Below, piece after piece: positions 1-64,000 of a stretch of DNA of 64,000 nucleotides (its first letter is position 1; each line of letters begins with the position of its first letter). Under the pieces are notes generated by a model, which ran no database searches, was not told the DNA's origin, and worked only from the letters and a program-made list of their open reading frames with translations. The position numbers were made by a program, and so were the translations under genes. Source of the DNA: Meghimatium bilineatum (lineage: Eukaryota > Mollusca > Gastropoda > Stylommatophora > Philomycidae); contig CM067311.1 in NCBI GenBank assembly GCA_034231615.1, positions 24,704,015-24,768,014 of the forward strand, given 5' to 3'.

Positions 1-1
1 C

Positions 2-60
2 AATGAGCTACTGAAAAAAAGAATGAAGCGTGCTAAATCAGTCATTCTTGCAGGATCTAG
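2..60 (+). CDS. NOTUM: NOTUM exon (3' part), ends inside the catalytic Ser codon
   Basis: Reads NELLKKRMKRAKSVILAGS and then the first two bases (AG) of the next codon. It aligns with the family segment that ends LLLAGSSAGG. The exon stops at the donor GTAAGC at 61. The third base of the split codon comes from 3525, giving AGT, the nucleophilic Ser. The exon starts before the window. Bases 34-60 are also the exonic half of the first unit of the 46-bp array that follows. Confidence 0.9.
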
Positions 61-3000
61 GTAAGCTTATATTGTTTGTTAAATCAGTCATTCTTGTAAG
101 ATCTAGGTAAGTTTATATTGTTTGTTAAATCAGTAATTCTTGCAGGATCTAGGTAAGCTTATATTGTTTGTTAAATCAGTCATTCTTGCAGGATCTAGGT
201 AAGTTTATATTGTTTGTTAAATCAGTCATTCTTGCAGGATCTAGGTAAGTTTATATTGTTTGTTAAATCAGTCATTCTTGCAGGATCTAGGTAAGTTTAT
301 ATTGTTTGTTAAATCAGTCATTCTTGTAAGATCTAGGTAAGCATATATTGTTTGTTAAATCAGTCATTCTTGTAAGATCTAGGTAAGTTTATATTGTTTG
401 TTAAATCAGTCATTCTTGTAAGATCTAGGTAAGTTTATATTGTTTGTTAAATCAGTCATTCTTGTAAGATCTAGGTAAACTTATATTGTTTGTTAAATCA
501 GTCATTCTTGTAAGATCTAGGTAAGTTTATATTGTTTGTTAAATCAGTCATTCTTGTAAGATCTAGGTAAGTTTATATTGTTTGTTAAATCAGTCATTCT
601 TGTAAGATCTAGGTAAGTTTATATTGTTTGTTAAATCAGTCATTCTTGTAAGATCTAGGTAAGTTTATATTGTTTGTTAAATCAGTCATTCTTGCAGGAT
701 CTAGGTAAACTTATATTGTTTGTTAAATCAGTCATTCTTGTAAGATCTAGGTAAACTTATATTGTTTGTTAAATCAGTCATTCTTGTAAGATCTAGGTAA
801 GTTTATATTGTTTGTTAAATCAGTCATTCTTGTAAGATCTAGGTAAACTTATATTGTTTGTTAAATCAGTCATTCTTGTAAGATCTAGGTAAGTTTATAT
901 TGTTTGTTAAATCAGTCATTCTTGTAAGATCTAGGTAAGTTTATATTGTTTGTTAAATCAGTCATTCTTGTAAGATCTAGGTAAACTTATATTGTTTGTT
1001 AAATCAGTCATTCTTGCAGGATCTAGGTAAGCTTATATTGTTTGTTAAATCAGTCATTCTTGTAAGATCTAGGTAAACTTATATTGTTTGTTAAATCAGT
1101 CATTCTTGTAAGATCTAGGTAAGTTTATATTGTTTGTTAAATCAGTCATTCTTGTAAGATCTAGGTAAGTTTATATTGTTTGTTAAATCAGTCATTCTTG
1201 TAAGATCTAGGTAAACTTATATTGTTTGTTAAATCAGTCATTCTTGCAGGATCTAGGTAAGCTTATATTGTTTGTTAAATCAGTCATTCTTGCAGGCTCT
1301 AGGTAAGCTTTTATTGTTTGTTAAATCAGTCATTCTTGCAGGATCTAGGTAAGCTTATATTGTTTGTTAAATCAGTCATTCTTGCAGGATCTAGGTAAGC
1401 TTATATTGTTTGTTAAATCAGTCATTCTTGCAGGATCTAGGTAAGTTTATATTGTTTGTTAAATCAGTCATTCTTGCAGGATCTAGGTAAGTTTATATTG
1501 TTTGTTAAATCAGTCATTCTTGTAAGATCTAGGTAAGCTTATATTGTTTGTTAAATCAGTCATTCTTGCAGGCTCTAGGTAAGCTTTTATTGTTTGTTAA
1601 ATCAGTCATTCTTGTAAGATCTAGGTAAGTTTATATTGTTTGTTAAATCAGTCATTCTTGTAAGATCTAGGTAAGCTTATATTGTTTGTTAAATCAGTCA
1701 TTCTTGCAGGCTCTAGGTAAGTTTATATTGTTTGTTAAATCAGTCATTCTTGTAAGATCTAGGTAAGCTTATATTGTTTGTTAAATCAGTCATTCTTGCA
1801 GGATCTAGGTAAGCTTATATTGTTTGTTAAATCAGTCATTCTTGCAAGATCTGGGTAAGCTTATATTGTTTGTTAAATCAGTCATTCTTGCAGGATCTAG
1901 GTAAGCTTATATTGTTTGTTAAATCAGTCATTCTTGCAGGATCTAAGTAAGCTTATATTGTTTGTTAAATCAGTTATTCTTGCAGGATCTAGGTACGCTA
2001 ATATTGTTTGTTAAATCAGTCATTCTTGCAGGATCTAGGTAAGCTTATATTGTTTGTTAAATCAGTCATTCTTGCAGGATCTAAGTAAGCTTATATTGTT
2101 TGTTAAATCAGTTATTCTTGCAGGATCTAGGTAAGCTAATATTGTTTGTTAAATCAGTCATTCTTGCAGGATCTAGGTAAGCTTATATTATTTGTTAAAT
2201 CAGTCATTCTTGCAAGATCTGGGTAAGCTTATATTGTGAATATTCTTCAAACATAAGCCAATATTTATGCCAGTTAACTTCTAGAAGGATCAATATGTAC
2301 TTCATAAAAAAATAACATGTAAATTCTGGATTTTTAAATCAAATTTGGTAAATGTATTACGCTTTACTTGCTGAATATAAATAATAAGTGTTAATATGGG
2401 CACATTCAATGACACCAAAGTGTATTCTGTAAAAGAGGTAAGTCACACGGCAACAACCTGCCATCAGGAATAAAGATAACTCTTCATGTACTAAGCCATA
2501 GCAACTATTAGATGGGGTGGCAAGTTCCCTTCCTTACTGTGTTTACCTTCCCCAACCCATGCATCAGTTACCAATTTACAGCTGGATAAACTGGAGGTCA
2601 TGTAGGATGAGAAATCACAACCCAGAATTTGTGTGTGCAGACGTGATTTCTAAATTGGCACACAAAAAACCTGATGACTGTAAGCAAGCTCACTATGAAT
2701 TAGACTACTCCTCAAATATATACTCCTCAAAAAATGTAGTCAAGCAGAATGGATTTTATGTGTTAACAATATACAGTATGAGAATATACAGTTAAAACAA
2801 GGCTAAAACCTTATGATGGCTTTTGGAAACCATGCTGAACAGGGTTGTTATTGTATCAATAATATTATTGTGTCTCTCAGTCCATGCTATGAAAGGTTGG
2901 TTGCTGATCCAGAGGTCCATGGGCTCATGCCCTTTGGCCCAACTATGAAAGGTCAAAAGCAGATAATTTCACCATTAGCAGGCAACATATTTAGATGCCT

Positions 3001-6000
3001 CTGCCTTTCAGGAATTTCTATGGATCTACTGTCCAAGCCATGTTGAAGTATATGGAAATGAGTGAGCTAACATCCTGGCAACCTATCTTTGATTGACACT
3101 TGGATTAAAGGTGAAATCTTTAAAGGAACGCTGAATTGCCTATAAGAGAATGACATTTTTTACTGGATGAATACCAAAAGGAATTGCAGTAATTAGAATC
3201 AAGCGTGGCGCAAGCAGGGTAGAGATAGGAGTTGAATTAGGAGCATTAAAAATCAGTATGCAATGGGAACAATAAACATAGGCCTACATACACTTCAGTA
3301 TCTGTTGAAAAAGACTGAGCACCTATGGATCTGACGTGAGTGCAATTTAATCAGTTATTCAATTCTTGAATAAAATAAATTGTTTTTTATTTACAAATAT
3401 TGCTGATGTCACTGAGTACTCATTGCACTGTGGGAAATGGTACTCTCTAAATGGTAGGCATATACATTTGTTGATAAATATTTTGATCATAGTTTTAAAT
3501 ATATTTTATTATGTTTTTGTGTAGTGCTGGTGGAACAGGTGTTCTGATCAATTTGGACAGGATAGCAGACTTGATACATGCCAAAGATGCAAAAATACAA
3601 GTGAGAGGGCTGGTTGATTCTGGATGGTTTTTGGATAATGAATCATTCAAGACAAAGCCATGCAGAGATGCATTTACATGTTCACCTATGGCAGGAATAC
3701 AAAAGGGAGCTCAGTAGGCAATTACTGTTGTTGTTGGTGTATTTATATGACCTGTTTTTATTTAGTCCTTTGAAGTTTTTTAGGCAATAGAAGCTAAAAG
3801 GAGGATAAAATAGTTGTCACCAACTGCAGAAATAAACTTTTTATTTGTATTGTAAAGCATATCTGGTTTGAAGTCTCAACAGGCAATCACAGTTGTTAAA
3901 CATTAAATGAAAGCTGGTGGTGAGCAACTTCACTTTGAGCTAGTAACATTAGTGGTAGTAGTTTGACATAATTTCCTACTTATCACTGTTCAACATTGTG
4001 TTTTATCTCTTACTATATGTGAACTAAGCTCACATTTTTACACATTCTCTCTAAGTAACAAAATTAAGAGTGTTTATATTAAGTCTTTGTACAATATTTT
4101 ATTTATTTGTAAACCTACAGTGATGTACTTACATAAAAATGTGCAGAATTGAATGATATTTTTAGAATATGTGTCTGCTGTCTTGTTTTAAGAGCGGAAA
4201 TACATAGTACACTACAAGATAAAACATAGGCCTAACGATTGTAAAAACTTGAAAATAAAATAATAGGTCTAAATTATAAAAAAAATACTTGCAGACTGAG
4301 GCATGTGACTATCATCCAACATTGGCTATTTTGTAAATTAGATCAATTTTTGCAACTATTTGGAAAGTTTCAAATCTTTCTATGCACAAATAAAGTTTCT
4401 GTAATGATGTTAATTAGCTAACATACTTGAGTAAAAGTTAAGCACTGTCTTTGCCACTCAAAGGCCACCCAATAAAACTTACGATTTTTCATTTGTTCCA
4501 GAAATAAAATCACAAAATGGCTGACCATAATCATGAGTCAAGACCTTTAGAATATTGTGATTTAACGAAATACTACTAATTTTTTATGAAGACTTTAGTG
4601 AAGGCTCTCTTCACAATGTCTACCACTGTCTCCGATCGTCCTTCAAAATGATGAGCCGGAATAAGGAAAATATTTATTCGTCTTTAAGAAAGATGGGCAG
4701 TATGCTAAGAGTTTTAAAGTTTAGTTTAGATAGCATATGAACTGATATTAACTGAGCTCAAAGGTCTATGTATAGACATATAGTAATTGTAATTCATCCT
4801 AATGAACAAGTAAAATTGTCCAGCTCTGGTGTAAATAATTATATCTTCTTCAAATAAACTCTAATAAATCAAGGCTTGAAACTTCACCTCTCCCATCAAG
4901 GAGTTATATAACCAAACTCTCTGCCAAGACTAATGTGCACTGAAATAACATTACATAATTATTACAGCACTTTATCCCATTATAGTTTATTTGCTATCAT
5001 TGAGATGTGCACCAATATTTAAAATGTTGGACAACCCTGCCTAATCTATCAAGGTAACTTACTACTTTAAAAGGGAATGCAGAAATTGTAGCTCACAAAA
5101 AAAGGCACAATAACCATATTGGCAACTATGAATGTACAAATATCATTACTATCTGTAATTTTTATCTTAAATAAAAAAATTGGCCTATTTGTTATCACTT
5201 CCCTTCAGTCTGTAGACTCCCATGCATAGTTTATTTAATATCATACAAAAATCATTCACAAGAAGTCTTGGCTGTCATTGACTGTCCATGTTACAAAAGT
5301 TGCAAAGAAAATATAACCAGTAATATTGACTGTCACAGTATCTGATTGTTCATTAAAATATAAATGAAAATCATTATTTATTCATTTTTTTCTTCAAAAT
5401 ACTACATTCACACCTGCAGTAGAGCTGGGTTAGTTTATGCTTCAGATCTCTGAACCGTATAGAATTGTAGTTATGATTTATGATAGCTGATATAGCTATT
5501 CTGCTGAGTATTATAGAATTCTGTTGAGTGTGATAGCATCTTTGATTTCATGCTTTGCCAAACATAATAGTCTTTTTTCTGTTTCGTAGTTTTTCTCAGT
5601 TGATTTGTTGCGCTAAATTGAGTTCAGGTGTCTCAATGTTTGTCATTTTGAATAGCATAGAATGTATTCATAAGGATAGATTTTTTTCTTGAAGATTTTT
5701 AGTTTCTTTTCATATCTATTTAATCTATCTTTTCTTGTAAATTGTGTTTGAACATGAAAAATGTGTGTAGCTGCTCTGAAATTGTGAACACCTTTAACTG
5801 AAATATTTCTTTGTGTATGCACTTATGTAGGGGCAGGGCAGAGTAAGATGGAGTTGGGAAACATAATAAATATTTCATGTAATCATTATTTACCATAAAA
5901 ATACAAGAGAAAAGATATTACCAGTAAATTATGAAAATGTAGGCCCCTATAGCAAACATAACATAAACTATGGATACGTGGGATAGAAATCTACATCGCC

Positions 6001-9000
6001 AAGGAATTACAATGTAAGCTAAACAAAATTTGATAGTGGAGAACTAATTCAGGTTCATCAGTTAACCATTTGAACCCTGGATAATTTCATCTTAATAGCC
6101 CCTTCTCCTGGGCACTTGAGCAAAAAAATACACAAAAACAACACTCAAACAGATCTTAGTAAATTTTATAAAGAGTTTAGACAGTGAAAATTATACATTT
6201 ACCATTTCTTTCATCATGATCATTCTGTTTTGTTTCTAATCTTCTTCAGTTGCATGAGGAACACATGACATAAAATACCTAAGATCTGTTGGGTTTTTTT
6301 TTTTTATGTAGGCCTAATTTTTGAACCCACTGATAAACCAACATTAAATCAGATTGATTAACAAGAACTGTCGTAATTTATAGACCTACTTACAAACAAT
6401 ATTCGCTCATTCTCAAGGGATCTATCTTAGTCTATTTCCATATAATTTTCCAAATAGTCATCATCTAAATCTAATTGATCTTTCTCTAAATCCTCAAACA
6501 CAACAATTTGTTCAGCTGTTTTTGGACACAAAAATATTCTGTTTTTCCACACGTCATTTTGATTTAAAATACAAACTCTACTGTCAAAACTTGTACATCA
6601 TTTTGTGAAGCAGTTATCCCACAGTGCAATGAGTACATCATGACATCAGTAAAATGTGTAAATTGATTTATTAATAATAATAATTAACGTGAGGTACTGT
6701 TTTGTGAAGTCGAAATATCAGTATCTCTGGGCAGCTATATTTTGTGTAAATGGCGTAATTTCAGGATATCTGGTTGTAAGGTTAATTCAGCTAAAACAGA
6801 GATGGGCAATATTTTATGCTTGATGGGCTGACTAAACATTTTTTTTGAGGAATGTGGCCAACAACTTTTTTTTTTTTTTAAAGTTTCAGTTAATATTTCC
6901 TGAGCTCTGGAGCCAGTACATATAGCAATTTTGAATTAACTGCACAGACTAATACAAATGGCTTGGTGTGTCAGATTTGGACCATATTTTGAATTAACTT
7001 GACAGACTATTACAAATGGTGTGTCACATTTGGGCCATATTTTAAATTAGCTGGACAGACTAATACAAATGTCATGGTGTGTCAGATTTTGGCCATGTTT
7101 ACTTACCTCTTAATAAAAAGCATCCAAAACTTGGTCCTCATCAAACTTATCCTACACTATCCCTAACCTGTAATAATTCTATATGTTACAGAGTATGGGA
7201 GCCTCGACTTCCAAAATCGTGTACAGCACAGTATCCCAAAGAAGTCTGGAGATGTTTTTTTGGTCATAGAGTGTATTCTTCAATAAAAAGTAGGTTGGTA
7301 ATGTCTGAAGGATCCTGTGTGTTTTTTGATAAGTGCATAACCTTATATTTTTATATTTTATTCTTCTCTAACATGACCTGAAAGTACAACAAAAAAGAGC
7401 AGCACTGTGATCTTTCATCCATGTTGTATGAATGACTATATGTATACAGGTATGGGGGTGGAGTTTGTCACTCCATCTCTTTTGGTGTCAAAGTAACCCA
7501 AGACCATTGCTGAAGGTGGATTTGTCAGGGTCAAAGTTGCAAATATTGCAACCAAGCTGTAAACAATGGCACATTGCATTCCATTCTCTGGACTACATAC
7601 TGCTTGCTAGCAAGAGTTTGAGAATAAATGCTAAAGAGAGTAAATTACATTCTCGCTTGTGTTGGTCATGTTTCTCATTGTCATAAAGTGACAGAACAGC
7701 GGGACTGAATGGAGTTGATTCATTGTTATAGATTGCTCATCAACCCTAATACTTATTTCTTGATTCAGGGATAATTTATTGCCGATTAAGAAATCTAGAT
7801 ATGTAAAGTTGTCAACAAACTCGAATTCATTACCACTGATGACATTTTGTCACAACTTGATGGCAGTCTGCATTATAATTTGTGTCATATTTTGCTGATT
7901 GTTTGTCCAACTCAAGTCAGGCATCAGAAAACACAGCTAGTAGGTTTTGCAGTTTTTCCTCTGAGTGTGTCATAATTGCAGCATCATCTGCAAAAAACAA
8001 CTCTCTTCACTTCCTTATATTCTGGTTTTGGCTTTCAACCTTTGAGCATTGTAGAGACCACCATCTGTACAAGAATTGATGAATGTACTATATTCCTTGT
8101 TGTGAAAAGTGTTTTAAGATGAGAGTTATGTGAACTTTTTTAAAGATATTTCAAAAAGTGGGGGTGGAGGCCAAGAATAAGTCTTGTTTTATGCTATTCT
8201 TGATCACAAACTTCTCTGAAAAAACACCATCAAAGTTGCTAGTGGCTTTCATAAAAAAAATTTTTTTGTACTGTGAAGGAGTGCAGGGAGGTTTTCTATG
8301 GGCTATGGCAATAATGGCTGCTTTGCCATAGCATACACTGTGACATGTACAGGAAGGATTTTGATTACCTCTTTCTTATCTGTGAAAGATAAAAGTCCTG
8401 TCCCAACCATGGATTGAACCCGGGACCTCAAATGTCTGAAAACAGTGTTCTAACCACATGGCCATGCCCTCCACATGGCTTTCATGCTTGTATGAAATGA
8501 CTCAACCATACTTAGGAGGATTGGTGGAAGCTAATTTTCTGGCGCACTTTGATCAATGCTCCACAATTTACTAAGTGAAATGCCTTTATAATATAAATTA
8601 AAGCAACATACATGGGCTGGTTTTAGTCATGGTGTTTCTGTTGTAACTGATGTAATGAAAATATATAAGAGATGCTCAGTAAAAAGGTAATACTGCTGAA
8701 AACTATGAAAATAGATTTACATAGAACACAGGTAATGTAGTCTTACTGGACGTTGACTAACACATTATCATTGTCGGATGCTAACATGAAAGAGTACACA
8801 TAACAGTACACAGGACATAATCATACAAATAACATAATCATAGAAATCTCCTGTGTATTGTTATATATATGATTGTGTCCTGTGCACTGTTGTGTGTATT
8901 CTTTCATGTTTGCATCTGACAGTGATAGTGTGTTAGTCATCATTCAGTAAGACTACACTACCTTGTTATATGTAAGTACTGTTTAAAGAGGGACTAGGGA

Positions 9001-12000
9001 TTATTGCTTGAAGCTATGGACTTATGTGCTATAAGTGGTACTTTGAACAGGTGGTGCAGAACTTTGTTGAGAGGGATGAAATACATGTGATAACCCGAGT
9101 ACAATGAAGTAAATCCTCTCTGCCTTTTCAACCTTTCATATGAATGAAATGATTAGGCCCTATGTATTATATTTTTCAAATGTCCTATCCCCTCACAATT
9201 GCATCACCTCCCTCATCATCATTAAGTGCCGTCTCTGCAACGAAGGTTGGCTGCAACGTATTTCCACCACCTCCTGTCTCTTGTCTTGGTGGTGCACTCT
9301 GCTAGACTGTAACCTGTCCATTGTGTGATGTTACTCTCCCACGTGTATCTCTGCCTACCTCTTGCTCGCTTCCCTTTGACGTTACCCTCAAGTAAGGTCT
9401 TCAATAAGGTGTCATGTCTTTTAATGTGTCAAAAATATTTTATTTGCCTGATCTATCATCTCCTTAGAGTCTTGTTATACACTCAAAATATGGATTTACA
9501 AGTTACTTTTACAGAATACTACACCTATATTTGATCTTGACCTTTAGTAATTAATTGTACTGCTGTAGACTGCATTACTGCTGATAGACCTACCGGTATG
9601 TAGAAACATCATTAGTAATAAATAGGGGATCTTTTGGCAAGCAATGATGTATGTATTGGTAGGTAATGATATATTTAAGAATATCACCACTTGTGCTAAT
9701 TAATGACATCTGTGGTGAGAAATCTGTGTTCAGGAAATATGTTACTGGTGGTAAAAAATTTAGAATTGTCCAGTAAAATCAAAAATCAAATAATTTCAAT
9801 GAAATAATACATCAAATGATTAAAATCTCAGTAATGAAAAAACATGAGTCTTACGTCCTCAGCGCCCATCTATATTGTTCAGAACCTTTACGATGCAGCT
9901 CAGATCAAGGTAAATAATGTCTTTGAAGATGTCATACAAACTCAATTAACCTCTGAGCAGTGGAGATATTTACTGACACTCGGTGAAGAGGTCAAGAAAA
10001 CTTTGCAGAATGCATCGTAAGTTGAAAATTTTTCTATATCTAAGCCTTATGTACTTAGAACCATATTGAGATAGGGATTTTTGATATCTTCGTTCAAGGT
10101 TTTACATAAGACTGTTGAGTGTCACACGGATAGCTAAGAAGCAAAATGAGTAGGTGCTACATAGAGCTATTAAATGCTGAATCCTTCTAAGATGTGTCAG
10201 AAAAAATTCAGTCAATATTTTTGGACATATTATGAGAGGTATTATAGAGAACATTGTTCTCTCCAGGCCAGATAAATGGAACATACTGTATGAAACAAGC
10301 AACAGCTCACAAACATATGCATATATCATACAATAGAATTGGCTTAAGGGGCATGAATGACAGCTGGAACAGCAACCAGAAAGCATTATTTAAGCATGTA
10401 AATATCACAAAAAGAGAAGCAGAGGGAGACAAGATACAATTTTGTAGCAAGCCTGGTGAAATGGCATGGTGGAGACTCAACAATAGAGCTGACAACGAAC
10501 ACTAGTAATGGGAAACCTATTGAGGGAGATCCATGATCCCTTTTACTACTGGTATCGTACTTACAGGTGATGCTGATAAATCTTAATAAAAATAGCTGTT
10601 TAACTCTTTGTCTCTGAGTCTTCCTAGCCTGTTGTAATGTACTTAGAACTATAAAAATTGAGGTATTAGGTTCTTTTAGTTTAAAACCACATATTTAGGA
10701 AGGTAATGCACTAAACCTTTGTGGTATTGCTGCTGCTATCAGCAGTAGTAAGTCACACCAATAACAGTAATTTAACTCTTAGTGAACCAGGGTGACAACC
10801 AGCATGTAGAGAAAAACAACAAATAGGTTGTTGTTTGATCCACTGTGAGTTAATATTTGACTGAAGTGCTCAAGAGAGAATAGATTATCCGTCATGAATC
10901 TCTCAATGGAAAGGCAACTGAGTAAACACCCAAAATACTGAATGATTTAAAATTGATCCAATGATTGATTCTCAGTAAATACCTTGTATACAACAATTTG
11001 GAAAACAGAATAAAACCATGACACTCTCCTGGGTGACGGATGTGCACTCATCCTTACTAAACTGAAAGTCTCAAACTTTTTACATGTCCACTGCTGGATA
11101 ATTTCAGATAAATACTTAGAGGTGGGCCATCCATGGAAAAAAATGGTAACAAGATGACATGAACTTCAAAAATGAACTTGATTTTATGTATGGTCATATG
11201 CTATGATATAACCATAATAGACCCAGGTTAAACATTTGAAAGTGGTGTGTTTATTATAGGGGGGTCTAGGGGCATGGGTTAAACAGTTGAAAGTGGTGTG
11301 TTTATTATAGGGGGGTCTAGGGGCATGGGTTAAACATTTGAAAGTGGTGTGTTTATTATAGGGGGGTCTAGGGACATGGGTTAAACATTTGATAGTGATG
11401 TGTTTATTATAGGGGGGTCTAGGGACATGGGTTAAACAGTTGAAAGTGGTGTGTTTATTATAGGGGGGTCTAGGGGCATGGGTTAAACAGTTGAAAGGAA
11501 TGTTCTTTACTATAAAGTGCTTCTATATTTCATTTTTTTAATAGTACATGAACAATATTTTGAAATATTATTTCTTTTTGTCAGCGCTGTCTTTGCTCCA
11601 GCTTGTGTTTCCCATGAAATCCTTACTAAACCGTAAGTTCATCAAAAGTAACATTTGTACTATATATTTATAAATTACTCTGTATTACTGTTCTGACTTA
11701 GGCAGCTCATGATGTTAATATATATATATATACAAATTGAATATTCTTATCACTTCTTGATTCGTCGTTTTTGCTGTCCATTGTACTCTCAAAATTCTTC
11801 TCAGGCATCTCATATCAAAGGCAACTGTTCTCTTTGCCACTGCTTTATTAAGTGTCCATCACTTATGTGGATACTGGGGCTTGGACTTCTAGTTCAGGGT
11901 GCAAAAAAAATATGGCCACCATATTCTTTTCAAGTAGGAGGTGACTAAGGAAACTTGGGGGATAAGCTGACAACCCTATCCCTATCTAACTTGTATAAAA

Positions 12001-15000
12001 TAAGAGTGGGTAATATACAGCCAATGAGCTAAATGTGCTCTGCTAGACTATATTTCACTGGTCCAGGTATCTTGAAAATTGTTGCATAAAAAACTATTGT
12101 TTATGTAAACCTTTGTCAATCCTCCCTCCCCTTGTCAAACTTTTCCATACACCCCCAACTGTTGACAGGATTTATGGATAACCCCTAATTTGATAGTGGC
12201 CCAACATAAAATAATGTTGCCAACTTCTACTTTACATGAATATGTATCATTTTATTGGATATTAACTGTTACTGCTAATAAAACACAATGCCAATCCTGG
12301 ATTATGCCAGAAAACAGATCAGATGAAGTGGTTTTCACATGCTTCCAGATTACCATCAATCAGATAGTGGCCCTCAAAAAGGTATTGTTATACAGACACA
12401 ATGACTACAAAGCCAGAGATAGATCATGCAAAAGATGGATTGATATATTAATCCTATTACATTAATCCTGGATTAATACTATTACAGAAATAAAAGTTGA
12501 TGAAAACAAACATATATGAAGCAGACACACAAAAAAACATTTTCATAGAACTCTTCAACTCCTGATGTTGCCAGGCATAAAGGGGTATAAGCAAATAAAG
12601 AAAAAGAAACAATGATTAGATATTATTATTGGGCTCAACTCACAAGTACAATTTGTTCACATTTGTTCATGGATCAAAATCCTACTGTCATAATTATACT
12701 GGTGATGCTATTGGATGTTCTATTTGTGTTTAAAGTTTCAATAATAGTTGAAAGGCAATGTTCTATAATGGATTTTTTTCAATTATCATTATATCTTATA
12801 TAGTTATATTACTTCTCCTTCTCCCTTGACAGTTCCTTACGAAAAAGTGTTTTTGTTAGTTAATTTTTTTTTTACTTCTAAAACTATTTTGCAAGGAACT
12901 CTCAAGGGTGGAAGGAGTAAAAGCAGACAAATCCTGGATTAACAGCATCATGGAATGTTCTGGGCATAATTTTTCTACACTTGTCCAAATGGTTGAAGTG
13001 TTTGGAGGCCTTTTTGTACGAATGTTTCCTATGTATAAATTTAAAAAAATCACACTGTACATGACGTGGCAACAGCAAGAGCATGTGGCCTTTATCACAC
13101 AGCTACAAATAGCTTACTAGCTCCCTGCGACTCCTTAATGGGAAAACATGCAGTAATTGCCTATTTTCTTTTTGACAGTCTCGAATATGGCACCTCTACG
13201 ACCCTGATGGGTTATGTGTCTTATTACTATTACAAGTATTAGGCCTATTCTTATTCTTATATCAAACATCTTCTCTATTGTCTGATATTACATTTACTAT
13301 AAAATCTGTTTATTCCTGCATGCTACTCTGCAGGAGTTTAAGAACACACATAGGCCTACAAAAAGAAGATACATGTATATTTATTTATTTTTCATTATTT
13401 ATCTTTTCATTTGTTTTATTTTATTTTCAAGCGTTTCTTCTTTAACTCCTGTTAGATCTCTCTTGCAGCAGGATAAAGATCCTACTATACTCTGTTCATT
13501 TTAAGAGTGAAGTAGGTCAGTGTTTCTGATTGGTTGTTTGACGCCGAACGCATAAAACAAATGTTAAGTGTGCAATGATGTAACTATATTATGTATAGTT
13601 CAAAGAATTGATATAAGCCTATGTCACAAGATTTATTTGCACCAATAAACTGACGCATTCAACTTTGGTAGAAGTGTATTTGTAATGTAGAAGGCATTTG
13701 TGCTTGTACATTGCAGTCACTATGAGTGTGCATTGTAACTAGTGGTCAGTTATCAAATAATACAGATATGGAATAATAAAGGGAGAAGAGAATGTGGATG
13801 GTGAAAAACTTTAAAAAACAGTCAATGAAAAAGTTATTTTCTTGTAGCAATAAAACAATTGGTTGGTCATCCATATTTGTGTATTTTTACTTACAGTGAG
13901 TGGCACACAGTACGAATTGAGGGGACATCTCTACCTGAGTCAATATACTGCTGGGAATCTAATCGAAGTCTGACTTCTTTATGTCGTCAGTCAAGGTATT
14001 ATTTCATATTTCTTCTTTCAGTCTTTAGGTTGTTTAACCTTTAGCATACTATGTTTACAATTATGTAACTTCTATCCTGTCGCTGACTGCCCGTGGAATT
14101 AGTTTTTGAAAATTTTACTCATTTATTGGTGGCTGTTTTGAAATCGCGATAACTTTTTTGTTGTTACAGATATTTAAATATCAGGTACCATGCTGTCTGG
14201 CATAGCTGGTCATGGCTCTCCACAGCTCTCTGTTCACAGTATTATGTATCAAGATTGTTGTTGCTTCTCTGCCATGCCAGGTTGTCAAACTAATATTTTC
14301 TCACATTGCAATGTCTTGTACAATATATGCTTCAATGATTTACTGTACTGTTAACATGAGATTTAAGTATCAATATTATATTACTACCACACTGACAACA
14401 TCAGATGTAATTTCCAAATATCACACTGACCAAATGAAGTGTAATTACAAAATATCACACTGACCAGAGGAGATATCGTTACGAAATATTGCTCTGACCA
14501 AATGAAATGTAATTATGAAATGTCGCACTGATCAGATGAAATGTAATATCAAATATCGCACTAGTGAGATATGTAATTACCACAGAAATGAACAAAGTTA
14601 AATATTTAAATTCATGGAGAAATGTCTAGTACAAAAACATTGGGAGCGTATTAGTGACAAGACTCTCAGTTCATGCTTAGAAAGATAATCAAATTGATGC
14701 CACATAAATGTGTGGGTGGAGTAAATTGCACATTGTAATCTGCATTGAATTCTGTGAATATATTGTCTGGACACACTAGAGTCTTCTGCATAGAAAAAAG
14801 AGCAATTTATTACCTTTGAAAGTGCCAATACTAGAGAAAATAGGGATAAACAATTACATTAAAATTACAACATGAATACTTATTAATGAGAATACACTAC
14901 TAGAAGGAGATGTGATATTGTGACTCAAGAGTACGAAATTACCCAGTGTGTAAATATAACAGGGTGAGCGAGGGGATATTTGACTGTGTGTGTGGTGTAA

Positions 15001-18000
15001 TGCTGTTCTACAGGAACCATTCTGTTATGACATACATACTTAGTCACTCCAAACCAATCAGTTATGAGACTTCATTGTACAATTTGTTTTTCAGTATTAC
15101 CTCCAAGTCCAAAAAAGATGCTCCTTTGTCTGATTCTCCACCACACAGTCAGAACCACAAGAAAAGAAAAAAAGGCAAATGGAAAGGCAAGAGCAAGAAA
15201 AAGAATAATAAAAATACTCATAGTAAGACATTTTATTTTATCCGTTACTCATTTATTGCTATGTAATATTATAAATATAAATATCCTAAAGTAGGTGATG
15301 TACAAGATCAGATGCAGAATTTAAAAACAAACAAAAAACTATATTTTATTTTCTAGCTTGATTAATTATGTAGGACTGCTGGTTGTAATTATTATGTTAA
15401 TAAATAAGCTTAATTGTACAGCATAATTGTACAGAATAGATACAATGCCATTGCAAAGATTATTGTTTAAGATTATTATACTGAGCATTGAAGATCAAAG
15501 GGATATGCTAAATCATTCGATAAACCAAACATCTAAAGAGATAATACCAAAAGTAAAATATACAGAAAACAAAAATGGATGACAGAAGATATTAGAATTG
15601 ATGAACGCCAGAAAAAAACACTTTCGTTACTGCATGTTTTCCTGTGAAGGAGTGCACAGAGATTTTCTATTTGCTGTGAAGATAAAGGCTGCTTTTCCAT
15701 AGCAGATGCTGTGACATGTACAGGAAGGATTTTGATTGTACCTACACAAAAAAAAATCCTGTCCCAATCATAGATTGAACATGGAACCTCCCTCAGGGGT
15801 CTGAGAACATCATTCTAAACACATGGCCATGCTCTCTACAATGAAGTTAGAATGAATTGAAATAATAATTATTATTAACACAAAGATTTTATGTAAAATA
15901 AACTATATGTTTTACTGAATACTTTGCTGACTAAATTCAACAATCCTTTAAATTTCATGTTTATATACTCTTAGTGATATATTATAAAATATATTAGGTA
16001 ATATGTTCTTGTCATTAGAGGTGAGAGAGCTCTGCAGTGCTATATAACTCGTATACTAACATATGGATGCGAGTCTTGGACAATAAACAAACTGGAAAGT
16101 AGAAAATTAGAGACAATATTAGAAAATATTAGACAGTTTGACAACCTGGCATGGCAAGGAAACAAAAATGATCTTGATACATAATCCTGGAGATAACGAG
16201 CTTTGGAGAACCATGATCACTTACGCCAGCTGGCATTGCACCTAATAATGATGATGCTGAAAGATAAATGAGTGAAATTTATGCTGTAGTAGTAGCACTT
16301 TCAACTATTCGGACAGAGCCAATAAAAAGTCACGTTAACCCAAAGCATTTATTAATACTGTAGGGGGCATTAATTGGTGCACATGATAGGTGCATAGAAA
16401 CAAAAGTCTTTGTTATTTGTTATTTTTTACTAACATTATTTTACATATGGTAATTTTGCTATTTATTAGTGTTGTGTTACTGCAACACACAGCACTTTGT
16501 TGAGTAACTTTAGTTATTATCTATGTTAAAGCATTAATTACTTGATGTTAAATGTGATATATGTGGTGTGTATGGCCAAAGAGCTAACATGGCAGACTCA
16601 AAACTCTGAGGTCCTGGGTTCGAGCCATAGTTGGGATTGAAGTTGCAAAAAAAATCCTTCTTCCTGTGCATTGGTGACTGCTATTGAAGAGTAGCGTTTA
16701 TTTCCACTTTCTGTAAAAGTCACCTTGCACTCCTTAACCCTATAGCTGCTGCATTATTTTCACTAACTGATCTCAGTTGTGCTAAATTCTTTTGTCCAAT
16801 GACTTCATCCTGTGCTGATTCCTTTTCTTGTCTTACAAAAATAAGAACTTTCATGGCACTGGCTTTTTACTGACATCAGAAAATAAATACCGCATGGATG
16901 GTATGTTTCAAGAGCACTGGCACATTGCGATTTCAGATTGTAATAATTGTTAGTAATGAGGGGGTCAGTCAGTTCCTCTTTTGCCAAGTTTGACACATAA
17001 GTCTGATGTCATATTTTTCCATGCCTGTCAGTCAGTTGCTGAGGATTGCAGGTCTTGTGCATTTATGCTTGTTGATTTTAATTCATTCATAAATGTTCTT
17101 CTGAATGTTGTTTTTGGTGTTCCCTGTTTTCTTTTCCCATCTGGTGTCCACATGAGGGGGGAGACACCACAAAAAATAACTAATTCATCTTTAGCAGCCA
17201 GAGAGAGAGGGGAACTAGTAAATTCACGTGTAACAGCTACAGGGGTTAACAGGAAAATAAAGCAGTAAAACAAGATATGTGGAAACTGGTTCTCACATAT
17301 TTATATTTTATGACTTGCATTTCAAAAGTTATGTATAGCTAAAATTATGATGGTAAACATTGTGTTCTTTAACTAATTAATTTATTTTATATCAGAAAGT
17401 TCTGCAGAAGATGGATGTGTTGGGCCATTGGTGCAAATAAAACGGCGACACAACGCATTTCCATTCTCTGGACTGCATCCTGCTGGAGATCTAGTAGTAC
17501 TGCTACAGCAGAGATCCAGCAGGAGTTTGAGAATGAATGCTGAAGAAGAAGAAGAAGATATCAGAAAGTTATATTTTTAATGACATGTATATGCTCATCA
17601 TCATCATCAAGTGCCGTCTCCGCAACGAAGGTTGGCTGCAACATATCTCCAACATCTCCTGTCTCTTGTCTTGGTGGTGCACTCTGCTAGACTGTAACCT
17701 GTCCATCGTGTAATGTTACTCTCCCACTTGTATCTCTGCCTACCTCTTGCTCGCTTCCCTTTGACTTTACCCTCAAGTAAGGTCTTCAATAGGGTGTCAT
17801 GTCTTTTAATGTGTCCAAAGTATTTTATTTGCCTGATCTTTATTTCTCTTAGTAGTTCTTTCTTCATATTAAGTGTCTTTAGTGCCTCTTTATTTTGTAT
17901 ATGCTACTTTCACTATATTTGCCATTATTTGTGCTAGTTACATACATTTCTTTTTCTAAGTCACTAGTAGTCATCTTCAAATTACTACTGGTTAGCAAGA

Positions 18001-20133
18001 TGTCATATAGAGTAGGCAATTGTTACATCATGGTTTCAAGTTTGGCTATTATCAATAAGTGCATCACTCAGAATGACATTGTCTGTAATACTAGCATCAC
18101 TCAGAATGACATTGTCTGTAATACTTGCATCACTCAGAATGACATTGTCTGTATTAGTTGCATAACTCAGAATGACATTGTCTGTATTAGTGTCATAACT
18201 CAGAATGACATTGTAATACTTGCATCACTCAGAATGACATTGTCTGTAATACTTGCATCACTCAGAATGACATTGTCTGTAATACTAGCATCACTCAGAA
18301 TGACATTGTCTGTAATACTTGCATCACTCAGAATGACATTGTCTGTATTAGTTGCATAACTCAGAATGACATTGTCTGTATTAGTGTCATAACTCAGAAT
18401 GACATTGTAATACTTGCATCACTCAGAATGACATTGTCTGTAATACTTGCATCACTCAGAATGACATTGTCTGTAATACTTGCATCACTCAGAATGACAT
18501 TGTCTGTAATACTTGCATCACTCAGAATGACATTGTCTGTATTAGTTGCATAACTCAGAATGACATTGCCTGTAATACTAGCATCACTCAAAATGACATT
18601 GTCTTCAATAACTGCATCACTGAAAATGACATTGTCTGTATTAGTTGCATAACTCAGAATGACATTGTCTTTAATACTTGTGCCTCTCAGAATGATATTG
18701 GCTGTAATACCTATGCCCTTTGAGAGTTACATTATCTATAATACTTGTATCACTCAGGATGACATTGTCTTTAATACTTATGCCCTTTCAGAATGACATT
18801 GTGACTTCAGCATTGTGCTTTTTTCGCAAACATTTGCTCTTTCTACAATATGGAGTAGGAAATAACATGCCCAGTCCTTCTTAGCTACCTTTGCATAAAT
18901 ACATACATAATACATCACAGTGTAAATATTCGTTGTTCCAGTATTAATCCTTAGTAACAAGAAAGTTACAAATAATTCAAGGAAAAACGAATATTTTTTT
19001 GAGCTTGTACATTTTTATATATAGGATATAATGACTTTCCAAATTAAATAAATGATTCCCAGATGTTATTGAACCAAGATTTAAACTTCACAATTCCTTA
19101 ATCATCGGATTATATGACTAATGTCTTGCAAGACCATTATTCTCTTCCTCTATTGCTTCCCTTACATTATTTTCAAGATGTCTATTTGTGTGTAAATTCT
19201 ACATTTCTAATATTTTACTGTTTACTTTTCTAGACTAGCATTGCTTTTGTGCATCATCTTTAACAAGTTTTAACAATATTGTCTAACTTGTTTGTCTGTA
19301 GTTCTATGATTTACATTCAGGTCAATAACAGTTTTGTTTAACTTGTTTGTCTGTAGTTCTATGACATTCAGGTCTATAACAGTTTTGTTTAACTTGTTTG
19401 TCTGTAGTTTTATGACATTCAGGTCAATAACAGTTTTGTTTAACTTGTTTGTCTGTAGTTCTATGACATTCAGGTCTATAACAGTTTTGTTTAACTTGTT
19501 TGTCTGTAGTTTTATGACATTCAGGTCAATAACAGTTTTGTTTAACTTGTTTGTCTGTAGTTCTATGACATTCAGGTCTATAACAGTTTCAGCTATAAGA
19601 ATGATATTTCTTCACAAGACTTTACAAATATTTTATTACTCATTTAAAAAAATTATATTTAAAAATTGAGTAATCAGGATACCAGTTAAACTGAGTACTG
19701 TATGATAAGAAAATATTGAAAAAGAAATATTGAAAAAGGGTTAAATAGCAGTTTCACATTGAACAATACACAGGATCAACATTTTGACCAAAGTTCTATA
19801 TCAAGAAAGGACAAACACATGTGTTTGAGTAGAAACACACCTTTTGATAGAATTGTCGTTTGCGCAGATTATATTCAGAAAGATTATATTTAAAATGGTT
19901 GCAAACAAGTGTTTTCTGTTGTAGGAAGAAACAACAGAAATTCCAGATCTGTGTCGAAACGCTGTCAACATAAACTGATGGATGGATGTCCTTGGCCTCA
20001 TTGTAATTGTTCCTGTCCTAAATGTCGCTGGGAGACTATGGCACGAGTAAATCAGTATTTCCTTCAGACATTGGCAGCAGTGATGGGTATTGATCCAGGG
20101 AAGATGTCTAATGTTCACTTATGTGGTTATTGA
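2..20133 (+). CDS. NOTUM: NOTUM-like carboxylesterase gene, C-terminal eight exons (gene span)
   Basis: Exons are 2-60 (5' part outside the window), 3525-3713, 7192-7289, 9863-10016, 11585-11632, 13897-13995, 15095-15222 and 19925-20133. Phases match at every junction and the join gives 984 nt, 327 residues plus TGA. All introns are GT-AG. NOTUM is a secreted alpha/beta hydrolase that removes palmitoleate from Wnt proteins and so turns Wnt signalling off. Family landmarks seen: the nucleophile motif GSSAGGTGV, then RGLVDSGWFLDN, CFFGHRVY, the Asp in NLYDAAQ (9892-9894), the His in CVSHEI (11613-11615), EGTSLP and GCPWPHCNCSCP. The whole catalytic triad is therefore present. The signal peptide and N-terminal third lie upstream of the window. 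A lysine-rich stretch near the C-terminus is longer than I recall for vertebrate NOTUM. The naming is by eye but rests on many conserved blocks in order. Confidence 0.93.
34..2237 (+). repeat. 46-bp minisatellite, 48 units, each carrying an exon end plus splice donor
   Basis: The period is exactly 46 bp with no indel: unit starts run 34, 80, 126 and so on to 2196, giving 47 full units and a 42-bp last one. Each unit is a copy of exon bases 34-60 followed by the first 19 intron bases, so each carries TCTAG joined to GTAAG. 23 units read TTGTAAGATC and the others mostly TTGCAGGATC. The TTGTAAG type fills most of 310-1229, and the TTGCAGG type dominates both flanks. Any donor after the first would put TAA in frame right after the Ser/Arg codon, so only unit 1 makes full NOTUM by simple splicing. 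Confidence 0.97.
2238..3524 (+). other. rest of NOTUM intron; one dispersed-repeat piece
   Basis: AT-rich intron without a recognisable exon until the acceptor TTTTTGTGTAG at 3514-3524. Bases about 2880-2945 (GGTTGGTTGCTGATCC and following) match, in reverse complement, the sequence near 49225-49280, so this is a dispersed repeat. The small open frames at 2517-3046 have no family resemblance and no coding support. Confidence 0.6.
3525..3713 (+). CDS. NOTUM: NOTUM exon with oxyanion/nucleophile region
   Basis: Starts with the T that completes the catalytic Ser codon, then reads AGGTGVLINLDRIADL, a spacer, and VRGLVDSGWFLDN, all NOTUM signatures. It ends in phase 2 (CA) at a weak-looking donor GTAGGC at 3714. 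Taking that donor gives a clean in-frame join (CAA, Gln) to the next exon, which is why it was preferred. Confidence 0.93.
3714..6914 (+). other. NOTUM intron, mostly unique AT-rich DNA
   Basis: About 3.2 kb with no exon, RNA gene or clear mobile element that I can recognise. Homopolymer runs of T occur near 6295 and 6865. TAGGCCTA palindromes occur at about 4229 and 6311. Confidence 0.5.
6915..7095 (+). repeat. degenerate ~60-bp repeat, 3 units
   Basis: Three imperfect copies of a unit containing TTGAATTAACT, CAGACTAATACAAATG and GTGTGTCAGATTTGG. The array ends about 95 bp before the acceptor of the next NOTUM exon. Confidence 0.8.
7192..7289 (+). CDS. NOTUM: NOTUM exon
   Basis: Acceptor TATGTTACAG at 7182-7191. 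It reads VWEPRLPKSCTAQYP, EVWRCFFGHRVYSSIK, matching the family block that in human reads CFFGYKVYPTLR. It ends in phase 1 at donor GTAGGT (7290). The split codon A|CG joins to the next exon as Thr. Confidence 0.9.
7430..7650 (+). mobile_element. degenerate SINE, GAA-tail superfamily
   Basis: Shares GGTCAAAGT, GCATTCCATTCTCTGGACTA and GAGTTTGAGAATAAATGC with the younger copies at 17402-17557 and 49433-49594 and with the inverted copy at 27640-27850. The tail is worn and no target duplication is evident, so it is an old copy. Confidence 0.65.
7700..8060 (-). mobile_element. LINE reverse-transcriptase fragment
   Basis: The minus strand contains LFFADDAAIMTHSEEKLQ, the catalytic FADD box of a non-LTR reverse transcriptase, in a short broken frame. 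Only part of the palm region remains. Confidence 0.7.
8270..8485 (-). mobile_element. tRNA-derived SINE
   Basis: On the minus strand it begins with a tRNA-like head (A-box-like ATGGCCATGTGGTTAGAA and B-box-like GGGTTCAATCC) and continues through a body ending in AAGGAGTGC-type sequence (reverse complement). Similar copies lie at 15640-15845 (-), 16565-16745 (+) and 29340-29450 (-). Confidence 0.75.
8716..8976. repeat. foldback element: ~110-bp inverted arms
   Basis: The left arm (about 8716-8826) and the reverse complement of the right arm (about 8869-8976) share TGTAGTCTTACTG, GACTAACACA, AACATGAAAGA and CAGGACA with an estimated identity above 80%. The ~42-bp centre is AT-rich. The arms could fold into a long hairpin in RNA or DNA. 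It looks like a foldback MITE. Target duplications were not identified. Confidence 0.8.
9205..9470 (-). mobile_element. RTE-clade LINE 3' end, 5'-truncated
   Basis: The minus strand encodes LLEGNVKGKRARGRQRY, WTGYSLAECTTKTRDRRWW, the typical C-terminus of RTE/BovB-like reverse transcriptases, and ends in a (GAT)-like tail at about 9215. It is a close relative of 17590-17880. Confidence 0.85.
9471..9862 (+). other. NOTUM intron end, nothing recognised
   Basis: AT-rich intron sequence up to the acceptor CGTCCTCAG at 9854-9862. I see no feature in it. Confidence 0.5.
9863..10016 (+). CDS. NOTUM: NOTUM exon with the catalytic Asp
   Basis: Reads (T)PIYIVQNLYDAAQIKVNNV and on to EEVKKTLQNA(S). 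The Asp at 9892-9894 corresponds to the acid of the NOTUM triad (human segment VVQWLFDEAQL). The acceptor at 9861-9862 was chosen over an AG at 9881-9882 because it restores PIYIVQ and the phase. Donor GTAAGT at 10017. Confidence 0.92.
10110..10560 (+). mobile_element. worn LINE C-terminal fragment (probable)
   Basis: Pieces such as FGHIMRG-like (GGACATATTATGAGAGG), RGMNDSWNSNQ and GGAGACTCAACAATAGAGC resemble the tail of RTE-type reverse transcriptases in broken frames. No intact end is visible, so the call is tentative. Confidence 0.4.
11226..11497 (+). repeat. 51-bp minisatellite, 5.3 units
   Basis: Unit starts at 11226, 11277, 11328, 11379, 11430 and 11481 (exact 51-bp spacing). Each unit carries GTTAAACA, GTGGTGTGTTTATTATA and a run of six G. 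It ends 88 bp before a NOTUM acceptor. Confidence 0.95.
11585..11632 (+). CDS. NOTUM: NOTUM 48-bp exon with the catalytic His
   Basis: Reads (S)AVFAPACVSHEILTK(P), matching human SFAPACLSHEII. The His codon is 11613-11615. Acceptor TTTTTGTCAG ends at 11584, and donor GTAAGT is at 11633. It is too short for simple open-frame finding but is strongly conserved. Confidence 0.92.
11633..13896 (+). other. NOTUM intron with SINE and LINE scraps
   Basis: About 11870-11990 resembles the 5' part of the dispersed SINE seen near 44990 and 57335 (TCTAGTTCAGGG and AGGAGGTGACTAAGGAA). About 12340-12480 has LINE-tail-like RDRSCKRWIDI. About 13312-13340 has a SINE-tail scrap (CTGCAGGAGTTTAAGAAC). The remainder is AT-rich and unassigned. 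Confidence 0.45.
13897..13995 (+). CDS. NOTUM: NOTUM exon
   Basis: Acceptor TTTACTTACAG ends at 13896. It reads (P)EWHTVRIEGTSLPESIYCW and on to LCRQS, matching the family EGTSLP/HCW block. It ends in phase 2 at GTATTA (13996). Confidence 0.92.
14170..14590. repeat. RTE tail scrap followed by degenerate ~38-bp array
   Basis: 14180-14305 matches the 3' end of an RTE subfamily (minus strand: CTGTCTGGCATAGCTGGTCA and following; compare 46785-46960). 14390-14585 holds about five degenerate units with ATCACACTGACCA and ATGAAATGTAATTA. Confidence 0.65.
15095..15222 (+). CDS. NOTUM: NOTUM exon with lysine-rich insertion
   Basis: Acceptor TTTGTTTTTCAG ends at 15094. It encodes ITSKSKKDAPLSDSPPHSQN and then a strongly basic run with KKRKKGKWKGKSKKKNNK. 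The exon lies between the CW block and the CPWPHC block, where human NOTUM has only a short basic linker. NOTUM is known to associate with glypican heparan sulphate, so a basic surface loop is plausible; that role here is inference. Ends in phase 1 at GTAAGA (15223). Confidence 0.85.
15223..15639 (+). other. intron, nothing recognised
   Basis: AT-rich. A weak LINE-like scrap (CAAAAATGGATGACAGAAGA) occurs near 15570. Confidence 0.4.
15640..15845 (-). mobile_element. tRNA-derived SINE
   Basis: Same family and orientation as 8270-8485: GTGAAGGAGTGCA, GATTTTCTAT, GCTGTGACATGTACAGGAAG and the minus-strand tRNA-like head near 15775-15835. Confidence 0.75.
16020..16260 (+). mobile_element. RTE-clade LINE 3' fragment with internal deletion
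   Basis: Begins with the YGCESWTINKLES-type segment (ATATGGATGCGAGTCTTGGA) and jumps to the terminal part ending GCCAGCTGGCATTGCACC and a GATGATG-like tail. The middle of the usual C-terminus is missing. Confidence 0.8.
16565..16745 (+). mobile_element. tRNA-derived SINE
   Basis: Plus-strand copy of the family at 8270-8485. The head contains GGCCAAAGAGCTAACATGG and the B-box-like GGGTTCGAGCC; the tail ends near CACCTTGCACTCCTTAA. Confidence 0.75.
16960..17175 (-). mobile_element. LINE C-terminal fragment (WTPxGKRK type)
   Basis: The minus strand reads MWTPDGKRKQGTPKTTFRRT, the terminal motif of a common LINE group (usually WTPEGKRKRGRPK). A plus-strand relative is at 44222-44460. Confidence 0.8.
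17389..17570 (+). mobile_element. GAA-tailed SINE with 13-bp target duplication
   Basis: The body 17402-17557 is flanked by identical 13-mers ATATCAGAAAGTT at 17389-17401 and 17558-17570. It ends in (GAA)n after GAGAATGAATGCT. It is related to 49433-49594 (+) and 59335-59489 (-), both also with target duplications. It has no recognised protein. Confidence 0.92.
17590..17880 (-). mobile_element. RTE-clade LINE 3' end
   Basis: The minus strand encodes IRQIKYFGHIKRHDTLLKTL, EGKVKGKRARGRQRYKW and ECTTKTRDRRCW, ending with an (ATG)/(GAT) tail at 17590-17608. It is closely similar to 9205-9470, and a worn relative lies at 63540-63860. Confidence 0.88.
18046..18800 (+). repeat. 33-bp minisatellite, ~22 units
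   Basis: Unit of GCATCACTCAGAATGACATT plus GTCTGTAATACTT, spacing 33 bp (18061, 18094, 18127 and on), with two 27-bp variants lacking GTCTGT and a divergent 3' end. Because 33 is divisible by three it stays open in several frames on both strands; these frames are not genes. Confidence 0.95.
19267..19588 (+). repeat. 51-bp minisatellite, ~6 units
   Basis: Unit of TTTGTTTAACTTGTTTGTCT, GTAGTTCTATGACATTCAGG and TCAATAACAG, spacing 51 bp. Alternating TCAATA/TCTATA suggests a 102-bp higher-order unit. Confidence 0.93.
19925..20133 (+). CDS. NOTUM: NOTUM last coding exon
   Basis: Acceptor TTTTCTGTTGTAG ends at 19924. It reads RNNRNSRSVSKRCQHKLMDG, CPWPHCNCSCPKCRWE and on to a terminal HLCGY and TGA at 20131-20133. 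The CPWPHC block and cysteine pattern are diagnostic for NOTUM. Confidence 0.93.
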
Positions 20134-20194
20134 AATAAGTGAAACTATTCATTTGGTATTTAATTCTATTGCTGAAATGTTCTGCCATGAAGAC

Positions 20195-20200
20195 AATAAA
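20195..20200 (+). terminator. NOTUM polyadenylation signal (AATAAA)
   Basis: AATAAA lies 61 bp after the NOTUM stop codon in AT-rich DNA, a usual distance for a short 3' UTR. The cleavage site is not visible from sequence alone. Confidence 0.6.
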
Positions 20201-21357
20201 ATCAACAAAGTTTTAAAGTATTATACTGTGGTCAATTGAAATGACAATTTTACTATACTAAATGACATGATTAGCTGAGATCTCCAAGTCTGTGCAAGAT
20301 GGCCAGATTTTGATCAATGTGATTGTTGGTACTTGTGATTCTGAATGCAGTAGATATTGAAGTATAAGCCTAATTAGGAATACTGTTTTACATAACAAAA
20401 GTACTTAATGCTGTGATTCTTAGTGTTCACACATTTTATTTATTGTCATTTGAGAACAATACTTTTAGGTTACGGATACTGACTGTTGGAAAATTGCTTT
20501 GTCGATGCAATATTGATTTAATTGTTTGAAAAAAAAGACTGCTCCTAGATGCATCTTCTAAGAAAAAGCTTTTTTAAAAAATGATCATTGAACCTTTTCA
20601 TCATATTTGTGATTCTGGCTGGCATAGATGGTCATGAGTCTCCACAAAAATCTGTCTAAATTATGTTACAAGTTTGGATGTGGACATCTTTGCAGCTAGT
20701 ATTGATTTTTATAAATTATCATGTTGTTTTCAGATTTATTTTTCTTACATGTGAGAAAAATGTTAGCTAATTTAAATGGGCCTATTCATCAATTCTAGAA
20801 GATATTTCACATTTTGTTAAAGCATTTATAATTTAAAAGAAAATCTTTATTATTAACACAAATACAATAGGCCTATATTGAGTTTTATTGTAATCAACTT
20901 CAGTATAGCAGAAGTAAACAGCTAAATATCGTAGTAGTATGTAATTACTTTTGTTTGTGATTCTGTGAAGCTGATTGTGTGTGTGTGGGAGAGAAAGCAT
21001 GCATGCTTTTAAGTATAAACATTAAGTTACTTGGATATTGAACATAACGTACAGTTGGTAGTATTTATACAATTCTGTGTGAACAAATTGAGAAGTAAAG
21101 CAGTGAAAGCTAAGGTATTACATAGAATATACTCATATTACATACACAAATAGTTTGAAGATTATAGTCTTCTCATATATGAGATTATCCTAATATTTTG
21201 TTTTCCCCTGGAAAATGAATTACTGCTATGACAGATTGTTCATGAATATTTTATATGATCCTGTATCTGTTTCTACTTATGAAATAATTCTGCTTGTGGT
21301 TTATTTTTTTTTCTTTGCTATTGTTTTTGTAATGTCTACATGAATATTTCATATAAT
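20201..21357. other. intergenic, nearly featureless
   Basis: AT-rich. An RTE tail scrap (minus) lies near 20610-20660 (TGGCTGGCATAGATGGTCATG). Nothing else was recognised. Confidence 0.5.
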
Positions 21358-21537
21358 TGGTCGAAAATTCATTACATAAATGTAGCTATAGTTGGAAATT
21401 CATTAGATAAATATAATTATAGTGGGAAATTCATTAGATAAATATGATTGTAGCTGAAATTCATTAGATAAATGTAACTGTAGTTTAATATTCATTAGGA
21501 ACTATAATTGTATTTGAAAATTAATTCATTAGGTGCC
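21358..21537 (+). repeat. 31-bp minisatellite, block 1 of 3
   Basis: Degenerate units of about 31 bp with TTGGAAATTCATTAGATAAA and TATAATTGTAG. The same unit resumes at 22528-22712 and 25062-25250, so one array appears to be split by insertions. Confidence 0.85.
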
Positions 21538-22527
21538 ATGCTGGCTGACATAGACAATCATGGCTTTCCACAGCTCTCTATTTCCAGTATTATGTAATAA
21601 GATCATTGTTGTTTCACTGTTAAAATATCGAATGGTTTCTCACATTGTCACCCTCTGTCTCTGTTGTCTTCAATCTTGCCTGTTGTGATTATGTTCTCCA
21701 AACCTCCTTGTCTCATAATGTGGCCAACAAATTAAGATTGTCTTTTTCTTATATTAGTTATTAAGCTCTGTTTTGCATTTGACTCTTTCAACACCTCCAC
21801 ATTCATTTTCCTGAGTCCATGGTATTTTGAGCATTCTTCTGTAGAACCACATCTCTATTACCTCTATTTTTCCACTTTCCAGTTTGTTTATTGTCCAAGA
21901 CTGGTAACCATAGGTTAGTATATGAGTTATATAGCACTGCGGAACTCTCTTCCTCACCTCTAATGACAAGGTCAAAAACACAATATATTTATCTGAATGT
22001 TGTTTTTGCCTGTCATATTCTGCTATTTATTTATGTTGAACTTCTTCCATCTGCTGTAATCGTTGTACCTAGATACTTGAATTGGTCTACCTGTTTTAAT
22101 ACTGTATCATTCACTTTGATATTGCAAGTTGTGTTATTTTGTTTCTTTGAAATAACCATTACTTCTGTTTTCGTGATATTTAGGAAGAGGTCTTTCTCTT
22201 TACTGTCTGTCTACATTAATTCTTTAAGGTCTTCCTCACTTTTAGCAATCAGAACAGTGTCATCCACATATATCAAATTATTTATGTTATGTCCTCCCAC
22301 TGATATTCCTGGGATATCAATTATTACATGAATTATATTTTCACCGTATAAAGAGAACAGGTCTGGTGAAAGTGCACATCCATGTCTTAACTCCTTGTGT
22401 TATTTGTTGAACATGGCCAAATTGATTTTCAACTCTTATCCAGTACATGTTCTTGATGATTCTTACATCCTTACTATAGATGTTCAAATTCTCTAGCATG
22501 TGTAAAACTTCACTGTGTCAAACTTTA
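21538..22527 (-). mobile_element. RTE-clade LINE, 3' half, decayed
   Basis: The minus strand shows YGYQSWTINKLESGKIEVIE and a WFYRRMLKIPWT segment, with upstream reverse-transcriptase sequence in broken frames. It lies between two blocks of the 31-bp array. Confidence 0.88.
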
Positions 22528-22712
22528 TTACATTAAATAAATATAACTGTAGTTGGAAATTCATCACATACATATAATTTTATTTGGAAATTCATTAGAA
22601 AAATATAATTTTAGTTGGAAATTCATTAGATAAATATAGTTGTAGTTGGAAATTAATTATAGAAATGTAATTTTAGTTGGAAATTCATTAGAGAAATATA
22701 ATTGTAGTTGTC
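22528..22712 (+). repeat. 31-bp minisatellite, block 2 of 3
   Basis: Same unit as 21358-21537 (TTGGAAATTCATTAGA, ATATAATTTTAG variants), about six degenerate copies. Confidence 0.85.
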
Positions 22713-22729
22713 ATGTCTCCCTGCTTATT

Positions 22730-22905
22730 TTAGAATTATTTAATCTAAATATTATGTCCATAATTACTCAATAATTAATTTAAATATACATTTTTTAGGG
22801 TTAGAGTTAGTTATATTTTAAATAACTAACCCTAACCATAAGCCTAGACCTAGATAAATTTATATTTAAGATAATAAATGATAAACATATTCTAATAAAC
22901 ATCAA
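22730..22905. repeat. AT-rich dispersed repeat with GGGTTAG/CTAACCC
   Basis: Contains TTTTTTAGGGTTAGAG and an inverted ACTAACCCTAACC, then AAATTTATATTTAAGATAAT and AATGATAAACATA. Closely similar sequence occurs at 26935-27130, and its 3' part at 54925-55020. It is probably a non-autonomous DNA element. Confidence 0.6.
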
Positions 22906-24790
22906 TCAATCAAGTGCCATGCCGACTGGCGTAGGCGATCATGTTTCTCCACGACTCTCTGTCTCTTGTGTTGTCAATAAGCTCGATTGGTGAGCTTCTA
23001 CCAAGCCACGATACTAGCCCATCTAGTAACTTTTCTCTTTGTCGACCTCTATCTCTTCTCCCTTTGATCTTTTCAGTAGTTATTAAGTGTTCAAGCTGTG
23101 TTCTTCTCAGCACATGCCCTAGAAACCTTGACTGTCTGCCTCTAATGTTTGATATGATTGATCGTTTTACGCCAGCATCAATGAGAACCTCTGCATTAGT
23201 TTTCTTGGCTGTCCATGGTATTTTCATCATTCTTCTCAGAAACCACATTTCTGTAGCCTCCAATTCACTTTGAATTTTCTTGTTTATAGTCCATGTTTCA
23301 CATCCATAAAAAAGAATTGGTTTGATATAACATCTCAGCACCCGAATTCGGGTCTGTATTGATAAACTGATTGGAATGCTGATTTGGCTTGTGCTGCTCG
23401 GCTTTTTATCTCACTTGAGCATCTACCTTCTGATGTTAACAGGGTGCCAAGATATTTCACTTTTTCAACTTGTGCCAATTTTGTGTTATTAATTATTATG
23501 TTGCATCTTGGTGGTGTATGTCTCTTTGATACAACCATTATTTCTGTTTTCTTCTTGTTTAAACTGAGGCCTTTGTTTTCACTTTCCTTCACTACTTTAT
23601 CTAATAGGGCTTGCAGTTCTTGTTCACTTCCTGTGATCAGTACTGTGTCATCAGCATATCTCAAGTTATGTATATTGTATCCTCCCACTTTTATTCCGGG
23701 CATATCTTCTATATTTCGCATAATGTATTCTGTATACAGGGAGAAAAGGTCAGGTGACATTACACAACCTTGCCTGACACCCATTTCTATCTTTTGAAAT
23801 CTACCTATAGTGTTGTTAACTCTCATCGCAGCTGTTTGTTTCCAATACATATTTTTTACTATTCTTAGATCTTTCCCATCAGTGTTAAGACTTTCTAGCA
23901 ATTTTATAATCCCTGAATGCTTCACCTTGTCAAATGCTTTGCTGTAATCTATGAAGCACAGATAAAGGTCTTGCTGTACTTCTATGACCCTCTCCATTAA
24001 TGTTCTTACTATATATAGGGCATTTCTTGTGCCTTTTCCTTCTACGAATCCGCATTGTTCGTCTGCTATCTCTGGTTTTATTTTTCCTCTTATACGCCTC
24101 ATTATTATGCGCAGTACAATCTTGGTCATCTGACTCATAAGACTAATTGTTCTGTGGTCTTCGCAATCTACTGCACCAGGTTTCTTTGGTAGGGCTATGA
24201 AAATTGAGTGTAGCAAATCTGATGGAATATATCCACTGTTGTAGATGTCATTTAACATTTTGGTGATAATTTCAAACCATAATCTCCCAGGGCTTCTAAT
24301 TCTTCTTTTGTAATCTTGTCTGGACCCGATGATTTGTTGTTTTTTAAGTGTTGTATGGCTTCCTTTACTTCTGCTTTTAAAATACTTGGATCTTAATAGT
24401 TGTAATTTAAGTTAATATCATTTCTGTTATCTTCGTACAATTCTTTAATATATTCTTCCCATCTGTGCATGACTTCATTTTCTCCTATTAGTATGTGTCC
24501 CTGCTGAGATTTCAGACACCCAGTCTTATGAGCCTGCCCTCTGCCTGTTAATTCCTTTATTTGTAAATGTGTATCACTTGTATTTCTATGATAATGTTTT
24601 TATATTTCACTGCACTTTGCGTTTAACCAGTCCTCTTTAGCCTTGGTGCACTTATGTTTAATTTCTTTGTTCATCTTGTTGTATTCTTCGATGTTATTCT
24701 TCATCTGACTTCTTTTCTTCATCATATTCAAAATATCTTCTGTCATCCAGTGCAATCTTGATTGACTCACATTTGATGGACTTGCTTATT
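22906..24790 (-). mobile_element. RTE-clade LINE, reverse transcriptase to 3' end
   Basis: The minus strand encodes most of the reverse transcriptase in two long frames (24258-23335 and 23341-22910). It includes QCGFVEGKGTRNALYIVRTL, FIDYSKAFDKVKHSGI, GVRQGCVMSPDLFSLYTEY, LRYADDTVLITGSEQEL, then [35 protein letters not shown] and the terminal ASRHGT. The YADD box is intact. The endonuclease is missing (5' truncation near 24790), and the two frames are offset at about 23338. Confidence 0.93.
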
Positions 24791-25061
24791 GGAACTAGCA
24801 TATTATCTAAGTCACGTCAAAACATAACGTAATCTAGGGATATTTATATTAGTAGTTTCCCCTGGCTTTCTACTGGGTTATTTATGGTGTTCTCCATGAG
24901 CCTTTGACTAAATAGCCTGACCTACAAGGCAGTAGTGCTTTGATTTTAGAGTGGCCTTCTCTTATATTAATTGTCCTCCTGAAACTAACGAACTCCATCT
25001 ATCCGGAATAAACATAGCCAAGGGAAATAATCAGATAGGGGACACATTATCCAAACAAGAA
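24791..25061. other. dispersed-repeat end
   Basis: AATAAACATAGCCAAGGGAA and ATAATCAGATAGGGGACACA at 25010-25050 recur at 27095-27140 and 54985-55020, marking the 3' end of the AT-rich repeat family. The remainder is unassigned. Confidence 0.5.
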
Positions 25062-25250
25062 CTAAAATTCATTTGATAAATATTGTTGTAGTAAAAAATC
25101 ATTAGATATAATTTCTATAATGATAGATAGTTCATTAGGTAAATATAATAGTGATAGAAAATTCATCATATAGCCTAAATATAGCTGTTATAGAAAATTT
25201 ATTAGAAAAATATAGTTATATTTGGAAATCTGTTAGATAAATATAGTTAA
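25062..25250 (+). repeat. 31-bp minisatellite, block 3 of 3
   Basis: More degenerate units (GAAAATTCATCATATA, TTTGGAAATCTGTTAGATAA), continuing the array of 21358-22712 beyond the RTE insertion. Confidence 0.75.
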
Positions 25251-26190
25251 CAATAGGCTTATAAAACCATACTAAAAGAACCATAATGACAATATCAAGA
25301 AAAAATACAGGACAAAAGAACAAATAATTAAATTAATAAGAATATTACAAATGAACTTGACTGCATAAATTTAATGACAACAAGGAAAGCTTCAATGAAG
25401 TAATGTAGAAATACACATTGAAAACTGGAGGAGTATAAATGTCAAAGAAGGGAGACTTGAAACAAATGGAATGATAAAATAACATATCTAATTGAATGCA
25501 TTACTTCAAGTCCAAATGGCATAAGTGTATAATACTGCAATATATAAAGATTTACAAAGGTTTGGAGTGTTTTGGAGAACAAAGAAAAATTGTAAATACA
25601 TTTTAACTTGATAAATGAGAGGTTTCATGCATTTGAAATAGTATGCACATCCTTTGTCTGTCTAACATCATGCTATCATAACAAAGCCAATGGTTCTTCT
25701 CTCTCTTTTTCTGTGAGATTCTCAGAGGTTATAGAGATCATCTCATCTAAGGAAGTGGAAAAAGATGGAGAAATCCCACACTTCAAATGAGATTAAGGAT
25801 AAAATGTGGAAAATAATGCAAATGTTTGTATAATAAATCTAATAGCATATCTTATTCAGGACATACTGGTAGCCATCAACCCAACATTTTTGGCTGTGTT
25901 TGTACAATAGAGCCTTCCAAATTATACTGTTACAATGTGAGCAATGTTTCTGTTTATTGACAAATGCAATGTCACATTTTTAAAGAAATTCTCAAATGGA
26001 GACAAAATTAACTATCATTGGATATGTTCCTCGTTTAAGTGAACACCAAAAGGGAAATATTCAGTGAGCAAATAGATACACATATCAGTGCTTCTGTTTG
26101 TGACAGTGAATATTGATCTAAATAATAACCCTTCTCTTCCTTTCCTTCACACCAGCCATATTTAAATTAAATTAACAAATTGTATTACTT
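25251..26190. other. intergenic, nothing recognised
   Basis: AT-rich DNA without coding support or clear repeats. Confidence 0.4.
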
Positions 26191-26460
26191 TATGCTTCTT
26201 CTTTCGTTCACCTGTAACATGTTTATATCTGTAATTCTGTCTCTTGAATAAAACTCACTGTCTTTTGTAGTTCATACAGTGTCCCATAGAGCTTTGATTA
26301 CAGTATCCTCTGGCCAATATGTCTGCCTCAGCGTTTCATACTCAGAACAATCTTGAAATATATGCTTGGCACTCTGTGCTGCCTGTACACATGGCCATGT
26401 TGCCAATCTTAAACTTTGTCTACATGTGACTGCGGAGTTGGTTGTTTCCCTTTCTGAGGC
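26191..26460 (-). mobile_element. 3' end of the same LINE family as 49980-54030
   Basis: 26194-26300 is nearly the reverse complement of 53930-54030: CTGTCTTTTGTAGTTCATAC and AGTGTCCCATAGAG are shared, and the end CTTCTTCTTTCGTTCACCTG matches the GAACGAAAGAAGAAG tail. It is a 5'-truncated older copy. Confidence 0.88.
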
Positions 26461-27639
26461 TTACTTTATGCTAAATATAGACTAAATAATAAAAAGATAT
26501 GTAACTTGTATTAGTAATTTTTGTACAAATATTTGTGGGTTGTGGAACAAATCATTTGACTTTTCATAATTTCTTATAGGAAAGGTTGTTTTGAGATATG
26601 AGAGCTTTGGGTTACAAACATGTTTATGGAATAAATCCATGCCATGGATTTACTGGATACTGTAGTATACCCTATGTTACACTTGTCATTTGGATTTAAG
26701 ATAAATTAATTTAGGAATGTTGTGTTGTCATTTCATTTGTTCCCTGTCAAGCTTTTTGTTTTATTCTTACTACTTTAAAAAAAATTGTTTTTTGTGTGCA
26801 ATGTTTTTAAATGTTTTTTTTATCTACCATATGCAGTCACTGGTTTAATTATTACTGTTATATATATGCAGGCTAGTCCATTTAAAATATAACGTTCATG
26901 TTTTGAATGTGTGACCAATTGCTTATTTTATGGATATTTAATTTAAATATTATATAAATAATTAATCAATAATAAATAATTAATTTAAATATTAATTTTT
27001 TAGGGTTAGATTAGGGTTAAGGTTAGGAAAGTTGTGTTTTACATAACTAACATTAAATAAATTTATATATAAATTACTAAATGATAAACATAAAGTGATA
27101 AACAAGCCATGGGAAATAATGAAATTGCTGGTCACACATTACAGACATAAACTAAACATTGTTTGTATTTGTTTTCCATGTGTCCTGTATATTTCATGAA
27201 GATTCTGTCAATTGAAATTTGAACTTACCAATTGAAATGTCAATTTAATCTGTTTATGTATACTGTTGTATTTATTTTTTCATTTCCGTTAGTGTGTTTG
27301 TAAACCGTAAAACTTGTGTGTTTGTTTATTTATTTGGTTCTTTGTCAATAACTTTTCATATATTTTATTACACAAAAAAACACAGAAAATCTGCACAAGC
27401 TAGCAACCATGTTAAAACTGTAAATAAGTTTCATAATTATTATCCTTTGAAATAGACAATCAATATGTGAATATTTAACAAATGTTGCTTTTACAAGGGC
27501 ATAAATAATAATAACAATTTTTGTTGCAAAAATAAAAAATATGCTAGGATTATGAATGCCGTGGCATATGCCCTAAATCTATTTTGTTTAGAAATTGTTC
27601 TTTAAATTATATGTTCACAACATAGCTCTTTTTCTGTGC
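26461..27639. other. intergenic with AT-rich dispersed repeat
   Basis: 26935-27130 is a second copy of the repeat at 22730-22905 (TTTTTTAGGGTTAGATTAGG, AATGATAAACATAAAG). The other parts show nothing recognisable. Confidence 0.55.
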
Positions 27640-27850
27640 TCATATGCAATCTTCTGCAGACTAGCAGGATGTAGTCCAGATAACGGAATGCATATTGTGT
27701 CATGGTCTACAGCTTTGCTGCTATATCTGCACCTTTCAGCCTGACATATCAGACTTCAGCATGACTTCTGGTTCACTTTGACCCTAAAGGGGATGGGACA
27801 ACCAACTGCACCTCAGATTTTCCTCAGTCACCTCATACAACATGCATGGA
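27640..27850 (-). mobile_element. degenerate SINE, GAA-tail superfamily
   Basis: The reverse complement contains GGACTACATCCTGCTAGTCT and AGGGTCAAAGTGAACCAGAA, matching 7430-7650 and 45060-45200. Confidence 0.65.
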
Positions 27851-28819
27851 AGATATAAAGTGTTGCTATTGGACCCGGCAACAAATGGGTGGTAGTTCTT
27901 ATATCCTTTACTTTAGTGAAACAGAAGACAGACAATTATATTGTTTACTTTAGTTGTTTGAAGAACTCTTGTAATGAAGTAGTGATGTTCTCATGTGTCT
28001 CCTTGTAGTAGCCAATATGCTTTCAATATAAAGAAACAAATTGTAGTGTGTTGGTTGTTCTCCTTCTGACTGCTAGTGGTTTTTATCAATATGTAAAAAT
28101 AAACTAATATGAAACTGTCAAACCGCAACTATCATGTGTATTGATTATGAAATTATTATTTCCCTTGAATATAATGTGTATAGCTGTTTGTATCGAATGG
28201 GTCCCGTTTCTCCCTCCCATACTAGTCCATCTCTAGCAGTGGGAAAATGGGTGACAACTGCTAAGAACTCTTTGTTTTTTACAGAATTTTGTAGTTATTT
28301 AGGCAGAAGCATGGAATAGTCCTTCTAGAAGTTGACAGATATCCAATCTGTATTATTTGAAATAATACTTATGAAAAAATTTTTATATTTGCATTATTTC
28401 TCCATATGAGAACTTTTAAAACTATGCTCCCTTTTATGTTTCTCTGCATTAGTGGATCAGAGGTCTGTGGGGTTCAAAGCTGCATGTACTAATCATTCTT
28501 AAGGTGGTATTTGTGAATAGTTTAAAAATGATTTTAAGGTTCACAGCTTTAGTAGACATTTATGGAGCAGGCAGTGCATCTATAAAGATGATCATTTGTA
28601 CAGTCAGAGATAGTCAAGTATTATCAATGCAGCCTGTTACATATGTTGAACTTCAGAAATATAGTTGAAACAAAACTATCCTGTGGGAATAAACTTTGTG
28701 TCCACAATATTCTAATTATAATGTATCCCTGCTTTTTTCTTCTAATATTTAAATTATTTCTTAACACTTTCACTTCAGATTATTTTTGGCATTCTGTAAT
28801 AGCTATTATTTATAGATCT
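27851..28819. other. intergenic, nothing recognised
   Basis: AT-rich sequence without supported features. Confidence 0.4.
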
Positions 28820-29200
28820 TTGAAATTTGGAAGAAAGAAATGGAAGTGGAAGACAAACATGACGCAATATATCACCTCCAAAGGTATCAACAGATCACAT
28901 TATTTAATCTTAAAACTGGCCACAACAGACTGCTGAGCGACATTTACAGAGGATCTCATACACAGATGAATGTTCATGTGGATCCGGAATCCAAAGCCCT
29001 GAACATATAGGTCTACTTCAGAACTGCCAAACATACAAAGAGCAGAGACAGCCGGTCTGACCAGAGGATACAGATTTGAGGCAAAAGCTTTGGGGCAGCT
29101 GCTTGGACCTGGAGAAGACTGGATTGTGCCCTGATGACAGACCTGACAATCTAAAATGACTGTAGAGGTTGAATACAGAAGTAGAGCTTTACCAAAAAAA
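28820..29200 (+). mobile_element. RNase-H-type LINE C-terminal fragment
   Basis: Broken frames read LFNLKTGHNRLLSDIYRG, CSCGSGIQSPEHI-like and SLGAAAWTWRRL, matching the terminal zinc-knuckle region ([27 protein letters not shown]) of the LINE at 49980-54030. It is a distinct, older subfamily. Confidence 0.75.
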
Positions 29201-29339
29201 GTGTAGATCAGTTAACTGTGACAGTTGTAGCAGATATTTATTAGCCTAGTAGAGTTTCAGTTAATATAAAAAATGTTTTCCATCACTTTGTGTTTTTTCT
29301 GTTAATGGACAACACAAAAATTCTTAAGGAAGAATTTTT

Positions 29340-29585
29340 TATTTCACATCAGAAAGACAAAAATCCTTGTCTCAACCGTGGATTGCACTCAGAACTTCAA
29401 GGATCTGAGACCAGCATTTTTAGCTATATGACCACACAATCCACCTCCAGTTAATGATATTTGTTTATTAAGTATATGGTGTAGATTACACTTCTTATTA
29501 AGTATATGTTGTAGATTATACTTCTTATTAAGTATATGTTGTAGATTATACTTCTTGTTAAGTATATGTTGTACATTATACTTCC
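29340..29585 (-). repeat. tRNA-SINE fragment followed by 30-bp array (4 units)
   Basis: 29340-29450 is the tRNA-like head region of the family at 8270-8485 (minus). 29461-29585 holds four units of about 30 bp with TTATTAAGTATATGTTGTAG and ATTATACTTC. Confidence 0.75.
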
Positions 29586-29749
29586 TATCTTCAATTCAGT
29601 TTCAAATTTCATATTTAAACATAACAATGCATGTGTGGCACCACTCACTTGCTGATACTTATGGAGGCCTACGTTATATTTGCTTAATTTATCCATATAA
29701 GAACTTGTAGAACTACCGGTATGTTCCTTGTATGATTTTCCTGCATGAG

Positions 29750-30900
29750 TAGATCATCATCAGGTAGCATATCCTGAACAGGATGTAGCAGTCATCACTG
29801 CCTTTTGAAACTTACTTCTGTCAATTTTGAGCCTGTCTACCTGCTTCTGTCACTGTCATGTTCAGGTGCACTTTGATGTCTTGCATCCATCTTCTTCTTG
29901 GTCTGCTTTTTGTTCATCTTCCTGGCAGGCATCATCCCCTCCATTATGGTCTTGTCTAGGCTGTCATGGTGTTTGACATGGCCAAAATATTGTAGTTTTC
30001 TGGAAAGAACTATGCTGTTTAGCCAGTTTTCTTTTACATTCATTTCCATCAGAATGGCAACATTGGTGATCTATTTGATCCATGGTGTTCTGAGGTAATA
30101 AATGATAACATTTTGTTCAATTGCTGCTATTTTATTTTCACTTTGTTGGTGATTGTCCAGGATTCACACCCATATATTGCCACTAGGAATATGCAAGTTC
30201 TTAGGAATGTAGTTTTATTGTTTTGCAGGAGCTCAGCCATATGTTTTTCATTTGTATCAGATGTGTATAATTTCATTTGTTTAGGGTATCTTTGACAACA
30301 TAACCAACCTCCTTCTGACTTCATATCAACCACAGTTACTGTTGATAACAGAATCAAGGTATTCAAAACTGATGACTCTTTCTAATTCGCTGTTGTTGAT
30401 ACTGATTGAGAACTTGCTAGTGATCTTGTTACCATTCAGAAATAGGTTTTGTTTTTCACCTATGTTCTTTTCTGGAGTTTGAGAACTGCTTGACTGTGTG
30501 CCAGTAATGCTGTATCATCAGCATATCAGTATAGTTCTGGCATCTCCTGACCTCCGATGTTGAGTGAGTATAAGTTATTTCTCTGTTGGTCATTTCTTAC
30601 ATTCCTTAATATGTTCTTTGCATAAATATTGATGAGATATAATGATAGGACACATCCTTGTTTGACTCCATTTACCACGCTGAACCAAGCAGATGTTTCA
30701 CTATCTACTCTCTTGGCAGCTTGCTAGTCTTGATATAATATTTTTATGAGGCAGATTAGGTGTAACGAGAAACCCATATCGTCCATGATATTTAAATGTT
30801 TTTGATGTTGTACACAATCAAATTCTTTATTGTAGTCAATAGAATATTGATCAGAGATGTGGTGTGATTGCTCTCTCTGTGATCAGAGATCTTTATTTAA
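29750..30900 (-). mobile_element. RTE-type LINE, 3' half, decayed
   Basis: Minus-strand pieces LVAIYGCESWTITNKVKI, RKLQYFGHVKHHDSLDKTIM and the reverse-transcriptase region (YADDTA-like at about 30515, FDCVQHQK and VNGVKQGC-like at about 30660-30830) lie in the expected order, in several frames. Confidence 0.8.
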
Positions 30901-31189
30901 AAATTTAATATAGAAAATATGTTAGATATATTTTACAGACAGCCTACAACAGAACAAATTGACGTTTCTACTACAAGGTCTTTATAGTGAAAACATAAAG
31001 AAAAAGGCACCAATATAGAGGAGGAGTAAATAGAATTATGTAGTTTTAATAACCTAACATAATGGTATAGAAAGGTGTTTTATCTTTATTTCTTTGTCCC
31101 TATCTTGATAAAAAAAAGGTAAAGTTAAGTCATAGCATTTATTAACGTTGTAGGGTTGTGAGCTGTTAGCGATCTCACATTTCAGTTGC
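30901..31189. other. intergenic, nothing recognised
   Basis: AT-rich spacer. Confidence 0.4.
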
Positions 31190-31395
31190 TCTGCTATATG
31201 AGAGTGGTAGCCATCTCCTCTTCCTCGCAGTCTTTACTTCCTGGATTAATCCAGTACCCAATTAATTCTGGGTTGACCTGGGAATAATTGCAATAAGAAA
31301 AACATTTCCGTACCAACTGAGGATTGAACCCAGTACCAGTCAAATGCAAGCGAGTGCGCTAACTAATAACGCTACATGCCCCCCCCCCCAGGGCA
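31190..31395 (-). mobile_element. tRNA-derived SINE, second family
   Basis: The minus strand starts with GTTAGCGCACTCGCTTGCAT and the B-box-like GGGTTCAATCC. A run of C (31380-31389) marks its 5' side. The body differs from the family at 8270-8485. Confidence 0.65.
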
Positions 31396-32269
31396 ATTTT
31401 TTGGATTTTTTATGCCTTTTTTTGTGTGTGTTTTTCTTTTGTAACCTTTTCTTGATAAATACCTTTTGACCAAAACGTTGAACTGTTCTGTCGTGGGCAC
31501 TGTGTAAAATGTATTTAAATTATTAAATAAACTATTATCTATCTATATGGTATATGGTTTTACTGCAGGTTCCCATTCATTCATTCACGAACTTACTGAC
31601 CATTGTTTTCATTATGTCACATTATAGTTGTCACTGTTTATATATGTGGAAGTATATTAATCACTACCTCTTATAAGTTATACTATTCCACTGTTATGTA
31701 TGCAAGTTCAATGTTAAAATCATGTTGAAAGATTACCATAGAGAAGGGTATCTGTAAATGTTTTTGATGTAATTTTGTGAATATAGTTTTGATATTGAAT
31801 TTTAAAATTTATGATAAAAAATTAACGAAAGGTTGAATAAATATGGTTATTAAATATGTACATATGGTTTCTCATCTATATAATATTAAAACTGATTTTA
31901 GTTGTATACAGTTCTGGCTTTATTAAACACACTGTGCATTTGTAGGAATGAGTGTAAATAAACAGAAAGTATGCTAGTAATGTAATCCAGTTAATTTAAA
32001 TATTACAGCACGTAAATTCTCTATGGACGTATGGTCTCAACATTTTTCAGGGTGGTCTATCTTCTTGTTTTTTCTTTATAAAAACCACTTATGTCCCTGT
32101 GTTTCTGGGGCCCACAATTGGGGAGCTACAAACCGTCCATGTGGACCCACAAGAAGGTAATAACTTGATCAATTAAAAAAAACTGCAAATGTTGCATGTT
32201 TCCAGTAAGGGAGGTAGTTATTGTGACTGTGTGATAATGGCCACATGATTTTGCTGTCATTTGAATTTG
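31396..32269. other. intergenic, nothing recognised
   Basis: AT-rich. ACCAAAACGTTGAAC near 31470 resembles a scrap near 19780 and at 61810 (reverse), suggesting an old repeat. Confidence 0.35.
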
Positions 32270-32410
32270 CTGTCAGGTAGAGTGCCTGGCAAGAGAAGAA
32301 GAGGAAGACCAAGAAGACGATGGATCAGTGACATCGAAGAATGTAGGCCCAATGCACATGTCTCTAGCCAATGCAGGCTTGCTTGCCTGGAATAGAGGCG
32401 TTCAGAGTAT
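32270..32410 (+). mobile_element. LINE C-terminal scrap
   Basis: Reads RVPGKRRRGRPRRRWISDIE, a standard terminal motif of RTE-type LINEs. Confidence 0.75.
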
Positions 32411-32454
32411 CCGCTACAAAGATAATGTTCTGTAAAGAATATGTCACTTGATAT

Positions 32455-32600
32455 ATATAGCAGAGGCTGACCGCTAATACTGACCAGGCCCTCCTAATCG
32501 AGGCAGACCACAGTACTGACAGAAGCTGCCGTATGCCATAGCAAGTACGGGCATTGAAGATGGAGGCAACCAGCCAAGAGCATAGCGAAATAAGAAAATA
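32455..32600 (+). mobile_element. 5'-leader-like piece of the RNase-H LINE
   Basis: GATGGAGGCAACCAGCCAA (near 32560) and the 100 bases before it align with the leader of the LINE at 49980-54030 (GACGGAGGCAACCAGCCAA near 50110). No reverse transcriptase follows it. Confidence 0.6.
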
Positions 32601-33210
32601 AAACAATGACTCTTTATCACCAATATATATATGCGTATTAACATTTGGTTATGAAAGTTGGAAAATAACAAAAGCAACGGAGAAGAAATTAAATTAATTT
32701 GAAAGTAAATGTCTTAAGAAACTCCTAAATATTGATTTGGAAGAATTCAAGTCAAGCATGTAAGTAAGAGAAGACACCAAACAACAATATGTTTCTACAA
32801 CAATACAACGAAAACGTGGACATATATCAGACATGTAGTTAGAATGAATGAAAATAGACTATCACTACAAAGTATCAGATGAAAAAAGAAAGAGAAGAAA
32901 GATTCTTCACAGAAAAAGAGGGCATGAAAAAGAGAAAAAGGATATGGTTCTCAACAGAATACGAAACCACACAAAGCAGCACCACATCAGTCAGATCAGA
33001 GAGCACTGGTTTCTACTCTGTGCTCCGTATTCATCATTGAAGATACATAGATAGATTATATATACAGTAGGGCCTTGTATGCGTCTCAGTAATTGGAGTT
33101 TTACCTACAAGAAAAAATGCGTATCCCCCCAATCTACTTGTGACATCCCTCCCCCCAACACATTTTATCAATGGGCTTGATAGGGATCAATGCTATTAGG
33201 AAAATATTGA
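32601..33210. other. intergenic, LINE-like scraps
   Basis: ATTAACATTTGGTTATGAAA and GGAGAAGAAATTAAATTAAT near 32640-32700 look like a worn RTE C-terminus (plus). The rest is unassigned. Confidence 0.4.
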
Positions 33211-33480
33211 CATTTCCCTGTGCTATCCGTCCAACATTTACCTGTGATATCCCTCCAACATTTACCTGTGCTATCCCTCCAACATTTACCTGTGCTATCC
33301 CTCCAACATTTACCTGTGCTATCCCTCCAACATTTACCTGTGATATCCCTCCAACATTTACCTGTGCTATCCCTCCAACATTTACCTGTGCTATCCCTCC
33401 AACATTTACCTGTGATATCCCTCCAACATTTACCTGTGCTATCCCTCCAACATTTACCTGTGCTATCCTTCCCCCACCAC
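33211..33480 (+). repeat. 24-bp minisatellite, 10.5 units
   Basis: Unit G(C/A)TATCCCTCCAACATTTAC plus CTGT, starts at 33222, 33246 and so on to 33462 with exact 24-bp spacing. It is open in several frames on both strands (for example the octapeptide GKCWRDST on the minus strand) purely because 24 is divisible by three. Confidence 0.95.
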
Positions 33481-33609
33481 ATTTGATCTACGAGCTTGAT
33501 ATTTACTTAATGAGCTTAATATTAATATTTACCGGTGATATGCCTATCCCATTTTCCTGTGATATTTCTCCCCCATTTACTTGTGATATCGCTTCCCCAT
33601 GTGCGCTTC

Positions 33610-33899
33610 CACATGAAGCATGCTACGCAAGTTAGAAAAGTTCATGCTGAGAAAAGAATGGTGGGACTCAATTGAAAAACTCAATTGTCCAGAGCATTAC
33701 ATGCATATACTGCCCTGGTCATGCTGGGGTCAGAGGAAACGAGAGAGCAGACTTATTGGCAGGCAATGCAGCGATTGATGGCACATTGCTGAGAAGAGAT
33801 AAAACAGACTTGATCAAGGCAGTAATAAATGCATTTCAAGAGGAGTATGATGTCAATGAGGCTGAGAACGTACACATACAGAGAATGTTAGAAAAGTGA
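33610..33899 (+). mobile_element. LINE RNase H fragment
   Basis: Reads CIYCPGHAGVRGNERADLLA, the terminal RNase H motif carried by some LINEs, followed by DKTDLIKAVINAF. It is a fragment only. Confidence 0.8.
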
Positions 33900-34143
33900 G
33901 TATCTATCTGTCTGTATGCCTGTCTCTCTGTCTGTCTGTCTATCTATCTAATCTGCTATCTATCTATCCCTCCATCTATCCATCCATCCACCCACCCATC
34001 CATCCATCCCTCCATCTATCTATCCATCCACCCACCCACCCATCCATCCATCCATCCATCCATCCATCTATCTATCTATCTATCTATATATCCATCTATC
34101 TATCTGTCTGTCTGTCTATCTATCTGTCTGTCTGTCTATCCGC
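33900..34143 (+). repeat. tetranucleotide microsatellite (TCTA/TCTG/CATC)
   Basis: Blocks of (CTGT), (CTAT) and (CATC) repeats make up a compound microsatellite directly after the RNase H scrap. Confidence 0.95.
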
Positions 34144-34254
34144 TGTGTCCCTTGTTTGCCTTGCGGCGTCAGAGGTGGAATAGTTCTCTGGAGATGTCCT
34201 TCCTGTGCGCTGTTTGTAAACTTGTTCCTGTGGTTTCTTTGATTTCTGTGATCT

Positions 34255-34580
34255 ATCTTTTGATGCTGAGAATACCGTGGACTGCCAGAAAATCTTATGT
34301 AGAGGTGTTGAAAGAGACCTTAATTAACAATATAAGAAAAAGGCAATCTTCTTTTTTTTGGTGGCCACTTCATAAGACAGGTAGGTTTAGAGAACATAGT
34401 CACAACAGTTAAAATTGAAGGCAACAGAGACAGAGGGCGACAACGTGAGAAAATATTAACCAGTTTGACAACCTGGCACGGTAAGGAAACAACAACGACC
34501 TTGATACATACTACTGTGGACAGAGAGCCGTGGAGAGACATGACCGCCAGCCGGCATGGCACCTGATGATGATGATGATC
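34255..34580 (+). mobile_element. RTE-clade LINE 3' end
   Basis: Frames [27 protein letters not shown] and RQREKILTSLTTWHG, then HDRQPAWHLMM ending in (GAT)n at 34563-34578. Same subfamily as 16020-16260 and, inverted, 46785-46960. Confidence 0.85.
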
Positions 34581-35439
34581 CATCTTTTACATGGTCGTCA
34601 TCTGGCTTTATAACCGTTATGTCTATGTGTCATGGTCATTTGTGTCATGCTATTTTATCGGTAGTCTGGAAGCGTGTGAAAACTACTTGTTCTGTTTTCT
34701 TTTGATGTGTTCCAGTAATGGTATTGTTTTGGATATCTTTCTAATGTTAGCGTTTCTAATTATATCTCTTAATGACACTCCGAGTATTCTTCATAGACAT
34801 GTTATTTATGCTGTCACTATTTTGTGAGGTGAAATTTTATTTTATCTAGAGGTGAGGGTAGAAGAAGTAAATCCTTTGTAAAGTTCAAAAGATCACACCA
34901 TCAACATCTGACTGATGCTCTGAGTCCACATACACTGGGATGGCTGCTGCACTTATGGGAATGTCCCATGTGCTGCGATGCCAGTTTCTAATCAAGAATC
35001 AAAATAATAGATCAATAGAATGACGTCATCACCCCATATTACTCATTATCGCGGTCAATTCATTTTAATTACGTCATATCCTGAATGGCGATGATACATG
35101 GTTTCATACACTTATCTTCAGGATGCTTGTGATTCTCTTTCTGCTTATTGGACGAAATTAATTTCACTAACGGCTGGTTGTGTTGACCAGAAAACACACT
35201 CCAGTCTGGATTACTTCTAGAGCTTAATCAGGTACCGATGTCCTGTTTACTTTCTAATTTTGTCTGTCGTCAAATTAATTTATACGTCAAAATACTATTT
35301 TTAGGTACTCAAATTACTTGATTTGACTAATGTATGTCAATGATATTTTTGAAATAATCATTACATTGTTTTATATATCGCCTTATTCTTTGTTAGTTCT
35401 CAAATTCCTGCAGATTAGTTAGGTAGTTATTCCTCTAGG
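34581..35439. other. intergenic; unknown repeat copy at 34905-35000
   Basis: GGGATGGCTGCTG and TGCCAGTTTCTAATCAAGAA (34940-35000) match the reverse complement of 37610-37720, so an unnamed repeat is present here. The rest is unassigned. Confidence 0.45.
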
Positions 35440-36110
35440 GCCAAAGACTGCACATAGGGCGGATGTCATAGATTTTCATGTCTCGCTGCGTTTCATTGCA
35501 ATTTGTTTTAGGTCTACATTATTTCTGATACCGATGGGGAAGAGTTCTCTTGTAATAGTTCTACGTAAGGTTTCTCTTGGTCTTCCTCGTTTTCTCTTGC
35601 CCCTTGGTGACTACATCAAAGCTTGACAGGGGAGTCTTTTGGTATTCATTCGCTGCGTTTGTCCGATGTAATTCTAGCGACGCCTTCTAATATAGGTGGA
35701 TAACATATGCTTCTTGTCTGACAACTGTGTTTGATTTAAAGTCTTACCACTGAATGTTCAGTAGTCGTCTAAGACATTTATTTTCAAAGGTGTTTAGTCT
35801 TTGTTCTAAGTTTGATGTTGCTTTCCAACTTTCGCATCCATATGTTGATGTTGGAATTATACAGGAGTTGAAGATTTTGAGTCGTGTTGTATATTAGCGT
35901 TTTTGGTTGCCATATATTTGATAATGTATTGAATGAATTTGCAGCCAGTGCTATACGGTTTAATATTTCTGTTCGTGAATTTCCTGTTGTATTAGGTATT
36001 AGATATGTTGAATATCCTCTTCGCACACCGGACACGTCTATAGGTGCTCTGATCTTCGCTTTAATAAATATATCAGGGAATAACGGCTGATGGTTTTGGT
36101 TCATTGTTGG
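35440..36110 (-). mobile_element. LINE reverse-transcriptase thumb/C-terminal fragment
   Basis: The minus strand reads RIALAANSFNTLSNIWQPKT, then LQLLYNSNI and a worn ESWKAT-like segment, the region after the catalytic core of a LINE (WTPEGKRK type). Confidence 0.7.
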
Positions 36111-36129
36111 TTCACTGCTTTAAAAAAAA

Positions 36130-36910
36130 TCTTTGTCAAGTGTTCTCTACAGGTCACGCCGATCCTCACTTCAAATTCGTGCATTCTCGATATTGACTCA
36201 TCCTCATTCATTTCAACATCCTATTGTCCTGCAATCTCACAAAGAGCGATGTGTATGTCTGCTCGGTTCATAGGCTGACTATCTGTTATGGTGGCGATGC
36301 TAGCTAATTGGTCGGCCCGTTCGTTTCCCTCCCCACCCGCGTGTCCGGGGGCAAAGATAAACGAGAGTTTTCGTAGTGATGCCGGCATTTTAGCTCTCGC
36401 TAATGACCCCCACCTATCCCCTACATACATCACCTGTTTTGACTTTCTGAATCACATTTATTGAATCACTTAGTATGTACGCATGAGAATAGACTTGCGA
36501 TTCCAGTCATTTAAGTGCTAGTGATACGGTAAATACTTCCATTGTTAGACTGCTTGTTGCTGCGGCAAAGGCTCCACTGATTTTGTGTACTGTTCGTCCT
36601 TGCGATCTGGCGGTAAAGGCCCATGCACATTAGGTGATAACGGATGACCGACCAGTCTGTATAAATCACATCTGTGTCATCGGCATGTTCGCAGATAAGT
36701 GCCTTGACAGCATCAAAGCTCACGGGGCTGTGTTCCATGCACTCTCTATTGAGTATAATGGTGGTCTTGATTGCCACTTGAAAGACCACAGGAATATGTA
36801 TCCATTTCCTGCCAGGAGTTATGCTTCTGGGGGGGAGGCAAATCTGTTTAAAGGTATCCTCGGCAAGACCCATCCACGATTTGCCTCTCTTGAGCATGCT
36901 TCCCTTCAAA
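36130..36910 (-). mobile_element. LINE RNase H domain fragment
   Basis: The minus strand has VIYTDWSV (first acidic residue of RNase H) upstream and FIFAPGHAGGEGNERADQLA downstream, in order but in different frames. It lies 5' of, and is separate from, the fragment at 35440-36110. Confidence 0.75.
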
Positions 36911-37479
36911 CTGTGTAGTGGGTGGTCTACGTCAGAACTAATCTTATGTTAGAACTAATCCTATGTCAGAACTAATCCTTCAGATTAGTAGGATGTACTC
37001 CAAAAAAAGAATGCGTTGTGTTCATGCTGAGGCATCATTTGATGTTGATGAATAAATGTTCCTGTTGTTATGCATTCTTTATGTTAAGCTTCTGACTTTC
37101 CTAGAACGTCATTGTATGTAAGGTAGTTCTACAAATGCTGTTTACTTATTCCCATTTCATATTGACTGCTTATACATAGTGCTAAAGCAATCTAACAATG
37201 TTGCCAATATGCAAAACAGTTCCTTATGGTTAAAAAAAGGAAAAAAAGTGTATTAGTTATTTCTATTAGCTAATTGTAAGAAACAAATACATAGGTTTTA
37301 AGGTTGTGATTCTCAAATCATAGAAGAACATTAGAATCTGCGTTATCAACATTATGAGACAACGAAACAATATATCAACATTATGAGACAATAAAACACT
37401 ATATCAACATTATGAGACAATGAAACAAGATGGACAGAGTCCGATACCATATTTGTTTGTTTATTTGCTACGATCCTAG
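36911..37479. other. intergenic, small repeats
   Basis: A SINE-tail scrap (CAGATTAGTAGGATGTACTC) lies at 36970. Three units of about 30 bp (CAACATTATGAGACAA) lie at 37345-37430. Confidence 0.55.
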
Positions 37480-38300
37480 AGAATTACGAGCAAATAGCTC
37501 TTACGTCCTATGCAGTGTGGCGGTATGTCAGAGTTTCCTTTCATGCGATGCCTATTGAAGAAGCTCTTTACTCAGAGGGAGGGGGTCTATATTACGAGAC
37601 GAGCAGGTATTTCTTCTTGATTCTTGATTAGAAACTGGTCTCGAAGCACGTGGGACATTCTCATAAGTGCTCCGCCCTCTGTTCCAGCAGCCATCCACTC
37701 GATGGTGTTTCGAATCTAATGCCGCAGAAACAGACGTCGACATCAGGGCACACCTCTGACCCTTGCGACAGGTTTCTTTGTTGTTCCGTCCACCCACGCC
37801 GTGCCCGTAACTAGTTCAAGCACAACGTCGGCATGTCAGAACAACATGGTAACTGTTATCGAAAGTTACGACTACGGGATTTTCTCTGCGTCACTCAATG
37901 TGCATCTTTCCTCTGACGAGGTGTTTTGTAGCAGACGAGGAAGAGGCATTCATTGCCCCCTGTGTCATTACGTCCCAAACTTAATTTCTTCTGTGCAAGC
38001 TGTGCTTGGCAACGACGACTGTCGAATTCGACTTGATTGCTACATCTTTCTAGACGAGATCCCTTTCGCCTGCAGGTCGCCAAACACATCTGGAGGCTGG
38101 ATTCAACTTGTGCATTTCCCACACACTCGTCTTGTTCGCCTGTGATGGCCTTCAAATCCATAGCCAGACATGATCTGTGTTTTGATATTTTGCAATGCGT
38201 TTGTCACTTAAAGAAGTGGTTTGATTACACCATCTCGGACGAGTAGCGTCGCAGTCGGCGAGCAGTTATCGTGTAAGAAATACACCAGTGCCCCTTTTGA
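37480..38300. other. GC-richer block of unknown nature
   Basis: Clearly richer in G+C and CpG than its surroundings. Minus frames such as the 88-residue one at 38161-37895 and the 81-residue one at 37797-37552 are cysteine-rich but match no family that I know. Part of it (37610-37720) recurs inverted at 34905-35000, which argues for a transposable element rather than a host gene. It also lies 0.7-1.5 kb upstream of the PM20D2-like start, so a regulatory role cannot be excluded. Confidence 0.4.
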
Positions 38301-38977
38301 ACTGAACACAATATTCTGTGTATGATGCGTGTAACGATTAGACTGAACAACGGCGAAAGTCGAGTTGGATTAGGGTTGGCTCCAACTCTAATCTCCAGAT
38401 CGCCTTATAGAAAAACCGTTGATAACTCCTGACTATAGGCCTATAATTCAATATAAATAAGGCGGTGGCAGTAGATAACATACTTATAAAACGGTATTTT
38501 GGTCATTTTCGTGCGCGATCCCGTCATTTTTCATGAGGCTTTAGTGCCCATTTTTGAAAATTGGATTTACCTACCCATCTCTTGGCCAAATTCCTAGAAT
38601 TTCACGGAAATCCCAGATTAAGACAAATTTTGCCAAAATAACAATCGCACCCCAGACGACGGTATAAACCCCCAGATCTAGTGAAAAAAACCCACAGCTG
38701 TGGCAACGCTGGTGCTACAGGTATTTATTGTCTTTTCCTAATCAATTCATTGCATCTATATTCACCACATCCACAAAATACAAAACGCTTGCACACTCAA
38801 ATATCATCCCTCCATTACTGTGTTTCCTCTTTGAACAAATTATTTATTATGAAACAGTTTGTTTTGAATACGGAAAATGCGTGATCAAACCTAACGATAT
38901 CAGTTCTGTTTACAGGTTGATGTCCGTTGCTAATTTAATCTTGCAAAGTTGCAGTTACACCCTGATAGCCTATCCCA
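38301..38977 (+). other. upstream region of the PM20D2-like gene
   Basis: No TATA box or initiator can be placed with confidence. An in-frame TAG at 38966-38968 closes the frame just before the chosen ATG. Confidence 0.4.
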
Positions 38978-39068
38978 ATGAAGAACAAGGAAGCTTATAT
39001 ATTGTCGTCGGAAAAAAAGATCGCTTTTACAGCCATCGAGCAACAGCAACACGAGCTTAACAGACTAG
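38978..39068 (+). CDS. PM20D2: PM20D2-like exon 1 with start codon
   Basis: Reads [20 protein letters not shown] and on to HELNRL(G). The ATG at 38978 is chosen because an in-frame TAG lies 10 bp upstream and the family starts with a similar short helix before the LSQ/LW segment. Donor GTGAGA at 39069. Confidence 0.82.
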
Positions 39069-42000
39069 GTGAGAACTATAGTAAACTGGTGGCGAGTAGG
39101 GTAAACTGGTGGCGAGTAGAGTAAACTGGTGACATATAGAATGAACTGGTGGCAGTAGAGTAAAGTGGTGACAGATAGAATGAACTGGTGGCAGTAGCGT
39201 TAAGTGGTGACAGATAGAATGAACTGGTGGCAGTAGAGTAAAGTGGTGACAGATAGAATGAACTGGTGGCAGTAAAGTGGTGACAGAGTGAACTGGTGGC
39301 GAGTTGAGTAAACTGGTAGCGAGTAAAGTAAACTGGTGACAGATAGAGTAAACTGGTGGCAAATATAATAAACTGGTGGCAGGTAGAGTAAACTGGTGGC
39401 AGATATAATAAACTGGTGGCAGATAGAGTAAACAGGTGGCAGATATAATGAACTGTTGGCAGATATAATGAACTGGTGACAGATATAATGAACTGGTGGC
39501 AGGTAGAGTAAACTGGTGGCAGATATAACGAACTGGTGACAGGTAGGGTACATTGGTGACAGGTAGAGTAAATTGGTGACAGGTAGAATAAACTTGTGGC
39601 AGATAGAATAAATTGGTGGCAGGTAGAATAAACTAGTGGCAGGTAGAACAAACTGATGACAACTAGAACAAACTGGTGACAGCTAGAATAAACAAAATGT
39701 CTATGCCAGATTTTTTTGCCTGAATTAACGTTAGAAGAGATAACGTATTAATCAAATAACAAATGTTTCTAGGCGAAGATTTATGGCGATTCAGTGAACC
39801 GCCAGGAAAAGAATTTAAAAGTCACGATCTTTTGGTTGATTTCCTAAAGAAAAAAGGATTCAAGGTCAAACAACGATTTATGGGCTTCCCAACAGCCTTT
39901 AGGTGAGCAGTATTGATTGATTGATTGCCACAAATATTAACTGATTTTCAAAGAAATCAAAGAAAGCATATAGAGTAGCATATAGAGTAGCATATAGAGT
40001 AGCATATAGAGTAGCATATAGAGTATTATATAGAGTAGCATATAGAGTATTATATAGAGTAGCATATAGAGTTTTCTCTCTCATTCTTTCTCTCTCTCGT
40101 TCTCACTCTTTCTCTCCCTTCTCTCACTTTCTCTTTGATCCGTAATAGCCTGGTTCACTTGTACAGATCATGTTGTGTTTTAATCTGTTTAGTAGTTCAT
40201 ATCAAAATAGATGTTTAATCATTTGGTACTTTCTCCGTTAATACACGTTCTGCATGGACGTATACTTTTCGAGGGGTAATAGGTGTACACAAACAATTTC
40301 AGTTTTAAAATTCATGTCACTGATCTGAGAGAATGACACTCATTGAAACATGCACCAGTCATATATGGGCGAATTCTTATGACAATAATGAATCTGTCAT
40401 AGTTTAAGAAATATCTACATTTTTTTTTTACTTAATACTCCTCCATAGTTTTTATGAGGCATGTATAGCATCACTTGGTTAGACCTTGACCATGCTCCAG
40501 TAGAGACCCGTGTACAGAAAATAAACATGACCTGAAACGCTGATTATTTATTATTTCCGTGTATTTCATTGGTGTGCCATGCCATGGTTTTTTGGCATGC
40601 GACTCCACATATATAGATAGTGACCAACCGAACTCAGATAAATAATAAAAAATGTATGAATGAAGTCTTGTTTACTTTCTGTACAGAGGTCTTTACTACC
40701 GACAGTCTCGATTTGGCCTGTCGAAGTCAACCGAGGCTAATCATAACGGTAAACGGTAATAGCATGATGAACACATGAAAGATCAAGGGTAGAAGAGACA
40801 GAGGAAGACAAAGAGAGAGAAATTTCTGAATGTGTTGACTGTGGCAAAAAAAATGAGTCACCAATTGAATTTATTAACTACACAAGAAACAGAGAGGTGT
40901 GGAGAAGCATTATCGCCTACGCCACTTGGCATGGCTCCTTGATTGATTAAAACAGTAATAAAGCCACAGAAAAAAGTCACTGAAAAAGTCATACATTTGA
41001 CTAAAAATAAAAGTCTCAGGAAAAAAAGTGACAATTTTAGCTAGGAAATATAGTGAAAAATCAACATTCAAATAAATGACATGTACATATTTAAATTCAT
41101 TGCGAATTCGTTCTTGGAGGTGAACGTATCTTCGACACACTATTTTTTTTTCTATGGAATTGCCAACAGATTCTTGTTGGACAATAGTGCTAGTTGTTGC
41201 TGATTCTCGTTGAAATCATTCTATGACACGTCAAATCGAAGAATGATAGTGGCCAACGAGGTTGAAAAATATGCTATGTTATTCGACCATTCACAAATGT
41301 TGTTGTTATGGACATTGTTGTTAAAGGGGGCGTCATGTACATTCCAAAAGTGAGAGGAAATATTGGTGGAACATGATGTATTCTCAGAGGCACTGCTGAA
41401 TCACTCTAACGGAGCCAATAACATAATTTTAATTGAAATACGTGAGTAACTGCTCGGGTTCAAGTGCATTTTGTGGTATGACAGTTTTGAGATATTGTTT
41501 ACTTTCATTGACGTCTTCCAGTGCAAAAAACAATAGAGCATCAACCATGCAACAAAACAATTCAGCAGTGGAATGATATTGGGTAAATGATATTGCCAAG
41601 CCCAGTCCCTGTATGTTACGCCACGTGGACTAAATAAGATGATAAAAACAACCTTTACTCACTACGCGCTGCCAAACACTGTAAGGACAGCTCTTAATAC
41701 ACTATCGTCAAAATCAATCACCACGGTCTGCATATTAATGGAATAGTTTATAGCTACACACTTATCAACTATTGCTTAAAAGAGTTCTTCATATGTAGCA
41801 CGAGTTTTGTTAGGAAGAAGATCGGATACACATGTAATAGCTGTATTACTGAAAGGCACACGGATGACATAAATCTGTTTGAAAATATTTGGTGCCAAAG
41901 GAAAGTTGCCATCCATATATAGAGTATCGTATAGAGCAGGATTGGGTTTACGTAAATAAGCTAAACAAGCTAAAGCTTAGGGCCACCACTGTTTTTTGGG

Positions 42001-45000
42001 GCCCCAAAAACATTATATTTGACACAGACATATAATATCTGGACTTATAAAGGGCTCCATATCTCAAATAGCTTAGGGCGTTATCAAGTCTAAATACGGC
42101 ACTGATATAGAGTATCGTATAGAGTAGCATATAGAGTAGCATATAGAGTATTATATAGAGTAGCATATAGAGTAGCATATAGAGTATTATATAGAGTAGC
42201 ATATAGAGCAGCATATATAGTATTATATAGAGTAGCATATAGAGTATTATATAGAGTATTATATAGAGTATTATATAGAGTAGTATATAGAGTATTATAT
42301 AGAGCAGCATATAGAGTAGCATATAGAGTAGCATATAGAGCAGCATATATAGTATTATATAGAGTAGCATATAGAGTATTATATAGAGTATTATATAGAG
42401 TATTATATAGAGTATTATATAGAGTATTATATAGAGTATTATATAGAGTAGCATATAGAGTATTATATAGAGTATTATATAGAGTATTATATAGAGTATT
42501 ATATAGAGTATTATATAGAGTATTATATAGAGTATTATATAGAGTATTATATAATTATATAGAGCAGCATATAGAGTATTATATAGAGTATTATATAGAG
42601 TATTATATAAAGCAGCATATAGAGTAGCATATAGAGTATTATATAGAGTAGCATATAGAGCAGCATATATAGTATTATATAGAGTAGCATATAGAGTATT
42701 ATATAGAGTATTATATAGAGTATTATATAGAGTATTATATAGAGTATTATATAGAGTATTATATAGAGTATTATATAGAGTATTATATAGAGCAGCATAT
42801 AGAGTATTATATAGTGTATTATATAGAGTATTATATAGAGTATTATATAGAGTATTATATAGAGTATTATATAGAGTATTATATAGAGCAGCATATATAG
42901 TAGCATATAGAGTATTATATAGAGTAGCATATAGAGTAGCATATAGAGTATTATATAGAGTAGCATATAGAGTAACATATAGAGTATTATATAGAGTAGC
43001 ATATAGAGTAGCATATATAGCATATCGAGTAGCATATAGAGTATTATATAGAGTAGAATATAGAGTATTATATAGAGTAGCATATAGAGTAGCATATAGA
43101 TTATTATATAAAGCAGCATATAGAGTAGCATATAGAGTAGTATATAGAGTAGCATGTAGAGCAGCATATAGAGTAGCATATAGAGTAGTATATAGAGCAG
43201 CATATAATTATATAGAGTAGCATATAGAGTATTATATAGAGTAGCATATAGAGTATTATATAGAGCAGCATATAGAGTAGCATATAGAGTAGTATATAGA
43301 GCAGCATATAATTATATAGAGTAGCATATAGAGTAGCATATAGAGTAGCATATAGAGTATTATATAGAGTAGCATATAGAGCAGCATATAGATTATTATA
43401 TAGAGTAGCATATAGAGCAGCATATAGAGTATTATATAGAGTAGCATATAGAGTATTATATAGAGCAGCATATAGAGTATTATATAGAGTAGCATATAGA
43501 GTATTATATAGAGTAGCATATAGAGTATTATATAGAGTATTCTTGATTTTGCCACTTTGGATATCCTGTTCATGTATTTAACCAATAGCAGTGCTGATAG
43601 TACACATGCCTGTCTCACTCCCGTTGTTGTTTCGAATGGATCTGAGAGTCCTTCGTTTGTTCTTATTGGATTATATTACAAACTTCGTTAGTTATTATAT
43701 AGTGCTCGTGTGTTGTTTAATAGTTATCCGTGTATTCCGTGATCTTCTAGTATCTGCCACACTTTGTCACTGTCAACTCTGTCAACTCTGTCAACACTGT
43801 CAACTCTGTCAAAGTCCTTCTCTTGATCTACACAGGTGATGTTTAGCTGTTGTTCATATTCAGTTGCAGTTTGCGCTTAATTGTCTCAGTACAAAGATGG
43901 CGTCTGTACACCCTACCTCTTTTCTGATGCCAAAACTGGGTCTTGCTTAGTTGAGTCTCTATTATTGATCTAAGTCGTTGTTATTTTTGCATATCTTTCC
44001 TGCGTGGCTAGGTAGATATATTCCTCTGTATGCTTCACACTCTTTTGTTGCCTTTATTTTTCAATATTGGGATGATAATTGCTTTCTTCCTGTCATCAGG
44101 TTCTTGTTTTTTTGACCATGCTATATTGAATATTCTTTTTGAGCCATCTTATTTCCGACGTTCATATGTTTCAAACGTCATAAAAAACGCAGATGAAAAT
44201 TCCTGGGTCACGTTTTAAGACTAGATGAAAATAGAATAAACCAACAAGCCCTTATGTGGACACCTGAGGGTGAAAGAAAACGAGGAAGACCTAAAGCATC
44301 CCTAGAAAAAACCATTTATAAAGAAGGGGAAATAATAGGCTGCAAGACCATACAAGGGCTAAAACGGGAGGCAGTGGACCACAACACACGGAGAATCACA
44401 ACCTCTGCCCTATGTGTAACTTGCGGCACGAAAGGAACAAACAAACGAACTCCAGTTTGATTACATGCATGGATTGCTTCAGTTCTTATGCCATCAAAAT
44501 TTGGTTATTTTTTTGCTTGCGCTGTTTTTACGTATTTTTCGTTTTCTTTTTCAAGTATTCCTGGTTCCCGAGTTCCTGTATGCTTTTTGATGTATGGTGG
44601 CCTTTTGTTATTGTTTGGTGGGTTATATAGATCTTGGAAATATTCTAGTCATTTTACTGAAAATACCTGACCGAAGTAATACCTGACATTTTCAGGGCTG
44701 AATACATCAAAGGAGAGAGTAGAGATCACCCCAATATCTGCTATCTATGTCAATACGACACGGGGAAAAGCTCCAACCATTCCAGAGGACACAATTTGTC
44801 AACAGTGGTTTCTTTGACAGCTGCGCTAGGTCTGCAGACGTTTATTAAATTCGCTCATGACTGTGTGGGAATGGTAAGAATTTTAGCTATATTAACACTC
44901 ACATATTCTCCTTGTTAGTAGGAGTAAGGAGGAGATACCCTTGTGTTGCCGGGCCCCTAAAGTGTGGGAGCAAAGATTAGCATAGCAACAAATTTAACTT

Positions 45001-48000
45001 TCATTCATGTCGTACGAGGCTACTAAGAAGGTTATTGGGTGAAGCTATTTGTCTATCCGGTATAGGATCAAATTGATGCAGAAGTAGCGCTGGTCAGACC
45101 GAAAGGCGGAGATATCACAGCAGTGCTGTAAACCATGACAATTCATCTCGCTCTCCGAATTATATCCTGCTAATCTGCAGGCTCTGTGGCGGGTTGGTAC
45201 AGAGCGCGTCTGTGACGGCCAAGGTAACTAGTTCAATCCCCGAAACTGGCAATTGTGCATCAAGACTTTTAAGAAATCTGTGGTATACTACTGAACGTAT
45301 TTATATTGCCTAGAAAATTACTACAGTCAATAAGTTCCGGGTTGAAGCTTCGTACTGAAAAGATGCACTACTAAAATCTGCAGGAGCTTGAGAACCAACG
45401 CAAAAGAAGAAGAAATGACTATGAAATGTATATTAATACAAATTTAATTCGATCTTTGGCCTTTGAAATGAATAATAGAAATGTTAAGTAGCCATGTATT
45501 CTCATTTCTTTATTACAGTGAAATAAGGATCACTATCTGCTCTTGTTTGTTAATTAAGTGATTATAACCTCTATTTGCAGAGGCACGCCTTCTTCAACCT
45601 ATTACCGTGGTCTATTTTCGTTATATCGAGGCGTGTTTGATTTTAACGTAGTGTGGCCTTATGACACAGTACATAAGAAAGTTTTACTGAGTGCACTTAT
45701 TGCGATTGGGCATTAATTTTGCTAGGGGTATTTGGTGCACGTTCCTCAGTGCAAGTGTCGAATGTATTGTGTAGAAATAAATAGAAGCCATTATAATGTA
45801 TGTAAGCTCTGAAAGTGTCTGTAAGTTCTGATAATGTTTGTAAGCTCTGAAAGTGTCTGTAAGTTCTGATAATGTTTGTAAGCTCTGAAAGTGTCTGTAA
45901 GTTCTGATAATGTTTGTAAGCTCTGAAAGTGTCTGTAAGTTCTGATAATGTTTGTAAGCTCTGAAAGTGTCTGTAAGTTCTGATAATGTTTGTAAGCTCT
46001 GAAAGTGTCTGTAAGTTCTGATAATGTTTGTAAGCTCTGATAATGTCTCAGATCTGATAATGTCTAAAAGTCCTGATAATGTCTGAAAGTCCTAATAATG
46101 TTTGTAAGCCCTGAAAATGACTAGAGAAGAGAAAAGAAATAAAACAAAGGAAACAATAAATTCAATAGAACTACTCACTTTCTTGGATTTTTGTGGTAAT
46201 GTCATGCATAGTAAAAGTAATAAAAGCCTATCTTACACTAGTTATGAAACACAATATATATCCCAACGGAAACCAACAAGTAAATAATAAATTCTATCTT
46301 CATACCAACAATGTGTTATCAATATCAGACAGGGACACTAACTAAAGAACAACATATCAAGAGCTTACTGTATGTGAAATGAGATGCCTAAGAAAAGATC
46401 AAACAGAACAACTAGAAATCATGTGAGGAATGTAGAGATTACTAGAACTGTTGGAACAGCGTCTGTGGTCAAAAATATTGAAAGACGAGACTGGATTGGT
46501 TCGGCCACTTCATGAGAATGAACCCTTATTAGCCAGCAGCAAGCGCATACACCATTTACATGGAAACAACAAGAGGCAGAGGAATACCAGTAAGAAGGTG
46601 GATTGAAGGAGTTACCAAAGTTCTGAGACGTTATTATTGTACACAAAGCGACTACACTTGCCATAGCCTGAAATCTGATTTTCATTCAATCCTACGACGC
46701 CCTACAGTAAAATCATAGACAAGACAATAGATAAATACAACTTGCTAAACTTATATTAACACTTTTGTTCTAGTAATCATCATCATCATCAGGTGTCACG
46801 CCGGCTGGCGTAGGCAATCATGACTCTATCTCCAGCATTATGTCTCAAGAACGCTGTGTCAGGTTGTCAAACTAATATTTTCTGACGTTGTCGCCCTCTC
46901 TCTGTTGCCTTCAATCTTGCCTGTTGTGACTATGTTCTCCGGACCTCCCTGTCTCATTCTAGTAATACATTGTTGAATTAATTTTAGTCTATCTCTTGGT
47001 TCACCATGACCAAACATTGCATCTTGGTTATATGTGATATGATTGTAAGGATAATTTGTTTCTATGTTATATGGGATATTATTGTAAGGATAACATGTTT
47101 CTTTGTTATGTGGGATATTAGTGTAAGGATAATTTGTTTCTATGTTATATGGGGTATTATTGTAAGGATAAATTGTTTCTATGTTATATGGGGTATTATT
47201 GTAAGGATAACATGTTTCTTTGTTATGTGGGATATTAGTGTAAGGATAATTTGTTTCTATCTATTTCAGATTACTATCATCGGCTGTCCAGGAGACACAG
47301 AAAATACTGGAAAGATCACCATGTTTGACGCTGGTTGCTTCAAAGGTTTAGATTTTATCCTTGTAGCATACCCCGCCAACTATACCAATGCACAACCCAA
47401 TTTTATTGGGTCTCAGACGTAAGTGATGTTTTCTAATTTTGATGTCATGCTATGCAGTTCCATAGAATTGTGCTAGATGTACTTGTAAAACTTGATGTGC
47501 TGGTAAAACTTGATGTACTAGTCAAACTTGATTTACTTCCATAAGGTTTAACTCGTAGAATGCTACCATATGACTCAATTAGCTATTCTAGCATGGAGAC
47601 ATAATAGTTGTAGTGCTACCATCAGAATAAAATAGGTATACTATCATAGGGACAAAATAGATGTAATACGGTAGGGGAGCATAGATACACTACCATAGTG
47701 GAGAATAGGTTAACTACCATTGGCACAAAATAGACGTACTACCGTAGTGGAGAATAGGTATACTACCATTGGGACAAAATAGACGTACTACCGTAGAGGA
47801 GAATAGATGTACTACTGTAGTGGAGAATAGATTAACTACCATTGGCACAAAATAGATGTGCTATCATTGAGACAAACTAGATGTATTACCACAGGAGAAA
47901 AATAGATGTCCTACTATAGGGATAAAATATATGTACTACCGTACGGATAAAATAGATCTACAACGATAGAGACAAAATAGATGTACTATCATAGGGAAGA

Positions 48001-51000
48001 AGTAGATCTGCTATCATGATAATGCTGATGATGAAATAATCCCACTAGCCGTGAGCATGTAGATCTTAAACAGTCCATAGCTGTTCTGACGAAAGTATAA
48101 ATTCTCCTCAGTTCAGTAACCGAAGTGACACTCAAGCGCATAATGTTTGCTATCTCAAAATCAAGGCTGTGTTAAGGAAGATTTATGAATGCATGTTTAG
48201 TCCTCCAAGGGAGACATTCTATCGAGGCAGTATCCCAGGATCGTCATCCTGCCAGTAGTGTAGCATATACGTCTGAGCAAACCTTTTCATCCGTCAGATC
48301 TGATGATCAATCTGCAGGGACGACACGTAAAGCATTCCCCGCCCTCTAGGAGTCTGCCACAAATGGACAAAGTCGCAATGTGCGCTGGCCTGCATCTCTT
48401 GGTCATCCATGGGTTTCATTTGACCATGTGACAGAACCAAAAGTCAGAAATCGAGACAAAACACGCAGTGATAATGACTTTTTCACAGATGTCAGGTTGT
48501 CAGTACATCCCTCATCTTTACTTAGTCGCCTTCTAAAGACATGCCATGGAAAGAAGACAGTGACCCTATTCTTTTCACCCTGAAATTTAGTGTTAGTGAC
48601 ATGGTTGACACACGGGCGATAGAAAAATGGCATAAACAACTAAACCAGCGGTTCTTATACGCATGTGGTTGCATCTGTGGGTCTCACCAATGGCCTACTA
48701 GACAAACCACCCATGCAACAGAAAACCTTAGTAAATGAAATGCCGTTATATTGAGGTTATCTTCTTATAGAAGCTTCATGGCACATCATCTATACAATTA
48801 TGCTTACTTATTATGCTGTTATTTTGTTGTTGAAATGTGTTTCATGTTTATTTGAATATATGTATGCACCCTCTGTGGTTGGGAGGGAGCCAGAGATGTA
48901 CTGTGCAGCACTGGGGAGGAGGAAACTGACAGCATTGTTTTTTTTCCTATGGCTGAGGCCCATCATAGAGGCAAAGTAACTCGGGACGTGACAATCCTTT
49001 TGACTTGAACATTTGGTTGCATGCCTGGAGCAATAGAGAAGTTCGGCAAAACCGGTAGTCAATTGGTGGCGGGGAATGAGCACAGTGAACCCTATCTTGC
49101 CTGCAGTGTCCCGGAGCAGTGCATAGGTTGAAACTTACCTTCCTGGAGGTGTGATAGTTATTCTCTGGCACGGGGTGGGGCGAAAATCCACAGACTTCCC
49201 AGCAATATAATGCCATTTAATGTCATTGTGTCAAAGGGCATGAGCCCATGGACCGCTGGATCAGCAACCAACCAACCAACCAGCGGTTCTTAAATTTTGT
49301 GTTGTCGTGGAACTACTTTAAATATTTTTTTCTGCCGAATACTCCCAAAATATTCCACATTTGAAAATATTAATGAATGAACAGCAGGTGTAATAATATT
49401 TATTATATGTGGGGGGATGGTGGTGTGGGTCTGCGCCGAAGACGGACGTGTCGGGCCATTATCGCAAATAAACAGCGACACACGGCATTTCCATTATCTG
49501 GACTACATCTTGCTGGAAATCTCATAGGACGATGGTACAAGGGAGATTCAGCGGGAGTTTTAGAATAAACGCTGAAGAAGAAGAAGAAGAAATATGTGGG
49601 TCTTAAAGAGCTTTCAATACCAGCAAAATGTACCAAGAACGACGTACAACTGTGAAAGAGAAAAATAAGATTTATTATATTTGTGAGAGATATATTTTTA
49701 TTGAATAGACACAAGATAACGTTTCGTGGGCGCAGCCGAAAAGATGGAGATCGTCCATGGGAAGTGGCTAACCCAGTAAATGCTGTTGTTTTAGCGTATC
49801 AGAATGTTTCAGCGATAAGGCAGCAGTTAAGACCTTCATGGATTGTGAAAGGTATCATCTGGTTATGTAATCGTTATGTAATCATCTGGTTATGTAATCG
49901 TTATGTAATCATCTGGTTATGTAATCGTTATGTAATCATCTGGTTATGTAATCGTTAGTATGATCATCATCCCTGCCGTCCCCATCGAGGCCAGAACCTT
50001 GAAGTGGTGATGGGGCTTAGTTCAGCCATCAGAGGCTGGAAACTAAGACTGGTCGGGCACTCCCACTCGAGCAGGACCATAGTCCGGCCCAAGTAAGCAG
50101 AGTGCTGAAGACGGAGGCAACCAGCCAAAAGGCGCACAGATAATCAGGTTGCCACGCATAAAACACAATGGAAACATGTCTGCATCTAATAAACGTTATG
50201 GTGCCTGCCCTGTGGCGGACGTTCAGGCAGGGACGGTGCCGGGCCCTATACCTCGAAAGGGCCCAACCTCAGTTACTGGAAGTCCTTCTCAATTGCCCCG
50301 AGGAGCCAGGAGGCAAGGGAATAGAGCTACTGGCCAAACAAACAAACGACCAATAAAAATAATGCACTGGAATGCTGAGGGTGTCAACAGTAAAAGAGAT
50401 GGATACAGCAAAAAATTGGAACTTGAAAATGTCCTCAGTGAAGAACAAGTAAATATATGCTGTATCCAAGAAACACACCTCAGCAGCGACATAGCCTTCA
50501 AAATCAGAGGCTACCAATGCTACCGATCTGACCGAAAAGACAGGCGAAAGGGTGGAATTCTGACACTAGTTAAAAACAATATCAGCGCATGTCAGCTGGA
50601 AGTATACATGGACGGGGCAGAATACCAGATGCTCCACCTAAAAACAGACAGTGCAGAATTCCATCTCCTGAACTACTACTGCCCAAATGATAAACCATTG
50701 GCACTAGACACAATTCCAGACAAAGAAAGGCTTATGGTGTGTGGTGACTTCAACAGCCACTCTCAGAGCTGGGGCTACGATCATATCGACAAGAGAGGTG
50801 AGGAACTTGAGAGCTGGCAGGATGAAAATAATCTCATTCTTATTAACCAGCCAGCAGACTCACCAACCTTCTACTCGAGAGCATGGCACACCACCTCTAC
50901 ACCAGACCTGGCATTCTACTCACCAGGCCTGGAATGGAACATCACACGTGTCGTTGGAAAGCAGCTTGGGGGTAGTGACCACAGACCAGTATTTCTGGAA

Positions 51001-54000
51001 ATTCACAATGAATATACCAAGGACAGCAGCACGCTCACTAGGTGGAACTATAAGAGGGCAGACTGGAAAATGTACCAGCATTTAACCAGTGTTCTAGCTA
51101 AGGACATGAACTTGGACAAAGACATCAATAGAGCAGTGAGTGAATTTAATAGATGTATACTACATGCTGCTAGTAAAACCATACCCAGGGGGGCACGCAA
51201 AAACTACAAACCCTACTGGAATGATGAACTGGAAAAGCTGCAAAATGAGATGGAAACATCTAGAAAGCAGGCCGAGAACAGACCTAGCCAAGAACATCAC
51301 AACAAATATCAGCAAACAAAGGCTAAATTTCAAAGAGCCAAGTTACAAGCCAGACGGAGCAGCTGGAAAGAAAAAACAGAGTCGCTGAACCTAGAAAGAG
51401 ATACTAGGAAATTATGGAAACTTGTAAAACAACTAAATGATGAAGGTACAGGGAGAAATACCAGGATCACACTTTATAAAGATAGAAACATTTTAACAGG
51501 TAAACATGCAGCTGATTACTTTGCAGATTCCTTTGCAGAAGACAATAACGTCAAAGTCAGCCCAGACAAACAACAGGAGGTTCGAGAGAACCAGCAAAAC
51601 ATTGGACAAGGTGAACCTATACCTGAAGTCATGGAGGCACCAATCACAATGAGAGAACTGGAGCATGCAATATCCAAATTGAAAATGAAAAAGTCCCCTG
51701 GAGCTGATGGAGTGTCCAATGAAATGATTAGAAACCTGGGAAGTGCAGCAAGAGCAAAGCTACTGCAGATCTTTAACACAAGCTGGTCCACAGGTAATGT
51801 ACCACAGGCGTGGAGAGAAGCAATAATGATACCACTCCTCAAATCAGGAAAAGATGGCAACACAGTCTCCAACTACAGGCCCATCAGCCTCACAAGCTGT
51901 CTATGTAAAACAATGGAACGCATTATCAATCTTAGGATGCAGTGGTACCTTGAAAGTGAAAACCTTCTGGTATCACAGCAAGCAGGTTTCAGACAGTGCT
52001 ACTCTACTGAAGATCAGGCAACCTACCTCTCCCAAGAGATTGAGGATGCCTTCCAAGAAAAGAAACTGGTACTAGCAGCATGGATAGACCTCAGGAAAGC
52101 ATTTGATAAGGTTTGGAAAGAAGGGCTCCTAAAGAAATTGCGAAATTGCAGGGTTAGCTCAAGAATGTACAAATGGGTAAAAGCATACCTGCATAATAGA
52201 AGAGCCAGGGTACAATTAGATGGTCGCAAGAGCAAGAAAGTTCTACTGCGTCATGGAGTCCCCCAGGGAGGAGTCCTGTCACCCACACTTTTCTTGGTTT
52301 ACATCAATGACCTAGTTGCTGAACTACCACACGGGATCAAAGTGGCAATGTATGCTGACGACCTGGTGATCTGGTGCACGGAAGAACATGCAACAGTGGC
52401 TACTAAACAAATACAAAGAGCTATCGATGCCCTAACCTTATGGGCTAATAGATGGTGCGTCAGCATTAACACAGATAAGTGCAGCACTACACTCTTTACC
52501 CTCTCACCAAAACAAAAAGCTGGTCATATCAAGATAGATGGAGAGCTCTTGAAAGAAGACAAACAACCCACATACCTCGGAGTTACTTTTGATGATAAGC
52601 TGAAATGGAAGCAGCACATAAACAAAGCAACAACAAAAGCCAGGAGGAAGCTAGCTATCCTGAGAAAACTAAGTGGAACCACATGGGGAGCCAGTGGGAA
52701 TATACTCAGTAAAGTTTACCAGCAAGGCATAAGACCACACCTGGAATATGGTTCAGCTGCGTGGTGTCCTGCATCAAACACCACATTACAAGATCTAGAT
52801 AAAGTGCAAAACCAGGCACTTAGAATAATGTTGGGAGCAATGAAATCAACACCCATAGCAGAGATGCAGAAAATGGGAAGAATGCAAACACTTGGCGAAC
52901 GCAGAGACACAAAAGTACTAATTCAAGCAGAAAAGTTTCAGTGTATGGCAAGTCATCCAATGAAGGAAAGATTCCAAAATCTAGCAATGGGACGACTGAA
53001 AAGGAGCAGCTTTATCCATCAAGCTAAACGACTCCGTAGACAACTTACAGACCTACCTGAAGTTGGCAGCCCCTTAAGGTCTGTACCAGAGCAAACCCCG
53101 TGGAGTGAAAGCCATGGAATGCCAATATACATTCAGACCCATGTGAAAGGAATACTAAGCGAGGACGAACAGAACAGTGTGCAGCGAATGACAATCACCC
53201 TCAGTTTCCTGGATGAGGAATATCCACAAGATATATGGGTCAGAGTGTACACAGATGGGTCAGCACAGAATGCTGTGAGGAATGGAGGTGCAGGTGTATA
53301 TATAGAATATCCACACAAGCCTAGAGATACAATCAGAACACCGACAGGAAAATTCTGCAATAATTATGATGCAGAAATCCAGGCAATTAGTGTGGCAGCT
53401 AAAAAACTGCTGAACTCCAACTCTGACCTACAGCCTGTGGTATTCCTGACAGATGCAAGGTCAGTGCTTCAAGCTCTCCAGTCTGGAAAACTAACAGACT
53501 TAAAAAAACTACTTAGCGAATTGTCTTACCAGTATAGGGTAACCATGCAGTGGATACCCTCTCACTGTGGAATACCAGGAAATGAAAAAGCAGACCAACT
53601 GGCTAAGGAAGGTGCTGCCGAAGACCAACCAGATATACCAATCACCTACCATCAGAAAAAACAGATGATAAAGTCAATAAGAAAGCCACAAACACCAACA
53701 CAAGATGACTATCACAATATGAACAGATCAGAACAAGTTATAATTCTACGTCTCAGAACAGGACACAACCGACTCCGCAGTCACATGTATACAAAGTTCA
53801 AGATTGGCAACACGGCCATGTGTACATGTGGACAGGCAGCACAGAGTGCCAAACATATACTTCAAGAGTGTTCTGAGCATGAAACACTGAGGCAGACATA
53901 TTGGCCAGAGGAAACAACACTGGAATCAAAACTCTATGGGACACTGTATGAACTACAAAAGACAGTGAGTTTTATTAAGGAGACAGAATTACAGATATAG

Positions 54001-57000
54001 ACATGTTTCAAGTGAACGAAAGAAGAAGAAATCCCTGCCGTATTAGTGGGCGGATACAAAAATTAAAAAGAACATAAATTCATAACGTTATTTAATTCTT
54101 TATTCATACTTTTAAAAAGCCTCTAGAACTGGGGGTTCATATGCGTCCAGCCTGTCAACTTTCTCACTACTGTCAGCTGCTTTGCTTGTAGTTGTGGTGC
54201 TAGTTGTTTTGTCGTCACCATGATGCTCCATCAGATTTCCAAAATCAAATTTGGGCTTCTTTAGGGCGTTTACTTTATGTAGAAGAATATCATGCAGTGG
54301 GTAGATATCCTGGCATACTTTCTCAATATCTTTGTCAATACTGTCTGCATTCAATTTATTGACAACTTCTTTCATGTCATTGGTTGATACTTCTTGTGTA
54401 ACGATCTCCACCATCTTCTTTCGGATGGCCTTAACCTGGTCATGCTAAGCATAACACGTTTTCTTGACGTGATTGTTCCGCTCTATAGTGAAACCAATCA
54501 CCAACACTCGCAACACATAGCCATCATTTGTTTTCACATCAACATTGGCCTCAATCAGTGTCTGCTATTTCTTGACCATGGAGCACATCTTGTCTCTGGA
54601 AAGGGACATACCATGGAAGTTTGTGAAGTTTGGAAGTCTTTTCTTGGACTTCCTCTGCAATATTCTTTAACTTTCTGAATGTTACTTCATCATTCCGGAA
54701 GTCAGGAAAACTGACTTCAAAGATCGGACCTTCAAGTCATTACTGGCGATTCTTGTTCCCTGAGTTCGTGTAACTAGAGTTTTCTCAATTTGACTCACAA
54801 GAAACATTGAAGGGGCTCTCACATGGTACCATTTCTTCTTGGTTAATGTCTTTTTTATTCGTGCCTCTCTTTCCTCCTGTTATAAGACGCTTATTTTTGC
54901 ATACAGCCATGATTGCCCGCAAATCCTAATCCTAATCCTAAATATATTTATATTTAAAGTAATAAATGATAAACATAAACTGATAAACATAACCAAGGGA
55001 AATAATCACATAGGTAGGCACTAATTCTAAGCCAGCTCCCAATTCACACACTGGTCACATTTGTGTATTTATTTCTTCAATACTAATTAAAGGAAGCAAG
55101 TAGTCCGTGGGAGAGCAACCAGCTCACGACGTTTCATTTTTTAATACTCAAAGAATAATATTATACGTAGAGACAAATGAGAATTCATCCATAATAAAGG
55201 AGCTGGTCGTGAAATGTAGCGTAGCTTGGTATTAACGCTGTTATGGTTGGCAAAGAATGTTTGTTAATAGAACCAACAGAGAGCTTGAGCTGTCAGTCGT
55301 GTATTTGCGGATAAACTCAGTGGTAAAATTGGAGAACATAATGATGTGTTTTGTGTGCAATAGCGATGAACTATCTACTAATCAACTAACTGACTAACTA
55401 ACTAACCAACCGACTGACGGGCTGGCTGGCATGCTAGCTGGCTGGCTGACCCTACTAATTCAGAGTTCATGGTTTGATTGTAATTTCAAAAGTTAACAGT
55501 TGAGAACGGACAAGGGGCTTAAAAAAATACATAATAATCGGTGACAATGCAGTATAGGACTCCGTTGGGCTATAAATAACGTACTATTTACATTAACGTC
55601 AGGGATTTCCTTTGAAAAACCAATCATATCGATTCACGCCCTAGACGAGAATTCTTAGAGAATTCATTATTAATTCTAAACACTGATCCTGATCCTTCTC
55701 CCCCCTTCCATAACAATCTATAAGTTAATTCTAATCCTTTTAACCCTCCCCCCCCCCCGCCCCCCCAAAATAATCTATAACCTTACGCAATTTATCTAAC
55801 ACTGCAAAGGTTAGGAAATACCCCGAAAGTAGAACAAAGGCGGGTAAAAGGTCACAACGGAGACCTATACAGCATTTCGGCCTAATTTTCTATTACTTTG
55901 ACTGTAATGCACGTTTCTACACGACCCCGTCGATAAATCAATGTCTAGCGATGGGCAAATGTGTGACAGGTACCATAGCGTGATTGTTATCTTCAGTATC
56001 ATCCTCTGAACCAGGAGAGCATTGAAAACAGGGTATATGAAGTTGTGTTACGTTACTGGAAAAACACAGAGCACACACAAATCGACACTTCGAAATGATA
56101 TTTATCAAGAACGCAACATAACATGCGACGAGTAACTGAAAAACATGCTGGAAACCACCCTATTAGTTATATTATATGATCGTGGGCACTGCCGTTCTTT
56201 GCTAATCGTGTGTTACATTAAGTTCTTGATTTAGACCATAGATTGGAACGTCGATTTGTATGTGTTTTCCTATGTGTTCCATTACCCTATTTCAAAATTT
56301 CATCTCTCGGATTACAGTTTTGCTGCAGTTCTAGACTGTTATAAATAATCTACCTATCTATTGTCATTTCCACTTGTATCCTTAAAAATTGTTGGGAGAG
56401 AGGAGTTAGAGTCGTCTGACTCTTTGGGTAGCATTGGCCATGGTAAGCCAGTGTCTCTAATGTTTCATCGATTGTTTCCACCCACCTAGTTCTTGGTCTT
56501 CTTTGTGCCTTGTACATGTAGCCTGATACTCTGATGTTGTATGCACGAAGGACTTTCTTAGTCTTCTTTGTGCCTTGTACTTGTAGCCTGATACTCTGAT
56601 GTTGTATGCACGAATGACTGGTTGTGTTGGATCCATTATTGAGTCTCATGACTTGACTACCTGGTTTGCGCTCTTTCTCGATATAATCTTGACTTGAAAT
56701 GGTCTTTATGTGAGTAATGATCTATACATAATCTGAAACACTATATCTCATATACGCTGTGTCATCTTCATCATGTCTCGAGAAATGTTCATCTGCCGCA
56801 GTCAATAAAGACCAGAATACTTAACTTGACCAGTGGTCATCATAATTAAAACGTTGAAAGTGCACACAGAAACAGCGAGTGAGTCCAATATATTCTTGAA
56901 ATTTTTTTCCACACTCTGAACATGGATGTTTTCAAATCTATGGGCACGAGTTATCTAAGGTGATATATTCTTTCCACACTCTGAACATGGGTGAGGCAAT

Positions 57001-60000
57001 TCTATGGGCACGAGATATCTAAGGTGATATATTCTTTCCACACTCTGAACTTGGGTGAAGCAAATCAGTGGGCACAAGATATCTAAGGTGATATATTCTT
57101 TCCACACTCTGAACATGGGTGAAGCAAATCAATGGGCACAAGATATCTAAGGTGATATATTCTTTCCACACTCTGAACATGGGTGAAGCAAATCAGTGGG
57201 CACAAGATATCTAAGGTGATATATTCTTTCCACACTCTGAACATGGATGAGGCAAATCTATGGACAGAAGATATCTAAGGTGATCTCCTAATGTGATATT
57301 TATATAACGCATGTCATTGCCAGTGTGACAGCCTGGACTTGTAGTTCAGGGAATAGATCCATTGTTAAATCATATCATATCCAATCAATTCCAATCATAT
57401 CGTAGGAGGCTACTAAGGAAGGTTTGTGGATATACTGATAACCTGTCACATGTGAACATATAATCATTGTCATTACATGTATTGTCTTGATTTCTTATTT
57501 TATCTTCTGTCAAATGGCTCCCATAGATAACGATGATGTTCAGATCTGAGGACATTGCAACCTTCGCCTTTTGTGACAGACTCCTAGGTAGCGAGCGGGT
57601 AATGCAAGATATGCCATCCTTGCAGATGGGTCAGCAAATATGACAGAAGTATGATTACCTATAATATAGTTGGTCTAGAAGTATATACTGCGCTCCTAGT
57701 AGGATGAGTCGATCCTGATGCAGCCACTCTGGATTACTTTCTGTGTGCCACTAATATAAGATGGTGTGGGAAGCCCATGCGATCCATTATGTTACATCGA
57801 GCCCATGCCTGTAAATAAGTCTGAACATGACATTTAGTACTAGGAACTGAACTTAAAGGTCGGTAAAAGCTCTTCGCTTAACGATTTTTCACCTTAACAG
57901 TTTTCAAATTTCTTATCAAATAGACATTTACACACAACGGTCGAATGCTTTTCTTTTCAGGTAAAATCTTTCCTTAAGGTAATCATATCTAAGGCCCTGG
58001 TGGGACTATGCATCCGTACACCCCCACACCTAACTCATCTATACTCTTCAGATGATGAACTTCATACGAGTTCGGGGTGTATTCTAGCTTATTTAACTAT
58101 GGGTTTTCTCAGAATGGTTATTGGTTGCCAAACGTTGCATGCTCATAGCTGTAGTGATTATTTCATCATCATCATGAGCAACTCTTGACATATGTGATCT
58201 TGTATTGTGATATATAATAAATTCTACATTGACCAGGAGTGATTTCAGAAGGAGGCAGGCAGGCAGACATTATGCCAGAAAAAGCATGCATGGAGTACTT
58301 GCTGAAGGTTCCCAAGCCAGCTGAGATGAAGATTCTGGGTGAACTCCTACATCGATGCTTCGAAGGAGCTTCTACTGCAACTGGTTGCAAGGTGATTTTT
58401 TTAATATGAATGATACCAGCTTGTATCTTGGTCACTGTCATAACGGATCATTGATCTCCACATACATCTGTTACAGCTACAGAATAAGTTTGTATGTTAT
58501 CTCTCTCTCTCTCTCTCTCTAGCTCTCTCTTGATCTCCGTTGATTTTATCAGTGACTTACCAACTTTCACCATTACTTCTTCATCCAAAGATCAAGATGG
58601 AAATTAAAAAACAAATAATATCTACAATTTTTATACCAACACTGTGATACCAATGTCAAACATGGTTTTTAACAGCTTCGCAGCAAAGAAAAATCGTCAC
58701 ATGTGAAATGAAGTGCTTGAGGAAAGCTGCAATGATTACCAAACTAGATAAAATAAGAAATGAAGAAATTAGGAAAAGAGTTGGTATAATATCATGTATC
58801 GAGCATATTGAAATACAGCAAATAAAATGGTTCGGTCACCTTATGAGAATGAAGCCAAACCAAATACCATTCAGAGCATATAATACAAGGATATCCTGGC
58901 GTAAAGCCAAAGGTAGACCAACAAAACGGTGGATAGAAAACATTAAGATAACCTTGAACAAACATGGACTAAATGCAACCTCGGCGACACATCTGGCCAT
59001 GAAACGACAGCTTAAGATACCACCCCTATGTCTAAAGGCAAGTGTGAATGCGATCAACAATCATTCACCTGGGGATAGACAATAGACAATAGACATTATG
59101 TTTTGTGAACCACGTTCTCTCTTTACATGTTTGAAAACTACTGTTTCTCTATTTTTTGTAGTTGTTCTTCTGCGTTCATTTTCAAACTGCTGCAGGTTAG
59201 CAGGATGTGATATGTAGGGTTTTTTGATAATTTCGGGGAGTCAATCTTTTAAGTTCAGGTCTTTACCGGACATCTGTATTTTATTGTCTTTCTATCTATA
59301 ATATGATTAGAACCTTTCTATGGCATTTCATTTCTTCTTCTTCAGCGTTCATTCTCAAACGTCCATTCTCTCTTATAACAGGAGGATGGTCCTTACTAGA
59401 TTTTCAGCAGGATATAGTTCCGAGAATGGAAATCCGTTGTGTCGCCGTTTTATTTGCGCAATTGGCCCAACAGATCAGTCTTCGGCGGTATTTCATTTCA
59501 AATGCTGATATTTTCTTTTAAATTACGGATGTCATTGTTCAAATCTCACAGCTGTATGTTGCTAATGAAACGAATATAATTTCTTGATACACTAGTTGTA
59601 ACTGTTTTTCTGTTTGCCCTTTGTCATAGATTTTTCAAATGTGATGTTTTTTGTAGGGCCATTGCTAATCTCTGCTGAACAATCTCACGTGATGTTAATG
59701 AACATTTTCTAGTTATTCTTTGTTAATGACTAGGTGTGAGTTCATATTATTTTAATATTCGTAGATATTCTAGGCATTCTGACATCAAGAAAAAAAATGG
59801 GAAACATTTTAAAAATAAAGAACAACTATGTTTTAATATGGAGCAGCGTAGATAAAAACTCCCGAGCTAGTCATGGCTACGTTTTTTTTTAAATTGAGAC
59901 AAGATGCCAGAAAGCAAATATAGTTAGTGACATCTCAGTTATCAACATTACTGCTCAAACCAAAGATCAAGTTAGAAGTCAAGAGACAGATAATAAACTG

Positions 60001-62294
60001 TATTTTTATGCCAACACTTTGCTATCAATGCCACACATGCTCGCTAACAGTAACCCAGCAGAGAAAACTTTATAACATGTCAGATGAAATGCATGAGAAA
60101 AGCCGCAAGAGTGACCAGACTAGACATAATAAGAAATGACGAAATCAGGAGAAGAGAATGAAACAACCAACTACCGACAAGAAAATATAATATGAGAAGA
60201 TCCGGATGAAATGCCAGAGGGAGACCTAAAACAAGATGGATATATAATAAGAAGACAACACCCTGAACAGATGTGGATTAAACACAGTCAAGGGGACACA
60301 TCTGGTCTTGGATAGACAGTTAAAGCTCCCTGTCACCACCGCACACTTAGCGGCAAGTGTCGATAGTCTGACCATCATCCACCTGGAGATAGACATTAGA
60401 CAACACATTCATTCTATTCTTCTGTGCATTGAGGAACATATTTTGATATCTCCCTATGATGTTTGAGTGACATAATAATATGTTCTAGATTTGTGAGGCT
60501 ACTTGATACTAGGTTTGTGTTGTCAGCATCCTAATTTCTGAAATCTCATGTTCTCCGATATTGAGAAGTTGAAACTATTCATATTGTTGCTCTCCTCAGA
60601 TCCACTCTGATATTTCGATTGCGAGGCGGACAGAAGCCTGTTGCTCCTGATAAATCGTTTCATTGAACAATATAAGTTGGTGTGGGAAGCCCATGCGACC
60701 AATTATGTTACATTGAGCATTATAAGATGGTTTGGGAAGCCCATGCGATCCATTATGTTACATTGAGAAATATAAGATGGTGTGGGAAGCTCATGCGACC
60801 CATTATGTTACATTGAGCAATATAAGATGGTGTGGGAAGCCTATGCAATCCATTATGTTACCTAAGTTTTTGTATGCTAGCAGTCAAAGATATTATTTTG
60901 TATATAAAAAAACATATTAGTGATCCCCAAATACAATAAAGGGACGCACATATAAAGAAATAGAAAGAAGGAAGACAAAGCAACTCCATACATAGGGTAT
61001 ACATAAAGCAGAAGACAAGCAGAAAGCTTTGTAAGATTGAAATTATTCTAGAACCGGTCTGGTTAATATTCTATGCGCATTTATAGAATTCGTTTATAGT
61101 ATATTATAGAATTCGTTTATAGTATATTATAGAATTCGTTTATAGTATATTATAGAATTCGTTTTCTTATTCTAAATCTAGTTCGAGGTAGAGCCAGCAG
61201 TCAAGGAGTTCCTAGTGAACGTAACCAGCAATAGGCTATCCGAACTGTACCAACGTAACGCTGCACTCATGGGGTTTACATTTCACAACGTGAAACAAGA
61301 AATAGAGGTGATCTAACAAGAATATCATGTTTTATGTGTATTTGAAGTTTAGATAAGAGAGAATTCACAGATTGTGAAGTTGTGAGTTGTGATCACATAC
61401 AGGGCAAGAAAAATATGGGAGGAAGATTGCAGTAAAATAAATTAAGAAATGTGTATGCAATTAGTCCAGGGGGTTGACTATTGACAGTTTGATGAATTTT
61501 TAGTTTATTTAGTCATTAAAATTTTCAATGTAAATATATCTAGAATTAAAAAGTTAAAATGTATTAAATAACAGTATTCAATAGAGCAGATACAAGATAG
61601 AAGGAGTAGACGTTTCCACCAACAGATTATTTTTATCATGAGCATACACAATTGAAGAATTAGTCGAAACTACGTGGAGTTATTTTGATAAGGAAATAAT
61701 ATGTACTCACTGCAGCAAAATTGAAATCCAACATGCGAAACTTGGAACAGGGTAATGAAGATTGTCTAATCACTAGGAACACACATAAATAAAACATACA
61801 GATCAATGTTTCGACGAAAAGGTCATTATCAAGAACACATTCACGACAAAAAATACCAAAACAACGATAAGTAAGAAAGGCACTATTGACGTTTACGTTT
61901 ACATAGCAGTGCTAAATATAGTTATATGCCGGAAAAGTTAAAACTAGTAGGTCAGAAGTAAAAACACACAAATAGAAAATAGACACAACATCCCACCAAA
62001 TATCAATGAAACAAGACAGAGATGACGGAACAACATTCATAGCCTCCTTATAGTCTCACCTTATGTATGTTATAGTGCACGCTTACAGATGATGGCAATT
62101 ATGACGTAGCTGGAAATACATGTACAACTGTATTCAATGGTGAAGGTATCTTTGAAAAATGTGGCATACCGATGCTGTGTCCCATAGATATAAGTGTGGC
62201 ATTGACTATATTAGCAGCTGATGGTGCAGCAATTATTATGATTATCAGGGTTAAGATGATTCCGGATCAATATATATCTTCGATGTTCTTATAA
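38978..62294 (+). CDS. PM20D2: PM20D2-like M20 peptidase homologue, eight exons, probable pseudoenzyme (gene span)
   Basis: Exons are 38978-39068, 39773-39902, 44696-44873, 47270-47418, 49709-49851, 58237-58391, 61182-61307 and 62076-62294; joined they give 1191 nt, 396 residues and TAA. Phases agree at every junction and all introns are GT-AG. The order of conserved blocks follows PM20D2 (a cytosolic M20-family dipeptidase acting on beta-alanyl and gamma-aminobutyryl dipeptides of basic amino acids): [62 protein letters not shown] and GGRQADIMP. Yet the usual HACGHN is HSRGHN, PAEED is PGDTE, MAHP is VAYP, ASHSA is lost and GIHPYF is changed. That removes nearly all metal ligands. Frame and splice sites are intact, so it is more likely a selected pseudoenzyme than a dead gene. 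Human PM20D2 is about 436 residues. Confidence 0.88.
39069..39693 (+). repeat. 20-bp minisatellite, ~30 units, starting at the exon 1 donor
   Basis: Units of GTAAACTGGTGGCGAGTAGG and relatives run from 39081 (39081, 39101, 39121 and on). The preceding 20 bases, 39061-39080, which hold the exon end and donor, fit as a diverged unit zero (ACTAGGTGAGA against ACTGGTGGCGAG). Long minus-strand open frames over the array are by-products. Confidence 0.93.
39773..39902 (+). CDS. PM20D2: PM20D2-like exon 2
   Basis: Acceptor AATGTTTCTAG ends at 39772. It reads [34 protein letters not shown] and MGFPTAF(R), matching LW.(I/H)PEL..EE.HAH..L and LPTAFRA of the family. Residue numbers are 31-74. Donor GTGAGC at 39903. 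Confidence 0.9.
39965..40135 (+). repeat. 12-bp array (first block, ~9 units) and CT-rich tract
   Basis: 39965-40072 is AGCATATAGAGT repeated about nine times, starting 62 bp after the exon 2 donor. 40076-40135 is TTTCTCTCTC-like. The same 12-bp unit forms the large array at 42106-43541 in this intron. Confidence 0.93.
40136..42105 (+). other. PM20D2-like intron 2, with RTE scrap
   Basis: 40755-40945 (+) is an RTE LINE tail: [12 protein letters not shown]-like, [34 protein letters not shown] near 42100 leads into the large array. The remainder is AT-rich and unassigned. Confidence 0.6.
42106..43541 (+). repeat. large 12-bp satellite array, ~120 units
   Basis: Alternation of two unit types, AGCATATAGAGT and ATTATATAGAGT, with AGCATATAGAGC variants. 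Two longer breaks read ATAATTATATAGAG. Higher-order blocks (for example runs of 5-8 ATTATATAGAGT units) recur. The 12-bp period keeps minus-strand frames of Leu-Tyr-Ile/Met open for over 200 residues; they are artefacts. Confidence 0.97.
43542..44220 (-). mobile_element. LINE reverse-transcriptase fragment
   Basis: The minus strand reads [20 protein letters not shown] (GVRQGCVLSP-type box) and upstream a FDRVDS segment that has itself been expanded by a TCAACTCTG micro-repeat at 43770-43812. It abuts the 12-bp array. Confidence 0.75.
44222..44460 (+). mobile_element. LINE C-terminal fragment ([13 protein letters not shown])
   Basis: Reads [34 protein letters not shown] and [17 protein letters not shown], the normal end of this LINE group. 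It is in the opposite orientation to the reverse-transcriptase piece beside it. Confidence 0.8.
44696..44873 (+). CDS. PM20D2: PM20D2-like exon 3 with altered metal site
   Basis: Acceptor TGACATTTTCAG ends at 44695. It reads (R)[36 protein letters not shown] and [10 protein letters not shown]. It aligns to the family [20 protein letters not shown]: Asp95 and His106 are kept, the ligand Cys is Arg104, and the LPGIG loop is changed. Donor GTAAGA at 44874. Confidence 0.88.
44990..45412 (+). mobile_element. composite SINE, tRNA-like insert, GAA tail
   Basis: 45000-45200 follows the 7430-7650 family (CGAGGCTACTAAG, GGTCAGACCGAAAGG, AATTATATCCTGCTAATCTG). 45180-45250 has a tRNA-like head (GTGGCGGGTTGGTACAGAGC and AGTTCAATCCC). 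45374-45412 is the SINE tail CTGCAGGAGCTTGAGAAC then AAGAAGAAGAAA. The tRNA-like SINE appears to have inserted into the GAA-tailed one, splitting it at CTGCAG. Confidence 0.65.
45413..45796 (+). other. intron 3, nothing recognised
   Basis: AT-rich spacer between SINE and array. Confidence 0.4.
45797..46105 (+). repeat. 38-bp array made of 19-bp half units
   Basis: AAGCTCTGAAAGTGTCTGT and AAGTTCTGATAATGTTTGT alternate about six times, then decay into half units. The two halves are themselves similar. Confidence 0.93.
46370..46740 (+). mobile_element. LINE C-terminal fragment (KWFGHLMRM type)
   Basis: Broken frames read [21 protein letters not shown] and [19 protein letters not shown], matching 58565-59090 and 59920-60420. 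Confidence 0.75.
46780..46965 (-). mobile_element. RTE-clade LINE 3' end with (ATC)n tail
   Basis: (ATC)n at 46778-46790 followed by GGCTGGCGTAGGCAATCATG and CAGGTTGTCAAACTAATATT. Inverted relative of 34255-34580. Confidence 0.8.
47045..47269 (+). repeat. 39-bp minisatellite whose last unit holds the exon 4 acceptor
   Basis: Unit starts 47045, 47084, 47123, 47162, 47201 and 47240 (exact 39-bp spacing). Each unit contains GTAAGGATAA and TTTGTTTCTATGTTA. The final unit departs after TTTGTTTCTAT to give CTATTTCAG, the acceptor at 47268-47269. Confidence 0.95.
47270..47418 (+). CDS. PM20D2: PM20D2-like exon 4, ligand Glu and His replaced
   Basis: Reads [39 protein letters not shown]. Family equivalent is VVVLGTPAEEDGGGK and FMAHPS. 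The catalytic Glu pair is Asp142-Thr143 and the ligand His is Tyr167 (own numbering). The rest of the strand-helix pattern is well kept. Donor GTAAGT at 47419. Confidence 0.9.
47590..48010 (+). repeat. degenerate ~22-bp array
   Basis: About 18 loose units with ACTACCATAGGGACAAAATA and GATGT, with many substitutions and length changes, in intron 4. Confidence 0.8.
48011..49423 (+). other. intron 4, mostly unassigned; dispersed repeat at 49060-49285
   Basis: 49225-49280 (AAAGGGCATGAGCCCATGGA) is the reverse complement of about 2880-2945. 49060-49220 is probably the rest of that element. 48040-48800 has no feature that I can name. Confidence 0.45.
49424..49603 (+). mobile_element. GAA-tailed SINE with 9-bp target duplication
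   Basis: Body 49433-49594 between identical TGTGGGTCT at 49424-49432 and 49595-49603. It ends TAGAATAAACGCT then (GAA)n. Close relative of 17402-17557. Confidence 0.9.
49709..49851 (+). CDS. PM20D2: PM20D2-like exon 5
   Basis: Acceptor ATTGAATAG ends at 49708. It reads (T)[38 protein letters not shown] and QLRPSWIVK(G). It matches [20 protein letters not shown] and NLSVFRQQMKPTW of the family, but the ASHSA motif is replaced by RSRKD. Donor GTATCA at 49852 is weak and is itself the start of a tandem array. Confidence 0.88.
49852..49957 (+). repeat. 27-bp minisatellite, 4 units, beginning exactly at the exon 5 donor
   Basis: Unit 1 (26 bp) starts GTATCATCTGGTTATG at the donor. Units 2-4 start GTAATCATCTGGTTATG at 49878, 49905 and 49932. 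Every unit therefore opens with a GTA-type donor-like sequence. Confidence 0.95.
49969..54041 (+). mobile_element. full-length RNase-H LINE with 11-bp target duplication
   Basis: Identical ATCCCTGCCGT at 49969-49979 and 54031-54041 bracket a 4.05-kb element (49980-54030). It has a leader of about 196 bp, one long ORF and a short 3' end GAACGAAAGAAGAAGAA without poly(A). The intact ORF and perfect duplication mean a recent insertion. One ORF with endonuclease, reverse transcriptase and RNase H, and no ORF1, fits the I superfamily, perhaps Ingi-like; that assignment is inference. It lies in intron 5 of the PM20D2-like gene in the same orientation. Confidence 0.93.
50176..54000 (+). CDS. LINE polyprotein: endonuclease, reverse transcriptase, RNase H, zinc knuckle
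   Basis: 1274 residues from the first ATG (50176); the frame is open further upstream but without ATG. Domains in order: an apurinic-type endonuclease with WNAEG and QETHL (about residues 65-100), CGDFNSHS (about 189) and GGSDHRPV (about 268); a reverse transcriptase with [18 protein letters not shown] (about 694) and the catalytic YADD at 726-729; an RNase H domain with VYTDGS (about 1025), YDAEIQA, LTDARS and [20 protein letters not shown]; and a terminal [17 protein letters not shown] knuckle. All catalytic motifs that I can check are present, so the protein looks functional. It would copy its own RNA at nicked chromosomal DNA and may also mobilise the GAA-tailed SINEs. Confidence 0.95.
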   Translation: MSASNKRYGACPVADVQAGTVPGPIPRKGPTSVTGSPSQLPRGARRQGNRATGQTNKRPIKIMHWNAEGVNSKRDGYSKKLELENVLSEEQVNICCIQETHLSSDIAFKIRGYQCYRSDRKDRRKGGILTLVKNNISACQLEVYMDGAEYQMLHLKTDSAEFHLLNYYCPNDKPLALDTIPDKERLMVCGDFNSHSQSWGYDHIDKRGEELESWQDENNLILINQPADSPTFYSRAWHTTSTPDLAFYSPGLEWNITRVVGKQLGGSDHRPVFLEIHNEYTKDSSTLTRWNYKRADWKMYQHLTSVLAKDMNLDKDINRAVSEFNRCILHAASKTIPRGARKNYKPYWNDELEKLQNEMETSRKQAENRPSQEHHNKYQQTKAKFQRAKLQARRSSWKEKTESLNLERDTRKLWKLVKQLNDEGTGRNTRITLYKDRNILTGKHAADYFADSFAEDNNVKVSPDKQQEVRENQQNIGQGEPIPEVMEAPITMRELEHAISKLKMKKSPGADGVSNEMIRNLGSAARAKLLQIFNTSWSTGNVPQAWREAIMIPLLKSGKDGNTVSNYRPISLTSCLCKTMERIINLRMQWYLESENLLVSQQAGFRQCYSTEDQATYLSQEIEDAFQEKKLVLAAWIDLRKAFDKVWKEGLLKKLRNCRVSSRMYKWVKAYLHNRRARVQLDGRKSKKVLLRHGVPQGGVLSPTLFLVYINDLVAELPHGIKVAMYADDLVIWCTEEHATVATKQIQRAIDALTLWANRWCVSINTDKCSTTLFTLSPKQKAGHIKIDGELLKEDKQPTYLGVTFDDKLKWKQHINKATTKARRKLAILRKLSGTTWGASGNILSKVYQQGIRPHLEYGSAAWCPASNTTLQDLDKVQNQALRIMLGAMKSTPIAEMQKMGRMQTLGERRDTKVLIQAEKFQCMASHPMKERFQNLAMGRLKRSSFIHQAKRLRRQLTDLPEVGSPLRSVPEQTPWSESHGMPIYIQTHVKGILSEDEQNSVQRMTITLSFLDEEYPQDIWVRVYTDGSAQNAVRNGGAGVYIEYPHKPRDTIRTPTGKFCNNYDAEIQAISVAAKKLLNSNSDLQPVVFLTDARSVLQALQSGKLTDLKKLLSELSYQYRVTMQWIPSHCGIPGNEKADQLAKEGAAEDQPDIPITYHQKKQMIKSIRKPQTPTQDDYHNMNRSEQVIILRLRTGHNRLRSHMYTKFKIGNTAMCTCGQAAQSAKHILQECSEHETLRQTYWPEETTLESKLYGTLYELQKTVSFIKETELQI
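54085..54915 (-). pseudogene. RPS3A: processed pseudogene of ribosomal protein S3A (eS1)
   Basis: The minus strand from the ATG at 54911-54909 to TAA at 54114-54112 reads as one intronless copy of ribosomal protein S3[10 protein letters not shown] at the start, [17 protein letters not shown] in the middle, then [20 protein letters not shown] and YEPPVLEAF at the end. AATAAA follows the stop (54104-54099, minus). It carries frameshifts in the N-terminal half and an in-frame TAG where the family has Trp after MVKK. The last 100 codons are still open. Lack of introns and the retained 3' signal point to LINE-mediated retrocopying. It is antisense to the host gene in intron 5. Confidence 0.9.
54916..56379 (+). 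other. intron 5, dispersed-repeat piece and simple repeats
   Basis: 54925-55020 is the 3' part of the AT-rich repeat family (AATGATAAACATAAACTGAT, CCAAGGGAAATAATCA). 55375-55450 is an ACTA/GGCT tetranucleotide tract. C-runs lie at 55700 and 55746. The rest is unassigned. Confidence 0.5.
56380..56650 (-). mobile_element. LINE C-terminal fragment with ~81-bp internal duplication
   Basis: The minus strand reads [20 protein letters not shown], the family of 58565-59090. The segment containing CTTCTTTGTGCCTTGTAC, AGCCTGATACTCTGATGTTG and TATGCACGAA occurs twice in tandem (about 56498 and 56561 onward). Confidence 0.75.
56903..57290 (+). repeat. 64-bp minisatellite, ~6 units
   Basis: GATATATTCTTTCCACACTC recurs at 56962, 57026, 57090, 57154 and 57218 (64-bp spacing), each with TGAACATGGGTGA and AAGATATCTAAGG. 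Confidence 0.95.
57291..58236 (+). other. intron 5 end; SINE scrap and a lone 50-bp unit
   Basis: 57335-57430 carries GTAGTTCAGGG and GTAGGAGGCTACTAAGGAAG, the 5' part of the dispersed SINE family. 57754-57806 is one copy of the unit that forms the array at 60665-60870. The rest is unassigned. The acceptor region TTCTACATTGACCAG ends at 58236. Confidence 0.6.
58237..58391 (+). CDS. PM20D2: PM20D2-like exon 6
   Basis: Reads (G)[38 protein letters not shown] and [13 protein letters not shown]. Human equivalent is GIIKNGGVKPNIIPSYSEL and FRAPSMKELQVLTKKAEDCF. The acceptor at 58235-58236 is chosen over an AG at 58245-58246 because it restores GVISEGG and keeps phase. Ends in phase 0 at GTGATT (58392). 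Confidence 0.9.
58498..58530 (+). repeat. (CT)n microsatellite
   Basis: A run of about 12 CT units, then TAGCTCTCTC. Confidence 0.9.
58565..59090 (+). mobile_element. LINE C-terminal fragment (KWFGHLMRM type)
   Basis: Open frame 58708-59085 reads [40 protein letters not shown] and [19 protein letters not shown], the end of an RTE-like LINE. It is 5'-truncated. Confidence 0.85.
59165..59500 (-). mobile_element. SINE scrap and GAA-tailed SINE with 10-bp target duplication
   Basis: 59165-59215 is an old inverted SINE tail (TTCTTCTGCGTTCATTTTCA). 59335-59489 is a full inverted copy bracketed by ATTTCATTTC at 59325-59334 and 59490-59499; its tail reads CTTCTTCAGCG on the plus strand. Confidence 0.85.
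59501..59919 (+). other. intron 6, nothing recognised
   Basis: AT-rich spacer between SINE and LINE fragments. Confidence 0.4.
59920..60420 (+). mobile_element. LINE C-terminal fragment, more decayed
   Basis: Frames read [40 protein letters not shown] and then RGRPKTRWI-like at 60220-60245. Same family as 58565-59090, with further deletions. Confidence 0.8.
60421..60664 (+). other. intron 6 spacer
   Basis: TCAGCATCCTAATTTCTGAA and following resembles a worn LINE stretch. No firm call. Confidence 0.35.
60665..60870 (+). repeat. 50-bp minisatellite, 4 units
   Basis: Unit with ATAAGATGGTGTGGGAAGCC, CATGCGATCCATTATGTTAC and ATTGAGCAAT. A single copy of the same unit lies in the previous intron at 57754-57806. 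Confidence 0.93.
61083..61181 (+). repeat. 23-bp minisatellite running into the exon 7 acceptor
   Basis: Units ATAGAATTCGTTTATAGTAT plus ATT start at 61083, 61106 and 61129. The fourth starts at 61152 and changes after GAATTCGTTT into TCTTATTCTAAATCTAG, the acceptor at 61180-61181. Confidence 0.93.
61182..61307 (+). CDS. PM20D2: PM20D2-like exon 7
   Basis: Reads [40 protein letters not shown] and IE. It matches the family segment VEI...YYNVLPNKSLWKAYMENG and RKLGIEF. 42 codons, phase 0 at both ends, donor GTGATC at 61308. Confidence 0.88.
61308..62075 (+). other. intron 7, nothing recognised
   Basis: AT-rich. A short stretch near 61770-61850 (ATCAATGTTTCGACGAAAAG) resembles scraps elsewhere in the window and is probably an old repeat. 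Confidence 0.45.
62076..62294 (+). CDS. PM20D2: PM20D2-like exon 8 with stop codon
   Basis: The acceptor TATGTTATAG ends at 62075. Starting here gives [30 protein letters not shown] and on to TAA at 62292-62294. It aligns with the family GPSGSTDFGNVSFVVPGIHP, but the His of GIHPYF is absent. The following [13 protein letters not shown] may match KALAMTALDVIF. The other nearby AG (62086-62087) would put a stop at once. The C-terminus is shorter than usual, so a further exon replacing its end cannot be ruled out. Confidence 0.72.
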   Translation, partial: CTLTDDGNYDVAGNTCTTVFNGEGIFEKCGIPMLCPIDISVALTILAADGAAIIMIIRVKMIPDQYISSMFL

Positions 62295-62309
62295 TGTCTG
62301 TAAACAACC

Positions 62310-63000
62310 AACGGGGAGAGGGGGTGTTCCGACTGAAGAAGAGGAAGGTGAAGAAAGAGACGTGACGGACAGCAGAGCTATGCAGGTGAAAGGTGATAAC
62401 AGCTGTGACTCTGTCCGCGGAAGAAGATCTCGGAGTGTTCTTGAAGGTGTCCTGGTGGGAGAGCTTGCGCACTCAAATAAGGGCATACCTGACCATTTGT
62501 CAGGGTATTGACGACGGCAGAAGAAATTCGTCGTTTCATGGGCTTTCTCGATGAAATCCTCTACACAGACTCTGCAAATTGAGAAATGACGGGAATCCAG
62601 ACAGACATAGTCTCTACTTGAGGCAGACAATGTGTAGAGAACTAAGCTATGGGCATGAGTCGGTTTGTAATGAACTGATGTGTTAAAGCATTTGGATAGG
62701 GACGAATATGCCAAGAAAGTTTACATGGGAGATGTAGAAATCTCAGATGTGAACTTGATAACCAGGTGAAAGTTGTCGATGAAGTGTATGAAGCGTGACA
62801 GATCAGCCTCAGACGTGTACATGATACCAATTCCATCATCGATATACAAATGGAACACCAATGGGAAGGGCCCACCATAAAATTCACATACCTGGTGTTC
62901 AAGGTAGCCCATTAACAAGCAGGCATAGATGGTATCTACTTCTGCGTTAATTCTCACACACTTCTGCATCTTTCGGTTTGATTCATCCGATCAGCACGAC
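62310..63000 (-). mobile_element. Penelope-like element, reverse-transcriptase remnant
   Basis: The minus strand reads MGYLEHQVCEFYGGPFPLVF, HLYIDDGIGIMYTSEADLSR, FIHFIDNFHLVIKFTSEIST and then TSVHYKPTHAHSLVLYTLSA, the palm and following region typical of Penelope-like reverse transcriptases. It is broken into several frames, and the GIY-YIG domain was not found. It begins just after the PM20D2-like stop codon. Confidence 0.75.
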
Positions 63001-63539
63001 TGTATAGATGTGTACCTTCTATTAGATGTTACAGATAACCCCCACCTCCAGAACATTCTACATTGCCTCTAACGACATGTATACCAAGTCATCATGTTAT
63101 TTTCTTTCCCAGTCATGAGAAAAGGGATATAATTAGATGCGTCTTTATCATTGTAAAGTTAAATTCATTACCTCCCCTACATTGTACGAATTACGTTTTT
63201 GTTTTCCGTTTAACATTGGTTGTTTCCCTTATATTTCATTTTCGTATGTTCAAGGAGCAATGTTTTTCACTTAGTTGGAGGTAGAACCGTGGTGTGTTTA
63301 GATTCAAACCTCTTGGATTGGCAATATAACAAGTACATATTGTAATCAATGACTGCTTGTACTGCTATTTAATCATTTTGTTTTGATGTTTGCGATTGAT
63401 TATATATATATATACCAGTAAATACTTTAAGGCATACTAACCCTAATTTGAGAATGAGATATACTCATGGAGTTATGCTACAGTGTTTCCTTCATATTGT
63501 CCCCATATAGCATTGTTAGCTCGATGGTAATGTAGATAG
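63001..63539. other. intergenic, nothing recognised
   Basis: AT-rich sequence without supported features; a short TA microsatellite lies near 63400. Confidence 0.4.
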
Positions 63540-63860
63540 TGGTCAGCACCATACAGTGCCGTCTCAGTGGAGAATGTTGACTACAAGGCACTTCCCATCT
63601 GTATTTTGCCTTTTCGAAGCACTTTAATACACTATATCCATTTCGTGATGTTTCTACTCCACTTGTATCTCGCATCCCATTGTCTCTACCCTGAAGTAAA
63701 ATCTTCAACAAGGTGTCATGCCTTTTAATATGTCCAAAATACTTTATTTATTTATTCTTTATTTCCTTCAATAGTTCATTCTTCATATGAAGTGTTGTTA
63801 GAACCTCTGTGTTCGGTTTCTTAGTGTTTGTACTGAAGTGCTTGCATTTATTAGTTGTAC
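63540..63860 (-). mobile_element. RTE-clade LINE 3' end, worn
   Basis: AAGGTGTCATGCCTTTTAAT, ATGTCCAAAATACTTTATTT and TTCTTCATATGAAGTGTTGT match 17760-17890. The part toward the tail (63540-63680) is altered. Confidence 0.75.
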
Positions 63861-64000
63861 TTAACTTGCAGCAAAATCTGAATAGCTATTTTCTAAACAG
63901 GATACGTTTGAAATATTTCTTACTATGCGTATAAATGTTGAGGTTAGTCAGTGGCAGCCACTCCACATGAACACTATAGATATCAGGAATAGAAGATCAG

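Follow-up and report, generated by a model that had tools for sequence, protein, structure and literature searches.

The window analysed here, a stretch of 64,000 nt, opens within exon 5 of a NOTUM gene and carries the exons that follow, and a long tandem array lies across the end of exon 5 and the start of intron 5. The features are listed below, with a slash marking splice junctions here and throughout.

1..60, plus strand: 3' part of NOTUM exon 5, encoding NELLKKRMKRAKSVILAGS and then the AG of a split serine codon.
34..79, plus strand: unit 1 of the array, with exonic bases 34-60 (27 nt), intronic bases 61-79 (19 nt) and the donor at 61.
61..3524, plus strand: NOTUM intron 5, 3464 nt, containing the array; acceptor ..TTTTTGTGTAG/TGCTGG.
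62..64, plus strand: in-frame TAA (translation ..LAGSR, then stop), present in any transcript from donors beyond 61.
3525..3713, plus strand: NOTUM exon 6, starting T GCT GGT GGA and encoding AGGTG; donor CA/GTAGGC.
7192..7289, plus strand: NOTUM exon 7, VWEPRLPKSC..; ends inferred from the sequence and the NOTUM alignment.
9863..20094, plus strand: NOTUM exons 8-11, in order; ends approximate.

Exon 5 is 106 nt long in total, its own 3' splice site lying 45 nt before the window start, and the intron upstream of it measures 1635 nt. The NOTUM identity given in a preliminary description of this DNA was borne out, as the spliced exons 5-7 match solved NOTUM chains with an E value of 7.9e-32 and the spliced peptide matches the Pfam PAE family at 1.3e-27. 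Furthermore, a human NOTUM probe gave 11 ordered plus-strand matches over 37.5 kb, running from probe residue 21 to 385; one further match was weak (E 7.7) and was taken as chance. The tblastn matches for exons 8-11 fall at 9853-10011, 11580-11630, 13883-13972 and 19930-20094. A nucleophile motif of the GxSxG type is present as AGSSAGGTG across the exon 5/6 splice, where the junction splits a serine codon (AG/T). This is the second serine of GSSAGG, which we take to be the catalytic serine of NOTUM. Judged from its sequence, the gene around the array looks intact.

The array unit had been read as 27 bases of exon end plus 19 bases of intron, repeated about 48 times with no change of period, and both TRF and the unit table agree with this. 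TRF places the array at 34..2237 on the plus strand, with a period of 46 bp, 47.9 copies, 95% matches and 0% indels, which makes it the longest of the 62 merged arrays in 124 kb around the gene; the unit table holds 47 full 46-bp units, among which 13 sites vary, and a unit 48 whose final bases have diverged. The same description gave every unit a GTAAG donor with AG directly before it, which is correct only in part: GT stands at the donor position in all 48 units and AG/GT in 44, whereas GTAAG occurs in 40 and the complete AG/GTAAG in 36. The commoner donor 9-mers are TAGGTAAGT (19 of the 48 units), TAGGTAAGC (17) and TAGGTAAAC (7), and the rarer ones are TGGGTAAGC and TAAGTAAGC (2 each) and TAGGTACGC (1). 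The exonic part is of the GCAGGA type in 23 units, of the GTAAGA type in another 23 and intermediate in two; read in the frame of unit 1, it gives KSVILAGS and KSVILVRS 23 times each and KSVILARS twice, a mixture which implies that the protein sequence is not kept in the later copies. The mean distance between units reaches its minimum at a lag of three units (1.77, versus 2.44 for all pairs), a sign of block-wise turnover.

Donor strength was scored with a weight matrix. By this matrix, 36 of the 48 array units, within 2.2 kb, score at least as high as unit 1, versus 0.11 such GT sites per kb in the gene span minus the array; the donor density of the array is not chance. Those that exceed unit 1 belong to 19 units, all with GTAAGT. 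Concealment of the donors by RNA structure was considered and dropped, as the fold of five units (34-263) was weak (z -1.86, with 8 of 200 shuffles equally good). An Rfam search of the window gave 0 matches.

All these donors face one acceptor at 3525, an anatomy that had been correctly described. The statement that the frame is kept from the first donor only proved stronger than claimed: donor 61 is the sole in-frame donor for NOTUM, and the TAA at 62-64 means that any of the 47 other donors would give a truncated product. Truncated NOTUM transcripts should be targets of nonsense-mediated decay, since several exon junctions follow the stop.

In the genome (1.61 Gb in 32 contigs), PF03283 matches also occur on C14 and C22, in six additional places or clusters; the exon matches total 14, one of them in the window. 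The closest paralog, at C22:12.16 Mb (80% across 64 aa, 73% across 33 aa), has its intron at the identical position, with one donor, CCAG/GTAAGC, and no array there, and the intron is of similar length (about 3.6 kb) to the array-bearing one. In two C14 copies the intron lies, by our reading, 2 nt further downstream and has a donor without an array. Because the paralogs possess the intron without the array, the array arose after the intron and is dispensable to the family; for the same reason, the C22:12.16 Mb paralog led us to reject a gain of the intron by tandem duplication of AGGT. Positions +21 to +36 of the intron of this paralog are identical to unit bases 1-16 at 12 of 16 positions, a post hoc comparison in which the background matched equally well at 16 of 9781 positions and at 13 of 19980; the similarity suggests that a chance seed may have permitted the first duplication. 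Among the other NOTUM-family exons, 4 of 14 have an array at most 30 bp away, made of AT-rich 19-24 bp units or of a 2-copy repeat, and none of these four has an array that spans a coding end. At C14:48.55, 48.59 and 48.65 Mb, NOTUM-like copies stand in a row, with a 19-bp TATAGTGATGTAGATAT-type array of varying copy number that ends just before an exon acceptor.

Tandem arrays are common around the gene, where the 62 merged arrays occupy 17.4% of the 124 kb and 17% of the gene span, and a single overlap at a donor is therefore unsurprising. Exon bases inside arrays amount to 27 of 1178 (several exon ends being approximate), all of them in unit 1, and one of the 11 exons has an end inside an array. 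Selection probably keeps arrays out of exons and tolerates the overlap of NOTUM unit 1.

The genome-wide tendency of donors to form arrays was measured as the share of 9-mer occurrences that open a run of three with gaps of 15-45. The donor words CAGGTAAGT (895 of 11503, 7.8%) and CAGGTGAGT (967 of 9237, 10.5%) fall inside the range of the four control words, that is, TGAATGGAC (423 of 13443, 3.1%), TGACAGTGA (3047 of 29295, 10.4%), TGAGTGGAC (903 of 7715, 11.7%) and AGTGACAGT (2488 of 20122, 12.4%), and these two donor words thus have no consistent tandem preference over the four controls. The tandem share of CAGGTAAGT is 2.5 times that of its reversed counterpart, and triples of AGGTAAG occur 11703 times versus 9630 for the reversed word, counts of overlapping pattern matches which, inside a single array, are not independent (the 100 CAGGTAAGT matches listed correspond to about 19 places); some tandem excess at real donors is possible. 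A genome-wide class of donor-selected arrays was nevertheless dropped, as CAGGTGAGT is not above control once single occurrences are counted and as the tandem shares of AGTGACAGT and of its reverse are just as high. The idea that such arrays are exons was likewise abandoned: among nine distinct arrays from 30 loci at the start of contig C1, a coding exon, an Sp/KLF-like one, was evident at the first donor of one.

This exon carries a second donor-spanning array.

C1:6715883-6716097, minus strand: 52-bp array, 6.1 copies, covering the donor end of a zinc-finger exon.

The exon ends ..KRFARSDELTRHKRTHTG/GTAAG; five copies have ACACACAG/GTAAGA and the last copy is changed. The next finger is opened by an acceptor lying 1040 nt further downstream. 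The exon matches Pfam zf-C2H2, its PDB matches include WT1, EGR1 and KLF chains, and we read it as probably Sp/KLF-like. As in NOTUM, the original donor lies upstream of its copies.

Elsewhere in the window, 121 copies of a 12-bp unit (ATATAGAGTATT) form an array at 42105-43541 that can be read as long repetitive frames on both strands; a 1305-aa open frame on the plus strand (50083-54000) appears by eye to encode a complete protein of a LINE-type retrotransposon, reverse transcriptase included, and a 110-aa open frame on the minus strand (54112-54444) may be similar to the C-terminal region of ribosomal protein S3A. Outside the window, C2:121989805-121990428 is a nuclear copy of mitochondrial DNA, with the COX1 start, an ND2-like frame before it and five TGA in the standard reading, and the first 4 kb of contig C32 are not recognisably mitochondrial.

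The preliminary description knew of no gene with such an array. Comparable cases have in fact been published from amphioxus, in Adh3, globin, TnC and PGBD5, under the name of mirages, i.e., tandem repeats that span exon-intron boundaries, and regular splicing is reported, from RT-PCR, to be undisturbed by them (PMC3087553, PMC3902484). The NOTUM array resembles them (Adh3, the globins BflGb6 and BflGb9, TnC, PGBD5) in being a boundary minisatellite with many AG/GT units in an otherwise working gene: its unit spans the exon-intron boundary and its units hold AG/GT signals. It differs in copy number, with a 46-bp unit present some 48 times at the donor versus 6 and 3 units in the BflGb6 haplotypes and an imperfect 3 x 108 bp in PGBD5, and in its host, which is probably not a lancelet; the published mirages known to us come from cephalochordates (PMC3087553, PMC3902484). 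We class the NOTUM array as a probable mirage, unusual in its 48 copies, in its position at the probable catalytic serine codon and in its probably non-lancelet host. Two human systems are also comparable. The UBC array is likewise a tandem with AGGT in each unit (here 44 of 48); the UBC units encode protein and keep the frame, whereas the NOTUM unit, at 46 bp, is not a multiple of 3 and unit 1 alone codes (PMC10809524). Genes of segmental duplications also have minisatellites at exon-intron boundaries, with units of about 30 bp and 4 repeats on average, and these are tied to alternative or novel introns, whereas the NOTUM intron predates its array (PMC2812944). A literature search for repeated splice donors, or for NOTUM with a minisatellite, returned nothing.

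We consider it likely that the array is a roughly neutral mirage minisatellite and that the upstream donor at 61 wins. The use of donor 61, the neutrality, the mode of growth and the seed are all parts that we infer. The minisatellite would have originated across the boundary between exon 5 and intron 5, its seed probably being a chance similarity of the exon end (TAAATCAGTCATTC) to intron sequence about 46 bp downstream, and either unequal exchange or slippage may then have expanded it to about 48 copies. As the copies extend into the intron, donor 61 would remain the nearest to the 3' splice site of exon 5; under exon definition it should beat the downstream copies, which would depart with the intron, and ordinary tandem-repeat turnover may keep and homogenise the array. 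Exon 5 has 106 nt and its flanking introns have 1635 and 3464 nt, lengths that suit exon definition, so that donor 61 should win. In exon-defined minigenes carrying two identical 5' splice sites at a distance of 52 nt, only the upstream one was used in all strong-site constructs; for intron definition, the paper states the opposite, intron-centric proximity rule (PMC9225289). The regular splicing reported for amphioxus mirages agrees with a silent array (PMC3087553, PMC3902484). The base rates favour a neutral minisatellite over the donor sponge, the slowed or recursive splicing or the tuning by nonsense transcripts that had been proposed, since 17% of the 124 kb is tandem repeat, the two donor words do not consistently exceed the controls in tandem share and the closest paralog has a single donor.

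Against neutrality stand the opposite rule for intron definition, the possible tandem excess at real donors and the 36 of 48 donors that are at least as strong as unit 1 by the weight matrix. These 36 also speak for dosage control, according to which some transcripts would use downstream donors, retain the TAA at 62-64 and decay, so that array length tunes NOTUM. Every downstream donor leads to this TAA, and intron definition would prefer the donor nearest 3525 (PMC9225289). We nevertheless regard dosage control as unlikely, as the exon and intron lengths fit exon definition, the paralog handles the same intron without an array and arrays are ubiquitous in the genome. A dense binding of U1 at the start of the intron could instead guard against premature 3'-end formation, a protection of transcripts by U1 that is known as telescripting. 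The 48 GT donor positions in 2.2 kb would suit this role, which is extremely improbable given that the paralog intron of about 3.6 kb lacks the array. It is very unlikely that the array is an artefact with inflated or collapsed copy number: long perfect-period arrays are generally error-prone in assembly and the copy number comes from a single assembly, but the many distinct unit variants are in non-random order, the period is constant over 48 units, similar arrays are common in the assembly and the C1:6.716 Mb case is an independent, shorter one.

Dual-specific or recursive splicing, in which AG/GTAAG serves as both 3' and 5' site and the array is removed in multiples of 46 nt, is in our judgement rather improbable; the same degree of doubt applies to the idea that a hop from 61 to any AG/ rebuilds the exon end and the donor, so that errors heal themselves. 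Dual-specific AGGT sites have been described in human, including UBC (PMC10809524). The 44 units with AG/GT would supply such sites, and the pyrimidine content before the unit CAG/, 0.62, is within that of the likely real acceptors of the gene (0.56-0.88); before TAG/ it is 0.56-0.62 in 8 units. However, the CAGG units have a CAG 7 nt before TAG that should compete, its use lengthening the product by the 7 nt GATCTAG and putting it out of frame, and the best hop would be a very short intron of 46 nt. Hopping or a 7-nt microexon is possible on sequence grounds, the tract of the unit CAG/ being no worse than that of several likely acceptors. A self-correcting donor ladder, in which a splice from 61 to a unit AG/, or a second splice after use of a distal donor, restores the junction and array length sets the ratio of productive to nonsense NOTUM, we likewise hold to be quite doubtful. 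If true, its uncorrected products would carry the TAA and the array would be a copy-number rheostat on a Wnt antagonist; the principle would also explain why genomes tolerate mirages.

Whichever of these readings applies, the locus is a natural test of donor choice, with about 48 near-identical 5' splice sites in steps of 46 nt, one acceptor and the first site alone productive. If donor 61 is exclusive, as expected for a neutral mirage, cross-exon proximity suffices against 2.2 kb of competitors; if it is not, the array meters a Wnt antagonist. The array also suggests that mirages occur wherever minisatellites are dense.
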